The notes beneath the pieces were generated by a model that did not search any database, was not told the DNA's origin, and was given only the letters and a program-made list of their open reading frames with translations. Position numbers and translations under genes: made by a program. A DNA stretch of 64,000 nucleotides from Cliona cf. orientalis (Eukaryota; Porifera; Demospongiae; Clionaida; Clionaidae). Numbering within the stretch: position 1 is the stretch's first letter; every line of letters begins with the position of its first letter. Of this stretch, positions 1 to 64,000 are shown one piece after another. The stretch spans positions 10,414,006 to 10,478,005 of the forward strand of contig OZ005693.1 in NCBI GenBank assembly GCA_963930775.1, written 5' to 3'.

Positions 1-57
1 CTCATCGCGAGGCCGAATTGTTTTTTGCGAATTGGGACTCTGGACGTAATAAATGGT

Positions 58-360
58 CCCTTTAAATTTTGAACGCGTAAGGTAATGGTCGTCATGCGCA
101 TGCGCATACGCCCGCACTATAGGTACTTGGACTCATGGTCATGGCACGTAGACTACTAAATATAGTATAGGTGATCAAAATTATTGGACTATAGCTATTA
201 TACTAGCAATCTGTGATACTTTCACTGTCGTGGTAGCTTCTCAGGCCTAGCTATTGGGGTATACCAACCCCATGTGCACGTGCATGCCTGTGTGCTTTCA
301 AAGAAATCTTGTGACTTTTGCGAAGGCTCGCCCCGCACAGATGATTTTCATCACCACTAG
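58..360 (+). mobile_element. E1 element, right-hand part
   Basis: This is a partial copy of the repeat I call E1 (full copy at 5074-5610). It lacks the left hairpin end. It carries the internal palindromic GC-rich block (ATGCGCATGCGCAT) and the typical right end: GCGAAGGCTCGCCCCGC, then the short hairpin GATGATTTTCATC, then ACCACTAG. It lies directly before the decayed fragment D1, as do similar copies before D2, D4, D5 and D6. Confidence 0.75.
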
Positions 361-876
361 TTGTATTGATGAAGATATGCTTGTATAACGTACATTACGG
401 TTTTTGCACACAGCTGTGTTCCTATAGCACTGGAGGAAAGCTGCCCAAGCACATACCCTGATATGAAAGATTTTGGTGACTTATTGAAGCTAGAGATCAA
501 CTTTGTGGAGCATGATAGAACTACACTCTCCCTGACTATTCCTATTACTTGGGGTGTGTCAAGTGTGAGGATTATGAGTATGGGTGGCTCAAGTTCGTTG
601 CTGCTGCATTTATTCCTTTAACTGCATTTTACATTGTAGTCATAGTCTTCTGAATATCTGGCACTTCTTCGACTTGAATGGTTTAGTTCTGGTCAGTCAA
701 ATCAGAGGTGCTCCATCTATAATTTGTGATTCAGAAATATTTTCCTATATAATCAGGAAAATGGAGATTACTATATCAGTTCTTTTTCTCTGTTGGGCGT
801 TAATGCTGGCATAGCAATTTATGCCATTTGGAACCTTGACTTTTTGTAGTTTTTACAAGCCTATAATATCTATATT

Positions 877-2507
877 TACGGTGGCCCAGAAGGGCCATCC
901 ATCTTTGCAATTTTTCAAAGTTACATTTGTAAACTTGCAGTTTTTCAATGTTAATTACACTTTTGCAAACATGCATTTTATCAATCAGGCACTTTTGCAA
1001 ACATGCAGTTTGTCAATCAGGCACTTTTGCAAACTTGCTGTTTATCAATTTGCATTCAGTACTCCGACGTGCAGTATAGCTAAGATCTAGATAAAGCATA
1101 CCCAACATCGCAGCCTTGATTACGGTGATCAAGAAGGGCCTTTCCATACCATGCATAACATTGGTGGCGGAAACGACGGGGGGGGGGGGGGGGGGGGGGG
1201 GGCGGGGGGGCGGGGGGTGGTAGGACCACCCCTTCCACTTTTTCAAGGCTGATACACCCACTTTTGCCTTGCACTAAGCAAAATACAATGAAATTGTCAA
1301 TTTTACCAGTCTGTCTTTTATCATTTCTGAGTCCAAAAACATGCTTAGCCTAGTTTCATTGTTGCTCTCCTTGTTTTTTTTTGCCTGTTTCCATCGTTGT
1401 TTCTTCATTTGCACGGATGCATTATCGCTAAGTAGTGGGCGTGACTTAAAATTTTGCGCGCACGCAAAGCGCGTGGATCATCTTATATCTTGGCCCCCTG
1501 ACATTCAATGTCCTTCCGCCGCCTATGCATATTTCAAAGTTGAATTTTGCTACTTTTCATTCGTGTACTTTTGCAAACTTGTATTTTTTCAATCTTGCAT
1601 TTTTGCAAACATGCCGTTTGCCAAACTAAATCTAAGAGCAAGTGAAACTTGTGAAGTGTATGCCATAATCATGAGATTCCCCACACGTACACCGTGACAC
1701 ACACACAAGTTGGCTATAATAATATCAGTCACAGTGATAACCTGACATAAGCTCACACCCCCTGTTATCAAGGCTGCAACAACTTGCACTACAGTAATTT
1801 AAATTTTGGCATCATTCCCATTTCAAGTTGATAAACCGATAATGGATTTCTCTGCTTCTATGCGGACTGATAGCAACTGAGAGTGATGTCAATTCTATTA
1901 GTAACTGTTACTTTTGCATTTATTTATCTTGGCATTATTCTGAACTTACTTATAGTCATTTTGTACAATAAATAAAAAATATTATTACGTAACATGCAAT
2001 CACACCTAACATGTACTAGTTACCCTCACATAAAGTGCAAAATTGACTAATGAAAAAGGGAAAATAATGTTACTTTGCACTAAATTAAATATGAACGGTT
2101 AACTAAATTCAAGTTTACGTAAAGGTAATATTGTCAAAATGTATGTTTGCAAGTAATGTAGCTACATTCAATAAAATGCAACATCAAGGCTGCGATGTTG
2201 GGTATGGTTTATGTCTATAAATTAATAGATGTGACTAATGGCGGCTATGACATTGTAGTGTGCGCCATGCACGGTTATAATATGATGTGCATGCATCTCT
2301 TGTGCATACACATCATAGTTTTTATTAGATATTACTGTATGTCCCTTACTGTTGGGGTACTGAATACAAATTGATAAACAGCAAGTTTGCAAAAATGCCT
2401 GATTGATAAACTGCATGTTTGCAAAAGTGTAAAATTGAAAAATTGCAAGTTTACAAAATGTAACTTTGAAAAATTGCAAAGATGGGTGGCCCTTCTGGGC
2501 CACCATA
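877..2507. mobile_element. E3: 1.63-kb fold-back element with TIRs
   Basis: The ends are exact inverted copies, beginning TACGGTGGCCCAGAAGG. The similarity continues inward through arms of about 250-300 bp, including about 1095-1125 against 2187-2215. The element interrupts D1. The uninterrupted remnants D2 and D6 read straight through the same site, and TATT flanks the element on both sides, which supports a 4-bp target duplication. The arms carry 32-bp repeats around CACTTTTGCAAACATGCA (about 958-1053). No transposase reading frame is visible, so it is non-autonomous. Confidence 0.8.
1178..1217 (+). repeat. poly-G tract inside E3
   Basis: A run of about 25 G is followed by further G blocks broken by single C or T. 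In the other E3 copy (about 27354-27378) the tract is much shorter. It can form a G-quadruplex on the plus strand. The proline-rich minus-strand frames across it are an artefact of the tract. Confidence 0.9.
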
Positions 2508-2748
2508 TATATTAGTGCCGACTTGAAGTATCAGCATGTCCTACTGCAACACCATAATATATCGTATTATTATTATGCCTTTTAATTCATGTAGATTAAC
2601 ATCATATTTGTCCATATACGTCAATTTCACGTTAATTTTCATGTACCTGGTAATATGTGCTATCATACATTAATTGTTTTAGGACTTTGAAATGTGAAGT
2701 GAAAGTAAAATTTAATGTTTTTATATAATTTCTTTTATGTCGACTGTC

Positions 2749-2757
2749 TATATAAAG
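2749..2757 (+). promoter_or_regulatory. TATA box of A1
   Basis: TATATAAAG lies 74 bp before the A1 start codon. The same box or a close variant lies 74-79 bp before A2, A3, A5, A6 and the orphan start A', inside an otherwise conserved block of about 250 bp. The start context is GCAGCAGCAAGATG in all of them. Confidence 0.65.
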
Positions 2758-2822
2758 CGTAGATAACTCCATGGATTTAACACTATGATAATAGGTTTGT
2801 GTAGCACTCACGCAGCAGCAAG

Positions 2823-4550
2823 ATGTTAGCGGCATATTTTATTTTGGCTATTGGGTGTAGTGTGAGTGTGAGTATTGCAGAAAACTCTGAACTACCACCC
2901 TGTCCTATTTGGATGCATCGTCAAAATTCGCAGAATAATGACTGCGTCTGCGGTATAAGCATTAATGAAGCTGTAGAATGCGGTCCTGGGAAACACCGTG
3001 TTCATGTCATGCCACATTTCTGCATCATCTTAAGTGAAGACTTGAATACCACATTCATTGGCTCTTGTCCTTATGGTACTGGAGGGTGGCTACCACCAAG
3101 CAGATCTGAACTGAAAGGCTCTGGTGGACTTTGTGATTTCTATCACCGAAGAGGTCAGCTTTGTGGAGTATGTGAGGAGAACTACACTCTCCCTGTCTAT
3201 TCCTATTACATAGGATGTGTCAAGTGTGAGGATTACGAGTATGGGTGGCTCAAGTTTGTTGCTGCTGCATTTGTTCCTTTAACCGCCTTTTACATTCTGG
3301 TGATAATTTTCCGAATATCAGTTACTCTATCTTCTCTAAATGGTTTTGTTTTGGTGAGTCAGATCATGGTTACTCCACCTATTGTCCGTGAGCTATACTC
3401 ACGCAACCAGGTGAACTCACTCTATCATGTTGGTAGTTTAGCTCAGTTGTGCATTAACACTAGCATAGCAATTTATACCATTTGGAACCTTGACTTTTTT
3501 TGTAGTTTTTACAAGTATATCTGTGTTAGTTCTGACTTTAAGTATCAGCATGTCCTACTGCTCGACTACGCTGTTGCTGTGTACCCGCTGTTTCTCATCT
3601 TTATCACGTTTATCTGTGTCAAACTCCATGACAATTTTTCCATTGTTGTGTGGCTTTGGAGGCCGTTCCATAAATGCTTAGTTCGATTCAGGAGGCAGTG
3701 GAATATTCAAAGTTACCTAGTCAATGCCCTAGCTACCTTCATTGTCCTTTCCTATGTCAAGATTCTCAACGTCTCTTTTCAATTTTTGACATCTTCAAGT
3801 GTGTTTAATATAGAAGGTCAGGTGGTAAACCAAGGTTATTGGTACTATGATGGTCGAATACATATGACTTCAAGGGAGTATTTACCTTATCTGATACTTG
3901 CTCTTTCAATGTTCCTAATCTTTAACATATTTCCTTTGGTATTACTCACCATTTACCCCTTCAAATATTTCCAAAAGTATCTTAATTGTTTTCCTTGCTT
4001 AAAGTGTAAGCTAGCTCTACAGCTTTTCATGGATACTTTTTACGGCTGCTACAAGGACGATGAACATGACTGCCGGCACTTTGCTACACTCTATTTGGGT
4101 GTGAGGTTTTTCAATCTTCTTTTGTTTTCAGTAATAAGAAACAGGAATGCCTATACCTCAGCTGCTACACTTTTGTATGCAGTAGCTCTTGCTCTCGTAG
4201 CGAGATTTCAGCCTTACAAGCACAAGAGGAGTAATGCAATTGATGTAGTTATGCTACTAACTCTAATCACTTTATATGTACTTATGTCTATGAAATCAGC
4301 GGCTGGCATAAATTATCCAAAATGGGTGTATGAAATTCTTTTTACAGTTCTGTTTTCAATTCCACTCAGCTATATTCTGTTCCTTGCATTATCCCGTATT
4401 GGACCTCATGCTTTGCAGTGTTTCAGAAAAAGCAATACGTTTTTGCTGGAGAGAGTAACCGGTCAGATTAAAGATGATCATGAGGGTGAAGGAGGACCAG
4501 CTCTTTTGACTCATGAAGCATCTGGCTGTTATAATACATTCCCTAATTAG
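2823..4550 (+). CDS. A1: multi-pass membrane protein with Cys-rich ectodomain
   Basis: The gene is intronless and encodes 575 residues. A signal peptide spans residues 1-19. The ectodomain (20-140) has 11 cysteines, including the motif LCGVC (113-117) and CVKC (132-135). Hydrophobic segments lie at about 142-165, 172-186, 203-222, 243-266, 298-318, 353-378, 418-437, 445-462, 472-490 and 502-523, so about 8-9 membrane passes followed by a short cytoplasmic tail. I do not recognise a named family. The layout (Cys-rich ectodomain, then many helices, with a 'FQPYK...N' motif) recalls orphan receptor or TRP-like membrane proteins, but that is only an impression. The start has a TATA box and flank shared with its paralogues. 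It looks intact. Confidence 0.85.
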   Translation: MLAAYFILAIGCSVSVSIAENSELPPCPIWMHRQNSQNNDCVCGISINEAVECGPGKHRVHVMPHFCIILSEDLNTTFIGSCPYGTGGWLPPSRSELKGSGGLCDFYHRRGQLCGVCEENYTLPVYSYYIGCVKCEDYEYGWLKFVAAAFVPLTAFYILVIIFRISVTLSSLNGFVLVSQIMVTPPIVRELYSRNQVNSLYHVGSLAQLCINTSIAIYTIWNLDFFCSFYKYICVSSDFKYQHVLLLDYAVAVYPLFLIFITFICVKLHDNFSIVVWLWRPFHKCLVRFRRQWNIQSYLVNALATFIVLSYVKILNVSFQFLTSSSVFNIEGQVVNQGYWYYDGRIHMTSREYLPYLILALSMFLIFNIFPLVLLTIYPFKYFQKYLNCFPCLKCKLALQLFMDTFYGCYKDDEHDCRHFATLYLGVRFFNLLLFSVIRNRNAYTSAATLLYAVALALVARFQPYKHKRSNAIDVVMLLTLITLYVLMSMKSAAGINYPKWVYEILFTVLFSIPLSYILFLALSRIGPHALQCFRKSNTFLLERVTGQIKDDHEGEGGPALLTHEASGCYNTFPN

Positions 4551-4810
4551 TTGCACATATTTAGTATAAGTTTGTTTAATTAATTTTGTTTTCGTACTGA
4601 TGTAGCTCAGTAGCTACGTTCCCTAATTCATGGTCAGGACTATTTTTACATGGTATAGTTTGTGTATACAGTGTTTGAGATTCAATATGCTTTTACTCAT
4701 GCAGTAATTAAAATTTGTACTTCCATTTAGCCCAAACTTGTTGTCAAATGAAATTTCGCCAATATTGAACTTATGTAGGTGAATGGCGACCTTTACCACA
4801 TTTCAATATT
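4551..4810 (+). other. conserved 3' flank of A1
   Basis: This stretch of about 260 bp is shared by A1, A2, A3 and A5. It ends at a GGCGACCTTTACCACAT motif and CAATATT, where E1 starts downstream of A1, A3 and A5. A related GACCTTTACCGCAT motif occurs upstream of B1 (about 19495) and B2 (about 35570). No open frame is seen. Confidence 0.6.
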
Positions 4811-4890
4811 TCAGGGTGAGCCTGAGCGAGCCCCGAATACACGAGGTACAGGAAGCGGTTTTACACACATATATTATATATAATTATTAT

Positions 4891-5693
4891 GTGACCAACT
4901 GTGAGAAAAGGAACCATTTGGGACTTCGTGTTTGTCGTATGTAGCTTGTACTAGTAGCTATGTATAGAGTATAGATGTATATTCTGTAGGTGCATCTGCT
5001 GTATGTTAATGTCAATACGCTGATACAAGTATACTCACTACTATATTTATAGAAAGCAAGTTGAATATTGTCATTCGGGGCGAGCCTGAGCGAGCCCCGA
5101 ATACACGAGGTACAGGAAGCGGTTTTATATGTATATTATATATATATATATTATATATATGTTTGTGGGGTGATCATTTCAGTGAGGAGAGAGTTAAATT
5201 TTGAACGCGTAAGGTAATGGTCGTCATGCGCATGCGCATACGCCCGCACTGCACCATCGATCTGAGAGACAACTCGAGTGTAGGCAAGGCATAAAACCGG
5301 AAAGGTGAGTGCTGTACCACTCTGGCAAGGCTCAGGTCCACGATTAACATCACTGGTAGACTCCACTTTCCTGAGCATGAAGATGATTGCACGGAGGCTT
5401 ATCCCCTAAGGCCTGGCTACAGGTACTGCATGGTCATGGCATATAGACTATCAACATTATTGGACTAGCTTTTGCTACAATCTGTGATGCTTTCACTGTT
5501 GTGGTAGCTTCTCAGTCCTAGCTATTGGGGTACGCGCATGCATACCCTGTGTGAAATTTTGTGACTTTGGCGAAGGCTCGCCCCGCACAGATGATTTTCA
5601 TCACCACTAGTGATAAAAATTGATCTTGTTTCATACTAACATGAATGGTCCCTTTTGTCATAGCATAGCTAGCTATATACTTGTATGTATCAC
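4891..5693 (+). mobile_element. E2 element carrying a nested E1
   Basis: It starts GTGACCAACTGTGAGAAAAG and ends with TGGTCCCTTTTGTCATAGC and a terminal TCAC. Paralogous copies without the nested insert lie at 15419-15775 and, more diverged, about 18115-18405. E1 occupies 5074-5610 inside it. It has no coding capacity and behaves as a MITE. Confidence 0.65.
5074..5610 (+). mobile_element. E1: full-length Helitron-like element (537 bp)
   Basis: The left end is TTCGGGGCGAGCCTGAGC, whose TTCGGGGC pairs with GCCCCGAA a few bases later to form a hairpin. The right end has a sub-terminal inverted copy (AGGCTCGCCCCG), a hairpin GATGATTTTCATC, then ACCACTAG. The empty E2 site at 15697/15698 reads GTCATGATAA; removing TTCGG...CTAG from this copy restores that string with no duplicated target bases. 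Hairpins, a CTAG 3' end and absence of target duplication fit non-autonomous Helitrons, perhaps the asymmetric-TIR Helitron2 type. No Rep-helicase is in the window. Confidence 0.65.
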
Positions 5694-6120
5694 GGTTTGT
5701 GGGGTGATCATTTTAGTGAGGAGAGAGTTAAATTTTGAACGCGTAAGGTAATGGTCGTCATGCGCATGCGCATACGCCGCACTACAGGTACTTGGACTCA
5801 TGGTCATGGCATGTAGACTATTAAATAATAGGTGATCAACATTATTGGACTATAGCTATTATACTAGTGGTGATGAAAATCATCTGTGCGGGGCGAGCCT
5901 TCGCATAAGTCACAAGATTTCTGTGAAAGCACACAGGCATGCATGCGCACATGGGGTTGGTACCCCAATAGTTAGGCCTGAGAAGCTACCACAACAGTGA
6001 AAGTATCACAGATTGCTAGTATAATATCTATAGTCCAATAATGTTGATCACCTATACTATATTTTAATAGTAGTCTACATGCCATGATCATGAGTCTAAG
6101 TACCTGAGAGGATAAGCCTC

Positions 6121-7931
6121 TTTTTTTTTTTTATAAATAATACATTTATGCATACATACAGATGAAGACAAGTTGCGTAAATGAAGAATGTATGCATAGG
6201 GTACATAAATAGTGTCTTAAATATACACTAATATAAATATGTACCCGAAAAGACTAAAGAGTCAATAATTTTAAGTGATATGATCAACATGGGACCAGTA
6301 ATTACGTTTGAAGGACAACAGAGAGGGGGATGATGCAATTTCATATGGTCATAAGTTCCACTGTGAAATAGTACGAGGGAAGAATGAATGGTAGAGAACA
6401 TCAGTGCGAGCATACTGCTGAGCCAGATGCCTGGCTTCCTGTGAACGTGTGGAGTATGCATTTGAGTACTTGGAGACTGGAGCATTTGGAAATATACAGC
6501 ATTCCCACACAATTTTAAATAAATGGCTCAGGCTCAAGTACTGCCTGCGTGCATCCAAGTTGGGTAGTTGGTATTGGCTCAGTAGATGGCTGTAGTTTGC
6601 CCCCCAGTCCTTGGAGCACATTCTAAGAGCAAATTTTTGGACTGCTTCTAATTTGTTGATGTCCTTAGTATGATGTGGACTCCAAACAGGAGCAGCATAC
6701 TCCAAGCGGGGGCGTATCAGAGCGATGTACAGTTTATGGAGAGCCTCTGAGCTGGACCAAGGATAGAAATGACGGTACAACATCCCGACGAGCCTACGAG
6801 CCTTGGTTGATATAGAACTGATGTGGGTAGACCATGATAGGGTGCTTGTTATGATGACACCAAGGTACTTATATTCGGTAACTTGCTCTAGTGGGTTGTT
6901 ATGAAGTATGAGTGTTGGGTTTTGGACACCTCTGTTTCCAAGTTTTGATATGATCATAAACTTGTATTTAGTTGAGTTCAAGCAAAGGTTGTTGTCTTCT
7001 ACCCAGTCACTAACATTGTCTATCCCTTGCTGCACCAGTTCCATATCATGAGCGTATACGGTATTCCCACTGTAACGGGTTCTCTCAATGGAATCATTAA
7101 TATATACAAGAAACAGAAGAGGCCCCAGCACAGAACCCTGAGGAACTCCAGACATAACTTGACAAGTTGTAGATTTAGCTCCATTTAAAACTACAAACTG
7201 TTCCCTGTTAGTTAGGTAGGAGCAGATCCACCTCAAGATGTGACTGTTAAGATCAATAGACTGAAGTTTATGAATCAAAGCTTTGTGTGGCACAGAGTCG
7301 AATGCTTTTTTTAAATCAAAAAAGACAGCACAGATCTCTTTTCCTTGATCAATGGCTTCAGACCAGCTGTGCACTACATCCAACAGAGCTGATACTGTTG
7401 ATTTACCTGATTGAAAGCCCCACTGCTCAGGGGTAATTGGATTGTTGATGTCGAGGTGGTCAGTGATAAGCTTGTGTATATGCCTTTCAAGAAGCTTGCT
7501 GAGAATGGGTAGCAGCGAGATTGGTCTGTAGTTTGAGACGCTGTTGTGTTTGGATCCTTTGGGAATGGGAACAATTGAGGAGATTTTCCAGGCTTCAGGA
7601 ATGGTACCAGTTCGAATAGATGTATTAAACAGCTTAGTGATACCTGGAGTGATGCTGAATGCAGTCTCCTTCAACATAATGGCCGAGATACCGTCAGAAC
7701 CACTAGATTTTGTGGTGTCAAGAGATAGTAGCATTTGTTCCACTTCCTCCTCGCTGCACAGGATGTCTGCTGGACACTCGCCTGTGATAGATAGGTCTAT
7801 TTCCTCATAGTCAGTCCTGCCCAGTGGTGGTAATGCCCTGTTAAAACATTTCGAAAAGAAGTCATTTAAGAGGCTAGCCTTCTCTGTATCGTCCTGTATA
7901 GTATCACCATAGTCATCTTGCAGACACTCTC
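6121..7931 (-). mobile_element. 5'-truncated non-LTR retrotransposon (CR1/L2-like)
   Basis: The 3' end on the minus strand is an A-run (plus-strand T tract 6121-6132), preceded by about 220 bp of untranslated sequence and the reverse-transcriptase frame. The element is 5' truncated inside ORF2 near 7931 and sits within an E1 copy. Short CTC strings at both junctions could be a small target duplication but are not convincing. Confidence 0.8.
6349..7929 (-). pseudogene. LINE reverse transcriptase fragment, catalytic motif deleted
   Basis: The open frame covers the reverse transcriptase and the C-terminal region up to a 'SFFPRTISQWN' end typical of CR1/L2/Jockey-type ORF2. Visible motifs are SDGISAIML, NYRPISLLP, DLKKAFDSV and GVPQGSVLGPLLFLVYIND. 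The catalytic (F/Y)ADD block is replaced by VYAHDMELVQQG (about 7043-7070), as if about a dozen residues including the catalytic aspartates were deleted in frame. The frame extends upstream of the first Met to about 7929. No endonuclease or ORF1 is present. It cannot encode an active enzyme. Confidence 0.85.
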
Positions 7932-8198
7932 CATGCAGTCATCTTCAGACTTCATGCTCAGAAAAGTGGAGTCTATCAGTGATGTTAATCGTGGACCTGA
8001 GCCTTGCCAGAGTGGTACATTCCAGTTTTATGCCTTGCCTACACTCGAGTTGTCTCTCAGATCGATGGTGCAGTGCGGGCGTATGCGCATGCGCATGACG
8101 ACCATTACCTTACGCGTTCAAAATTTAACTCTCTCCTCACTGAAATGATCACCCCACAAACCATAGATTATATAGCACAGAACTATATAGTTCACTAA

Positions 8199-8676
8199 CT
8201 AGTGGTGATGAAAATCATCTGTGCGGGGCGAGCCTTCGCAAAAGTCATAAGATTTCTTTGAAAGCACACAGGCATGCATGCACACATTGGGTTGGTACCC
8301 CAATAGCTAGGCCTGAGAAGCTACCACGACAGTGAAAGTATCAGATTGCTAGTATGGTAGCTATAGTCCAATAATGTTCATATTTAATAGTAGTCTACAT
8401 GCCATGACCATGAGTCCAAGTACCTGTAGCCAGGCCCTGAGAGGATAGCAGTCATCTTTATGCTCAGGAAAGTGGAGTCTACCAGTGATGTTAATCGTGG
8501 ACCTGAGCTTGCCAGAGTGGTACAGCACTCACCTTTCCAGTTTTATGCCTTGCCTACACTCGAGTTGTCTCTCAGATCGATTGTGCAGTGCAGGCGTATG
8601 CGCATGCGCATGACGACCATTACCTTACGCGTTCAAAATTTAACTCTCTCCTCACTGAAATGATCACCCCACAAAC
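8199..8676 (-). mobile_element. E1 copy, inverted, left end missing
   Basis: It begins with CTAGTGGTGATGAAAATC (the inverted right end) and ends after the ACCCCACAAAC block. It lacks the GGGGCGAGCC left hairpin. Together with the spacer that follows (CATAGATTATATAGCACAG) it is a tandem duplicate of the preceding E1 part, with a period of about 517 bp. Confidence 0.7.
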
Positions 8677-8713
8677 CATAGATTATATAGCACAGAACTA
8701 TATAGTTCACTAA

Positions 8714-9037
8714 CTAGTGGTGATGAAAATCATCTGTGCGGGGCGAGCCTTCGCAAAAGTCATAAGATTTCTTTGAAAGCACACAGGCATGCATGCACAC
8801 ATTGGGTTGGTACCCCAATAGCTAGGCCTGAGGCTACACTCGAGTTGTCTCTCAGATCGATTGTGCAGTGCAGGCGTATGCGCATGCGCATGACGACCAT
8901 TACCTTACGCGTTCAAAATTTAACTCTCTCCTCACTGAAATGATCACCCCACAAACATATATATATATATATATATATACATATAAAACCGCTTCCTGTA
9001 CCTCGTGTATTCGGGGCTCGCTCAGGCTCGCCCCGAA
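8714..9037 (-). mobile_element. E1 copy, inverted, internal deletion
   Basis: Both ends are present: the inverted right end at 8714 and the left hairpin GGCTCGCCCCGAA at 9037. About 220 bp are missing at about 8832, where AGGCCTGAG joins directly to GCTACACTCGAG. An (AT)n tract lies at about 8957-8980. Confidence 0.7.
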
Positions 9038-9048
9038 TTAAATCGCTA

Positions 9049-9527
9049 CTAGTGGTGATGAAAATCATCTGTGCGGGGCGAGCCTTCGCCAAAGTCACAA
9101 GAGTCACACAAGTATACGTGCGCACATAGGGTTGGTACCCCAATAGCTAGGACTGAGAAGCTACCACAACAGTGAAAGTATCACAGATTGCTAGTATAAT
9201 AGCAAAAGCTAGTCCAATAATGTTGATAGTCTACATGCCATGACCATGAGTCCAAGTACCTGTAGCCAGGCCCTGAGGGAATAAGCCTCCATGCAGTCAT
9301 CTTCATGCTCAGGAAAGTGGAGTCTACCAGTGATGCTAATCGTGGACCTGAGCCTTGCCAGAGTGGTATATACAGCACTCACCTTTCCAGTTTTATGCCA
9401 TGCCTACACTCGAGTTGTCTCTCAGAGTCGATGGTGCAGTGCAGGCGTATGCGCATGCGCATGACGACCATTACCTTACGCGTTAAAAATTTAACTCTCT
9501 CCTCACTGAAATGATCACCCCACAAAC

Positions 9528-9561
<34 letters not shown>

Positions 9562-9612
9562 AACCGCTTCCTGTATCTCGTGTATTCGGGGCTCGCTCAG
9601 GCTCGCCCCGAA
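9049..9612 (-). mobile_element. E1 copy, inverted, full length
   Basis: It is about 564 bp and has both terminal structures. It is longer than the 5074-5610 copy, partly through an expanded (AT)n tract at about 9527-9555. It abuts a plus-oriented partial E1 at 9613. Confidence 0.75.
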
Positions 9613-9766
9613 CTAGCAATCTGTGATACTTTCACTGTCGTGGTAGCTTCTCAGGCCTAGCTATTAGGGTACCAACCCCATGTGCGCATGCATGCCTGTG
9701 TGCTTTCGAAGAAATCTTGTGACTTGTGCGAAGGCTCGCCCTGCACAGATGATTTTCATCACCACT
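9613..9766 (+). mobile_element. E1 right end before D2
   Basis: About 150 bp of the right part of E1 ends in ACCACTAG, directly followed by TTGTGTTGATGAAGATATGC, the sequence that opens the D2 remnant. Confidence 0.7.
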
Positions 9767-9816
9767 AGTTGTGTTGATGAAGATATGCTTGTATAGCGTA
9801 CATTACGGTTTTTGCA

Positions 9817-10335
9817 CACAGCTGTGTCCCTATAGCACCGGAGGAAAGCTGCCCAAGCACATACCTGATATGAAAGATTTTGGTGACTTATTCAAGCTAG
9901 AGATCAGCTTTGTGGAGCATGTGAGGAGAACTACACTCTCCCTGTCTATTCCTATTATATACTTGGGGTGTGTCAAGTGTGAAGATTACAAGTATGGGTG
10001 GCTCAAGTTCATTGCTGCTGCATTTGTTCCTTTAACCGCCTTTTACATTTTAGTCATAGTCTTCTGAATATCTTGCACTTCTTCGACTTTGAATGGTTTA
10101 GTTCTGGTCAGTCAAATCAGAGATGCTCCATCTATAATTTGTGAAATATTTTCCTATATAATCAGGCTAATGGAAATTACTACGTCAGTTCTTTTTCTCA
10201 GTTGGGCATTAATACTGGCATAGCAATGTATGCCATTTGGAACCTTGACTTTTTGTAGTTTTTACAAGCATATCTATATTAGTCCCGACTTGAACATTTC
10301 CTACTGCAACACCATCATTATGATATTATTATTAT
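9817..10335 (+). pseudogene. D2: decayed family A fragment
   Basis: This remnant corresponds to about residues 80-245 of A1. A stretch at about 9900-10066 still reads LSIPIIYLGCVKCEDYKYGW and the first membrane segment, then stops. It shows the uninterrupted E3 target site (ATCTATATTAGTCC at about 10272). It lies 250 bp upstream of A2. Confidence 0.75.
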
Positions 10336-10504
10336 GCCTTTCAATTCATGTAGACTAACATCATGTTTGTCCATAATATACGTCAATTTCATGTTAATTT
10401 TATGTGCTATCACACATTAATTGTTTCAAGACTTTGAAGTGTGAAGTGAAAGTAAAAATTTAATATTTTTGTATTTCTTGTATGTCGACTGTCTTAGACT
10501 ATAA

Positions 10505-10514
10505 TATTATAAAG
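10505..10514 (+). promoter_or_regulatory. TATA box of A2
   Basis: TATTATAAAG lies 79 bp before the A2 start codon, at the place of TATATAAAG in A1 and A3. Confidence 0.55.
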
Positions 10515-10583
10515 AGTAGATAACTCCATGGATTTAACATTATGATAATACGTAGGTCTGCGTAGCACTCACGCAGCAGCAAG

Positions 10584-12311
10584 ATGTTAGCGGCATATTT
10601 TATTTTGGCTATTTGGTATAGTATGAGTGTGAGTGTTGCAAAAAACTCTGAACTACCACCCTGTCCTACTTGGATGCATCGTCAAAATTCGCAGAATAAT
10701 GACTGCGTCTGCGGTATAAGCATTTATGAAGCTGTAGAATGCCTTCCTAGGAAACACCATGTTCGTGTCATGCCATTTTTCTGCATCATCTTAAGTGAAG
10801 ATTTGAATACCACATACATTGGCTCTTGTCCTTATGGTACTGGAGGGTGGCTACCACCAAACAGATCAGAATTCAGAGGATCTGGTGGACTTTGTGATTT
10901 CTATCATCGAGGAGGTCAGCTTTGTGGAGCATGTGAAGAGAACTACACTCTCCCTGCCTATTCGTATTACATAGGATGTGTCAAGTGTGAGGATTACGAG
11001 TGTGGGTGGCTCAAGTTTGTTGCTGCTGCATTTGTTCCTTTAACCGCCTTTTACATTCTGGTGATAATTTTCCGAATATCAGGTACTCTATCTTCTCTAA
11101 ATGGTTTTGTTTTGGTGAGTCAGATCATGGTTACTCCACCTATTATCCGTGAGCTATACTCACGCAACCAGGTGAACTCACTCTATCATGTTGGTAGTTT
11201 AGCTCAGTTATGCATTAACACCGGCATAGCAATTTATACCATTTGGAACCTTGACTTTTTCCGTAGTTTTTACAAGTATATCTGTGTTAGTCCTGACTTG
11301 AAGTATCAGCATGTCCTACTGCTTGACTACGCTGTTGCTGTGTACCCGCTGTTTCTCATCTTTATCACATTTATCTGTGTCAAACTCCATGACAATTTTT
11401 CCATTGTTGTGTGGCTTTGGAGGCCGTTCTATAAATGCTTAGTTCGATTCAGGAGGCAGTGGAACATTCGGAGTTACCTAGTCAATGCCCTAGCTACCTT
11501 CATTGTCCTTTCCTATGTCAAGATTCTCAACGTCTCTTTTCAATTTTTGACATCTTCAAGTGTGTTTAATATAAAAGGTCAGATGGTAAACCAAGGTTAT
11601 TGGTACTATGATGGTCGAGTACATATGACTTCAAGGGAGTATTTACCTTATCTGATACTTGCTCTTTCAATGTTCCTAATCTTTAACATATTTCCTTTGG
11701 TATTACTCACCATTTACCCCTTCAAATATTTCCAAAAGTGTCTTAATTTTTTTCCTTGCTTGAAGTGTAAGCTAGCTCTACGGCTTTTCATGGATACTTT
11801 TCACGGCTGCTACGAAGACGATGAACATGACTACCGGCACTTTGCTGCACTCTATTTGGCTGTGAGGTTTTTCAATCTTCTTTTGTTTTCAGTAATAAGA
11901 AGCAGGAATGCCTATACCTCAGCTGCTACACTTTTGTTTGCAGTAGCTCTTGCTCTCGTAGCGAGATTTCAGCCTTACAAGCACAAGAGGAGTAATACAG
12001 TCGATATAGTTATGCTACTAACTCTAATCACTTGGTATGTACTAATGTCTATGAAATCGGCAGCTGGCGTAAATTATCCAAGATCATGGGTGTATGAAAT
12101 TCTTCTTACAGTTCTGTGGTTAATTCCACCCAGCTATATTTTGTTACTTGCATTATCCTGTATTGGACCTCATGCTTTGCAGTGTTTCAGAAAAAGCAAA
12201 ATGTTTTTGCTGGAGAGAGTAGATCGTATTAAAGATGATCATGAGGGTGAAGGAGGACCAGCTCTTTTGACTCACGAAGCATCTGGCTGTTATAATACAT
12301 TCCCTAATTAA
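10584..12311 (+). CDS. A2: multi-pass membrane protein, family A
   Basis: Intronless, 575 residues, colinear with A1 over its whole length: signal peptide (1-19), Cys-rich ectodomain with LCGAC, about 8-9 membrane segments and the tail DDHEGEGGPALLTHEASG. Differences from A1 are scattered substitutions (for example VECLPRKHHVRVMPFFC in the ectodomain) plus 'PRSWVYEILL' near the C-terminus, which it shares in part with A6. The open frame, conserved promoter and 3' flank suggest a functional gene. Function unknown. Confidence 0.85.
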   Translation: MLAAYFILAIWYSMSVSVAKNSELPPCPTWMHRQNSQNNDCVCGISIYEAVECLPRKHHVRVMPFFCIILSEDLNTTYIGSCPYGTGGWLPPNRSEFRGSGGLCDFYHRGGQLCGACEENYTLPAYSYYIGCVKCEDYECGWLKFVAAAFVPLTAFYILVIIFRISGTLSSLNGFVLVSQIMVTPPIIRELYSRNQVNSLYHVGSLAQLCINTGIAIYTIWNLDFFRSFYKYICVSPDLKYQHVLLLDYAVAVYPLFLIFITFICVKLHDNFSIVVWLWRPFYKCLVRFRRQWNIRSYLVNALATFIVLSYVKILNVSFQFLTSSSVFNIKGQMVNQGYWYYDGRVHMTSREYLPYLILALSMFLIFNIFPLVLLTIYPFKYFQKCLNFFPCLKCKLALRLFMDTFHGCYEDDEHDYRHFAALYLAVRFFNLLLFSVIRSRNAYTSAATLLFAVALALVARFQPYKHKRSNTVDIVMLLTLITWYVLMSMKSAAGVNYPRSWVYEILLTVLWLIPPSYILLLALSCIGPHALQCFRKSKMFLLERVDRIKDDHEGEGGPALLTHEASGCYNTFPN

Positions 12312-12599
12312 TTGCACATATTTAGTATAAGTTTGTTTAATTAATTTTGTTTTTGTACTGATGTAGCTCAGTAGCTACGTTCCCTAATTCATGGTCAGGA
12401 CTATTTTCACATTGTATAGTTTGTGTATACAGTGTTTGAGATTCAATGTGTTTTTACTCAGTAATTAACTTTTGTACTACCATTTAGCCCAAAATTTTTG
12501 TCAAAGGAAATTTCGCCAATATTGATCTGATGTAGGTGCATGGCGACCTTTACCACATTTCAATATTTGTGTTGATGATATGCTTGTATAGCGTACATT

Positions 12600-13120
12600 A
12601 CGGTTTTGCACACAGCTGTGTCCCTATAGCACTGGAGGAAAGCTGCCCAAGCACATACCTGATATGAGAGATTTTGGTGACTTATTCAAGCCAGAGATCA
12701 GCTTTGTGGAGCATGTGAGGAGAACTACACTCTCCCTGACTATTCCTATTACTTGGGGTGAGTCAAGTGTGAGGATTATGAGTATGGGTGGTTCAAGTTC
12801 GTTGCTGCTACTTTTGTTCCTTTAACCGCCTTTTACATTTTAGTCATAGTCTTCCGAATATCTGGCACTTCTTCGACTTTGAATGGTTTAGTTTTGGTCA
12901 GTCAAATCAGAGATGCTCCATCTATAATTTGTGAAATATTTTCCTATAATCAGGTAAATGGAGATTACTACGTCAGTTCTTTTTCTCAGTTGGGCATTAA
13001 TACTGACATAGTAATTTATGCCATTTGGAACCTTGACTTTTTTCGTAGTTTCTACAAGCCTATCTGTATTAGTCCCGACTTGAAGTATCAGCATGTCCTA
13101 CTGCAACACCATATATCATA
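12600..13120 (+). pseudogene. D3: decayed family A fragment, best preserved
   Basis: This covers the same region as D1 and D2. From 12879 to about 13110 the frame is still open and reads NGLVLVSQIRDAPSIICEI and IYAIWNLDFFRSFYKPIC. There is no E1 copy before D3: CAATATT of the A2 flank runs directly into TGTGTTGATGATATGC, an empty E1 site at about 12568. Confidence 0.75.
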
Positions 13121-13302
13121 TTATTATTATGCCTTTCAATTCATGTAGATTAACATCATGTTTGTCCATATACGTCAATTTCACGTTAATTTTCATGTAC
13201 CTGATAATATGTGCTATCATACATTAATTGTTTTAAGACTTTGAAGTGTGAAGTGAAAGTAAAATTTAATGTTTTTGTATAATTTCTTTTATGTCGACTG
13301 TC

Positions 13303-13311
13303 TATATAAAG
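13303..13311 (+). promoter_or_regulatory. TATA box of A3
   Basis: TATATAAAG lies 74 bp before the A3 start codon, in the same conserved upstream block as A1. Confidence 0.6.
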
Positions 13312-13376
13312 CGTAGATAACTCCATGGATTTAACACTATGATAATAGGTCTGTGCAGCACTCACGCAGCAGCAAG

Positions 13377-15089
13377 ATGTTAGCGGCATATTTTATTTTG
13401 GCTATTTGGTGTAGTATGAGTGTGAGTGTTGCAGAAAACTCTGAACTACCACCCTGTCCTACTTGGATGCATCGTCAAAATTCGCAGAATAATGACTGCA
13501 TCTGCGGTGGAAACATTAATGAAGCTGTAGAATGCGGTCCTGGGAAATACCGTGTTCATGTTATGCCACATTTCTGCATCATCTTAAGTGAAGATTTGAA
13601 TACCACATACATTGGCTCTTGTCCTTATGGTACTGGAGGGTGGCTGTCACCAAATAGATCAGAACTCAGAGGATCTGGTGGACCTTGTGATTTTTATCAC
13701 CGAAGAGGTCAGCTTTGTGGAGCATGTGAGGAGAACTACACTCTCCCTGTCTATTCCTATTACATAGGATGTGTCAAGTGTGAGGGTTACGAGTATGGGT
13801 GGCTCAAATTCGTTGCTGCTGCATTTGTTCCTTTAACCGCCTTTTACATTCTGGTGATAATCTTCCGTATATCAGTTACTCTATCTTCTCTAAATGGTTT
13901 TGTTTTGGTGAGTCAGATCATGGTTACTCCACCTATTATCCGTAAAATATACTCATACAACCAGGTGAACTCATACTTTTATGTTAGTAATTTAACTCGA
14001 TTGTGCATTGATACTGGTATAGTGATCTATGCCATTTGGAACCTTGACTTTTTCCGTAGTTTTTACAAGCCTATCTGTGTTAGTCCTGACTTGAAGTATC
14101 AGCATGTCCTACTGCTCGACTACGCTGTTGCTGTGTACCCGTTGTTTCTCATCTTCATCACGTTTATCTGTGTCAAACTCCATGACAATTTTTCCATTGT
14201 TGTGTGGTTTTGGAGGCCGTTTCACAAATGCTTAGTTCGATTCAGGAGGCAATGGAACATTCGAAGTTGCCTAGTCAATGCCCTAGCTACCTTCATTGTC
14301 CTCTCCTATGTCAAGATTCTCAACATTTCTTTTCAATTTTTGACATCTTCAAGTGTGTTTAATATAGAAGGTCAGGTGGTAAACCAAGGTTATTGGTACT
14401 ATGATGGTCGAGTATATATGACTTCAAGGGAGTATTTACCTTATCTGATACTTGCTCTTACAATGTTCCTAGTCTTTAACATACTCACCATTTACCCCTT
14501 CAAATATTTCCAAAAGTGTCTTGATAATTGTTTTCCTTGCTTGAAGTGTAAGCTAGCTCTACGACTTTTCATGGATACTTTTCACGGCTGCTACAAAGAT
14601 GATGAACATGACTACCGGCACTTTGCAGCACTTTATTTGGCTGTGAGGTTTTTCAATCTTCTATTATTTTCAGTAATAAGAAACAGGAATGCCTATTTCT
14701 CAGCAGTTACACTTCTGTATGCAGTAGCTCTTGCTCTCGTAGCAAGATTTCAGCCTTACAAACGCAAGAGGAGTAATACAGTTGATGTAGTTATGCTACT
14801 AAATCTAATCACTTTGTATGTACTAATGTCTATGAAATCAGCGGCTGGCGTAAGTTATCCAAAAGTGGTTTATGAAATTCTTTTTACAGTTCTATTTTCA
14901 ATTCCACTCAGCTATATTCTGTTACTTGCATTATCTCGTATTGGACCTCATGCTTTGCAGTGTTTCAGAAAAAGCAAAACGTTTTTGCTGGAGAGAGTAA
15001 GTCGTATTAAAGATGATCATGAGGGTGAAGGAGGACCAGCTCTTTTGACTCACGAAGCGTCTGGCTGTTATAATACATTTCCTAATTAG
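13377..15089 (+). CDS. A3: multi-pass membrane protein, family A
   Basis: Intronless. I take the start at MLAAYFILAI, as in the paralogues, rather than the in-frame Met 24 bp upstream; this gives 570 residues. Compared with A1 it lacks 'FPLVL' inside the membrane segment at about 353-378 and has one extra residue in LDNCFPCL. The region after the first membrane segment (IIRKIYSYNQVNSYFYVSN) differs strongly from A1, A2 and A5 and matches pseudogene A4, so A3 and A4 form a subgroup. The shortened membrane segment may affect folding, otherwise it looks intact. Confidence 0.83.
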   Translation: MLAAYFILAIWCSMSVSVAENSELPPCPTWMHRQNSQNNDCICGGNINEAVECGPGKYRVHVMPHFCIILSEDLNTTYIGSCPYGTGGWLSPNRSELRGSGGPCDFYHRRGQLCGACEENYTLPVYSYYIGCVKCEGYEYGWLKFVAAAFVPLTAFYILVIIFRISVTLSSLNGFVLVSQIMVTPPIIRKIYSYNQVNSYFYVSNLTRLCIDTGIVIYAIWNLDFFRSFYKPICVSPDLKYQHVLLLDYAVAVYPLFLIFITFICVKLHDNFSIVVWFWRPFHKCLVRFRRQWNIRSCLVNALATFIVLSYVKILNISFQFLTSSSVFNIEGQVVNQGYWYYDGRVYMTSREYLPYLILALTMFLVFNILTIYPFKYFQKCLDNCFPCLKCKLALRLFMDTFHGCYKDDEHDYRHFAALYLAVRFFNLLLFSVIRNRNAYFSAVTLLYAVALALVARFQPYKRKRSNTVDVVMLLNLITLYVLMSMKSAAGVSYPKVVYEILFTVLFSIPLSYILLLALSRIGPHALQCFRKSKTFLLERVSRIKDDHEGEGGPALLTHEASGCYNTFPN

Positions 15090-15418
15090 TTGCACATATT
15101 TAGTATAAGTTTGTTTAATTACTTTTGTTTCGTACTGATGTAGCTCAGTAGCTACGTTCCCTAATTCATGATCAGGACTATTTTTACATTGTATAGTTTG
15201 TGTATACAGTGTTTGAGATTCAATGTGCTTTTACTCAGTAATTGACTTTTTGTACTTCCATTTAGCCCAAAATTTTCATCAAAGGAAATTTCGCCAATAT
15301 TGACCTGATGTAGGTGCATGGCGACCTTTACCACATTTCAATATTTCGGGGCGAGCCTGAGCGAGGCCTGAATACACGAGGTACAGGAAGCGGTTTTATA
15401 TGTATAATAATGTGTGTG

Positions 15419-15775
15419 TGACCAACTGTGAGAAAAGGAACCATTTGGGACTTCGTGTTTGTCATATGTAGCTTGTACTAGTATGTATAGAGTATACTAG
15501 TGTATATTCTGTAGGTGTATCCGCTGTATGTTAATGTCAATACACTGATACAAGTATATCGTAAAGGTTCAAGTATACTCACTACTATGTATACAAGTAT
15601 ACTCACTACTATGTATACATGTATACTCACTACTATGTATACATGTATACAAGTATACTCACTACTATGTTTGTAGAAAGCTAGTTGGATATTGTCATGA
15701 TAAAAATTGATCTTGTTTCATACTAACATAAATGGTCCCTTTTGTCATAGCATATAATGTACATGTATGTGTCAC
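15419..15775 (+). mobile_element. E2 element without nested insert
   Basis: About 357 bp, from GTGACCAACTGTGAGAAAAG to GTGTCAC. It supplies the empty site for the E1 insertion at 5074 (junction 15697/15698). It contains a tandem repeat at about 15569-15671. A diverged relative with similar ends lies in an intron of C3 (58030-58457). Confidence 0.65.
15569..15671 (+). repeat. 24-bp tandem repeat
   Basis: About four to five copies of a unit around AAGTATACTCACTACTATGT, separated by TATAC or TATACATG. They lie inside E2. The E2 copy at 4891 has only one copy of this unit. Confidence 0.8.
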
Positions 15776-16159
15776 GGTTTGCGGTTTGTGGGGTGATCAT
15801 TTTAGTGAGGAGAGAGTTAAATTTTGAACGCGTAAGGTAATGGTCGTCATACGCATGCGCATACGCCTGCACTACAGGTACTTGGACTCATGGTCATGGC
15901 ATGTAGACTACTAAATATAGTATAGGTGATCAAAATTATTGGACTATAGCTATTATACTAGCAATCTGTGATACTTTTACTGTCATAGTAGCTTCTCAGG
16001 CCTAGCTATTGGGATACCAACCCCATGTGCACATGCATGCCTGTGTGCTTTCAAAGAAATCTTGTGACTTTTGCAAAGGCTCGCCCCGCACAGATGATTT
16101 TCATCACCACTAGTTGTATTAATGAAGATATGCTTGTATAGCGTACATTACGGTTTTTG

Positions 16160-16680
16160 CACACAGCTGTGTCCCTATAGCACCAGAGGAAAGCTGCCTA
16201 AGCACATACCTGATATGAAAGATTTTGGTGACTTATGCAAGCTAGAGATCAGCTTTGTGGAGCATGTGAGAACTACACTCTCCCTGACTATTTCTATTAC
16301 TTGGAGTGTGTCAAGTGTGAGGATTATGAGTATGCATGGGTGGCTCAAGTTCATTGCTTCTGCATTTGTTCCTTAACTGCCTTTTACATTTTAAATTAGT
16401 CATAGTCTTCCGAATATCTGTCACTTCTTCGACTTTGAATGGTTTAGTTCTTGTCAGTCAAATCAGAGATGCTCCATCTATAATTTGTGAAATATTTTCC
16501 TATATAATCAGGCAAGTGGAGAATACTACGTCAGTTCTTTTTCTCAGTTGGGCGTTAATACTGGCATAGCAATGTATGCCATTTGGAACCTTGACTTTTG
16601 TAGTTTTTACGTATACAAGCATATCTATATTATTAGTCCCGACTTGAACATTTCCTACTGCAACCCCCACATTATATGAT
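16160..16680 (+). pseudogene. D4: decayed family A fragment
   Basis: Same region as D2, with a small insertion (GAGTATGCATGGGTGG) shared with D6, so D4 and D6 descend from one copy. Frames are broken. It precedes the truncated gene start A'. Confidence 0.75.
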
Positions 16681-16891
16681 ATAATTATCATTACGCCTTT
16701 CAATTCATGTAGATTAACATCATGTTTGTCCATATACGTCAATTTCATATTAATTTTTATGTACATGGTAATAATTAATTTTATGTGCTATCACACATTA
16801 ATTGTTTCAAGACTTTGAAGTATGAAGTGAAAGTAAAAATTTAATATTAAATTTTTTGTATTTCTTGTATGTCGACTGTATTAGACTATAA

Positions 16892-16901
16892 TATTATAAA
16901 G
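16892..16901 (+). promoter_or_regulatory. TATA box of orphan start A'
   Basis: TATTATAAAG lies 75 bp before the ATG at 16967. The upstream block is conserved with the functional genes although no gene body follows. Confidence 0.5.
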
Positions 16902-16966
16902 AGTAGATGACTCCATGGATTTAACATTATGATAATAGGTCTGTGTAGCACTCATGCAGCAGCAAG

Positions 16967-16985
16967 ATGTTAGCGGCATATTTTT
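16967..16985 (+). pseudogene. A': family A start codon with gene body deleted
   Basis: The shared upstream block ends in AGCAAGATGTTAGCGGCATA, i.e. the first six codons (MLAAYF) of family A. Then TTGAGCATAATAAG follows, which has no resemblance to the family. The gene body and 3' flank are missing. What remains is a promoter with a start codon. Confidence 0.8.
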
Positions 16986-18110
16986 GAGCATAATAAGCTT
17001 AGCTAGTGTGTATAAGCATTTGAGAATTACGCTAGCATTATAGGCATCAACTGGCATATAATTTTGAGAATTTTAAGGCACACAATTGCAAGTACTAGCT
17101 GTTAATTGATCTTTGTCACATTGACACCTGGACTATATACATATTATGGACTCGTAAAGGCCGGGTTGATCATGCAATCATTTGAGAATAGCATTATAGG
17201 CCAAATAATAATTATTTATAGTACCTATAGTAGCTACCCCTAGCAACCACCCAAATAAGAGAATGTATCAGATTCTAGCTGAGCCTCATGACTTATGTAA
17301 TTATATATACTGTTCATTTAAAGCAGTTCTAACCACGGTATCAGTTACTTAATATCATGACTTAGCCTTGTATCCTAGGTAACAGCCATGGTATAACTCC
17401 CATATACCCCAGCCCTCAGGTATTATAACTCTACTCCTGACAATAGTCCAATAACACAGTTGCACTGGCATACCAAGTTTGTGTTGTAGCTACTAGCTTT
17501 TCACTAGCTATAGCCAGTAGCTCCCACACATAGTACAATCACTAGGAGGGTTCCAGCTTGATAGACTATTTGTACAGATTGTCTTTATGATAGAACAGTC
17601 TAGCTACCTACTACTCCAACTCAAATACGAAAAAGTAAACAGTCAGCTGATACACTGACCAATCATGCATGGTCAAGATATTAAACAGATAAACAGTTAC
17701 TATGTTTGCCCAGGATACACTGTTCATATACCACCTTCGCTCTTGGGCTCTATTACATATATAGACTTATAACTTCAATGCATGCTGATTCTTAATCACC
17801 TATAATTCCATATAATAATTATATGGCTTAACCCCCCTCTCCAGTCGGAAAGTTCCTCTACCCAGCAATTATACCCTAAGACTTGGAACAACAAGTGTGC
17901 ATACTTGAATGTGACACATTATTATATTATGCATTGAATCAGAATTAACCACAAATTACAAGATTATATCCATTCTCTGTGGTATAATAGTATACATAAA
18001 TTATATATATAATTATGAATAATATGAATGTTGATTTTCTGCAACAGCTGCCTCACTATGATTATTTTGGGTGCGGTTACTTTTACAGGTACAATTATTG
18101 AATGTGAACA
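16986..18110. other. intergenic stretch without recognised features
   Basis: AT-rich sequence with many stops in all frames. I see no gene, terminal repeat or array. A relative of E2 begins at its right edge. Confidence 0.6.
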
Positions 18111-18114
18111 GTTG

Positions 18115-18405
18115 ACAATGTGTGAGAACTTGAAGGGACCATTAATTTTTGGACTTAAGTTGGTGTGTTTATTGTATGTAGCTTGCAAGACTTAGTGCAC
18201 ATGTATGGAGTACACAATAATAATGTACTGTAGGTGTATCCACTCTTTGTTGGTATCTATATACGCTGATACAAGTATATACTCACTACTACATTAATTT
18301 TGTAGAAAGCAAGTTAGCCATTGTCATAATAAAACTTGAATATTTTTTTTGGTCATGTTTCATACGTACATGTAGCTATACGTAATGGTAGCTTTTCCCT
18401 GTCAC
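18115..18405 (+). mobile_element. diverged E2 copy
   Basis: It shares with 15419-15775 the blocks TGTAGCTTG, CTGTAGGTGTATCC, CGCTGATACAAGTATA, TAGAAAGCAAGTT and the right-end GTCAC, in the same order. It is clearly older than the other copies. Confidence 0.55.
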
Positions 18406-18587
18406 AGAGCAGATCACAAATTTTGCGCTCAGAATCTATTAAGAGGAGCATGCCCCCAGATCCCCTTAGATTTCTGGTGGGCATAGCCAGCTACAGCTAG
18501 CTATGTGATTACCGTTCCCAGCCCTCTTACTCCAAATCATCTTCTTCTTATGCCACTGTCATGCATGTGAACGTAGTTTGGGTATAG

Positions 18588-18917
18588 CAGGGGCGTAGCT
18601 TAGTTGTTTCCTTGTTGCCCGGAAACCCCCCCTGGCAGTCAGATTCAGCATTATCTTAGTATGATTTGGCTATCAGGAAACCCCCTTGGTTTCCAGATTC
18701 AATATGCAGGCACTAAAGTCTCCTAAAACTTAGCCTAGATCTCCTCCTTTTGTGCTTTTCTCTGCCAAAATCTCGAGAAGCGAGCAAACCCTAGCTGAAA
18801 TGGCGATCGTCAACTAGAGGGCGTGGCCGAAAAGTGGGCGTGGTCGTAAAATTTTTTGCGCGCGCTTCGCGCGCAACTGTTAGGAAACCCCCTCAGAAAA
18901 TCCTGGCTACGCCCCTG
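18588..18917. mobile_element. 330-bp MITE with CAGGGGCGTAGC ends
   Basis: It begins CAGGGGCGTAGC and ends GCTACGCCCCTG, flanked by TATAG on both sides (18583-18587 and 18918-18922). CAGGGGCGTAGC-type termini are common among hAT-like non-autonomous elements, but a 5-bp duplication is shorter than the usual 8 bp, so I leave the superfamily open. A roughly 60-bp piece of the same family lies inverted in B1 intron 2 at about 21007-21066. Confidence 0.75.
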
Positions 18918-18972
18918 TATAGGGTTGACTTTCGCCCTTAAAGCTGGAAGGGGGGAGTTCGGGTGCCTAAGG

Positions 18973-19044
18973 GTGGTCGTAGCTCAGTGGTAGAGCGCTG
19001 GTGGCTCAAGCCAGTGGCCCTGGGTTCGATTCCCGGTGGCTGCC
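18973..19044 (+). tRNA. tRNA or tRNA-like gene, anticodon loop unusual
   Basis: A cloverleaf can be drawn. The acceptor GTGGTCG/TGGCTGC has several G-U pairs. The D arm is GCTC/GAGC with A box TAGCTCAGTGG, the anticodon stem CTGGT/GCCAG, and the T arm CTGGG-TTCGATT-CCCGG with a consensus B box. A TTTTTT Pol III terminator follows at 19049-19054. The loop GGCTCAA puts CTC at 34-36, nominally Glu, but position 33 is G instead of the near-universal U. It may be a tRNA pseudogene or a SINE head. Short inverted flanks (AAAGCTGGAAG / CTTCCAGC) surround it. Confidence 0.6.
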
Positions 19045-19752
19045 CGGATTTTTTCTCTTCCAGCTAGCTTTAGGATGTAGATGGGGTGATGAGAGTGTGT
19101 GTGCCCATCCTTGTTAAGCTAAGAACTTTCATGCGCCATGATTCATGAACCCCACTCACCAAATATTATTATCAGTGACTTTATACAAAGGAGCACTTTA
19201 CACTAGGTCAAAACTCACACTTACAGTTTTTGCAGAGTTTGGATATGCATCAACATAGCTACATAGGAGAATTCTAAGTGAGGTCAAATAAATCTTAGCT
19301 TTATTACCACACTATCAAACACTCAGGATTTTACACCAATTTTTGCTGGTATAAAATTGTCCCTAGAGTGTTGTGTTGATGCAAAATCGTCCCATGAGTT
19401 ACTCTAGGTTTTGCTGGTGTAAAATTGTCCGATGAGTTACTCTATTAGTATATAAGCATAAATCCTATCTTCTAGTACAAGACCGTGTATGACGACCTTT
19501 ACCGCATTGCGTTGTCGAGCGGATATACGATTTTGCACGGGACTATCTCAGCTCACTATCTATAGAATCAGCAGGGGAACATCCCGGAATATTCACGTAT
19601 TAGCTGTGCTACCCGCGTTGCAAAGATATAAATTAAAGTGTGCATGTCTGAGTTCGTGGCTGATGCTGCGGTCATCAATAATTTGCTGGATCGCGATCGA
19701 ATGCACGCACGGAGTAGTAGTGTCAAGTTATCGCCGATAGATTCCAAGTGAA

Positions 19753-22700
19753 ATGACTATCGGTACCATTAGTCGTACGCTAGCGTTCGTAGCGCTGTTG
19801 TTTTGCAGTACTTGCAGCTCTGTCGCCGCTCAGCAGCCGGCCGCGAACGCTAAAAATGCCGAACGCTTGGTCGCTGGTCTCTACCAAACCTTACGTAAAG
19901 TCACTTTTCCCGCCTCTCCTGACTTGCGAGCCGGGAATACCAGAGCAGATGGACGTTTTATTCTCTTGATGCCGGGAAAGATTCTGAACTTCAATGATTA
20001 TCATCCAGGTCTCAAGTATCTAAAGGATACCTTGGTATGGTAATAATTAAATTTATTAGCTAATTTTAAGTTTGCTAGCGCTGTTGCTGATCCTGAATAG
20101 TTTGTGCATGGATTATCTATACAGACATAATAGACTGTTGTATGCCTAAGTTAGCTAATCATAAAGAATTATATTTCTGCATCCATATTCATCACTGACA
20201 TGCATGATTGTGGCATGCAGAATCCAGATGAGGGCACAAAATTTGCCATTGTACCTCCGCACACAATGGAGAAATGGTTTGATCTTGCAGATGTGATGCC
20301 CAGTGTTAACCCACTGAATGGCCAGGATACTGGAAGGAGCTTTGCCAACATATATCGGTCGATTCTGAGTCAAACGACTATTAAAAACCTCAAGGAACGG
20401 AGTGACCGCATCCAAAGTCTGTACAACGAAGCTGTTGGGTTTCTCAATAAGGTTACGCCTCATCCAGAGGATTTGACAAGAAATGCAACTCAACTAGCTC
20501 TTTACAATGAGTACAAAGAACAATACAATGACCGGAGGCTGAATATGGAGAATATTATATTAGAGAAACAGCAAGAAATGGAATCGCTTAAGTACCAGCT
20601 GTGGTTTCAGAGGAGCTATCCGTCACTTCTGGCAAAGGTTGAAACTGCATACGTCAGGTGGTTGATATTTGGTCAAAAGGAGCTCTGTGAAATTTATATT
20701 ACCTACTTGGACACTGGCTCCTCTGCTAAGATTTTGGAAGAAGCCAAGGTGGTATTGCGAGCTGCTGGTGTGATATCCTTGGACCGTACTCGCACAATCT
20801 ATCCTGTTAGTTTTGAGCCGTCTGACTGGTATAGGTATCTCCTTCCCACAGAGTAAGTTCAAATTTGCATGAAATCATGAATGGAACATTTTACCACATT
20901 GCCTGTAAGCACCCATGCATGTAACTATAACTCTTTTCGAATGTACATGAGCAGCTTCTGCATGTCACAGTATGGATACCTAAGTGCCTGCACATTAAAT
21001 CTCGAAACCAGGGGGGTTTCCTGATAACTAAATCATACTAAGATAATACTGAATCTGACTGCCAGGGAGCTGGGGGGGGGGGGGGGGGGGGGTAGGAGGC
21101 AAGTGGAAACGGAAAACGGAAACGGAAAGCTGAAATGGAAACTTGAACTGAAGCGGGAAGCGGAAAGCGGAAATAGAAAAGCTGAAAATTGGTAGTGGTC
21201 GTCATAAATATAAACGGCATTGACAAGCATTGAGCTAGTATCCTTGATATCTTGATCTGGCCATGCATATAATGAACATTGGTGTATTATTCATTCTTTG
21301 CAGCTAGTGTCATGCAAAACGTTCAAGTGACTCAATTGGCATTAATGTGTTGTCGGTGATCATCATTGTTTGAGGGCCATGATCCAATTGTAGCAAGAGT
21401 TTTATTACTACTGACTCCTTTATTGATGGTCGCTGATTCAGTAAGTGTTACACTGATGTCTAGTTGTGATACAGACTGTATAGCTACTTTGTGAGCCCTC
21501 CTACAGGCTCATCAATTGTACCAAGGAGTTATAGGCATTGGCTATAGTGTGGTTCTTTGCTTGGTAGTTGACTGCTTAGCACAGTAATAATAATAGCAGA
21601 TTTTGAGCCAGTTTTGACCTTGAATATAAGTGCATGTGCTGTCTCACTACAAGCCATAATCACATGATGAGAGGTTCTCAACCACTGAGTACTGACAATT
21701 AGTTTATCACTCTGGACTTTTAAATTCTACTGTTGGTCTAGCATTCACCATCTTGTACTCTGGGTGCCATACTGGGCTCTTTCTATTGCCCATAGGAGGC
21801 TAAGCGGTGTTCTGTTCCTAGCCTGCCAACTAGACCTCTATCTCTCGTTACTTGACACTATAACCTCAAGCCTATAGGACAGCTGATGGATATCGCTATC
21901 TCTTGGCCCCAAACAGATCGCGCATGCGCAAAAGATACCATTAGCGCAACCAATATTGACGACCATTTACCAATTTCAGTTGTACTATAGTCTGGCGTAG
22001 CCGACCTCGCAGGAAGAGAAGGGTTGGCTACGCCAGACTAGCTACAGGTAGGAGCTGTCCTTTCTCCATCTTTATTAAATACCGTACTTAAGAATGTCCA
22101 TAGCCAAATAGCTGCTCCAATTTGGTCATTTGATTGTGCTTCATGGTTTCGCCTGCCCACACCAATAAGATTCACTGTTTCCCCTTTCATCAGAAAGCCT
22201 CTGCCAAAGCTACCGTTAGACAACGAGATAAGAGTGGGTAGCTATACTAATACACTATATAAATGAACAAAATCTGGAAATTATGGAAAGGATGCGGGCG
22301 GGAAATGGCAAACAACTAATCATTGACTCAAAACCAAGGTATTTTAATAACACTTTGATTACCCTTTACAAATAAAAAACCCTGGAGTATGCTGATGCCA
22401 TGAGTGAAGGCTCGCCCCGCATGATGATATCAAAGGTGAGGCTGTACAATGCATGCTACAACCTTGCACCTTCTTTGATACAAGCATCATGTACAGCCTT
22501 GTAGAGATAATTGGTTTATATTTTTCTAGCATCAAGAAGCCAAGCAGGACTGAATTACAGGGGGTACTTGGCAGAATCAACACCAAGATTAATACTATAA
22601 AAAGCACTATCGCCTTCTATGACCGTGACGATCCTTCATTTGACAACTATACTGAACTTCTGACCAATAGACAGAGTCAGCAGGCAGATAAAAGGGATAA

Positions 22701-23797
22701 AATTTTTAAAAAATATCTTAGGAAAGAGCTGGATTGCACGATTAATAAGATGGGTATCAGTCAGGTTGGAAGTGGTTCCTGTAAAGAAATGGCTACATTG
22801 TCACAAAATCTCACAACCCTTACTGCCAATGAAGCAGATGCAATTGCCAGTACCGGAGACTTCAATTTGGGTAATCGTTCAAAACGTGCGTACATTGACT
22901 CTTTGTGGGCAAAAATAAGTGATTTAGAAGAAAAGAAGCAAAAAGTTGAAGATGCACTTTTTGATATCGATCCTTTAGTTGGTGGCATTCTAAATGCAGA
23001 TCCCATTACGATTGCTAGCATCAGAGATGCTCACACAGATGAGAATTGGATGGAATTTCAATTCAACTCAGACGAATACAAATCTTCTTCTGAATACTCA
23101 GGTAGCTACAGCCAATTTTCATCAGGTTTCAGGGTCAATACCTGGTTTGCCAGTGGTGGATTTTCATACTCTCGTTCCAAAAGTCAACAAAGCTATGCAT
23201 CTGACATAGCACAATCGTCAATGAAGGTTAAAGGAAAATTCCTTAGGGTGCATATCAAGAGGCCTTGGTTTAAACCGGAAGTTTTTGATGACCGAAACTT
23301 AGAATTTGTAAGTTACAATGTTAAATTTAATCCTGTGTGCAGTGTCACTATGACGTTTATACGTATAGGTACGTGCATGAATGTGCATTTAATTTATTCA
23401 GGTTTCTAATACAGAAAGTGGTGGTAAACTGCTGGGATCACCTGGAAGGGCCTATTCAGAGATTGAGTTCATAAATGAAATCAATGGAGATACCAAAAAA
23501 AGAGACACAATATACCAACTGCCGGAATATGTTACCTCCTTTCTCCTTGCTCGTGATATTGAGCTCGAATTCTCTAACATAAATCGGAAGACCTTCAGTG
23601 AAACGGTTTCAATCTTCTCTCACACCTCAGTGCATGCCTCCTACTACTGCTTCAGTGCAAGCTTCTCCTCCAGCAGCAGCAATTACAAGTCAAGGTCTAG
23701 CGTTCACAGGACGGCCAATGGTATGAAGATCAAGATGCCGGGCGCTCAGATCATCGGCTATTACACTCAGATCCTGCCAAAGTTCCCGGCCTCTTAA
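19753..23797 (+). CDS. B1: secreted protein of unknown family (695 aa)
   Basis: Model: join(19753..20034, 20221..20852, 22530..23307, 23402..23797); all junctions are GT-AG and the phases fit. A signal peptide spans residues 1-26. Exon 1 has RFILLMPGK (68-76) and DYHPG. Exon 2 is helical with MEKWFDLADV (110-119) and ends LDRTRTIYPVSFEPSDWY. Exon 3 opens with a coiled-coil stretch, then a Ser/Tyr-rich alternating segment and RPWFKPEVFDDRNLEF. Exon 4 has LPEYVTSFLLARDIELEF and ends ANGMKIKMPGAQIIGYYT. There is no membrane helix, so it is probably secreted. I do not recognise the family. B2 is a close duplicate. Intron 2 (1.7 kb) contains repeats. Confidence 0.82.
21007..21066 (-). mobile_element. 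fragment of the 18588 MITE family
   Basis: Inverted, about 60 bp, matching the MITE interior around CAGTCAGATTCAG and ATCTTAGTATGATTT. It lies in B1 intron 2 directly before a G-run. Confidence 0.7.
21072..21180 (+). repeat. poly-G tract followed by GGAAACGG-type purine repeat
   Basis: About 21 consecutive G (21072-21092), then GGAAACGGAAAACGG-type repeats. Related purine repeats form the arms of an inverted repeat at 31303-31372 and 32335-32400. It lies in B1 intron 2. Confidence 0.8.
21988..22040. repeat. long hairpin in B1 intron 2
   Basis: TAGTCTGGCGTAGCC (21988-22002) and GGCTACGCCAGACTA (22026-22040) are perfect inverted copies; the pairing continues inward with CCGACC against GGTTGG. 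It is probably the pair of ends of a deleted TIR element, given the resemblance of GGCGTAGCC to the MITE ends at 18588. Confidence 0.75.
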
Positions 23798-24640
23798 ATT
23801 AGCTACTCCATTATACGGTCTCTTTTACTTACAAACAGTTAACTGTAGGACTGCAGTGTGGTATATCACAATAACTAATGTAGTGGCATGCACAATAGTG
23901 AACACAAGATTTAATTTTGTTTAGCAGTGTTACAGTATGATTTTAGACAGTGAGTGTGCCTAGTGTCAGAGAAATTATCAAAAAGCTGCAATATAAACAT
24001 TAATTTTGTGCATGCTATCAAGTTAATAATAGATCATCCTATAGTCATTACATGGGATACTCAGAGTCTTTTTATAATATGTTGATATATGAGCCCGATG
24101 GGGGTTTGTGCTCAGTCTCATAATTGAGAGTACACAACAAACTTCAATTTCATGCATGCATGTAGGAATAATGGTACATAATTATTATAGTATAGGGAAA
24201 GTTTATCCTAGCATTTCCAGCATGAATCTGGAGAAGGGGATGAGACCTCAACTCAAGGAAATACCAACTACAATACCTTCACTAATTGCACAACCATAGA
24301 TGTCATTTGTTCTCAATAACTACTAGCTATAAGCCTGTAGTTGGGACTGTACAATCTTGTCATGTAAAATATATATTATTATAATAATATTATAATCTAC
24401 ATAACACTGAGTGACTGTTTCTTCTAGTAAATTAAGTTACACTAAACCAACCGTGTGAATATAATAGTGCTCTTGCCATCGTATTTTAAGTACTAAGCTA
24501 GTATATACTCTAAATATTGTATTCCATCTCAAATTTTGTCTGACTAACTACCCATTATGATTGCCATGGTTATTTACACGTACTGGGCATTCAACGTACT
24601 ACCAATGCCTCATACCATATTATCGTAGAAAACATAAATT
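23798..24640. other. intergenic, B1 3' flank
   Basis: The first 250 bp resemble the B2 3' flank (CTCTTTTACTTACAAA, GTGGTATATCACA). The rest is AT-rich without recognisable features. Confidence 0.5.
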
Positions 24641-24840
24641 AAGGGGTAATTGCTGACATAATAAATGTAACATCATATTATGTCATATTATGCCTTTCAA
24701 TAATACATAATACATAATACATAATGTGTATTTACATCGTGTTTGTCCATAATATACATCAATTTCGTGTTAATTTTCATGTACCTGGTATAATAATTTT
24801 ATGTGCTATCACATATTAATTGTTTTAAGTATGAAGTGAT

Positions 24841-26296
24841 GTGAGTGTTGCAAATATGTGGCATGACATGCATGAACACGGTGTTTCCCAGGACCGTATT
24901 CTACAGCTTCATGAATGCTTCTACCACAGATACAGTCATTATTCCGCGAATTTTGACGATGCATCCAAGTAGGACAGAGTGGTAGTTCAGAGTTTACTGC
25001 ATCATCTTAAGTGAAGATTTGAATACTATATTCATTGGCTCTTGTCCTTATGGTACTAGAGGGTGGCTACCACCAAGCAGATCTGAACTCAGAGGATCTG
25101 GTGGACTTTGTGATTTCTATCACGGAAGAGATCAGCTTTGTGGAGCATGTGAGGAGAACTACACTCTCCCTGTCTATTCCTATTATATATATAGGATGTG
25201 TCAGGTGTGAGGATTACGAGTATGGGTGGCTCAAATTCGTTGCTGCTGCATTTGTTCCTTTAACCGCCTTTTACATTCTGGTGATAATCTTCCGTATATC
25301 AGTTACTCTATCTTCTCTAAATGGTTTTGTTTTGGTGAGTCAGATCATGGTTACTCCACCTATTATCCGTAAGATATACTCCTACAACCAGGTGAACTCA
25401 TACTTTTATGTTAGTAATTTAACTCGATTGTGCATTGATACTGGTATAGCGATCTATGCCATTTGGAGCCTTGACTTTTTTCGTAGTTTTTACAAGCCTA
25501 TTTGTGTTAGTCCTGACTTGAAGTATCAGCATGTCCTACTGCTCGACTACGCTGTTGCTGTGTACCCGTTGTTTCTCATCTTCATCACGTTTATCTGTGT
25601 CAAACTCCATGACAATTTTTCCATTGTTGTGTGGTTTTGGAGGCCGTTTCACAAAATTATGCTTAGTTCGATTCAGGAGGCAATGGAACATTCAAAGTTG
25701 CCTAGTCAATGCCCTAGCTACCTTCATTGTCCTCTCCTATGTCAAGATTCTCAACATTTCTTTTCAATTTTTGACATCTTCAAGTGTGTTTAATATAGAA
25801 GGTCAGGTGGTAAACCAAGGTTATTGGTACTATGATGGTCAAGTATATATGACTTCAAGGGAGTATTTACCTTATCTGATACTTGCTCTTACAATGTTCC
25901 TAGTCTTTAACATACTTCCTTTGGTATTACTCACCATTTACCCCTTCAAATATTTCCAAAAGTGTCTTGATAATTGTTTTCCTTGCTTGAAGTGTAAGCT
26001 AGCTCTACGACTTTTCATGGATACTTTTCACGGCTGCTACAAAGATGATGAACATGACTACCGGCACTTTGCAGAACTTTATTTGGCTGTGAGGTTTTTC
26101 AATCTTCTCTTATTTTCAGTAATAAGAAACAGGAATGCCTATTTCTCAGCAGTTACACTTCTGTATGCAGTAGCTCTTGCTCTCGTAGCAAGATTTCAGC
26201 CTTACAAACGCAAGAGGAGTAATACAGTTGTCAATGATGTAGTTATGCTACTAAATCTAATCACTTTGTATGTACTAATGTCTATGAAATCAGCAC
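24841..26296 (+). pseudogene. A4: family A pseudogene with micro-inversion
   Basis: Degenerate family A upstream sequence lies at about 24640-24840. The ectodomain start (about 24853-24998) is inverted relative to the rest; from about 24995 the plus-strand match resumes at residue 68. Extra bases near 25188 (TATATATATAGG) and 25657 (CACAAAATTATGCTTAG) shift the frame, and a short in-frame insertion lies at about 26230. The gene ends at about residue 492, where AAATCAGC joins E1 sequence. The sequence is closest to A3 (SYFYVSNLTRLCIDTG). Not functional. Confidence 0.88.
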
Positions 26297-26536
26297 TACA
26301 GGTACTTGGACTCATGGTCATGGCATGTAGACAACTAAATATAGTATAGGTGATCAAAATTATTGGACTATAGCTATTATACTAGCAATCTGTGATACTT
26401 TTACTGTCGTAGTAGCTTCTCAGGCCTAGCTATTGGGGTACCAACCCCATGTGCACATGCATGCCTGTATGCTTTCAAAGAAATCTTGTGACTTTTGCGA
26501 AGGCTCGCCCCGCACAGATGATTTTCATCACCACTA
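26297..26536 (+). mobile_element. E1 right part fused to A4
   Basis: It starts within E1 at ACTACAGGTACTTGGACTC and runs to the complete right end CTAG. The junction removed the last 80 or so codons and the 3' flank of A4 together with the left part of E1. Confidence 0.75.
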
Positions 26537-26589
26537 GTTGTATTGATGAAGATATGCTTGTATAGCGTACATTACAGTTTTTGCACACA

Positions 26590-28745
26590 GCTGTGTTCCT
26601 ATAGCACTGGAGGAAAGCTGCCCAAGCACATACCCTGATATGAAAGGTGACTTATTGAAGCTAGAGATCAGCTTAAAGTTGTGGAGCATGAGAAAACTAC
26701 ACGCTCCCTGACTATTCCTATTACTTAGGGTGTGTCAAGTGTGAGGATTATGAGTATGGGTGGCTCAAGTTCGTTGCTGCTGCATTTGTTCCTTTAACCG
26801 CCTTTTACATTGTAGTCATAGTCTTCTGAATATCTGGCACTTCTTCGATTTGAATGGTTTAGTTCTGGTCAGTCAAATCAGAGGTGCTCCATCTATAATT
26901 TATGATTCAGAAATATTTTCCTATATAATCAGGAAAATGGAGATTACTATATCAGTTCTTTTTCTCTGTTGGGCGTTAATGCTGGCATAGCAATTTATGC
27001 CATTTGGAACCTTGACTTTTTGTAGTTTTTACAAGCCTATAATATCTATATTTACGGTGGCCCAGAAGGGCCATCCATCTTTGCAATTTTTCAAAGTTAC
27101 ATTTGTAAACTTGCAGTTTTTCAATGTTAATTACACTTTTGCAAACATGCATTTTATCAATCAGGCACTTTTGCAAACATGCAGTTTGTCAATCAGGCAC
27201 TTTTGCAAACTTGCTGTTTATCAATTTGCATTCAGTACTCCGACGTGCAGTATAGCTAAGATCTAGATAAAGCATACCCAACATCGCAGCCTTGATTACG
27301 GTGATCAAGAAGGGCCTTTCCATACCATGCATAACATTGGTGGCGGAAACGACGGAGGGGGGGGGGCCGGGGGGTGGTAGGACCACCCCCTCCCACTTTT
27401 TCAAGGCTGATACACCCACTTTTGCCTTGCACTAAGCAAAATACAATGAAATTGTCAATTTTACCAGTCTGTCTTTTATCATTTCTGAGTCCAAAAACAT
27501 GCTTAGCCTAATTTCATTGTTGCTCTCCTTGTTTTTGTTTTTTTTGCCTGTTTCCATCGTTGTTTCTTCATTTGCACGGACGCATTATCGCTAAGTAGTG
27601 GGCGTGACTTAAAATTTTGCGCGTACGCAAAGCGCGTGGATCATCTTATATCTTGGCCCCCTGACATTCAATGTCCTTCCGCCGCCTATGCATAATATTT
27701 CAAAGTTGAATTTTGCTACTTTTCATTCGTGTACTTTTGCAAACTTGTATTTTTTCAATCTTGCATTTTTGCAAACATGCAGTTTGCCAAACTAAATCTA
27801 AGAGCAAGTGAAAATTGTGAAGTGTATGCCATAATCATGAGATTCCCCACACGTACACCGTGACACACACACAAGTTGGCTATAATAATATCAGTCACAG
27901 TGATAACCTGACATAAGCTCACACCCCCTGTTATCAAGGCTGCATCAACATCAAGGCCAACTCGCACTATAGTAATTTAAATTTTGGCATCATTCCCATT
28001 TCAAGTTGATAAACCGATAATGGATTTCTCTGCTTCTATGCGGACTGATAGCAACTGAGAGTGATGTCAATTCTATTAGTAACTGTTACTTTTGCATTTA
28101 TTTATCTTGGCATTATTCTGATTCAGAACTTACTTATAGTCATTTTGTACAGTAAATAAAAAATATTATTACGTAACATGCAATCACACCTAACATGTAC
28201 TAGTTACCCTCACATAAAGTGCAAAATTGACTAATGAAAAAGGGAAAATAATGTTACTTTGCACTAAATTAAATATGAACGGTTAACTAAATTCAAGTTT
28301 ACGTAAAGGTAATATTGTCAAAATGTATGTTTGCAAGTAATGTAGCTACATTCAATAAAATGCAACATCAAGGCTGCGATGTTGGGTATGGTTTATGTCC
28401 TATAAATTAATAGATGTGACTAATGGCGGCTATGACATTGTAGTGTGCGCCATGCACGGTTATAATATGATGTGCATGCATCTCTTGTGCATACACATCA
28501 TAGTTTTCATTAGATATTACTGTATGTCCCTTACTGTTGGGGTACTGAATACAAATTGATAAACAGCAAGTTTGCAAAAGTGCCTGATTGATAATTAAAA
28601 CTGCATGTTTGCAAAAGTGTAAAATTGAAAAATTGCAAGTTTACAAAATGTAACTTTGAAAAATTGCAAAGATGGATGGCCCTTCTGGGCCACCGTATAT
28701 TAGTGCTGACTTGAAGTATCAGCATGTCCTACTGCAACACCATAA
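26590..28745 (+). pseudogene. D5: decayed family A fragment, split by E3
   Basis: Nearly identical to D1, including the E3 insertion at the same site; coding similarity lies at about 26590-27052 and 28698-28745. D1 and D5 with their flanks are therefore copies of one duplicated segment. Confidence 0.8.
27053..28697. mobile_element. E3: second copy of the fold-back element
   Basis: It has the same ends (TACGGTGGCCC ... GGGCCACCGTA) and TATT flanks as 877-2507. The right end is cleaner here: CCACCGTA then TATTAGTG. Small indels and a shortened G-run distinguish it from the first copy. Confidence 0.8.
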
Positions 28746-28925
28746 TATATCGTATTATTATTATGCCTTTTAATTCATGTAGATTAACATCATATTTGTC
28801 CATATACGTCAATTTCACGTTAATTTTCATGTACCTGGTAATATGTGCTATCATACATTAATTGTTTTATGACTGAAGTATGAAGTGAAAGTAAAATTTA
28901 TATAATTTCTTGTATATCGACCATC

Positions 28926-28936
28926 TATATATAAAG
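28926..28936 (+). promoter_or_regulatory. TATA box of A5
   Basis: TATATATAAAG lies 76 bp before the A5 start codon. The upstream block here has a short deletion compared with A1. Confidence 0.55.
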
Positions 28937-29001
28937 AGTAGATAACTCCATGGATTTAACACTATGATAATAGGTCTGTGTAGCCCTCACGCAGCAGCAA
29001 G

Positions 29002-30726
29002 ATGTTAGCGGCATATTTTATTTTGGCTATTTGGTGTAGCATGAGTGTGAGTGTTGCAGAAAACTCTGAACTACCACCCTGTCCTACTTGGATGCATCGT
29101 CAAAATTCGCAGAATAATGACTGCGTCTGTGGTGGAAGCATTAATGACGCTGTAGAATGCCGTCCTGGGAAACACCGTGTTCATGTCATGCCACATTTCT
29201 GCATCATCTTAAGTGAAGACTTGAATACCACATACATTGGCTCTTGTCCTTATGGTACTGGAGGATGGCTACCACCAAGCAGATCTGAACTGAAAGGCTC
29301 TGGTGGACTTTGTGATTTCTATCACCGAAGAGGTCAGCTTTGTGGAGTATGTGAGGAGAACTACACTCTCCCTGTCTATTCCTATTACTTAGGATGTGTC
29401 AAGTGTGAGGATTACGAGTATGGGTGGCTCAAGTTCGTTGCTGCTGCATTTGTTCCTTTAACAGTCTTTTACATTCTGGTGATAATCTTCCGAATATCAG
29501 TTACTCTATCTTCTCTAAATGGTTTTGTTTTGGTGAGTCAGATAATGGTTACTCCACCTATTGTCCGTGAGCTATACTCGTACAACCAGGTGAACTCACT
29601 CTATCATGTTGGTAGTTTAGCTCAGTTATGCATTAACACCGGCATAGCAATTTATACCATTTGGAACCTTGACTTTTTCCGTAGTTTTTACAAGTATATC
29701 TGTGTTAGTCCTGACTTGAAGTATCAGCATGTCCTACTGCTTGACTACACTGTTGCTGTGTACCCGCTATTTCTCATCTTTATCACATTTATCTGTGTCA
29801 AACTTCATGACAATTTTTCCATTGTTGTGTGGCTTTGGAGGCCGTTTCACAAATGCTTAGTGCGATTCAGGAGGCAATGGAACATTCGGAGTTACCTAGT
29901 CAATGCCCTAGCTACCTTCATTGTCCTCTCCTATGTCAAGATTCTCAACATTTCTTTTCAATTTTTGACATCTTCAAATGTGTTTAATATAGAAGGTCAG
30001 GTGGTATACCAAGGTTATTGGTACTATGATGGTCGAATACATATGACTTCAAGGGAGTATTTACCTTATCTGATACTTGCTCTTTCAATGTTCCTAGTTT
30101 TTAATGTATTTCCTTTGGTATTACTCACCATTTACCCCTTCAAATATTTCCAAAAGTGTCTTAATCGTTTTCCTTGCTTGAAGTGTAAGCTAGCTCTACA
30201 ACTTTTCATGGATACTTTTCACGGCTGCTACAAAGATGATGAACATGACTACCGGCACTTTGCTGCACTTTATTTGGCTGTGAGGTTTTTCAATCTTCTT
30301 TTGTTTTCAGTAATAAGAAACAGGAATGCCTATACCTCAGCTGCTACACTTTTGTTTGCAGTAGCTCTTGCTCTCGTAGCGAGATTTCAGCCTTACAAGC
30401 ACAAGAGGAGTAATACAGTTGATATAGTTATGTTACTAACTCTAATCACTTCGTATGTACTAATGTCTATGAAATCAGCGCCTGGCATAAATTATCCAAA
30501 ATGGGTATATGAAATTCTTTTTACAGTTCTGTATTTGATTCCACTCAGCTATATTCTGTTACTTGCATTATCCTGTATTGGACCTCATGCTTTGCAGTGT
30601 TTCAGAAAAAGCAAAACGTTTTTGCTGGAGAGAGTAAGTCGTATTAAAGATGATCATGAGGGTGAAGGAGGACCAGCTCTTTTGACTCACGAAGCGTCTG
30701 GCTGTTATAATACATTTCCTAATTAG
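29002..30726 (+). CDS. A5: multi-pass membrane protein, family A
   Basis: Intronless, 574 residues, colinear with A1 (signal peptide, Cys-rich ectodomain with LCGVC, about 8-9 membrane segments, same tail). It shares an upstream segment of more than 2 kb with A1, including D5 and E3, yet its C-terminal third has residues found in A2 and A6 (LLFAVALALVARF, TVDIVMLL). This suggests exchange among copies. Intact frame, function unknown. Confidence 0.85.
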   Translation: MLAAYFILAIWCSMSVSVAENSELPPCPTWMHRQNSQNNDCVCGGSINDAVECRPGKHRVHVMPHFCIILSEDLNTTYIGSCPYGTGGWLPPSRSELKGSGGLCDFYHRRGQLCGVCEENYTLPVYSYYLGCVKCEDYEYGWLKFVAAAFVPLTVFYILVIIFRISVTLSSLNGFVLVSQIMVTPPIVRELYSYNQVNSLYHVGSLAQLCINTGIAIYTIWNLDFFRSFYKYICVSPDLKYQHVLLLDYTVAVYPLFLIFITFICVKLHDNFSIVVWLWRPFHKCLVRFRRQWNIRSYLVNALATFIVLSYVKILNISFQFLTSSNVFNIEGQVVYQGYWYYDGRIHMTSREYLPYLILALSMFLVFNVFPLVLLTIYPFKYFQKCLNRFPCLKCKLALQLFMDTFHGCYKDDEHDYRHFAALYLAVRFFNLLLFSVIRNRNAYTSAATLLFAVALALVARFQPYKHKRSNTVDIVMLLTLITSYVLMSMKSAPGINYPKWVYEILFTVLYLIPLSYILLLALSCIGPHALQCFRKSKTFLLERVSRIKDDHEGEGGPALLTHEASGCYNTFPN

Positions 30727-31008
30727 TTGCACATATTTAGTATAAGTTTGTTTAATTTATTTTGTTTTTATACTGATGTAGCTCAGTAGCTACGTCCCTA
30801 ATTCATGATCAGGACTATTTTTACATTGTATAGTTTATGTATTAGACAGTGTTTGAGATTCAATTGCAATGTGCTTTTACTCATACAGTAATTAACTTTT
30901 GTCCATTTAGCCCAAAATTTTCATCAAAGGAAATTTTGCCAATAATCATACGAATAATATTATTGACCTGATGTAGGTGCATGGCGACCTTTACCACATT
31001 TCAATATT

Positions 31009-32763
31009 TCGGGGCGAGCCTGAGCGAGGCCTGAATACACGAGATACAGGAAGCGGTTTTATATGTATAGCTAATATACATGTGTGTGTGACCAACTGTG
31101 GCGGCTAATTGACATTCCAAAGACCTAAAAATTGCTCTACAGTGCTAACTAAGAGGGGCTCCCCCACTAAATCAATAGTGCTGAGTTCAAAAATCGCAAC
31201 GATATTCTCTAAAAACCTTCACAAAAGCCTATACTAGCGATTTAATTAGTGGACTATTAGCCAAAGGTCAAGCGTGTCCTACCTCCTCTCTTTGGGGCAA
31301 ATGGAAATCACGGAAAGCGGAAACGGGAACGGGAACGGGAACGAGAAATGGAAAAGGTCGTCAGGTGAAAAACCACCAAGTTGAATGCACTCACCACTCC
31401 CGTTAAAATACAGTATCTAACATTGGATTAAGACCCTTCCACATGCAACCTCTAAGGCCTTTAGTAGCTCAGTAGCTATAGTAATAATAGACCCACAGGT
31501 AGGCCACAATTGAGCTTACAGAAGCTTTCCATCTCATGATGATGGCCACCACAAACAGTGGAACATGCAGCCCCACCCCCAACACACAATTACTTGTTAA
31601 TTTGATGTCAATAATTTAATAATTTTGAAGTCAAGTCATGATATTGCTCAGCAGTTGGGCATTATCTTAAATGCATGTACTATAACATATTATATACCAT
31701 GAGCTAGTTGGATTACCAAGATTGCTGTCTTGATATACCTGTCATAGTAGCTACAACAATAATGCACAAGACTGAAGTGTGCTGTTGATTAGTTTTTAGA
31801 TAGCTACAGGTGTGCTGTACATGTGAACACGATACAGTTAGACACTGATCCATGATATAATATTATTAATCTTACAGTGCACTGTAGTGCCTATTAGCTA
31901 TCTATGCATGGTTATACACTGTTTAGGAGATTTCTACGTGATGTAGCTATATAGCTAGAAAGACTGAAGGGCTCAGTGAGGGTTCTACTGAGCCCTGAGA
32001 TCTTCTAAAATTAATATTAACATAGAAATTGACTACATGTGTCCCATAATAATATTAACGATCTCCGAGCATATCTACATATTATTATATAATTATTTGC
32101 CCTGATTAGCTACCCCCTCACGGGGCATATATAATTATTTGCCCCGACTAGCTACCCCCTCACAGGGCATAATGTTATGAGCCCAGATATCTAATCGAGG
32201 GGGAATCACTATTGTATGCATGCATGAACTGACTCTTCATTTTCGCCCCAAGGGAGGAGTAGCTAAAGGAATACTGTCAAGAAGACTCCAGCTTACTAAT
32301 GCTATATCCAATCTGTACAAGTATCACCAGTGTACCTGACGACCTTTCCCAGTTTTCCGTTTCCGTTTCCGTTCCCGTTCCCGCTTTCCGTGATTTCCAG
32401 TTACCCCTCTGTTTTACGTTTGTGGGGTGATCATTAATTTTTAGTGAGGAGAGAGTTAAATTTTGAACGCGTAAGGTAATGGTCGTCATGCGCATGCGCA
32501 TACGCCCGCACTACAGGTACTTTGGACTCATGGTCATGGCATGTAGACTACTAAATATAGTAGCTATAGGTGATCAAAATTATTGGACTATAGCTATTAT
32601 ACTAGCAATCTGTGATACTTTCACTGTCGTGGTAGCTTCTCAGGCCTAGCTATTGGGGTACCAACCCCATGTGCACATGCATGCCTGTGTGCTTTCAAAG
32701 AAATCTTGTGACTTTTGCGAAGGCTCGCCCTGCACAGATGATTCAATGTTTCATCACCACTAG
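31009..32763 (+). mobile_element. E1 copy with a 1.36-kb insertion
   Basis: The left E1 end (31009-31062) follows the A5 3' flank. E1 resumes at about 32420 (GTTTGTGGGGTGATCATT) and ends at about 32763 with CTAG. Between them lie a truncated E2 start (about 31086-31099) and an inverted-repeat element. Confidence 0.65.
31303..32400. mobile_element. element with purine-rich inverted arms
   Basis: The arm at about 31303-31372 (GGAAATCACGGAAAGCGG, then GGGAAC repeats, then AGGTCGTCAGGTG) reappears inverted at about 32335-32400. About 970 bp lie between them, with no open frame of note. A direct repeat of about 46 bp around TAGCTACCCCCTCAC lies at about 32090-32172. The class is unknown. Confidence 0.6.
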
Positions 32764-32811
32764 TTGTACTGATGAAGATATGCTTGTATAGCGTACATTA
32801 CAGTTTTTGCA

Positions 32812-33320
32812 CACAGCTGTGTTCCTAAGCACCGGAGGAAAGCTGCCCAATCATATACCTGATATGAAAGATTTTGGTGACTTATGCAAGCTAGAGATCA
32901 GCTTTGTGGAGCATGTGAGAACTACACTCTCCCTGACTATTCCTATTACTTGGGGTGTGTCAAGTGTGAGGATTACGAGTATGCATGGGTGGCTCAAGTT
33001 CATTGCTTCTGCATTTGTTCCTTAACCACATTTTACATTTTAGTCATAGTCTTTCGAATATCTGGCACTTCTTCGACTTTGAATGGTTTAGTTCTTGTCA
33101 GTCAAATCAGAGATGCTCCATCTATAATTTGTGAAATATTTCCTATATAATCAGGTAAATGGAGATTGCTACATCAGTTCTTTTTCTCAGTTGGGCATTA
33201 ATACTGGCATAGCAATGTATGCCATTTGGAACCTTCAAGTTGACTTTTTGTAGTTTTTACAAGCATATCTATATATTAGTCCCGACTTGAACATTTCCTA
33301 CTGCAACACTATCATTATGA
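32812..33320 (+). pseudogene. D6: decayed family A fragment
   Basis: Same region as D4 and sharing its small insertion (GAGTATGCATGGGTGG). Stops and frameshifts throughout. It lies about 280 bp before A6. Confidence 0.75.
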
Positions 33321-33522
33321 TATTATTATTATGCCTTTCAATTCATGTAGATTAACATCATGTTTGTCCATAAGATACGTCAATTTCACGTTAATTTTCA
33401 TGTACCTGGTAATATGTGCTATCACACATTAATTGTTTCAAGACTTTGAAGTGTGAAGTGAAAGTAAAAAATTTAATATTTTTGTATTAATTTTCTTGTA
33501 TGTCGACTATCTTAGACTATAA

Positions 33523-33532
33523 TATTATAGAG
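33523..33532 (+). promoter_or_regulatory. altered TATA box of A6
   Basis: TATTATAGAG lies 74 bp before the A6 start, where the others have TATTATAAAG or TATATAAAG. The A-to-G change weakens the match to a TATA box. Confidence 0.45.
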
Positions 33533-33596
33533 AGTAGATGACTCCATGGATTTAACATTATGATAATAGGTTTGTGCAGACTCGCGCAGCAGCAAG

Positions 33597-35335
33597 ATGT
33601 TAGCGGCATATTTTATTTTGGCTATTTGTTGTAGCATGAGTGTGAGTGTTGCAGAAAACTCTGAACTACCACCCTGTCCTACTTGGATGCATCGTCAAAA
33701 TTCGCAGAATAATGACTGCGTCTGCGGTAGAAGCATTCATGAAGCTGTAGAATGCGGTCCTGGGAAATGCCGTGTTAATGTCATGCCACATTTCTGCATC
33801 ATCTTAAGTGAAGATTTGAATACCACATACATTGGCTCTTGTCCTTATGGTACTGGAGGGTGGCTACCACCAAACAGATCAGAACTAAGAGGCTCTGGTA
33901 GACTTTGTGATTTCTATCATCGAAGAGATCAGCTTTGTGGAGCATGTGAGGAGAACTACACTCTCCCTGTCTATTCCTATTACTTAGGATGTGTCAAGTG
34001 TGAGGATTACGAGTATGGGTGGCTCAAGTTCATTGCTGCTGCATTTGTTCCTTTAACCGCCTTTTACATTCTGGTGATTATCAGATAATTTTCCGAATAT
34101 CAGTTACTCTGTCTTCTCTAAATGGTTTTGTTTTGGTGAGTCAGATCATGGTTACTCCATCTACTGTCCGTGAGTTTTACTTACGCAACCAGGTGAACTC
34201 ACTCTATCATATAGCTCAGTTGTGCATTAACACTAGCCTAGCTATTTATACCGTTTGGAACCTTGACTTTTTTCGTAGTTTTTACAAGCCTATCTGTGTT
34301 AGTCCTGACTTGAAGTATCAGCATGTCCTACTGCTCGACTACGCTGTTGCTGTGTATCCGCTGTTTCTCATCTTTATCACGTTTATCTGTGTCAAACTCC
34401 ATGACAACTTTGCCATTGTTGTGTGGCTTTGGAGGCCATTCCACAAATGCTTAGTTCGATTTAGGAGGCAATGGAACATTCGGAGTTACCTAGTCAATGC
34501 CCTAGCTACCTTCATTGTCCTCTCCTATGTCAAGATTCTCAACATTTCTTTTCAATTTTTGACATCTTCAAGACTTAGTGTGTTTAATATAGAAGGTCAG
34601 GTGGTATACCAAGGTTATTGGTACTATGATGGTCGAATACATATGACTTCAAGGGAGTATTTACCTTATCTGATACTTGCTCTTTCAATGTTCCTAGTTT
34701 TTAATGTATTTCCTTTGGTATTACTCACCATTTACCCCTTCAAATATTTCCAAAAGTGTCTTAATTGTTTTCCTTGCTTGAAGTGTAAGCTAGCTCTACA
34801 ACTTTTCATGGATACTTTTCACGGCTGCTACAAAGATGATGAACATGACTACCGGCACTTTGCTGCACTCTATTTGGCTGTGAGGTTTTTCAATCTTCTT
34901 TTGTTTTCAGTAATTAGAAACAGGAATTCCTATACCTCAGCTGCTACACTTTTGTTTGCAGTAGCTCTTGCTCTCGTAGCGAGATTTCAGCCTTACAAAC
35001 GCAAGAGGAGTAATACAGTCGATATAGTTATGCTACTAAATCTAATCACTTTGTATGTACTAATGTCTATGAAATCGGCAGCTGGCATAAATTATCCAAA
35101 ATCATGGGTGTATGAAATTCTTCTTACAGTTCTGTGGTTAATTCCACCCAGCTATATTCTGTTACTTGCATTATCCTGTATAATTGGACCTCATGCTTTG
35201 CAGTGTTTCAGAAAAAGTAAACTGTTTTTGCTGGAGAGAGTAAATCGTATTAAAAAAGATGATCATGAGAGTGAAGGAGGACCAGCTCTTTTGACTCACA
35301 AAACGTCTGGCTGTTATAATACATTCCCTAATTAG
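33597..35335 (+). pseudogene. A6: family A gene with one frameshift
   Basis: The frame is open for the signal peptide, ectodomain and first membrane segment. Eight extra bases (TATCAGAT, about 34079-34086) after ATTCTGGTGAT then shift the frame and bring a stop at 34088. From 34087 to 35335 the normal frame continues uninterrupted to the usual C-terminus. In-frame changes include an extra RL in SSRLSVFN, loss of VGS in LYHIAQLC, one extra residue in CIIGPHAL and one in IKKDDHE. Intact sequence on both sides indicates a young lesion or an assembly error. Confidence 0.8.
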
Positions 35336-35801
35336 TTGCACATATTAATTTTAGTATATAAGTTTGTTCACTTAAATTTTGTTTTTATACTGATCTACGT
35401 TCCCTAATTCATGGTCAGGACTATTTTTACATTGTATATAGTTAGTATATAGCTACAGTGTTTGATATTCGATGTGCTTTTACTCAGTAACTTTTGTACT
35501 ACCATTAAATTTTCGTCAAGAGAAATTTCACCAATATTGACCTGATCTAGGTGCATGGCGACCTTTACCGCATCGTACTGACTAAGACATGCTTCAATTG
35601 TATAGCGTATACACACAGCAGAAGGACATCTATCAATATTCACGTGTTTAACATCTATGCTATACCTGCGTTTGCAAAAATTACTATAAATTAAAGAGTG
35701 CGTGCAGTTTGCGGTCAATACTGCGATCATCGCGATCACAAGTTAGCACACACAGAGCAGTATAGTGTCAAGGTATCGCCGACTGACACTATTCAAGTGA
35801 A

Positions 35802-38540
35802 ATGACTGTCGGTGCCGTTAGTTGTACACTAGCGTTCGTAGCGCTGCTATTTTGCAGTACTTGCAACTCTGCCGCCGCTCAGCAACCGGCCGCGAACGCT
35901 GGCGGTGCCGAACTCTCGGTCGCTGGTCTCTACCAAACCATACGTAAGGTCGCTTTTCCCGCCTCTCCTGACTTGCGAGCCGCCGGGAGTACCAGAGCAG
36001 ATGGACGTTTTATTCTCTTGATGCCGGGAAAGATTCTGAACTTCAATGATTACCATCCAGGTCTCAAGTATCAAAAAGATACCTTGGTATGGTAATAATT
36101 TAATTTATTAGCTAATCAAGTTAAAATTACTGTTGCTGATTCAGAATAGTTTGTGCACGGATTATCTATACAGACGTGATAGAATGTTGCATGCCTAAGT
36201 TAGCTAATCATGAAGGATTACGTTTCTGTATGCATAATATTCATCACTGACATGATTATGCATGCAGAATCCAGATGAGGGGACAAAATTTGCCGTCGTG
36301 CCTCCGCGGACAATGGAGAAATGGTTTGATCTTGCAGATGTGATACCCAGTGTTAACCCACTGAGTGGCCAGGATACTGGAAGGAGCCTTGCTAACATAT
36401 ATCGGTCGATTCTGAGTCAAATGACTATTAAAAATCTCAAGGAACAGGGTGACCGCATCCAAAGTCTGTATAACGAAGCCATTGGGTTTCTCAATAAGGT
36501 CATGCCTCATCCAGAGGATTTGACTAGAAACACAACTCGACTTGCTCTTTACAATGAGTACAAAGAACAGTACAATGATCGGAGGCTGAATATGGAGGAT
36601 ATTATATTAGAGAAACAGCAAGAAATGGAATCGCTTAAGTACCAGCTGTGGTTTCAGAGGAGCTATCCGTCACTTCTGGCAAAGGTCGAAAGTGCATACG
36701 TCAGGTGGTTGATATTCGGTCAAAAGGAGCTCTGTGATATTTACATTACCTACTTGGACACTGGCTCCTCTGCTAAGATTTTGGAAGAAGCCAGGGTGGT
36801 GTTGCGAGCTGCTGGTGTGACATCCTTGGATCGTACTCGCACCATATATCCTGTTAGTTTCGAGCCGTCTGACTGGTATAGGTATCTCCTTCCCACAGGG
36901 TAAGTTCAAATTTGCATGATATCATGTATGATGCATTTTACCACAGTGCCCTAAGCAAGTGCATGTCCACTCCTGGGTATAAGCATCCATGCGTGCATGT
37001 ACAACTCTTTTCAAATGTACATGGAGCAGCTTCTGCATGTCACAGTATGGGGATAAGTGACTACTATTATGTTGGCCGAAATTGCTCAAAGTTTTATTTT
37101 TGGTGCCGTACAATGGTATGTATCCCATTATTATATTATTTATAGTAAAGATGAGGCTGTACTATGCATGCTACAACCTTGCAAGGGTGTCGCCACCTTG
37201 TTACAAGCATGTACAACCTTGTAGGGATAATTGGTTTTTGTTTTTCTAGCATCAAGAAGCCAAGCAGAACCGAATTGCAGGGGGCACTTGGTATGATCAA
37301 CACCAGGATTAATACTATGAAAGGCACTATTGCTTTCTATGACCGTAACGATCCTTCATTTGACAACTATACTGAATTTTTGACCAATAGACAGAGTCAG
37401 CAGGCAGATAAAAGGGATAAAATTTTAAAACAATATCTTAGGAAAGAGCTGGATTGCACGATTAATAAGATGGGTATCAGTCAGGTCGGAAGTGGTTCCT
37501 GTAACGAAATGGCTACATTGTCACAAAATCTCACAACGCTTTCAGCCAATGAAGCAGATGCAATTGCCAGTACCGGAGACTTCAATTTGGGTGATCGTTC
37601 AAAACGTGCGTACATCGACTCTTTGTGGGCAAAAATAAGTGATTTAGAAGAAAAGAAGCAAAAAGTTGAAGACGCACTTTCTGATGTCGATCCTTTAGTT
37701 GGTGGCATTCTAAATGCAGATCCCATTACGATTGCTAGCATTAGGGATGCTCACGCAGATGAGAATTGGATGGAATTTCAATTCAACTCAGACGAATACA
37801 AATCTTCTTCTACATACTCAAGTAGCTACAAGCAATTTTCATCAAGTTCCAGGGTCAATGCCTGGTTTGCCAGCGGTGGACATTCATACTCTAATTCCAA
37901 AAGTCAACGAAGCTACGCATCTGACATGGCACAATCGTCAATGAATGTTAAAGGAAAGCTCCTTAGGGTGCATATCAAGAGGCCTTGGTTTAAACCGGAA
38001 GTTTTTGATGACCGAAACTTAGAATTTGTAAGTTACAACATTAATTGTATCCAAAATTAATCCTGTGTGGAGTATCACTATAACATAATATTATGTATAT
38101 GTATAGATGAATGTGCATTTAATTTTCTGCAGATTTCTAATACAGAAAGTGGTGGTAAATTGCTGGGATCACCTGGAAGGGGCTATTCTGAGATCGAGTT
38201 CATAAATGAAATCAATGGAAAGGCCGAAAGAAGAGACACAATGTACCAACTGCCGGAATATGTTACTTCCTTTCTCCTTGCTCGTGACATTGAGCTCGAG
38301 TTCTCTAAAATAAATAGGAAGACCTTTAGTGAAACAGTTTCGACGTTCTCTCACACCTCGGCGCATGCCTCCTTCTTCTGCTTCAGTGCAAGCTTCTCCT
38401 CCAGCAGCAGCAATTACAAGTCGAGGTCTAGCGTTCACAGGACGGCCAATGGTATGAAGATCAAGATGCCGGGCGCTCAGATCATCGGCTATTACACTCA
38501 GATCCTGCCCAAGTTCCCGGCCTCCTTAGCTACTCCATGA
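35802..38540 (+). CDS. B2: secreted protein of unknown family (700 aa)
   Basis: Model: join(35802..36086, 36268..36899, 37250..38027, 38133..38540). Exon phases and splice sites are the same as in B1. Signal peptide 1-26, then RFILLMPGK, MEKWFDLADV, the TRTIYPVSFEPSDWY end of exon 2, the coiled-coil and Ser-rich exon 3 with RPWFKPEVFDD, and the ANGMKIKMPGAQIIGYY C-terminal exon. The stop lies slightly further on than in B1, adding SLATP. Intron 2 is only 350 bp against 1.7 kb in B1, so B1 gained the repeats. Upstream sequence resembles that of B1. Function unknown, probably secreted. Confidence 0.83.
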
Positions 38541-39950
38541 CACTGTCTCTTTTACTTACAAAAAGTTAACTGTAGGACTATAGTGTGGTATATCACAGTA
38601 ACTGTAGCTATATAGTGTAGTGGAATGCTATTGTATACAATAGTGAACACAAGATTGATTAGATACAATAACTTAGCAGTGTGTTACAGTGTGATTTTGA
38701 ATTTATTTAGACAGTGAGTGTGCCTAATATCAGAGAAATGACAGCTGCAACAGATTAATGATGCATTGATTCAATTCAGATTATGTGTACGCTGACATGT
38801 CAAGTTAATAATAGACACCTTCAACCTATAGTCATTAGCTACATGGGATATTCTCTTGTTACATATTAACACAAGCCCAATATGGTCGTGCTCAATCTCA
38901 TAGCTATTAATTAAGAGTACACAATAAATTTTCGATTTCATGCTTGCATGTATAGGAAATAATGGTACATTATTATTACGGTAAAGGGAAAATTTATCCT
39001 TGCATTTCATTGATGTCCAGAAACTTCCCCTGACAGAGTGTAGGAAACATTAGAAAATGGCCCATGTTTGTTTTTTTAGGCAAATCCAGTGGTATCTCTA
39101 GTTTTTTTTACCTGCGTGCCGGCCCAGGTGCACTGCAAGCAAACAGTTTACTGCACAGACAGATGGATAAGGCGGCTGACAGATGTTTACAGCATTTCTG
39201 ACTGTAGATAGTAGCTAACTACCTATATAGCGTAATAGTTACCATTCCATGTAGATAGCTAGCCTGTACAAGTACAAGGCATACTTGTAACTTTCCGGTG
39301 GCAGTGAAGTAAAAAAAACATGGAGACTGAGTGAGCTAACATCTCGATAGGTACGATAGACTAGGTAAACAACAAAACTACTACAAAGAATGGGCACATT
39401 GATGCAAGGACTGGGTAGCTACAGATGAACATACACTGCCATACTGTACATAAAGGTCAATTCTGTTTGGTGACGTCTTGAGCATGTTAACATTGCTCAT
39501 CTCTCTATAGCTAGCTCTTTTTACTGAGTAGTTTCATGAAAGAACCTGGGGACAATACACTGATGTGCTATGTAGCTACACAAATTGCCATCCATTCCAT
39601 CTTTATCCTCCTCTCTATGTTTATTTATTCTAACTACTACGACACTAAACATAGCAGTGCATAAAGTTCTTTGAGTCATCATTTTTTTATGTAATGCACC
39701 TATAGATGACTGCTGCAAGCATGTGGTTCATTTTGAGTCATGCACTGTTCCATGCACCTGGACAGGTGTATGCATGTATAAGAGGCTAGCTACCCTGATG
39801 ACAATATCCCCAATTTTTCTTATTATTGCCCACTCTTCCATTACTTTCTCATTGTAACATGTCATGATTGGTAAAGGTCGTCGACTTTGCTAAAAGTATT
39901 CTGATCATGATAATCAATTTCACTGCCATACTCCGCGATCCAGGAGCCAA
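38541..39950. other. intergenic, B2 3' flank
   Basis: About the first 400 bp resemble the B1 3' flank. After that I see only AT-rich sequence with short open frames lacking any recognisable protein character. Confidence 0.5.
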
Positions 39951-39953
39951 GTC

Positions 39954-40147
39954 CATAGGCGTAGCAGGCGGTCCGGCAGGTCCGGCGTTTGCCGGACCAA
40001 TATTTTACCTGATCATACCATAATTATTAATACATAAGGTCCACACCTCCAAGAATCAATCGAAAATCGCGCATGCGCATTCGAGCGATTTTCATGTGGA
40101 CTACGGGCCCGGGCCTGACCAACCCAAAAGCCACTGCTACGCCTATG
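39954..40147. mobile_element. 194-bp MITE with CATAGGCGTAGCAG ends
   Basis: It starts CATAGGCGTAGCAG and ends CTGCTACGCCTATG (one mismatch), flanked by AAGTC on both sides, a likely 5-bp target duplication. The interior has GGTCCGGCAGGTCCGGCG. It resembles the 18588 element only in the GGCGTAGC core. Confidence 0.7.
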
Positions 40148-40416
40148 AAGTCTGCAGCAAAATTAGAACTTGCTGTTACTAACTTATAGTGGGATCTACC
40201 TACTGCGTGCAGTTATAAAATCAATGGTATGGATGGTATGGAGAAACTAAATTTTTAGTAATACACTCATATATTTTATATTATGGTGAATTTCATATCA
40301 ATCAGTATACACTTGCATAAAATACCAGTGTGTCCAATACAGCAACTAAAAATGTAATTATCTACGTACGTTCTTTACTGAGTTATCTGCTAAGCCACTG
40401 TACTTCGCAGCACTGT

Positions 40417-43202
40417 TCATTTTGATGTAAACAGTGGTTGTGTCACAGTGCTGAGCGACTCATTTGCTGAAATAGGCGGTTCAGTCGTGAATAACATGTT
40501 ATACTCTTTTCCCGGCGAAGTAATAGTCTGTATCAGTTGTTCAAAATTCTCCTTAGCTTCAGTGACCCCATCCATTAGTTTCTGTATGCCTTCTCCGATT
40601 GGTTTGATGAATCCATTCCTGTGCAAATAAGAATCGCTCTCTGAGAGTTCCTGAGAGAACAGGCTTCTCGCTAGCTCCATCATATCAACTGGTGCGGTTT
40701 CTCCTTCGAAATCATCCACATCTCTTCGTCGCCGCCTTCTGCTACTCTGCTCATGTGATGAAACAGGTTTAGCTTTTGAGGCGGGGTGTTCTATGCATTC
40801 CTTTGCTTCGGGTGGTGGAGGCTGATCGGCAGGGAATCTTGATATCACTGTTGAGACATAAGCGACTATCTGTGCTCCAGGGATGGTAAGTTGGATCCCT
40901 CCATTGATCCTTTCCACTCGAAAGTTGTGTACGTCTTTTTTGGTGCCTTCTGCTGGTACAAACGAGAAAGGACCGTAACCACCCTCGAGGTTAGGAGCAT
41001 AAGCATACCTCATGAGCGTGTTGATTGCGTTATTTGTTTGGTTATCTGTATCAGAGTCATTTACAATCCCAAGTCCAGGAAAGAATATCTTGATATCGTT
41101 GGCGAGGATGAAGGATGTTGTATACTGAGGCATCAGGTATTGTCCATTTCGGATGACTTCGTGAAAATGTCTTGCTGGCTCTAGGGGTCCAGGTGACACA
41201 AGCCCTCTACCCTTTTTCTGCAGATAAATTCATTCAATTAATGTCCTCATTCTTCAAAAGTTAATTACCAAAATGTAAGATCTGCTATATGTACTTACCA
41301 ATGTAAAATGTTCCCAGTCTCTAAAAATAGCTTCATCAAACCACGCCCTCTTGATATTAACCTTGGTCAGAGCTGCTGATACTTTTGATGGAGCTGTGTT
41401 CATCAGCATTATGAAATCCTTGTATCTGTGAAATGATTTAGTCTGCAAATCGACCGAACATGAAGCAAGATTCCACAGCAGTCGTTCAGAAGTGTTAACC
41501 GGTATCTTTTCGTCTAGGCAGTACGGTACCATAGTATTATTGCCAACATCTACTGCAACTTTTCCACTGCACGTAACGGCATCCAAAACTGTATGATCTG
41601 ACTCGTATGTAAAGAGGGTTTTCCCCCAAGCAGTAGGGCAAGTTTTAACGTCGAAATTTATATTGGCCACCACCTCAGTATCCTTATCTATTCTTTCTCT
41701 CTCGGCTGTTTCTATACGCGAATCAAGAGCGTCCATCTCTCTTGCCATTTCATCCAGCTTGTCACCTATCACAATGATGCTTTCATTTCTACTATTTAGA
41801 ATGGCCTGTAAGTAGGCTGCTTGTTCATAGTGCTCAGCTATCTTGTCAACTATAAACCTGAATGCAGTTTGTCCGCTGGTAATGATTTCGCATGCACTGG
41901 CGTTCACTTGTGTGAAACATTCAATTTGATACTGCATCATTTTATCGATGGCGTTTTTCACGGTTGCACCGAGGTTTTCGAGGCTGGAGTTTATCTTTTT
42001 CAGAGTGTATTGAATGTCTTTGCTGGTGATGTTATGAAGCTCGTTTCGTGATGCCTTGAGCAACGCATACTGTGCTTGATACATTGATTTCAAGTAGCGT
42101 AACTCATCTGCACTCTGATCAACCCTGAAAGTATATAGTATGCACATACAATAAACAATTAACGTATACAGGAAGCAGTAGCTAATATAATTATTGATAA
42201 TTATTAGCAAAATTGACAGGAAGCTGTGATTATTAATGATTATGACGCATTATGATGTAATACCACTTACTTTGATTTGAGTACATTGTGCCAATTTTCG
42301 GGAATGAAACTCATTGGGTAAACCTTAAAGTGTGGGTCATCTTCGGAGAACCTTGCTGCCGATCGAAACAGGGCCCTCGATCTCATCAGCCGATCTTCCT
42401 GATTTCCAATGTCGAAGTATTGCAGCTGATTCTCCACCTCTGTCTTGTAGCCAAATATCTGCCACTTCATGTAGGCCGCCTCTGCGTTGCTGACCAGAGG
42501 TGGTAGCTCCTTGTGACCCCATTCCTTAAACTGCTGCTGACTAAGTTTCAGTCGTTTCGATTCTATTTCTGTGTCTCTCTTTCCGCTCTCTTCAAGGTAG
42601 TGGGCACGGTAGTAGTCGTAAAGGATCAAGCGAGGCAAACTTGAAGCACTTGCATCAACCACACTCTCAGGATTGGGAACGAGTTCTTGTAGATAGTACT
42701 TTGCTCTGAGCATCTCATCACTGGTGAAGTTCTTTGGTGTGACCATCATCTGCTCAAGGACATACTTGAAGGTGGACGAGAGAGAGTCAAAGTTGTAGTC
42801 CCTCAGAAGAGAATGTCCCGTTGTATTTATCGCCACAGGTTTGATTAATGATTCGGCTGGAAAGATTTTGTCCACAAGCGGTAGTGCCCTTTCAACAATG
42901 GACAGAGGAAGGCGTCCAAACTGGGAGAACAGACTCCCTGGTTGTGGCGTAGTGGTAACGCCAGGGTTAAAATCGTCAAATTTTAACATTTTCCCCATTC
43001 CTAGCACTTCGACGTGCTTGCTGCCAGACTCACACTGGATTACGTGCTTTTTGATGGTATCGTGCAGACTCCTGTAGATGTCATTTTGAACCGCTGTTGA
43101 AAAGCATTTTTGTTGCGGCGTTTGCGCGTCAGATGGGATTAGCGATGACACTAAAATTGCCGCGAAGAGCAACTTGCACAACATTGCTGAATTTATCATC
43201 AT
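40417..43202 (-). CDS. B4: long secreted B-family protein (852 aa) with RRRRRR site
   Basis: Model: complement(join(40417..41217, 41299..42124, 42271..43202)). Signal peptide from MMINSAMLCKLLFAAIL; a later Met is possible. It is the most diverged B protein: it keeps KMLKFDDFNPG, the KWQIFGYK and YPMSFIPENWH stretch, a coiled-coil exon, KRAWFDEAIF in place of RPWFKPEVF, and IPGAQIVAYVS in the last exon. After that motif it has about 130 extra residues: a proline run, SSRRRRRRDVDD (a possible furin-type cleavage site) and an acidic/helical tail. Exons 1 and 2 of B1-B3 are fused here. It is head-to-head with B3. Confidence 0.78.
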
Positions 43203-43459
43203 TATCTGTCGCTGGCACTGGATGCAAAGTGCGCTCGCTAACTATGAAATGCTGCTAAGCTGCTTTTGTATATTAAACTAGCTACTTTTGCCTAAAATGA
43301 GCTACGCGCTTTACGTTAATGATATTCATCGACCGGACACGATAATCTTACCCTTCCGTGTTTGAAAGGCATAAATGTGCGCTCTGCGGGATTTTTTGCT
43401 ACCATTTTTGCATGCGCTGTACTGTTTCGCACTCGCGGCACGCACAGTTCAGCGCAAAA
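43203..43459. promoter_or_regulatory. bidirectional promoter region of B4 and B3
   Basis: The 257 bp between the two start codons hold both upstream regions. A TTTGTATATTAAAC stretch (about 43265-43279) is a weak TATA candidate for B4. CpG dinucleotides are more frequent than in the surrounding DNA. Confidence 0.5.
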
Positions 43460-45852
43460 ATGACCATTGGTGTTCCATTTCGCACGCTAGCCCTCGTAGT
43501 GTTGCTGGTGCTCTGTTTCTTCAGCCGCCCTACTCTGCAGCAAGCCGGGACGGCCGCCGGCCAGAAAGCCGTGGACTCGGCCTTGGGACTCTACGATACC
43601 ATAAGGAGTATCGCCTCTCCGGGCACTGCGGTCAAGAACGCTAATCTTGACAGTCGCTTTATTCTCATGATGCCTGGAAAGGTTCTCAACTATCAAGATT
43701 ATCATCCTGGGCCGGAATATACCGAATTTGTCCAGGTATCTTAGTAGTTGTCGGAATACACGGAATTTGTGCAGTCGTGGTTATCATAGTCAGGTGCTCT
43801 TTTAAGCTAGTGCATTTCCTACATGGCTGATTTGTATAGGTGTATCAGAAGTATTAGATTTGTTGTCTGTGTGATTTATATAATTTGTAATATTTTCACA
43901 GAATAAAGATAAGGATCGGAAATTTGCTGTTGTGCCCCCACACATAATGGAGAAATGGTTTGATCTTGCAGATGTGATACCCAGTGCTAACCCACTGAGT
44001 GGCCAGGATACTGGAAGGAGCCTTGCCAACATATACCGGGGAATTCTGACTAAAATGACCATTAAAAACCTCAAGGAACAAGGTGAAGCAATCCAAAGTC
44101 TGTACAACCAAGCCATTGGATTTCTCAACGAAGTAATGCCTCACCCAGAGGACCTGGGTACCAACACGACTCGACTCACCCTTTACAATGAGTACAAAGA
44201 ATTGTACAATGATCGACGGTTGGAAATGGAGGACAAGATAGAGGAGAAACGAAGGAATCTTCAATATCTTGATTACGAGCTGTGGTTTCAGAGGCACTAC
44301 CCATCTCTCCTGGCAAAGGTCGAAAGTGCATACATCCGGTGGCTTATATTTGGACAAAAGGAGCTCTGTGATATTTACATTACCTACCTGGACACTGGTG
44401 CATCCGCTAAGACTTTGGAGGAAGCCAGAGTAATCATGAGAGCTGCTGGCGTGACGTCCTTGGATCGTACTCGCACGGTTTATCCTGTTAGTTTTGAGCC
44501 TTCTGATTGGTACAAGTTTCTTCTTCCACCACTGTAAGTTGCACTTTTTGTAGCCAATATCCTTATGATAATTATTATTATTCATTCTTATCGTTCCCAT
44601 TTTCATCCAGCGAAAATAAACCCAGCCGAACAGAATTGCAGGAACTACTTGGAAGGATCGATGGCAAACTTGAGACCATTACTGCCATAATTTCCTTCTA
44701 TAGGCGTGACAATGCTACACTCGAGGGCTATAATACACAGCTGTCCAACAGGCGACAAAGTCAGGCAAGGAACCGAAATACAGCCTTGAACAACTTTCTT
44801 CTGACAGAGCTAGAATGTACTGTGCGTAGTATGGGCATTCAGGTCAGCGGTAGCCCTTGTGACGACATGGTGGTAGCCTCACAACAATTTAAAAATTCTT
44901 CAGGCAATACAGCAGATTCAATTTCCAATGTTGGTGACTATAACTGGGCTTCTGACAATAGAGCTACATACATACAATCTCTAGAGAACGTAAAACTTGA
45001 TTTGGAAAGGAAGAGGGGTCTAGTTCTCGGTGCGCTCGGCAGGATAGATCCTTTGGTTGGAAGTATCCTGAACCTTGACCCAGTCGTGGTTGCTGGCATC
45101 ATCGATGCTCGCAAAGAAGACAGTTGGCTCGAATTTCAATTCAATTCAGAGGATTTCAGGAGCAGTTCTGACTACGCGAGTAGCTACAAATCAACGTCAG
45201 CGAGTGTTAGGTGGGGAGGTTGGTTTGCGAGAGGAGGATACTCTTACACACGTACCCGTAGTCAACAAACCTACCGAGCCACCTTGGCACAATCATCACT
45301 CAAAGCTCAAGGACAGCTCCTCAGGGTGCACATCAAGAGGCCCTGGTTTAAGCCGGAAGTATTTGACGATCGAAACCTAGCCTTTGTAAGTTTAATAAAT
45401 TATTATGATATACAGTTGAGCATAATACTTATTGTTTTTTTTGTTACATATTTCAGATTGGCAGTACACCGAATGGAGCGAATGTACTAGGGTCACCAGG
45501 AAGGGGCTATACAGAGGATGAGTTCATAGATTTAGTCAGTAACGATGGCGCTGGAGCAGGCAATGTCTACCAACTGCCAGAGTACGTCACCTCATTTCTC
45601 CTCGCTCGTAACGTGGAGCTCGAGTTCTCTAACGTGAACCGAAGGACCTTTCGAGACACTGTGTCGACGTTCACTCACCACTCGGCATATGTCTCCTTCT
45701 TCTGCTTCAGTGCAAGCTTTTCCTCAACCAGGAGCAACTATCGATCGAGATCGAGCATTCACAGAACAGCGAATGGCATGACCATCAGGATGCCGGGGGC
45801 TCAGGTGATTGGCTACTATACTCAGGTCCTGCCAAAATTCCCCTCCACTTAA
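43460..45852 (+). CDS. B3: secreted protein of unknown family (692 aa)
   Basis: Model: join(43460..43735, 43902..44533, 44611..45385, 45457..45852). I start at the Met of MTIGVPFRTLALVVLLV because a signal peptide follows directly, as in B1 and B2; upstream in-frame codons look untranslated. It has RFILMMPGKVLNYQDYHPG, MEKWFDLADV, TRTVYPVSFEPSDWY, a coiled coil, SQQTYRATLAQSSLKAQG and RPWFKPEVFDDRN, then LPEYVTSFLLARNVELEF and GAQVIGYYTQV. Same four-exon structure as B1 and B2, but with short introns and more divergence. Function unknown. Confidence 0.83.
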
Positions 45853-46385
45853 TACTCCGGAATCTGGACGATAGTAATAATGCTACTGTTAACGCATTAA
45901 TTATCAGCAATGTGTTGTAGGACTTGTACATTTATAGTTTATCTGCGTAGATGTGGACTATTATAGTTCTAGTATTATAATATAGAGTGAACATAGACTT
46001 CACTAGCAGTGTGAAAAAGTTATGTATATCATTTGCTATAATCAGTATCAAAGTTGCTTTGTGAGCTTGCATAATTCTTTAATAATATTATTCCCCACCA
46101 AAAATCAGATTATGGGTTTGAATCAAGATGGGTAATTCACACTGGCTGGTTAACACTGATGATAAAAATTAATGCACAATAATATAATGGTCACTGTATT
46201 CTATCATGTGTATCGCACGTATACACACACATCTATAACAAAAATTAAATCAAATTGATACTAGCTATGACAATCTCATGCAAAACCTGGGGAGTCAACA
46301 AGTAATTACTAAAATTATTGTAACTACTGGGTTTAGTTTATTATAGTTGTCATGAATTTAGTTAGCAGAAGGTTAGTATAGGAAG
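45853..46385. other. intergenic between convergent B3 and C1
   Basis: AT-rich 3' flanks of two convergent genes. No other feature seen. Confidence 0.5.
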
Positions 46386-49133
46386 CTACAGTTCCTCTGC
46401 ATGGAGTGTTTCAATCTTGTCGCTTCTTACTATCTTTGAAGAAGCTTTCATTGGCTTCAACTTGACATCGCTAGCACCTTTCTCTTCCTCCAGGAGAGAT
46501 GTTTGCAGTGTTCTCTCGTCCATTGCTCCAGCATTTATCCTAAGGTGGCTGTAACCTGTGTATGTATACATGTATGCACGCATCGCAAAAAGAAAGGTCC
46601 TATAACATTCTGGCAAGCTTGACCCTATTTCAAAATACAAATCTGGATCCCGAGGACAACAACAACATGCACTTAATACAGAGTAATAATTATGTGATAT
46701 TATCTTATCTTGGCTTCCATACTCTACAAGTAGCTAATGGTCTATCGATAGTAAAAAAAAAACTGTAGTAGTGTAACTGTCATAATATTATTACGCTAGA
46801 ATGTTGCTGTTCCTTATACGATCTATAGTTGTAAAACTACTCATAATTCGACACGAAATTTGTTGACAGTGTGCAACAATATCACACAGAGTACATGTTT
46901 TCACTGTCTTAAGGTGACGTGTTTACTGTCGATTGTGGTATGATCATGCATAGTGAAACCACTACAGTAACTACCATGCATGCAGCTACATTAACTAGGG
47001 CTTTGTGAAATTCTTACGCATGTTGGATCCTTTCTTGTTTTTCCTCTTATGTTTGCGACAGATGTAACAAACTGTCAATATTATGATCACCAGAAGGAGT
47101 AGTCCACCTACGCCACCTGCACTTGCACCAGCGATGAGTGCTATGTTGTATTTCCCTGCATGAAAGTATAAGTGAGACTTTATCTTTTACAACCATACAC
47201 CGTCCCAAAATTAATTAAATTGTATGATATGGGACATGGCAAGCGCCTGCTCATGCAGATAAAGCTTTTGGCGACGGTTTTCATAAACTTCTCTTGTTTT
47301 CGAACCTGTTTCCCACATGCGTAGATTAATACGTGGAACTATTAATCCCAAACTGTTTATGAAAGTACTTTAGGGTGATATGTTTTTCCCTGTGTAGAAG
47401 GTTTCATATTTACACCTAATCCAAAATCTAAGAGGGAAACATCCCAGCCAGATACATGTAGCTTCCGATTATTAAGGTGATATTTTCCTGTATAAAAGGT
47501 TTCTCATCTACAACTACTCCACCAAATTTACATCTAATCCAAAATCTAAGAGGGAAACATTCCAGCCAGTTACATGTAGCTTCCGATTATTTTTCCTGTA
47601 TGAAAAGTCGAAAAGGTTTCTCATCTACAACTAGCTACTCCACCAAATCAAGGAAAAATGTACTACATACTGCTCTATAGTCCATGCCTGTAGCATGTTT
47701 CACTTGGGGCCATAGTAATAATTATAATATTATTCATTTTACCTGAATAAAATTTAAGGTAAATATAGCATCGCATATAGTAGGATCAAATCAATAATTA
47801 TTATAGTGTGCCATACCTGATATCTTTCTCACTTCTGCTGCTAGTGTCCCCGCAGGTGCTGCAGGTATGAAATGAAATTCCAATTTGTGAGCTTCAATCA
47901 ATTAATTGATCATTAACTAAGGGAGACATCAATTATTATTGATACACACCTGTACAAGTGGGTTCCTCTCCACTCCACGATCCATTGCTGATGCAAACAC
48001 GATAAGTGTCTCCCTCGAGAACGTAAGGAATATCACACGAGTACGTCACCATATCCCCCGGCTGTATGGTAGTCCTGTCCACCGATTCGTAGCGTACGTG
48101 ACCATTAGGAATCGGTACTAGAGGCTCACATTGCACCATTGAATCTACGTCAGGGGTATATGTATAGATCTACATAATATAGTGTTTTTGCTATTGCTAC
48201 AAGGTTGTTTTTGTAATCTAGCTTCCTCTTTAAACATTTAAACGATCAAACATACACATAACCACATCAGGGACAGCTGCTAGTCTATGTATATTATTAT
48301 CATAGTGTTATTAGAGTGATGTGAGTATGTATACTTAAGTCAGACACTGTATGGTCTCCATGCATGTAGGCCACTCTCATGCATGCATGCAGAATGCAAC
48401 ATTGAAACCTGGGAATAGATCTAGACCATGAGACAAGACTACATTCCAAGCACCCTAATTCTATTCAGAGATTTGCATACTCATGCAGTTATTAATGCAG
48501 ATTGACATGGTATACTGGCATACATACCCCTGCAAACAGGTGTTCCCTTTTCGCTGTTGATCCATCCTCCATCTGGAGCACATTCACGCTCGTCATGTCC
48601 ATGAAGAACGTATCCGTCCTGACAGACATAGTGGGCAATCACACCAGGGGAGAGGAGGAGGTCAGAGTAGATCACCCCACCTTTGGAGATAGGCTCAAGG
48701 GGGGCACACGTCTCTCCAGCTGGAACTGGAGCATAAATATTAGCTCAATAACTTACTTAGGAAATGCCGGGGAATTAATGCACCAGTTGTGGATCCCAAA
48801 TGGCTTCAGTTAGACTTTACTGTCACACACACCCCCAATTTCTTATAATTTTGACTTACTGACTCTCTTCTGCACTAGCTTATTCTCCAGTCGATGGAGT
48901 GATGAGTTGAGGTTGAGGATGAGATTCTCCAGATCTATGTCATAGCCTTCGTTGCTGCATGGACTGTATGGTTTGTAGTGGCAGCTGTCCGCGGCTGGTC
49001 TCATGTAGCAGGGAATGCCACACCCTTGATCCGAACACCCAGCAGATTCATAGGCAGCTCTTGCGTTATCCAAGAAGCACGCAGTGAGCGTAAGAACTAC
49101 AGCGCTTGTGACAGCGAGAGACGCCATATGCAA
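46386..49133 (-). CDS. C1: type I receptor with two sushi domains (338 aa)
   Basis: Model: complement(join(46386..46555, 47018..47155, 47817..47858, 47950..48144, 48528..48725, 48860..49133)); all internal introns are phase 1. Signal peptide, then a short Cys-rich piece (GCGIPCYMRPAADSCHY), a coiled-coil segment (LENLILNLNSSLHRLENKL), sushi 1 (ETCAPLEP...PVCRG), sushi 2 (VQCEPLVP...EPTCTG), a 14-residue stalk exon, a membrane helix (GGVGGLLLLVIIILTVCYI) with basic anchor CRKHKRKNKK, and a 56-residue tail with RYSHLRI and a leucine/acidic stretch. Sushi domains bind proteins in complement regulators and receptors; the ligand here is unknown. It is head-to-head with B5. Confidence 0.82.
47400..47650. 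repeat. 118-bp tandem duplication in C1 intron
   Basis: CCAAAATCTAAGAGGGAAAC recurs at about 47421 and 47539, followed each time by TACATGTAGCTTCCGATTA and TTTCTCATCTACAACTA. Two units of about 118 bp are present. Confidence 0.8.
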
Positions 49134-49273
49134 CCGAGCAATCTTTTTCCACGAATGCGCTGCGGGTCACCTTCGACCCCCAAAGTAATGCGGCGCGCGG
49201 TACGCATACAATGCGTGAACGAACGTCAAACGGCGTTAACGCGTAAAGCATTCGGAACAATTTATCGCGGATC
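49134..49273. promoter_or_regulatory. 140-bp bidirectional promoter of C1 and B5
   Basis: Only 140 bp separate the C1 and B5 start codons. The stretch is CpG-rich compared with its surroundings (GCGGCGCGCGGTACGC, ACGGCGTTAACGCG) and has no TATA box. Such a short gap must contain both core promoters. Confidence 0.6.
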
Positions 49274-51738
49274 ATGAAGCTTGTAATTTTTGTTCTCTTC
49301 TTTCTTGGCGCTTTGGCCGTGGTTACGTGGGCCGCCAGTGATGATGATCGCGATTCAGCTGTCAAGAAATCGAGCGATATTCTAGCCGGACTCTACCAAG
49401 TCCTGAGGAATATTGCCTTCCCAAAATCTCCTTACTCGGCCCAAGAATCAGTGCATAACCGATTTATTTTCATGAATCCGGGTAAAGTGCTTAACTACTT
49501 CGACTATTATCCTGGTGATATGTACGCAGTTAGTATGAAGGCCAAGAACACGTCAGCTCCTCATGTACTGGTCCCTCCTTCAGTAATGGAGAAATGGTTT
49601 GACATTGCTGATGTGGTGGTCGGTGGAGATCTCAATTCTGGTGACACTGGAAAGAGCCTGGCCTCAATTTACTCAAATATCTTGTCCCAGATTAAGATAA
49701 AGGATTTTAAAACACTCTATAAAGATGCCGAAGCAAGGTACAATGAAGCAAAGATATTCCTCACAGAACCGGTTCAAAATCCAGTAAATCTATCCGAGAA
49801 AATAACCAGGATGAAACTGTACAGTGTCTTCCAAGAAGAGTATGCTGAAGCACGATTGAATATGGAAGAGAAAATAAATGATGCACGCCTTTCAAAATCA
49901 TCCCTGGAATATGAACTTTGGTTTCAGCGCAACTTTAAACTCTTAAATTCCAAGGTGGAGAATGCTTACTCCAAATGGCTCGTGTTTGGTCAAAAAGAGC
50001 TTGTCGAGCTTTATAAGACATTCATGGATGTGACATCAGCTGGCGCCGCGCTCGAAGAAGCTAGAGTATCATTGAGAGCTTCAGGTGTTACATCACTGGA
50101 TCGCACACGCACCATCTATCCAGTCAGCTTTGAGCCGAGTAACTGGTACGAGTACCTTCTTGCAAAGTAAGTGTACCTCAACAATATTAAATTTTGTTTA
50201 TTTGTGACGTGCTTATGGTTTATTTGTTTTTCTCCTTCTCGATTGCCTACCCCTCCCACCCACCCCCCTCCCCTCCCCCCTCAAATCATAATCTTGTATA
50301 AATCTGTCCTTATTATCCAGGGATACCCCTCCATCTCGTGACATGTTAATTGCTAAACGAAGCATGCTTCAGAGTGAACTCGAAACCCTCAATGCTACTC
50401 TCCGTTTCACATCACAAGGCCGGGACAAAGCTGAGCAGGCCACGAATGCCATGGAACAGAGGGTGAACTATACGTCAGAAAAGAGAGACAACGCCACTCA
50501 AGCGGCAGTTGATGCCCGCAATGAATGCATGAGCAACAGGGCTAAGAACAGAACTTCGACCAAGAAAGGCAAGAAAGATCCATGTAACACGTTCCAGCAA
50601 GCTGCCAATTCAGCCGTGGATGCCACATTTCAGAATGCCGCAGCATCATCAGAATACTTTAGCGCTAGTTTCCTGCTCAAATCGAATAAACAGTTCCAAA
50701 GTTTCATGGACTCTAGAATAAATGCACTAGAAAAGCAGATATCCGAGATTAATCAACAGCTGGAAGATTTGAAGCCAAATCAGGTGTATCTCGGTGAAAT
50801 TGCTGAGTCACCAGATCTGAAAGCAATCAACGACACTGGAGAACAAGATCTTGATAGCCAGTGGTTGAAGTTTGACTATAGCTCGGATTCAACACACATC
50901 GACACAGAACAGGAAACATCTTCTGTTGCCGTTGCGGCTGGAATAACCGCTAATTTCGGTCCAAAGGGCAACATAGGTCTCAATGGACACTATGGAAAGG
51001 GCGAGTCAGAGATGAAGAATGCTTTCAACAGTGCCAACCTCCAAGCATCTGGAGAATTACTGCGTGTATTCGTCAAACGTCCGTGGTTCAAGCCCAGTGT
51101 GTTTGATAATCCAATACTCAACTTTGTAAGCACTCTATTAAGCACAATCACTTGTGTATATATTATAGTATGGGAATGAATTTGGCGTAAGTAGTTATAG
51201 CCCCATCCCCAGTCCCATTTCCAATTCTCATATTGCATGTGGGGAATGGACCAAGGAAAGATTATAGCACTATAATTATATAATACCTTGTTTATTGTTA
51301 TTTTTACTGTTTGTTTGTACTAATTCACTATCTAATCACATGTAGGTTCAACATGATTCTGAATCACAAAAATTTGCCTATGTTTCCCCACCTCCCTCCT
51401 CTGAGAAACGACTCGCCGATATCGTCAACGGTAAACATAAAAACATCTACCTAATGCCCGAGTATGTGACCAGTTTCCTTCTGGCTCGGAATATAAAATT
51501 ACAATTCTCGGGTCTCGATTCCAAGAGCATCAGTAAGGGTATGCAGATGATGGCCGGGGGCGGTATCACTGGTGGATACAACATGTTTAGCTTTTCAGCT
51601 TCGGTTGGGGTGCAAAAGGGAAAGCAAAGTGTGACTGCTGATCGTACGGCGAATGGAATGGTGATCCACATCCCTGGAGCACAGATCATTGGCTACTATA
51701 CTCAAGTCATGCCGCAGTTTCCAAAAGAGCAAAGCTAA
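49274..51738 (+). CDS. B5: secreted protein of unknown family (696 aa)
   Basis: Model: join(49274..50166, 50321..51125, 51346..51738). Exon 1 is the fusion of exons 1 and 2 of B1-B3. Signal peptide MKLVIFVLFFLGALAVVTWA; RFIFMNPGKVLNYFDYYPG; VMEKWFDIADVVVGGDLNSG; TRTIYPVSFEPSNWYEYLL. Exon 2 is a long coiled coil with an Ala/Asn/Arg-rich stretch and a KKGKKDPC loop, ending RPWFKPSVFDNPILNF. Exon 3 has MPEYVTSFLLARNIKLQF and ANGMVIHIPGAQIIGYYT. Intron 1 has a C-rich tract (50249-50281). Closest relative is B6. Function unknown. Confidence 0.83.
50249..50281 (+). repeat. C-rich tract in B5 intron 1
   Basis: Runs of C separated by T or A over about 33 bp; the minus strand could form a G-quadruplex. 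It lies between the donor and the acceptor at 50320 and may serve as an extended polypyrimidine tract. Confidence 0.7.
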
Positions 51739-51993
51739 AGAAACACCCAACTAATAATATAAATTTCACTCACAAAACTATAGCTATAGTACTCGCAAAT
51801 ATTAATAACACGAGTGAATCTGTATAATATGTATGCATGTAGTAATACTACGATAACATTTCATATAGAACATACTATTGTGATATTTAGATACATCTAT
51901 GCCTGACTAGCTAGTCCATACATGTGTATGTTAATAGTAGTACTTACATTGTTATATGACGTATAATATTAATGTTGGAGCTCAATGGCTATC

Positions 51994-54900
51994 TTACATA
52001 AGGGATTCCTCAAATTCATCTTTCTTTGATTTCTTCGACTTTTTTCTCGACTTCTTTTGCATGTGTATGGTGACTTCAGAAGGTGCATCATGGCTCTCAA
52101 AGCTCTCGTATCGCACAGTGTCTTTGCTGTCTCCTTGATCATCACAATCATCTGGGTCATCTTGGTCTACAATTGTCAGACCTGACTTCTTAGATCTCAC
52201 ACGACCTGTAAGTTTAATAATATAATTTGGCATACATTATGATGCCATGGAAATCTGAGTGAACCAATTGATTATTGCTATGCCATAAAGTGATCACCTG
52301 CATAATTATATTGGGCGTTCTCAAAATTAAAATATGCATTATTTTTTAGAAAAAAAGTGACTGTCTGAAAAGTCATATACCCCAAAAATTCAATGAAATC
52401 CAAGCCAGCGCATAGCATTGATATGCAAGAGTTAGCTATGTTAATAAATGTGCCAGATACACGAGAGCCTGTATAGGAAATCACCATACCCTTCATATTT
52501 CCTCCATGGCCAGTGGTTTTTATATAATAAATGACTTTATGCTAGAAATGTATTACAAAATAAGGTACAGCATTATCCTAATAGTACTGTTACACGGAAG
52601 AGCATAGAAAGTGCTTGTATATTACCAATTAGTTACTCCAATTGCATAACACTATAGTATCCAGTACATATCTAGTACTCCCTCCCCATTCAAAGAAATG
52701 TCAAACATACTATGATCGATAGCTACATAACTTGGAACTGCGTTGTGTTTATCTTTTGTAATCTATTGTTACGATATGTATATACATAGATTATTTTTTT
52801 ACAAAGCCTACACGACTTTTGTGGCCAAAGCTACCAGCTGGCATAATATTAACAATCGTGTAATAATTATTATTCTTATAATTTCCTGGGCCAATGGTAA
52901 GTTTACTCTTTCAGTTCCCATGACTAGGAAAAATAATAAACAGGGCTTGCCTGTTTGGTCCGTGCAAACTGTCGGTACAAAAATTTTGCATTAATTCCGT
53001 CTGCTAAATGAATACAAAAACAATGTTTTGATGATTTAGCATTTATAAACAGCCATGCATGTACATCATGATTTTATGCAGTTTTATCTGCTAGTATATG
53101 CAAAATTAACACATATACTATATAGGGAAGTGTGACCCCAATTTGAAACTCATCAACAACTAGTAGCTAGCCATCACGGTAGGGCTGATAAATCTTTAAT
53201 GCTAGAGAATTTTAGATGGGGACCGAATTAGTCAGTGATCTCCTTAAGTATTCATTGTGTGCGTGGTTTATAATATTTAGAGAGGCATCAGTTGATCATT
53301 AAGATAACCATAATATTACCGGAGGAAAATTATTGTGAGCTATACATGTCTGGGTTTCCAATTAAGCCATGTACATGGCAAAGCCATAAAATTAATGTAC
53401 TATAGTACAAAGCCATAAGTACTAGGTTTATGACTGCCACCAGGTGCTGTTAATACGTATGTGTGTGTGTGAAGAGAGAGAGAGAGAGAGATACCATATG
53501 AAAGTGACTGTCACTCTGATACGAATCTTTTACAATTTACAACATCACTCCCTTCCCTATTGGTTGTCCAAAAACATGACATTATTCCAGTCAACTTGGT
53601 TTGTATCTCCCTCAGTCTGAGAACTGAAAGCAAGTAAAGTTGTACATGTCCATTCCAGATTGTATAGTAAATTAATGCTTGTGATGCAAGACGGTGACAG
53701 TGATAACATTATTCATAACAACTGGTGAGTATCAGATGTGACATTGAAAGCTGTAAGGTTTTTTTATACAATGCATCCTAGCTAGCTTAAGGTCAGTGCT
53801 TCAGGTAGCACTAGCAAATCAAAACGAAAAATTGAAATCTCAATGTAAAAACAACCAAAAAGTGGCGTGTAAAGTCATCATCCTACTACTCGATGACATG
53901 GCTTTTTACTAGGACAGAATAGTCGACCTGTGTTCAACACAACTGGGAAACGCTGGGAAAACTCTTATCGATGCTTCACGACATTAGGTGTTACTATACT
54001 AACTACAGCAAGCAAGCAGGGAATCGATGCTCAATCTGTGCACCGTACAGCACGGAAAACTACAAGCTACACATGTTATCATCACAAATATGATATAAAA
54101 GCAGGTGTATACCAAATGTTGTCCTATGTTTTCACAACAGCTATTGTGCAGTATTATAATATCCCCAGATTAAAGCTCATAGTAACTATCAATCAGAAAA
54201 AAAAACCTTTTCCAAATCCCATGACATTTTGAAGAGTTGGTCTATTTCTGCATATGCTGCCGCTTTTTCAACAAATATAGCTATAATATTATTTTGTATA
54301 CATTTAGACTGGGCAATGGTATATATACATGTATACAAACATAGGTCTGATAATTTATTGTTCCAGTAACATATCAAAGATCAACTTTCCCATTGAAATC
54401 AATCAGTAAACAAGTTTGCATCTCCTAGAGAATGAACTATAAGTGTATACATATATACGATTGCTGTGCCAGGGATAAGTGTACATTGATAGCAGCTGTT
54501 CTAGGGACGTTTAGGTAGAGGATATCGTAATGTTGATACAAAACTGAAATTTGTTCAATGGTAAACCAAGCGAGATATTATACAGCACTGCATGGGATAG
54601 ATCTAGAGAAAAAATTCTGGCACGGTAGCCTATCTTTTGCATTTCCATTGGACATTTTTTTCAGTTTTAACAGACTACATTTAGCATGCATACAGTTTTC
54701 AAGTTGTTTTTTTATTTTAGAGCTCACCTTCACTGCACTTCTTGCATGCTCGCCGGCATAGTTTCACAATTACAGCAAAGATTATCAAAAACCCTATGAA
54801 TGCCAAAATCGCAAGAACTCCACCAACGGCGATTTCAATGATCTGAATCTTTCCAATATGAAATTCATCTGCCAAGTTTTAAATTCAAGTGTCAATCATA

Positions 54901-56525
54901 GACGTTAAAATCAGGTATTGCTTACCTGAAGTAATCTCTTCCCTGGAAGTCACTCCTAATAATGTAAAAATAAGAAATTACACACATAGTTATTAAAAGC
55001 ATTATTAAGTATCAGTGGTGTATATAGAATTCTGGAGATACCCAGAAACTAGCTTGTCACATTATGATACAGCGTCATGTATTTGTGCATTCCTAGCCAT
55101 AGTAATAATATTATTATTGCAATCATGATACTGGCATAGATTCTATACCGTAAGTATTGCATAACAGTAGCCAAGGACCTACCTATATTATACTATCATA
55201 GGCCCTAGCTGGTGTAGCTAAGCCGCTGATAAACATGATAGCTATTTATCCAACAGCTGTGTGCATTGCTTGAAAAAACATAAGCCTGAAACCTGTTTAT
55301 GCTGGTATGCAGGTACTGTAGTAGCTAATAGCTACAAAAAAGCCCTAGTAAAGTTTTGAAAGATTTGATCTAGGTTGAAAAAAGCAGCTCAGAGTCCGCC
55401 GATAGTGCAGCGCTCTGACCTTTGCACTCCGGTTCTGAGTCACTCCAGTTGCCATTCCTCTGACAGAACCTATACTTTGAACCCTGCAGCTCTGTTCCAT
55501 TGGCACAGTGGTACTCAATCCTATTGCCGACAAAGATGTTGTTGGGGTCGTCATCTTCATAAGAGATACCACCATTAGTGATGTTTGTTGGTCGATCACA
55601 CTGGTCAACGGTTACTGCATTAAATGAATAAATGTTATTAATTTACATAGAAATTATTACTCTAATCTTGATCTTGAGGATATCTCACTTAAGTATTCTG
55701 AAAAGTACACTATAGCTATATGCTTGTTTTTGACTTGTGATTTTCCTTGATATTAAAAATAATTAGGCAAAGTACTAAGTAAACATAGACTTCACGTTCT
55801 ATACAATGATTGAATGTGGGAAATTATGCACTAAAAACCATATACACCACTCTGTAATATTATGCAAAGCTTCATACCTCATTAATCTTAAGATTACTGT
55901 TTGTGGTCTAATTTATTGGGAAATAGGAAACTCACATAAGCACTCCACAGGTGCAGTGGTGGTGTCCCCATTCCATATACCATACTCGTCACAGACAAAC
56001 TCCTTTTGTCCGCGAATGCTTTGGAGAGTGTAGCCTTCACTACAGACATAGCGCCCAACACACCCAGCTCCAAGGTTTAGGTCGGAATAAACAACTGCCC
56101 CATTCTTGACCTCAGGTAGCTTGGAACAAGCATTGTCTGGGGGAACTATTACAGGAGAGCAAAACCATCACTGATGCCGTAGACTACGCAGTCTAAATTA
56201 TCTATGGTAATACTAGCTCAAAATTAAATTATCTTCAATCAATAAGAGTATTATTAAAATTCTTGTTTCAATGCTTACTGACTCCCAATCGTATGAGCTT
56301 TTGTTCCAATACTGCAATGCTCCTGTTGAGCTGACGCGCTCCCTCGGCTAGCCTCCGTCGATCGTCCGCGCTAGTGCACGTAGGGGAATCGGGCTTTGCG
56401 CGATAGTGGCACCTGTCCCCGCTGGGTCGAAGGTAACACGGCACACCCGTGTCGGTAAATCTGGCGTAAATGCAGAAATTGTGAGTAAGTAGTAGAGAAA
56501 CCACCGATAGAAATATAGCCGACAT
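51994..56525 (-). CDS. C2: type I receptor with two sushi domains (344 aa)
   Basis: Model: complement(join(51994..52205, 54728..54868, 54926..54955, 55420..55614, 55936..56145, 56279..56525)); all introns are phase 1. I start at MSAIFLSVVSLLLT because it opens the signal peptide. The N-terminal Cys-rich piece (DTGVPCYLRPSGDRCHY), coiled coil and both sushi domains are almost identical to C3. Stalk (VTSREEITS), membrane helix (VGGVLAILAFIGFLIIFAVIV, with a Glu just before it) and tail differ. The tail shares only VR..SGL.IVDQ with C3, then has VRYESF and ends in a lysine/serine-rich stretch (KKSRKKSKKSKKDEFEES). The last intron is 2.5 kb and could hide another exon. Confidence 0.8.
52206..54727 (-). 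other. last intron of C2 (2.5 kb)
   Basis: AT-rich, with many stops. A (GT)n(GA)n microsatellite lies at about 53459-53492. No convincing alternative exon or mobile element was seen. Confidence 0.55.
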
Positions 56526-57419
56526 TTTCTCCTCTGCTTCCAGTCTACTGGTTCGCCTTGTTAAGTTGGTATGGATCACCGAGCCAACAAAATCTGTTAG
56601 TTACGTGCGCATAGCCGTATGCACCTAACCTTACGGTGTGACGACCTCTACCAAAAATTGTGCATGTGCAACTGCATGCTCACTTCGCAGGGCCGCCGGA
56701 ACCGGTCAGGCTGGTCCGGTCAGGCCAAAACCGGACCACTTGTTTCAACGCTTGGTTGGGTAATGGTCGTTTATTTTATTTATCGCATGGTAAAGATCGT
56801 CAGGTAATAAATCGCGCATGCTTGATAGTGCAATCAGCATACCAACTCGTCTTCAAATGAGCTTCCTAAGGTATTTGTATATTTTGGTCCTAGTTCAACA
56901 GTCTTTAAAACTTAATGTAAGTGGAGAGATTGTTTAGATCATGAGGCTGCCTTCTGCTATCAAAAATTCTCTGTTGAACTCTTAATTGGGATTTGGGCCA
57001 TAATATAAATATTGGCCAGTGAAAGTGGTCTCAAAAGCCATCAGAAGCAATCTCTGAGGTTGTAAATTACAAAATTTTCCTGGGGGAGCATGCCCCCAGA
57101 CCCCCCTAGTTTTGCGTGCTTACGCACGCATTTGCTCTTAAAGTTGGCCTGACCACATGTAAATTGCTTCCTCCAGGCCTGCTTCGTGATTATGGTAGCA
57201 AAAGTCTGCCCAATAATATGATGTATCAGTGTCTGTAAGTCTGGCGTGATTGCAATTACAAATGTAGTCAACGAGCTCAGTGATCTAAGCCTGTAAATAG
57301 TATTCTTGAATGGTAAAGATCACCGAGCCAGAATGTACACTGATTGTACCAAATAAGCGGTAGCACGTAATAATTACGCATGCGCACATAGTTACTGCCC
57401 TTCGCTACAAAAGATTAAC
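56526..57419. promoter_or_regulatory. head-to-head region between C2 and C3
   Basis: This 894-bp gap is the centre of the inverted duplication. Both flanks contain ATCACCGAGCCA (56569-56580 and about 57320), but in the same orientation. GGGGGAGCATGCCCCCAGAC (about 57083) is a dispersed repeat also found, in variant form, at 18446. A CCGG-rich block (AACCGGTCAGG, GGTCCGGTCAGG) lies at about 56699-56740. Confidence 0.45.
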
Positions 57420-60022
57420 ATGATGTCGAGGTTCTCTGTCACTTTTCTAGCTGTTTATTCCCTGTGGCTCCTTCACAGTGCCTGCCACGCCAGATTTTCA
57501 GACACTGGTGTGCCGTGCTACCTCCGACCCAGCGGGGACAGGTGCCACTATCGCGCAAAGCCCGATTCCCCTACGTGCACTAGCGCGGATGATCGTCGGA
57601 GGCTAGCCGAGGGAGCGCGTCAGCTCAACAGGAGCATTGCTGTATTGGAACAAAAGCTTATAAGATTGGGAGTCAGTAAGCATTGAAAAGATTATGCATT
57701 CTTGTGCTGGTGCTCAGGGTGATTTTTGCTCTCCTGTAATAGTTCCCCCAGACAATGCTTGTTCCAAGTTACCTGAGGTCAAGAATGGGGCAGTTGTCTA
57801 TTCCGACTTAAACCTTGGAGCTGGATGTGTTGGCCGCTATGTCTGTAGTGAAGGCTACACTCTCCAAAGCATTCGCGGACAGAAGGAGTTTGTCTGTGAC
57901 GAATACGGCGCATGGAATGGGGACACCACCACTGCACCTGTGGAGTGTTTATGTGAGTGTAGCATGTTAATCGTCCAATAATTAGCTAATAATGCATTCA
58001 AAAAATACAGTTAGTAGCTGGTAATAATAATTGTGACCTGCTATGAGAAAAGGGACCACTCAGGATATTTTATAAAAATTGAGTTTTTGGTATGGATTGA
58101 TAGCTCTATGTGTGCTGAATCCAATGGTGTAAGTTTCATGAAAAAATAGTGATCATAAGTGGAGTTATGACCATTTTTATGCACTCGGGTAGGTATATTA
58201 GTTTTTTGGAAAATGCGCATTTTTAATTGAAATTTACATTAATTTGTATGCGCCCAAGTAAATAATAATGCCCATAACTATAGTTTACATGTTGCAACTC
58301 TATGAACATGGCATATCACTATGAAGCCAAAAATTTACATTTTCCAATCGACCAAAAAACAGAAAAGTGAAAAATAATAATCTTCCACACATTTTAGCAA
58401 TTATTAGAAAATGAAAAAATATCCCAAGTGGTCCCTTTTCTCATAGCGGGTCACAATTGTCCCCTATTATATTATTATGATATATAGTAGCAGCCCTTTA
58501 TGAGTTTTGTGTGAACACGTGAATCATGCATTGTGAAGCTTTTCCCTACAAAAAGCAATGGAGGGGCACAAATTGCATAATAATATAGTTATTCCCCAAA
58601 TACTATCACCCAGTAACCGTTGACCAGTGTGATCAACCAACAAACATCACTAATGGTAGCATCTCTTATGAAGATGACGACCCCAACAACATCTTTGTCG
58701 GCAACAGGATCGAGTACCATTGTGCTAACGGAACGGAGCTGCAGGGTTCAAAGTACAGGTTCTGTCAGAGGAACGGCAACTGGAGTGACTCAGAACCAGA
58801 GTGCAAAGGTCAGCTGTGTCCATTAAAATTAATTTTGATGTGGTTATTTTAGAGTGTGCAGTCGTATACATGACATTAGAATCTGATGGCTCCTTACACA
58901 ATTATAATTAGCTAGTGCCATGCAGATAAGGTGTTCAAAATTGCCTAATCAGCAGTCGAGTTATTATTGCTGAAGCGATAATTATTTTAATTCCATACAG
59001 AAATTGTGCAAGTGGTCACAGAGCAAGAAACATCCTCTGCCCCAGGTATGGAGCAATATAATTTTATTTCAAGGGACCATTCTTGATCAACATAATAACA
59101 TTGATTGAAGATACACGATTAATAAATACAGTGACAACACCAGCTGCAGCTGCTAGCGCTGAAGAGCAGTCAAGTGACGATCGTCGTCATCTGCACCTAG
59201 TGATCATGCTTGGTTGGATTTCCGCTATATTACTGTTCATTATTGTCTTGATAGTCATTGTTGTGACAGTCAAAAAGATTCAACGATTAGTCAAGAAAAA
59301 GAAAGAAGGTATATACACATTAAGTTATTCTACTGCATGTTGTCAAGCAGTTTACTTCCTTTTGTGAAGTAGATAGTGCTCCATTCATGTATTGTCGATT
59401 TACTTTCACTGCCATGCCCCTTTCCAACACAATCACAGTCTGAACTATTCTCAGTTCTTGATAATAATTATTATAGTTTAGCCGTTTGAATAGGATAGTA
59501 CCGGTAACATGCCACAGGAAGGAAGTCATGTTCCTAGTCAATAAAAATAATGAAAACATGAGCTGCATGCTCTTGTTGGCTACTAGACATGTAGTTTCAA
59601 TATCACCCATAGTACATGTGTCTGAAAGGAAGAATAATATTATTGATGTTCGTCCATGACAAAATTTCACTGTGTGTCAGTGGCTCACTTTCACAGTGAC
59701 CTTTGCCTCAAACAATGATAATATATACCAGTCCTGTAGACTAGGAACTTGTCATTATTATTATTATATTATAAAGGGGCTCCCCACTATAGCCTCATGC
59801 TTTATGACAAACTAGGGTTGATTCCTACGTCATAATAATATTAATGCAGGTCATGTGAGATTTCTTCGCTCCGGTCTTGTCATCGTCGATCAGGAAGATG
59901 AAGATGAGACAAATGAGAATAACAATAGGGGTAGAAATAATCGAATAGAGTATGAGAACTACGGAAGTGATGATGAATCTGAAGTACCCACTGAATCCTC
60001 AGCAAGAATGATCAAGAAATAA
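57420..60022 (+). CDS. C3: type I receptor with two sushi domains (351 aa)
   Basis: Model: join(57420..57675, 57743..57952, 58614..58808, 59001..59045, 59132..59308, 59850..60022), phase 1 throughout; intron 1 is only 67 bp. Signal peptide MMSRFSVTFLAVYSLWLL; Cys-rich piece DTGVPCYLRPSGDRCHY; coiled coil (RQLNRSIAVLEQKLIRLG); sushi 1 (NACSKLPEV...PVECL); sushi 2 (DQCDQPTN...EPECKG). Stalk (VQVVTEQETSSAP plus an Ala/Ser-rich stretch), membrane helix WISAILLFIIVLIVIVVTV, basic KKKKE, then an acidic tail (IVDQEDEDETNENN) with IEYENYGSDDE. The ectodomain is nearly identical to C2. Ligand unknown. Confidence 0.83.
58030..58457. mobile_element. 428-bp TIR element in C3 intron 2
   Basis: AATTGTGACCTGCTATGAG at the left is matched inverted by CTCATAGCGGGTCACAATT at the right. 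The repeat continues inward through AAAAGGGACCACT and ATATTTT, about 40 bp in all. The ends resemble E2 (GTGACC...TGAGAAAAGG.ACCA). No open frame. C2 lacks it in the equivalent intron. Confidence 0.8.
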
Positions 60023-60263
60023 TCCAGCTGAATATTTTCCATGAAAGGAATATTATCAACTGTAAACACACATTGTCAACTAATCTTTCAATAATAATGC
60101 AATAGTGGGTAGCTACAATAAACATAAACAAAAAATTATTCATTACTGATAGTACTAGTTATTATGATATGAAATACTAGCTACTTATTCTGGCTGTTCT
60201 ATTAACTGTAACTTTTACTACAGTGTTATTCTATTATCCTGTCAGAGTGAACTTCATTAATGT

Positions 60264-63200
60264 TCAATTTTGTTCTTTTGGAAACTGCGGCATGACTTGA
60301 GTATAGTAGCCGATGACCTGTGCTCCAGGGATTTCTATTATCATGCCATTAGCTGTACGATCAGCAGTCATGCTATTCCTCGAAAAACGGAAGCCAAGAT
60401 TTCCACTACCACCAACCACCAATGGCACTCCCTCAAGAATGAGCGAAGCACCAACATCTATTGAATAGCCAAACATGGCCTGCATTGCTCTACTGACACT
60501 ATTGGAGTCAAGACCAGAAAACTGCAATTTTACATCACGAGCCAAAAGAAAACTTGTCACATATTCTGGCATCACATAGATATTGTCAGCCTTGCCATTG
60601 ATGATATCAGCAAGTTCTTGTTCGGTAGAGGATGGCGGAGAAACGTAAGCTATTTTCTTTGTCTCATAGTCATATTGGATCTGCAAGAAAATCAATGATA
60701 TTAATTGATGATAATCTCTCTCTCTTGGAACTTACAAAGTTGAGTATTGGATTATCAAACAGACTAGGCTTGAACCACGGACGTTTGATGAACACTCGTA
60801 GTAATTTTCCTGATGCTTGGAGCTTTGCGTTGCTGAATGCTTTCCGCAGTTCTGCAAATTCAAAACTTGTCTTTAAGGAGTCACTAAAACTCCCAACTGC
60901 GGGAACCTCCACACTTCTCCCAAAACTTAGACTAATTCCAAACCTAGTTTCAGTGGAACTTGTGTGTGTAGTCTCAGAATTGTAGGAGAACTTCATCCAC
61001 TGATCAAGGCCCTCTTCTCTCCTCCCATTCAGTTCTCCAATCGATTCAGTAATCTCACCCAAATACACCTGATCACCTTCCAGGTTATCTAGTTGTGTGT
61101 TAAGTTCAGATATTTCTCTCTCGAGTGCTGTCATTCTTGCTTGCACATAATTTCGATACTGTTGATTGGACTTGAGGAGAAAAGCAGCAGTGAGGTAGTT
61201 GGCAGTTGCTCCTGCATTCTTCAATGTCGTATCTTCTACTCGATCTGCTGACTCTTCAAACTGGGCACATGGATCTTCTTCAGAATCTTCACCCTCCCCA
61301 CTCTCTCCTTGATTGGCCTGTTTCTGCATGCAACGGTTACGAGCATTCATAGCTGCTTCTGTGGCCTCATCTCTCTCATCGGAAGTGGCATTAACTCTTT
61401 GTTCGAGTGCGTTGGTTGTCTGCTGGGCTGCTTGCTGATTTTTGGATTCAGACGCGACCCTGATAGCAGTCCGGAGTGTGTCCAATTCACTCTGAAGCAC
61501 ACTTCGTCGAGCAATCAGCATATCACGTGTTGGAGGCCTACCACTGCAGTGAAATGAATAAGTATACATGGAGTGGGTGGGATATGATATTATTATGGCA
61601 CTGGAATTAATCCTTAATTTGAACCCTCCTAGTATGTGTATACCCTTTAAGTCTCAAATTGAGAGAATACCACTGTACAAACTATAAATTATAATCAGTT
61701 CGGTTCCCCAATTCCTAAGTGTGTATACCACTTAAGTAATTAGTTTGGTGGAGTGTTATATATACCCACTGCGTACCTGTCTTTGCCAGCAGTTGAAAAC
61801 TGACCCAGTATAATAATTATACGGTTGCATCAGATATAGCAGTACTATTATTATAGTAGAGTCAATTAATAATTATATGAAATTTTCCAAACTTTATGAC
61901 TCTACAATACAGTAGCTATAACTTTTGTGAACTTTTAATATCTTATAGCTTGTCTTCTACATTTAAATGTCTTTCCTTTTCTGTTTGTTTTCGTTTCGAA
62001 TACATTACCCCTTTCCTCTCTGTTGTGTCAACAAGGTATAATACCTATACAAAACTGTTTTTCGCTCAAGTCTGATACAAGTTGTGTACCAGATTTGAAT
62101 GAAAAAACAGTGTCACAGTTTGTAATTGTTTATGTACCTGAGTTTAGATCATTATTTAAATAGCACTATTATTATGTGTATACTATAGGCTCGAATATAA
62201 AATAGTTTATAGAAATAGAGAAGTAAGAATCCATGTTGATCACTGAACACTGGTTGCAATGCTTCTTTTATCGTTATCTCCCGACCCAGATAATCATATA
62301 AAATTAATGTCCAAAAGGTGACTTTTCTATGCTGAGCTCTAATACTAATAAGCATCATTAATAATAATAATTTCTACTTTAGTTTGAATCATTGGTAACT
62401 TTTTCAGCAGCATATATAGAATGCAAAATTAATGTTCTCATTATGTCCAAATTTATACACAGATTGAATCATCCCTTAGAATGGAGCACCCATAATATTA
62501 TAATAACAAACTACAGGTACAGCCGTGATTCAACTCACTTTTCTAAAAGATATTCATACCAGTTACTTGGTTCAAAGCTGACTGGGTAGATGGTGCGTGT
62601 GCGATCCAGTGATGTAACACCTGAAGCTCTCAACGATACTCTAGCTTCTTCGAGCGCGGCGCCAGCTGATGTCATGTCCATGAATGTCTTATAAAGCTCG
62701 ACAAGCTCCTTTTGTCCAAACACGAGCCATTTAGAGTATGCATTCTCAACTTTGTCATTGAGGGGTGAAAAGTTACGCTGAAACCAAAGCTCATATTCCA
62801 GTGAGGTCTTACTTAATCTTGCATCATTTAGCTCCTTTTCCAGCTTCAATTTTTGATCAGCATACTCCTCTTGGTAGATACTGTACAGTTTCATCCTGGT
62901 TATATTCTCAGATAAATTCACTGGGTTCTGGATTGATTCAGTGAGAAAATTCTTTGCTTCATTGTACCTTGCTTCAGCATCTTTGTAGAGTGTTTTAAAG
63001 TCTTTTATCTTAATCTGGAACAAGATATTTCTATAAATTTGAGCCAGGCTCTTTCCAGTGTCACCAGAATTGAGATCTCCACCAACCACCACATCAGCAA
63101 TGTCAAACCATTTCTCCATTACTGATGGAGGAACCAGTACATGAGGAGCTGACGTGTTCTTGGCCTTCATACTAGCCGTGTATAAATCTCCAGGGTAGTA

Positions 63201-63437
63201 GTCATCATGGTTAAGTGCCTTGCCAGGTACTAGGAGTATAAATCTGTTGTGCACTGTGCTGCTCCTTGAGTATGGGGACTTTGGAAAGGCAATGCTTCTC
63301 AAGGTCAGATAGAGGTCGCCTAATATCCTGCCAGATCTTTGTGCTGCTGCTTTTCTCTCCTCGTCATTCTTGTCTGCTTCTACCATGAAGCTAAAAGTAG
63401 CCAGCATAGAAACTAGAATCAAAATTACCAACTTCAT
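60264..63437 (-). CDS. B6: secreted protein of unknown family (707 aa)
   Basis: Model: complement(join(60264..60680, 60736..61543, 62539..63437)). Three-exon structure as in B5. Signal peptide MKLVILILVSMLATFSFMVEA; RFILLVPGKALNHDDYYPG; VMEKWFDIADVVVGGDLNSG; TRTIYPVSFEPSNWYEYLL. Exon 2 is a coiled coil with an acidic GESGEGEDSEEDPC loop where B5 has a basic KKGKKDPC loop, and ends RPWFKPSLFDNPILNF. Exon 3 has MPEYVTSFLLARDVKLQF and ANGMIIEIPGAQVIGYYT. Exon 1 is much closer to B5 than exons 2 and 3 are. Divergent from C4, convergent with C3. Confidence 0.83.
61544..62538 (-). other. intron 1 of B6
   Basis: About 1 kb of AT-rich sequence, against 154 bp in B5. No recognised repeat or exon. Confidence 0.55.
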
Positions 63438-63913
63438 CTTTGAATTGCAGCCTGCCGGTGTTAATTAATGAAATGATTCAACCCGTACCTAGCTATTGGT
63501 ACCTTGCATGCGTGACTACTATATTCATGGGAATTAATAATAATATTATTATTATGCATGAAAAACAACTTCCTGTACCCATAAGTTATACTCATGTGTT
63601 TAATCATTGGTTATGACTTCTACATAATAATATTATTATGTCATTTAAGACTGGCTATTTATAGGTGCATGGTTGTATCATTCCCTATGTACTATTTTTG
63701 GCCACTATAGTGCTCAATCCATGCCTCATATCACCTGAGCTCTCTGGTCACACCAGTACGACATGCATTGAAACCGAAATGCATACATAATATATATGCT
63801 CTGCTTCCTACAATAAAGCATGTTAGCTACGTCGTTCACGTGTATAATTTATTGAAGGTGACACCATACCATAGCTAACAATTGTCGTCATCTTGTCAAT
63901 TTTATCTCCTGCC
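63438..63913. promoter_or_regulatory. head-to-head region between B6 and C4
   Basis: This 476-bp gap between divergent start codons is the mirror counterpart of the 140-bp C1/B5 gap. It is AT-rich, not CpG-rich, so the two regions are no longer alike in composition. Confidence 0.45.
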
Positions 63914-64000
63914 ATGGCTGCACATGCTATGAGTACAGTAACTTATCTCTCTATCGTGTGCCTCTTGGTGGCCAGTAGCACAAGAGCTGCCTATGAATCT
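63914..64000 (+). CDS. C4: start of a further sushi-receptor gene (partial)
   Basis: The first 29 codons read MAAHAMSTVTYLSIVCLLVA and end ARAAYES-like (TRAAYES), the same as the signal-peptide end of C1 (ARAAYES). The gene runs off the window. Its position opposite B6 mirrors C1 opposite B5, which is the main support for the call. Confidence 0.65.
   Translation, partial: MAAHAMSTVTYLSIVCLLVASSTRAAYES

Follow-up and report, generated by a model that had tools for sequence, protein, structure and literature searches.

Mammalian receptor pairs of the CEACAM1/CEACAM3 type combine very similar ligand-binding exons with different tails, and passages of the same source give a dN/dS of about 1 between species for the CEACAM1 N domain exons (PMC2832619). 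In primates, excerpts on Siglec-11 and Siglec-16, whose genes lie approximately 9 kb apart, describe ectodomain exons homogenised by repeated gene conversion, with fragmented converted stretches (PMC5701461). Sushi-bearing receptors occur in gene clusters of Botryllus as fester, uncle fester, and the fester co-receptors, the last of which are described in part of that source as having tyrosine-based tail motifs (PMC12065747). Conversion likely limited to one constrained exon region and 12 intron bases is described, in the relevant passage, for two inverted neighbouring Dlx genes of Capitella teleta (PMC3199776). Sponge sushi genes respond to microbial patterns, according to an excerpt of PMC6208332, which implies no tie to the genes considered here. 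Exact-wording searches of open-access texts retrieved no paired receptors in Porifera, no paired receptors with gene conversion in invertebrates and, as a combined query, no head-to-head receptor layout; print may still hold such cases.

Within the limits of these excerpts, the two neighbouring genes analysed here, C2 and C3, can be compared with each system. Like CEACAM1 and CEACAM3, they are paralogues with near-identical binding-side exons and differing tails; however, the CEACAM proteins carry Ig domains and ITIM versus ITAM-like tails, whereas C2 and C3 carry sushi domains and a common tyrosine motif, and the dN/dS of CEACAM1 is a between-species value while that of C2/C3 (about 0.04) is taken between two paralogues. 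Homogenised ectodomain exons in linked genes are common to Siglec-11/16 and C2/C3, although the Siglecs are Ig-like lectins with known inhibitory or activating output and relaxed constraint, in contrast to the strong constraint on C2/C3. In fester and uncle fester one gene half is similar and the other is not, but the unrelated half of uncle fester is N-terminal, the reverse of C2/C3; fester also combines an Ig domain with three membrane helices, which sets the fester family apart from C2 and C3 with their two sushi stretches and no Ig match. The Capitella Dlx genes encode transcription factors rather than receptors, yet are alike in inverted layout and likely exon-restricted conversion.

Gene structure and surroundings

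The window is the whole stretch of 64,000 nucleotides that was analysed. C2 (minus strand, 56525..51994) and C3 (plus strand, 57420..60022) are head-to-head neighbours of six exons each, encoding in order a signal peptide, a Cys-rich piece with a coiled-coil helix, two sushi domains, a short stalk, a membrane helix, and a tail (Table 1). Both models were rebuilt with splice sites picked by eye; all 15 introns of C1, C2, and C3 are GT-AG and in phase 1, and the initial annotation had ended the pair exactly at the two stop codons (51994 and 60022). Pfam Sushi was matched in two stretches each of C3 (E 1.9e-16, 60.7 bits) and C2 (E 3.4e-15, 56.6 bits) and in C1 (E 2e-17, 63.7 bits), well above the cut-off of 20.7 bits, which places them among sushi (SCR/CCP) proteins. 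No Ig family was matched in the three genes by Pfam at E up to 1, and thus no ectodomain of the CEACAM/Siglec Ig type was found. One strongly hydrophobic exon follows the sushi exons in C2 and in C3 (only the best segment was scored). Structure prediction for mature exon 1 of C3 (mean pLDDT 68) gives a helix at residues 32-60, with pLDDT about 95 for residues 41-60 and 75 for 31-40; the helix alone is confident, and residues 1-20 are mostly below 50.

Table 1. Positions of the annotated features in the window
Feature	Position	Strand	Pfam
C1, third gene with the same six-exon layout	46386..49127	-	Sushi
A, unknown family, divergent from C1, tail-to-tail with C2 (span of three coding ORFs)	49274..51738	+	
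C2 exon 6, tail with SGLTIVDQ, VRYESF, and lysine-rich end	51994..52205	-	
C2 exon 5, membrane helix	54728..54868	-	
C2 exon 4, stalk	54926..54955	-	
C2 exon 3, sushi 2	55420..55614	-	Sushi
C2 exon 2, sushi 1	55936..56145	-	Sushi
C2 exon 1, signal peptide, Cys-rich piece, coiled coil	56279..56525	-	
Centre between C2 and C3 start codons (894 bp)	56526..57419	none	
C3 exon 1, signal peptide (57420-57488, end judged by eye), Cys-rich piece, coiled-coil helix	57420..57675	+	
C3 exon 2, sushi 1	57743..57952	+	Sushi
430-bp element in C3 intron 2, with 43-bp terminal inverted repeats (93% identical)	58029..58458		
C3 exon 3, sushi 2	58614..58808	+	Sushi
C3 exon 4, stalk	59001..59045	+	
C3 exon 5, stalk and membrane helix	59132..59308	+	
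C3 exon 6, tail with SGLVIVDQ and IEYENY	59850..60022	+	
B, mirror copy of A, divergent from C4, tail-to-tail with C3 (span of three coding ORFs)	60264..63437	-	
C4, cut off by the window edge after its start; signal peptide ends in STRAAYES	63914..64000	+	

A larger inverted duplication, C1(-) A(+) C2(-) / C3(+) B(-) C4(+), surrounds the pair, which occupies its middle; the left and right halves of the 894-bp centre gave no blastn match to each other. The sushi exons of C1 are 37-39% identical in amino acids to those of C2/C3. C1 and C4 have 20 exact bases in common (63981-64000), up to the window edge, which are too few to judge. Exon 1 of A and B contains windows with pS 0.06-0.31 amid others of 0.45-0.86 (14 windows), and its longest identical run has a permutation P of 0.006 in a test that ignores uneven selection along the exon; by this comparison, the patches look converted.

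Further relatives were sought in scans of contigs, of which those with a single protein reach close relatives only. The C3 ectodomain, a 576-aa membrane protein (2820-4550), and A-type proteins were compared with viral contigs, and the A-type proteins also with genome contigs; none of the 1, 58, 0, and 30 pattern matches was confirmed, all failing tblastn. The stretch 57400-57690 did not match phages, and an A-type protein (42267-43241) did not match sequences of solved structures; a structure model of A-type exon 1 was uninformative (mean pLDDT 44).

Exon-by-exon divergence

Across the mature ectodomain, 193 of 197 residues are identical between C2 and C3 (98%), and a dS of 0.26 with a dN of 0.011 (dN/dS about 0.04) indicates strong purifying selection. 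The three exons are much alike, namely mature exon 1 (98% amino acid identity, dS 0.23), exon 2 (99%, 0.25), and exon 3 (97%, 0.33). The remainder is divergent, with synonymous change nearly saturated in the signal peptide and in the membrane and tail exons: the signal peptide is 47% identical over 19 aligned residues (dS 2.5, from 14.5 synonymous sites only), the stalk exon 30% over 10 residues, the membrane exon 42% (dS 1.3), and the tail 40% (dS 2.4). Of 131.5 synonymous sites in the mature ectodomain, 29 differ; for the signal peptide together with exons 5 and 6, the count is 52 of 76 (Fisher p = 7e-11; stalk exon 4, of 10 codons, is omitted). The near-identical ectodomains beside divergent remainders that the initial annotation had described are thus borne out in genes with start codons 894 bp apart, and equal divergence across exons, named beforehand as contrary evidence, was not seen.

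The same annotation had considered the stalk, helix, and tail exons largely unrelated apart from the motif VR..SGL.IVDQ. Strong divergence stands, but the membrane and tail exons are, judged by shuffling, diverged homologues: the tail alignment scores 87 and the membrane exon alignment 61, versus at most 47 in shuffles (2000 for the tail). Beyond the IVDQ motif the tail match is weak (score 41, equalled by 13 of 2000 shuffles). IEYENY in the C3 tail and VRYESF in the C2 tail are both present, at the same place, as one motif, [VI]xYE[SN][FY]. A division into one acidic and one lysine-rich tail is too simple, as the C2 tail joins acidic stretches to a lysine-rich C-terminal extension and net charge after the membrane helix is 0 in C3 and +2 in C2.

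A pattern scan of both tails found no ITIM (after PMC2832619, with I additionally allowed at the end), ITAM, ITSM, or hemITAM, the last three in their usual definitions, and neither membrane helix has a charged residue within its 21-residue hydrophobic core. The arrangement of an ITIM in one receptor and an ITAM or charged membrane residue in the other was therefore not found, and inhibitory versus activating roles are unsupported. Opposite outputs deduced from tail motifs were dropped as a reading, there being no ITIM or ITAM and the same tyrosine motif in both tails.

Evidence for probable gene conversion

Intron 2 lies between two homogenised exons, but its C2/C3 alignment is no better than shuffled (127 of 300 shuffles reach the score). 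In simulations at d = 0.26, none of 300 scored as low as observed under either of two indel settings, whereas 6 and 25 of 300 did so at d = 0.57 and 119 and 172 of 300 at d = 0.8. In a control pair of A-type genes (19.7-23.8k / 35.8-38.5k), with exon dS 0.11-0.19, introns are still alignable, at JC distances of 0.16, 0.36, and 0.39. Introns here may thus diverge up to about 2.5 times exon dS, so that intron 2 could sit at d of about 0.65, which weakens the test. Intron 1 is identical over 13 and 19 bp at its ends. These ends include splice signals, and constraint could hold them.

Base composition is divided. Third-position GC in C3 is higher in exons 1-3 (122 of 220) than in exons 5-6 (42 of 115; p = 0.001), but in C2 such an excess is of borderline significance (p = 0.05) and C1 lacks it (p = 0.28), which counts against conversion. 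Over the 591 bases of the ectodomain, the 34 differences follow a chance distribution (longest run 65, with a permutation P of 0.49); no tract edge is therefore seen within the exons, as for one old reset rather than ongoing conversion. Recent conversion, as initially suggested, does not hold because the homogenised exons differ at 22% of their synonymous sites, while the restriction of homogenisation to the ectodomain, with unequal exons, does. DNA gene conversion limited to the ectodomain exons is the best reading of these comparisons.

Discussion

We consider it probable that an old inverted duplication of a type I sushi receptor gave rise to C2 and C3, and that their three mature-ectodomain exons were homogenised by DNA gene conversion well after that event. 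Conversion would have stayed within these exons because strong protein constraint kept them alone similar enough to pair, introns and the signal peptide, stalk, membrane, and tail exons having already drifted beyond its reach. Both receptors may bind the same partner, and might mix via their near-identical coiled coils, with divergent tails carrying one common tyrosine motif passing the signal to different intracellular machinery.

It is possible, though we think it unlikely, that these are true paired immune receptors that read one pathogen or self ligand through an activating and an inhibitory tail, with an arms race maintaining the pair. Linkage, a homogenised ectodomain, and diverged tails would agree with this, as in the Siglec-11/16 and CEACAM pairs within the passages cited, as would an extra N-glycosylation sequon in sushi 2 of C3 (Asn169). 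Against it stand the tails, which have a common tyrosine motif and no canonical signalling pattern, the uncharged helix cores, and an ectodomain dN/dS unlike the relaxed or neutral ectodomains of Siglec-11/16 and CEACAM1, for which the values come from other kinds of comparison.

Exon shuffling or chimeric duplication, in which membrane and tail exons of older and different origin received a younger ectodomain cassette, would explain why identity falls sharply 3' of exon 3, and introns at 2-2.5 times the silent-site rate would make the lost similarity of intron 2 less improbable. We nonetheless hold it to be quite unlikely: such a cassette would bring introns 1 and 2, of which the latter has no detectable similarity and the former matches at its two ends only, the membrane and tail exons, though diverged, are homologous and agree in phase and order, and the neighbouring A and B have patches inside one exon.

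Had a spliced cDNA copy been the template for conversion, exons would have been homogenised and introns passed over, and identity indeed reaches only 13, 6, and 5 bases beyond the respective donor sites of exons 1, 2, and 3, and only 3 bases upstream of exon 3. Such a template would favour 3' exons, which are not homogenised here. Shared bases at both ends of intron 1 (13 bp on the exon 1 side, 19 bp on the exon 2 side) and A/B patches that begin and end within a single exon further make this route improbable. That no conversion occurred, and that extreme codon or RNA constraint held the ectodomain exons of a plain old duplication, agrees with the low dN but is hardly credible since comparison of these exons with C1 gives a pS of 0.62-0.86 (exon 1 including the signal peptide), which shows their synonymous sites to be free to change.

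Matching outsides and different insides kept by conversion are typical of vertebrate receptor pairs in which one ligand leads to two outputs, and old duplication followed by ectodomain conversion would make C2/C3 a concrete, testable candidate for recognition signalling in a possibly early-branching animal. Purifying selection on the common ectodomain separates a ligand kept constant from an arms race as the reason for the likeness. Finally, we offer more tentatively, and as a doubtful extension, that a non-bilaterian, probably a sponge, may hold a palindromic cluster of two receptor pairs (C2/C3 and C1/C4), with conversion-matched and strictly conserved ectodomains, freely diverging tails, and mixing coiled coils, so that one ligand is read by tail combinations. 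If true, this two-pair palindrome would carry the paired-receptor design well beyond the vertebrates and tie it to a conserved partner from self rather than to a pathogen.

Results

C2 and C3, the neighbouring sushi receptor genes, lie head-to-head, and a third receptor gene, C1, has their layout (see table). These models derive from sequence alone with splice sites picked by eye, and across C1, C2 and C3 15/15 introns have GT-AG borders and lie in phase 1. The predicted proteins (C1 336, C2 344 and C3 351 residues) run in the order signal peptide, Cys-rich piece, helix, two sushi domains, short stalk, membrane helix and tail. In the mature exon-1 piece of C3 a helix is predicted at residues 32-60 (pLDDT ~95 over 41-60), and Leu 39, 46, 53 and 57, common to all three genes, have the spacing of a putative coiled coil. 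C3 intron 2 contains, at 58029-58458, a 430-bp element bounded by terminal inverted repeats of 43 bp; blastn found no further copies within the window.

Features of the window
Feature	Position	Strand	Remarks
C1	49127 to 46386	minus	six-exon layout as in C2 and C3
C2	56525 to 51994	minus	complete-looking gene, six exons
C3	57420 to 60022	plus	complete-looking gene, six exons
C4, fourth receptor gene	63914-64000	plus	start only, last 87 bases of the window; signal peptide ends STRAAYES
A and B, first long exon	49274-50170 and 62535-63437		mirror pair; patchwork of near-identical and strongly diverged segments
A-type family member	19741-23797	plus	secreted-looking by eye
A-type family member	35787-38540	plus	as preceding
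A-type family member	40417-43241	minus	as preceding
A-type family member	43346-45852	plus	as preceding
Long-ORF protein array, ~580 aa	2805-4550, 10566-12311, 13335-15089, 25023-26349, 28984-30726, 33570-35335		multi-pass-looking; very alike by eye
Reverse-transcriptase-like ORF, LINE-type element	6349-7938	minus	recognised by eye

Two A-type members stand head-to-head near 43.3k. The single ~580-aa array copy searched (2820-4550) gave no Pfam match, and the copies at 25.0k and 33.6k have their ORF divided among reading frames.

Across the 197 codons of the mature ectodomain, C2 and C3 share 98% protein identity with dS 0.26 and dN 0.011 (dN/dS ~0.04), while beyond it they are close to saturation (dS 2.5 over the 14.5 sites of the signal peptide, 1.3 in the membrane exon and 2.4 in the tail). 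Synonymous differences number 29/131.5 sites within the ectodomain vs 52/76 elsewhere (p = 7e-11; 10-codon stalk exon excluded), and fourfold-degenerate sites are identical at 70/82 and 6/18 positions, respectively. The unequal divergence proposed in the initial annotation is thereby borne out, and equal divergence across exons, the outcome named there as refuting it, is excluded by the synonymous counts. Only four ectodomain residues differ. At one of them, two residues downstream of C3 Asn169 (exon 3, 58614-58808), C2 has Gly and C3 has Ser, so that sushi 2 of C3 contains an additional N-glycosylation sequon.

Synonymous divergence is not reduced by protein constraint alone, and the ectodomain exons of C2 and C3 reach pS 0.62-0.86 against C1 (exon 1 here counting the signal peptide), so that their silent sites are not frozen. 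Intron 2, flanked by two homogenised exons, is no more similar between C2 and C3 than shuffled sequence (127/300 shuffles attain its score). In two indel settings, simulated introns scored this low in 0/300 runs each at d = 0.26, 0/300 and 1/300 at d = 0.40, 6/300 and 25/300 at d = 0.57, and 119/300 and 172/300 at d = 0.8. The A-type genes at 19.7-23.8k and 35.8-38.5k serve as a control pair: their exon dS is 0.11-0.19, and their introns can still be aligned, at JC distances 0.16, 0.36 and 0.39. Introns may thus reach ~2.5x exon dS, which would place intron 2 near d = 0.65 and makes the test strong, not decisive. The ends of intron 1 are identical over 13 and 19 bp, which favours a DNA donor over spliced cDNA, and splice-signal constraint could contribute. 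In C3, exons 1-3 have elevated GC3 (p = 0.001); the corresponding excess is borderline in C2 (p = 0.05) and absent from C1 (p = 0.28).

Conversion had been called recent. This is unsupported. The 34 differences in 591 ectodomain bases are spread as chance would spread them (permutation P 0.49), as after one old reset.

The gene order is C1-, A+, C2-, C3+, B-, C4+, with its midpoint in the 894 bp separating C2 and C3; the mirror neighbours A and B together take in ~14 kb (49274 to 63437). Their first-exon mosaic is as expected from conversion. Synonymous difference ranges from 0.06 to 0.86 among 40-codon windows and tracks protein difference (Spearman 0.93, 7 non-overlapping windows), and the longest identical run is 47 (permutation P 0.006, assuming even selection along the exon); exons 2 and 3 of A/B approach saturation (dS 1.7 and 2.1). 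This fits a simple rule, that conversion lasts where protein constraint keeps DNA alike and is lost elsewhere. No Pfam family exceeded its cut-off for any of the three ORFs of A. The last 20 bases of the window, in C4 (63981-64000), match C1 49063-49044 exactly; this stretch starts just upstream of the point where, by eye, the signal peptide ends, and the signal peptides differ upstream of it. This suggests that C1 and C4 may repeat the C2/C3 pattern, although 20 bases are not proof.

The membrane and tail exons, previously described as largely unrelated, are in fact related and align beyond every shuffle (n = 2000): the tail scores 87 and the membrane exon 61, each against a best shuffled score of 47. 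Beyond IVDQ the tail signal is weak (41, matched by 13/2000 shuffles). The motif [VI]xYE[SN][FY] occurs in C2 (VRYESF) and C3 (IEYENY) at matching positions of the tail alignment and is absent from the C1 tail. VRYESF also fits YxxPhi, and IEYENY fits YxN, which hints at possible sorting for one and adaptor binding for the other. An opposing inhibitory/activating scheme is unsupported, as C2 and C3 show neither a canonical ITIM or ITAM nor a charged residue in the membrane core.

Discussion

C2 and C3 are probably old inverted duplicates whose ectodomain has been homogenised by DNA conversion. Exon-confined conversion between inverted neighbours is described for Capitella Dlx (PMC3199776), and mosaic conversion for mammalian gene pairs (PMC2720389). 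The closest pattern match is with mammalian CEACAM pairs and Siglec-11/16. In CEACAM pairs, similarity peaks in the ligand-binding exon and scarcely reaches introns (PMC2832619). However, CEACAM and Siglec-11/16 ectodomains are reported as neutral or relaxed (PMC2832619, PMC5701461), values that come from other types of comparison, whereas that of C2/C3 is strictly constrained. Botryllus fester and uncle fester, invertebrate receptors with sushi and Ig domains and three membrane helices, share the opposite gene half to that shared by C2 and C3 (PMC12065747). By its features, the C2/C3 pair is outside CEACAM, Siglec and fester.

C2 and C3 would show one common outside, suited to a slowly changing partner because the ectodomain is so strictly constrained; this partner might be a ligand of self origin, the product of a neighbouring gene, or the other receptor, contacted via the coiled coil. 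The differing tails would then have differing consequences. That one ligand yields different outputs, as first annotated, has about an even chance, and a strictly defined immune pair is rather unlikely. C2 and C3 evolve like a paired receptor.
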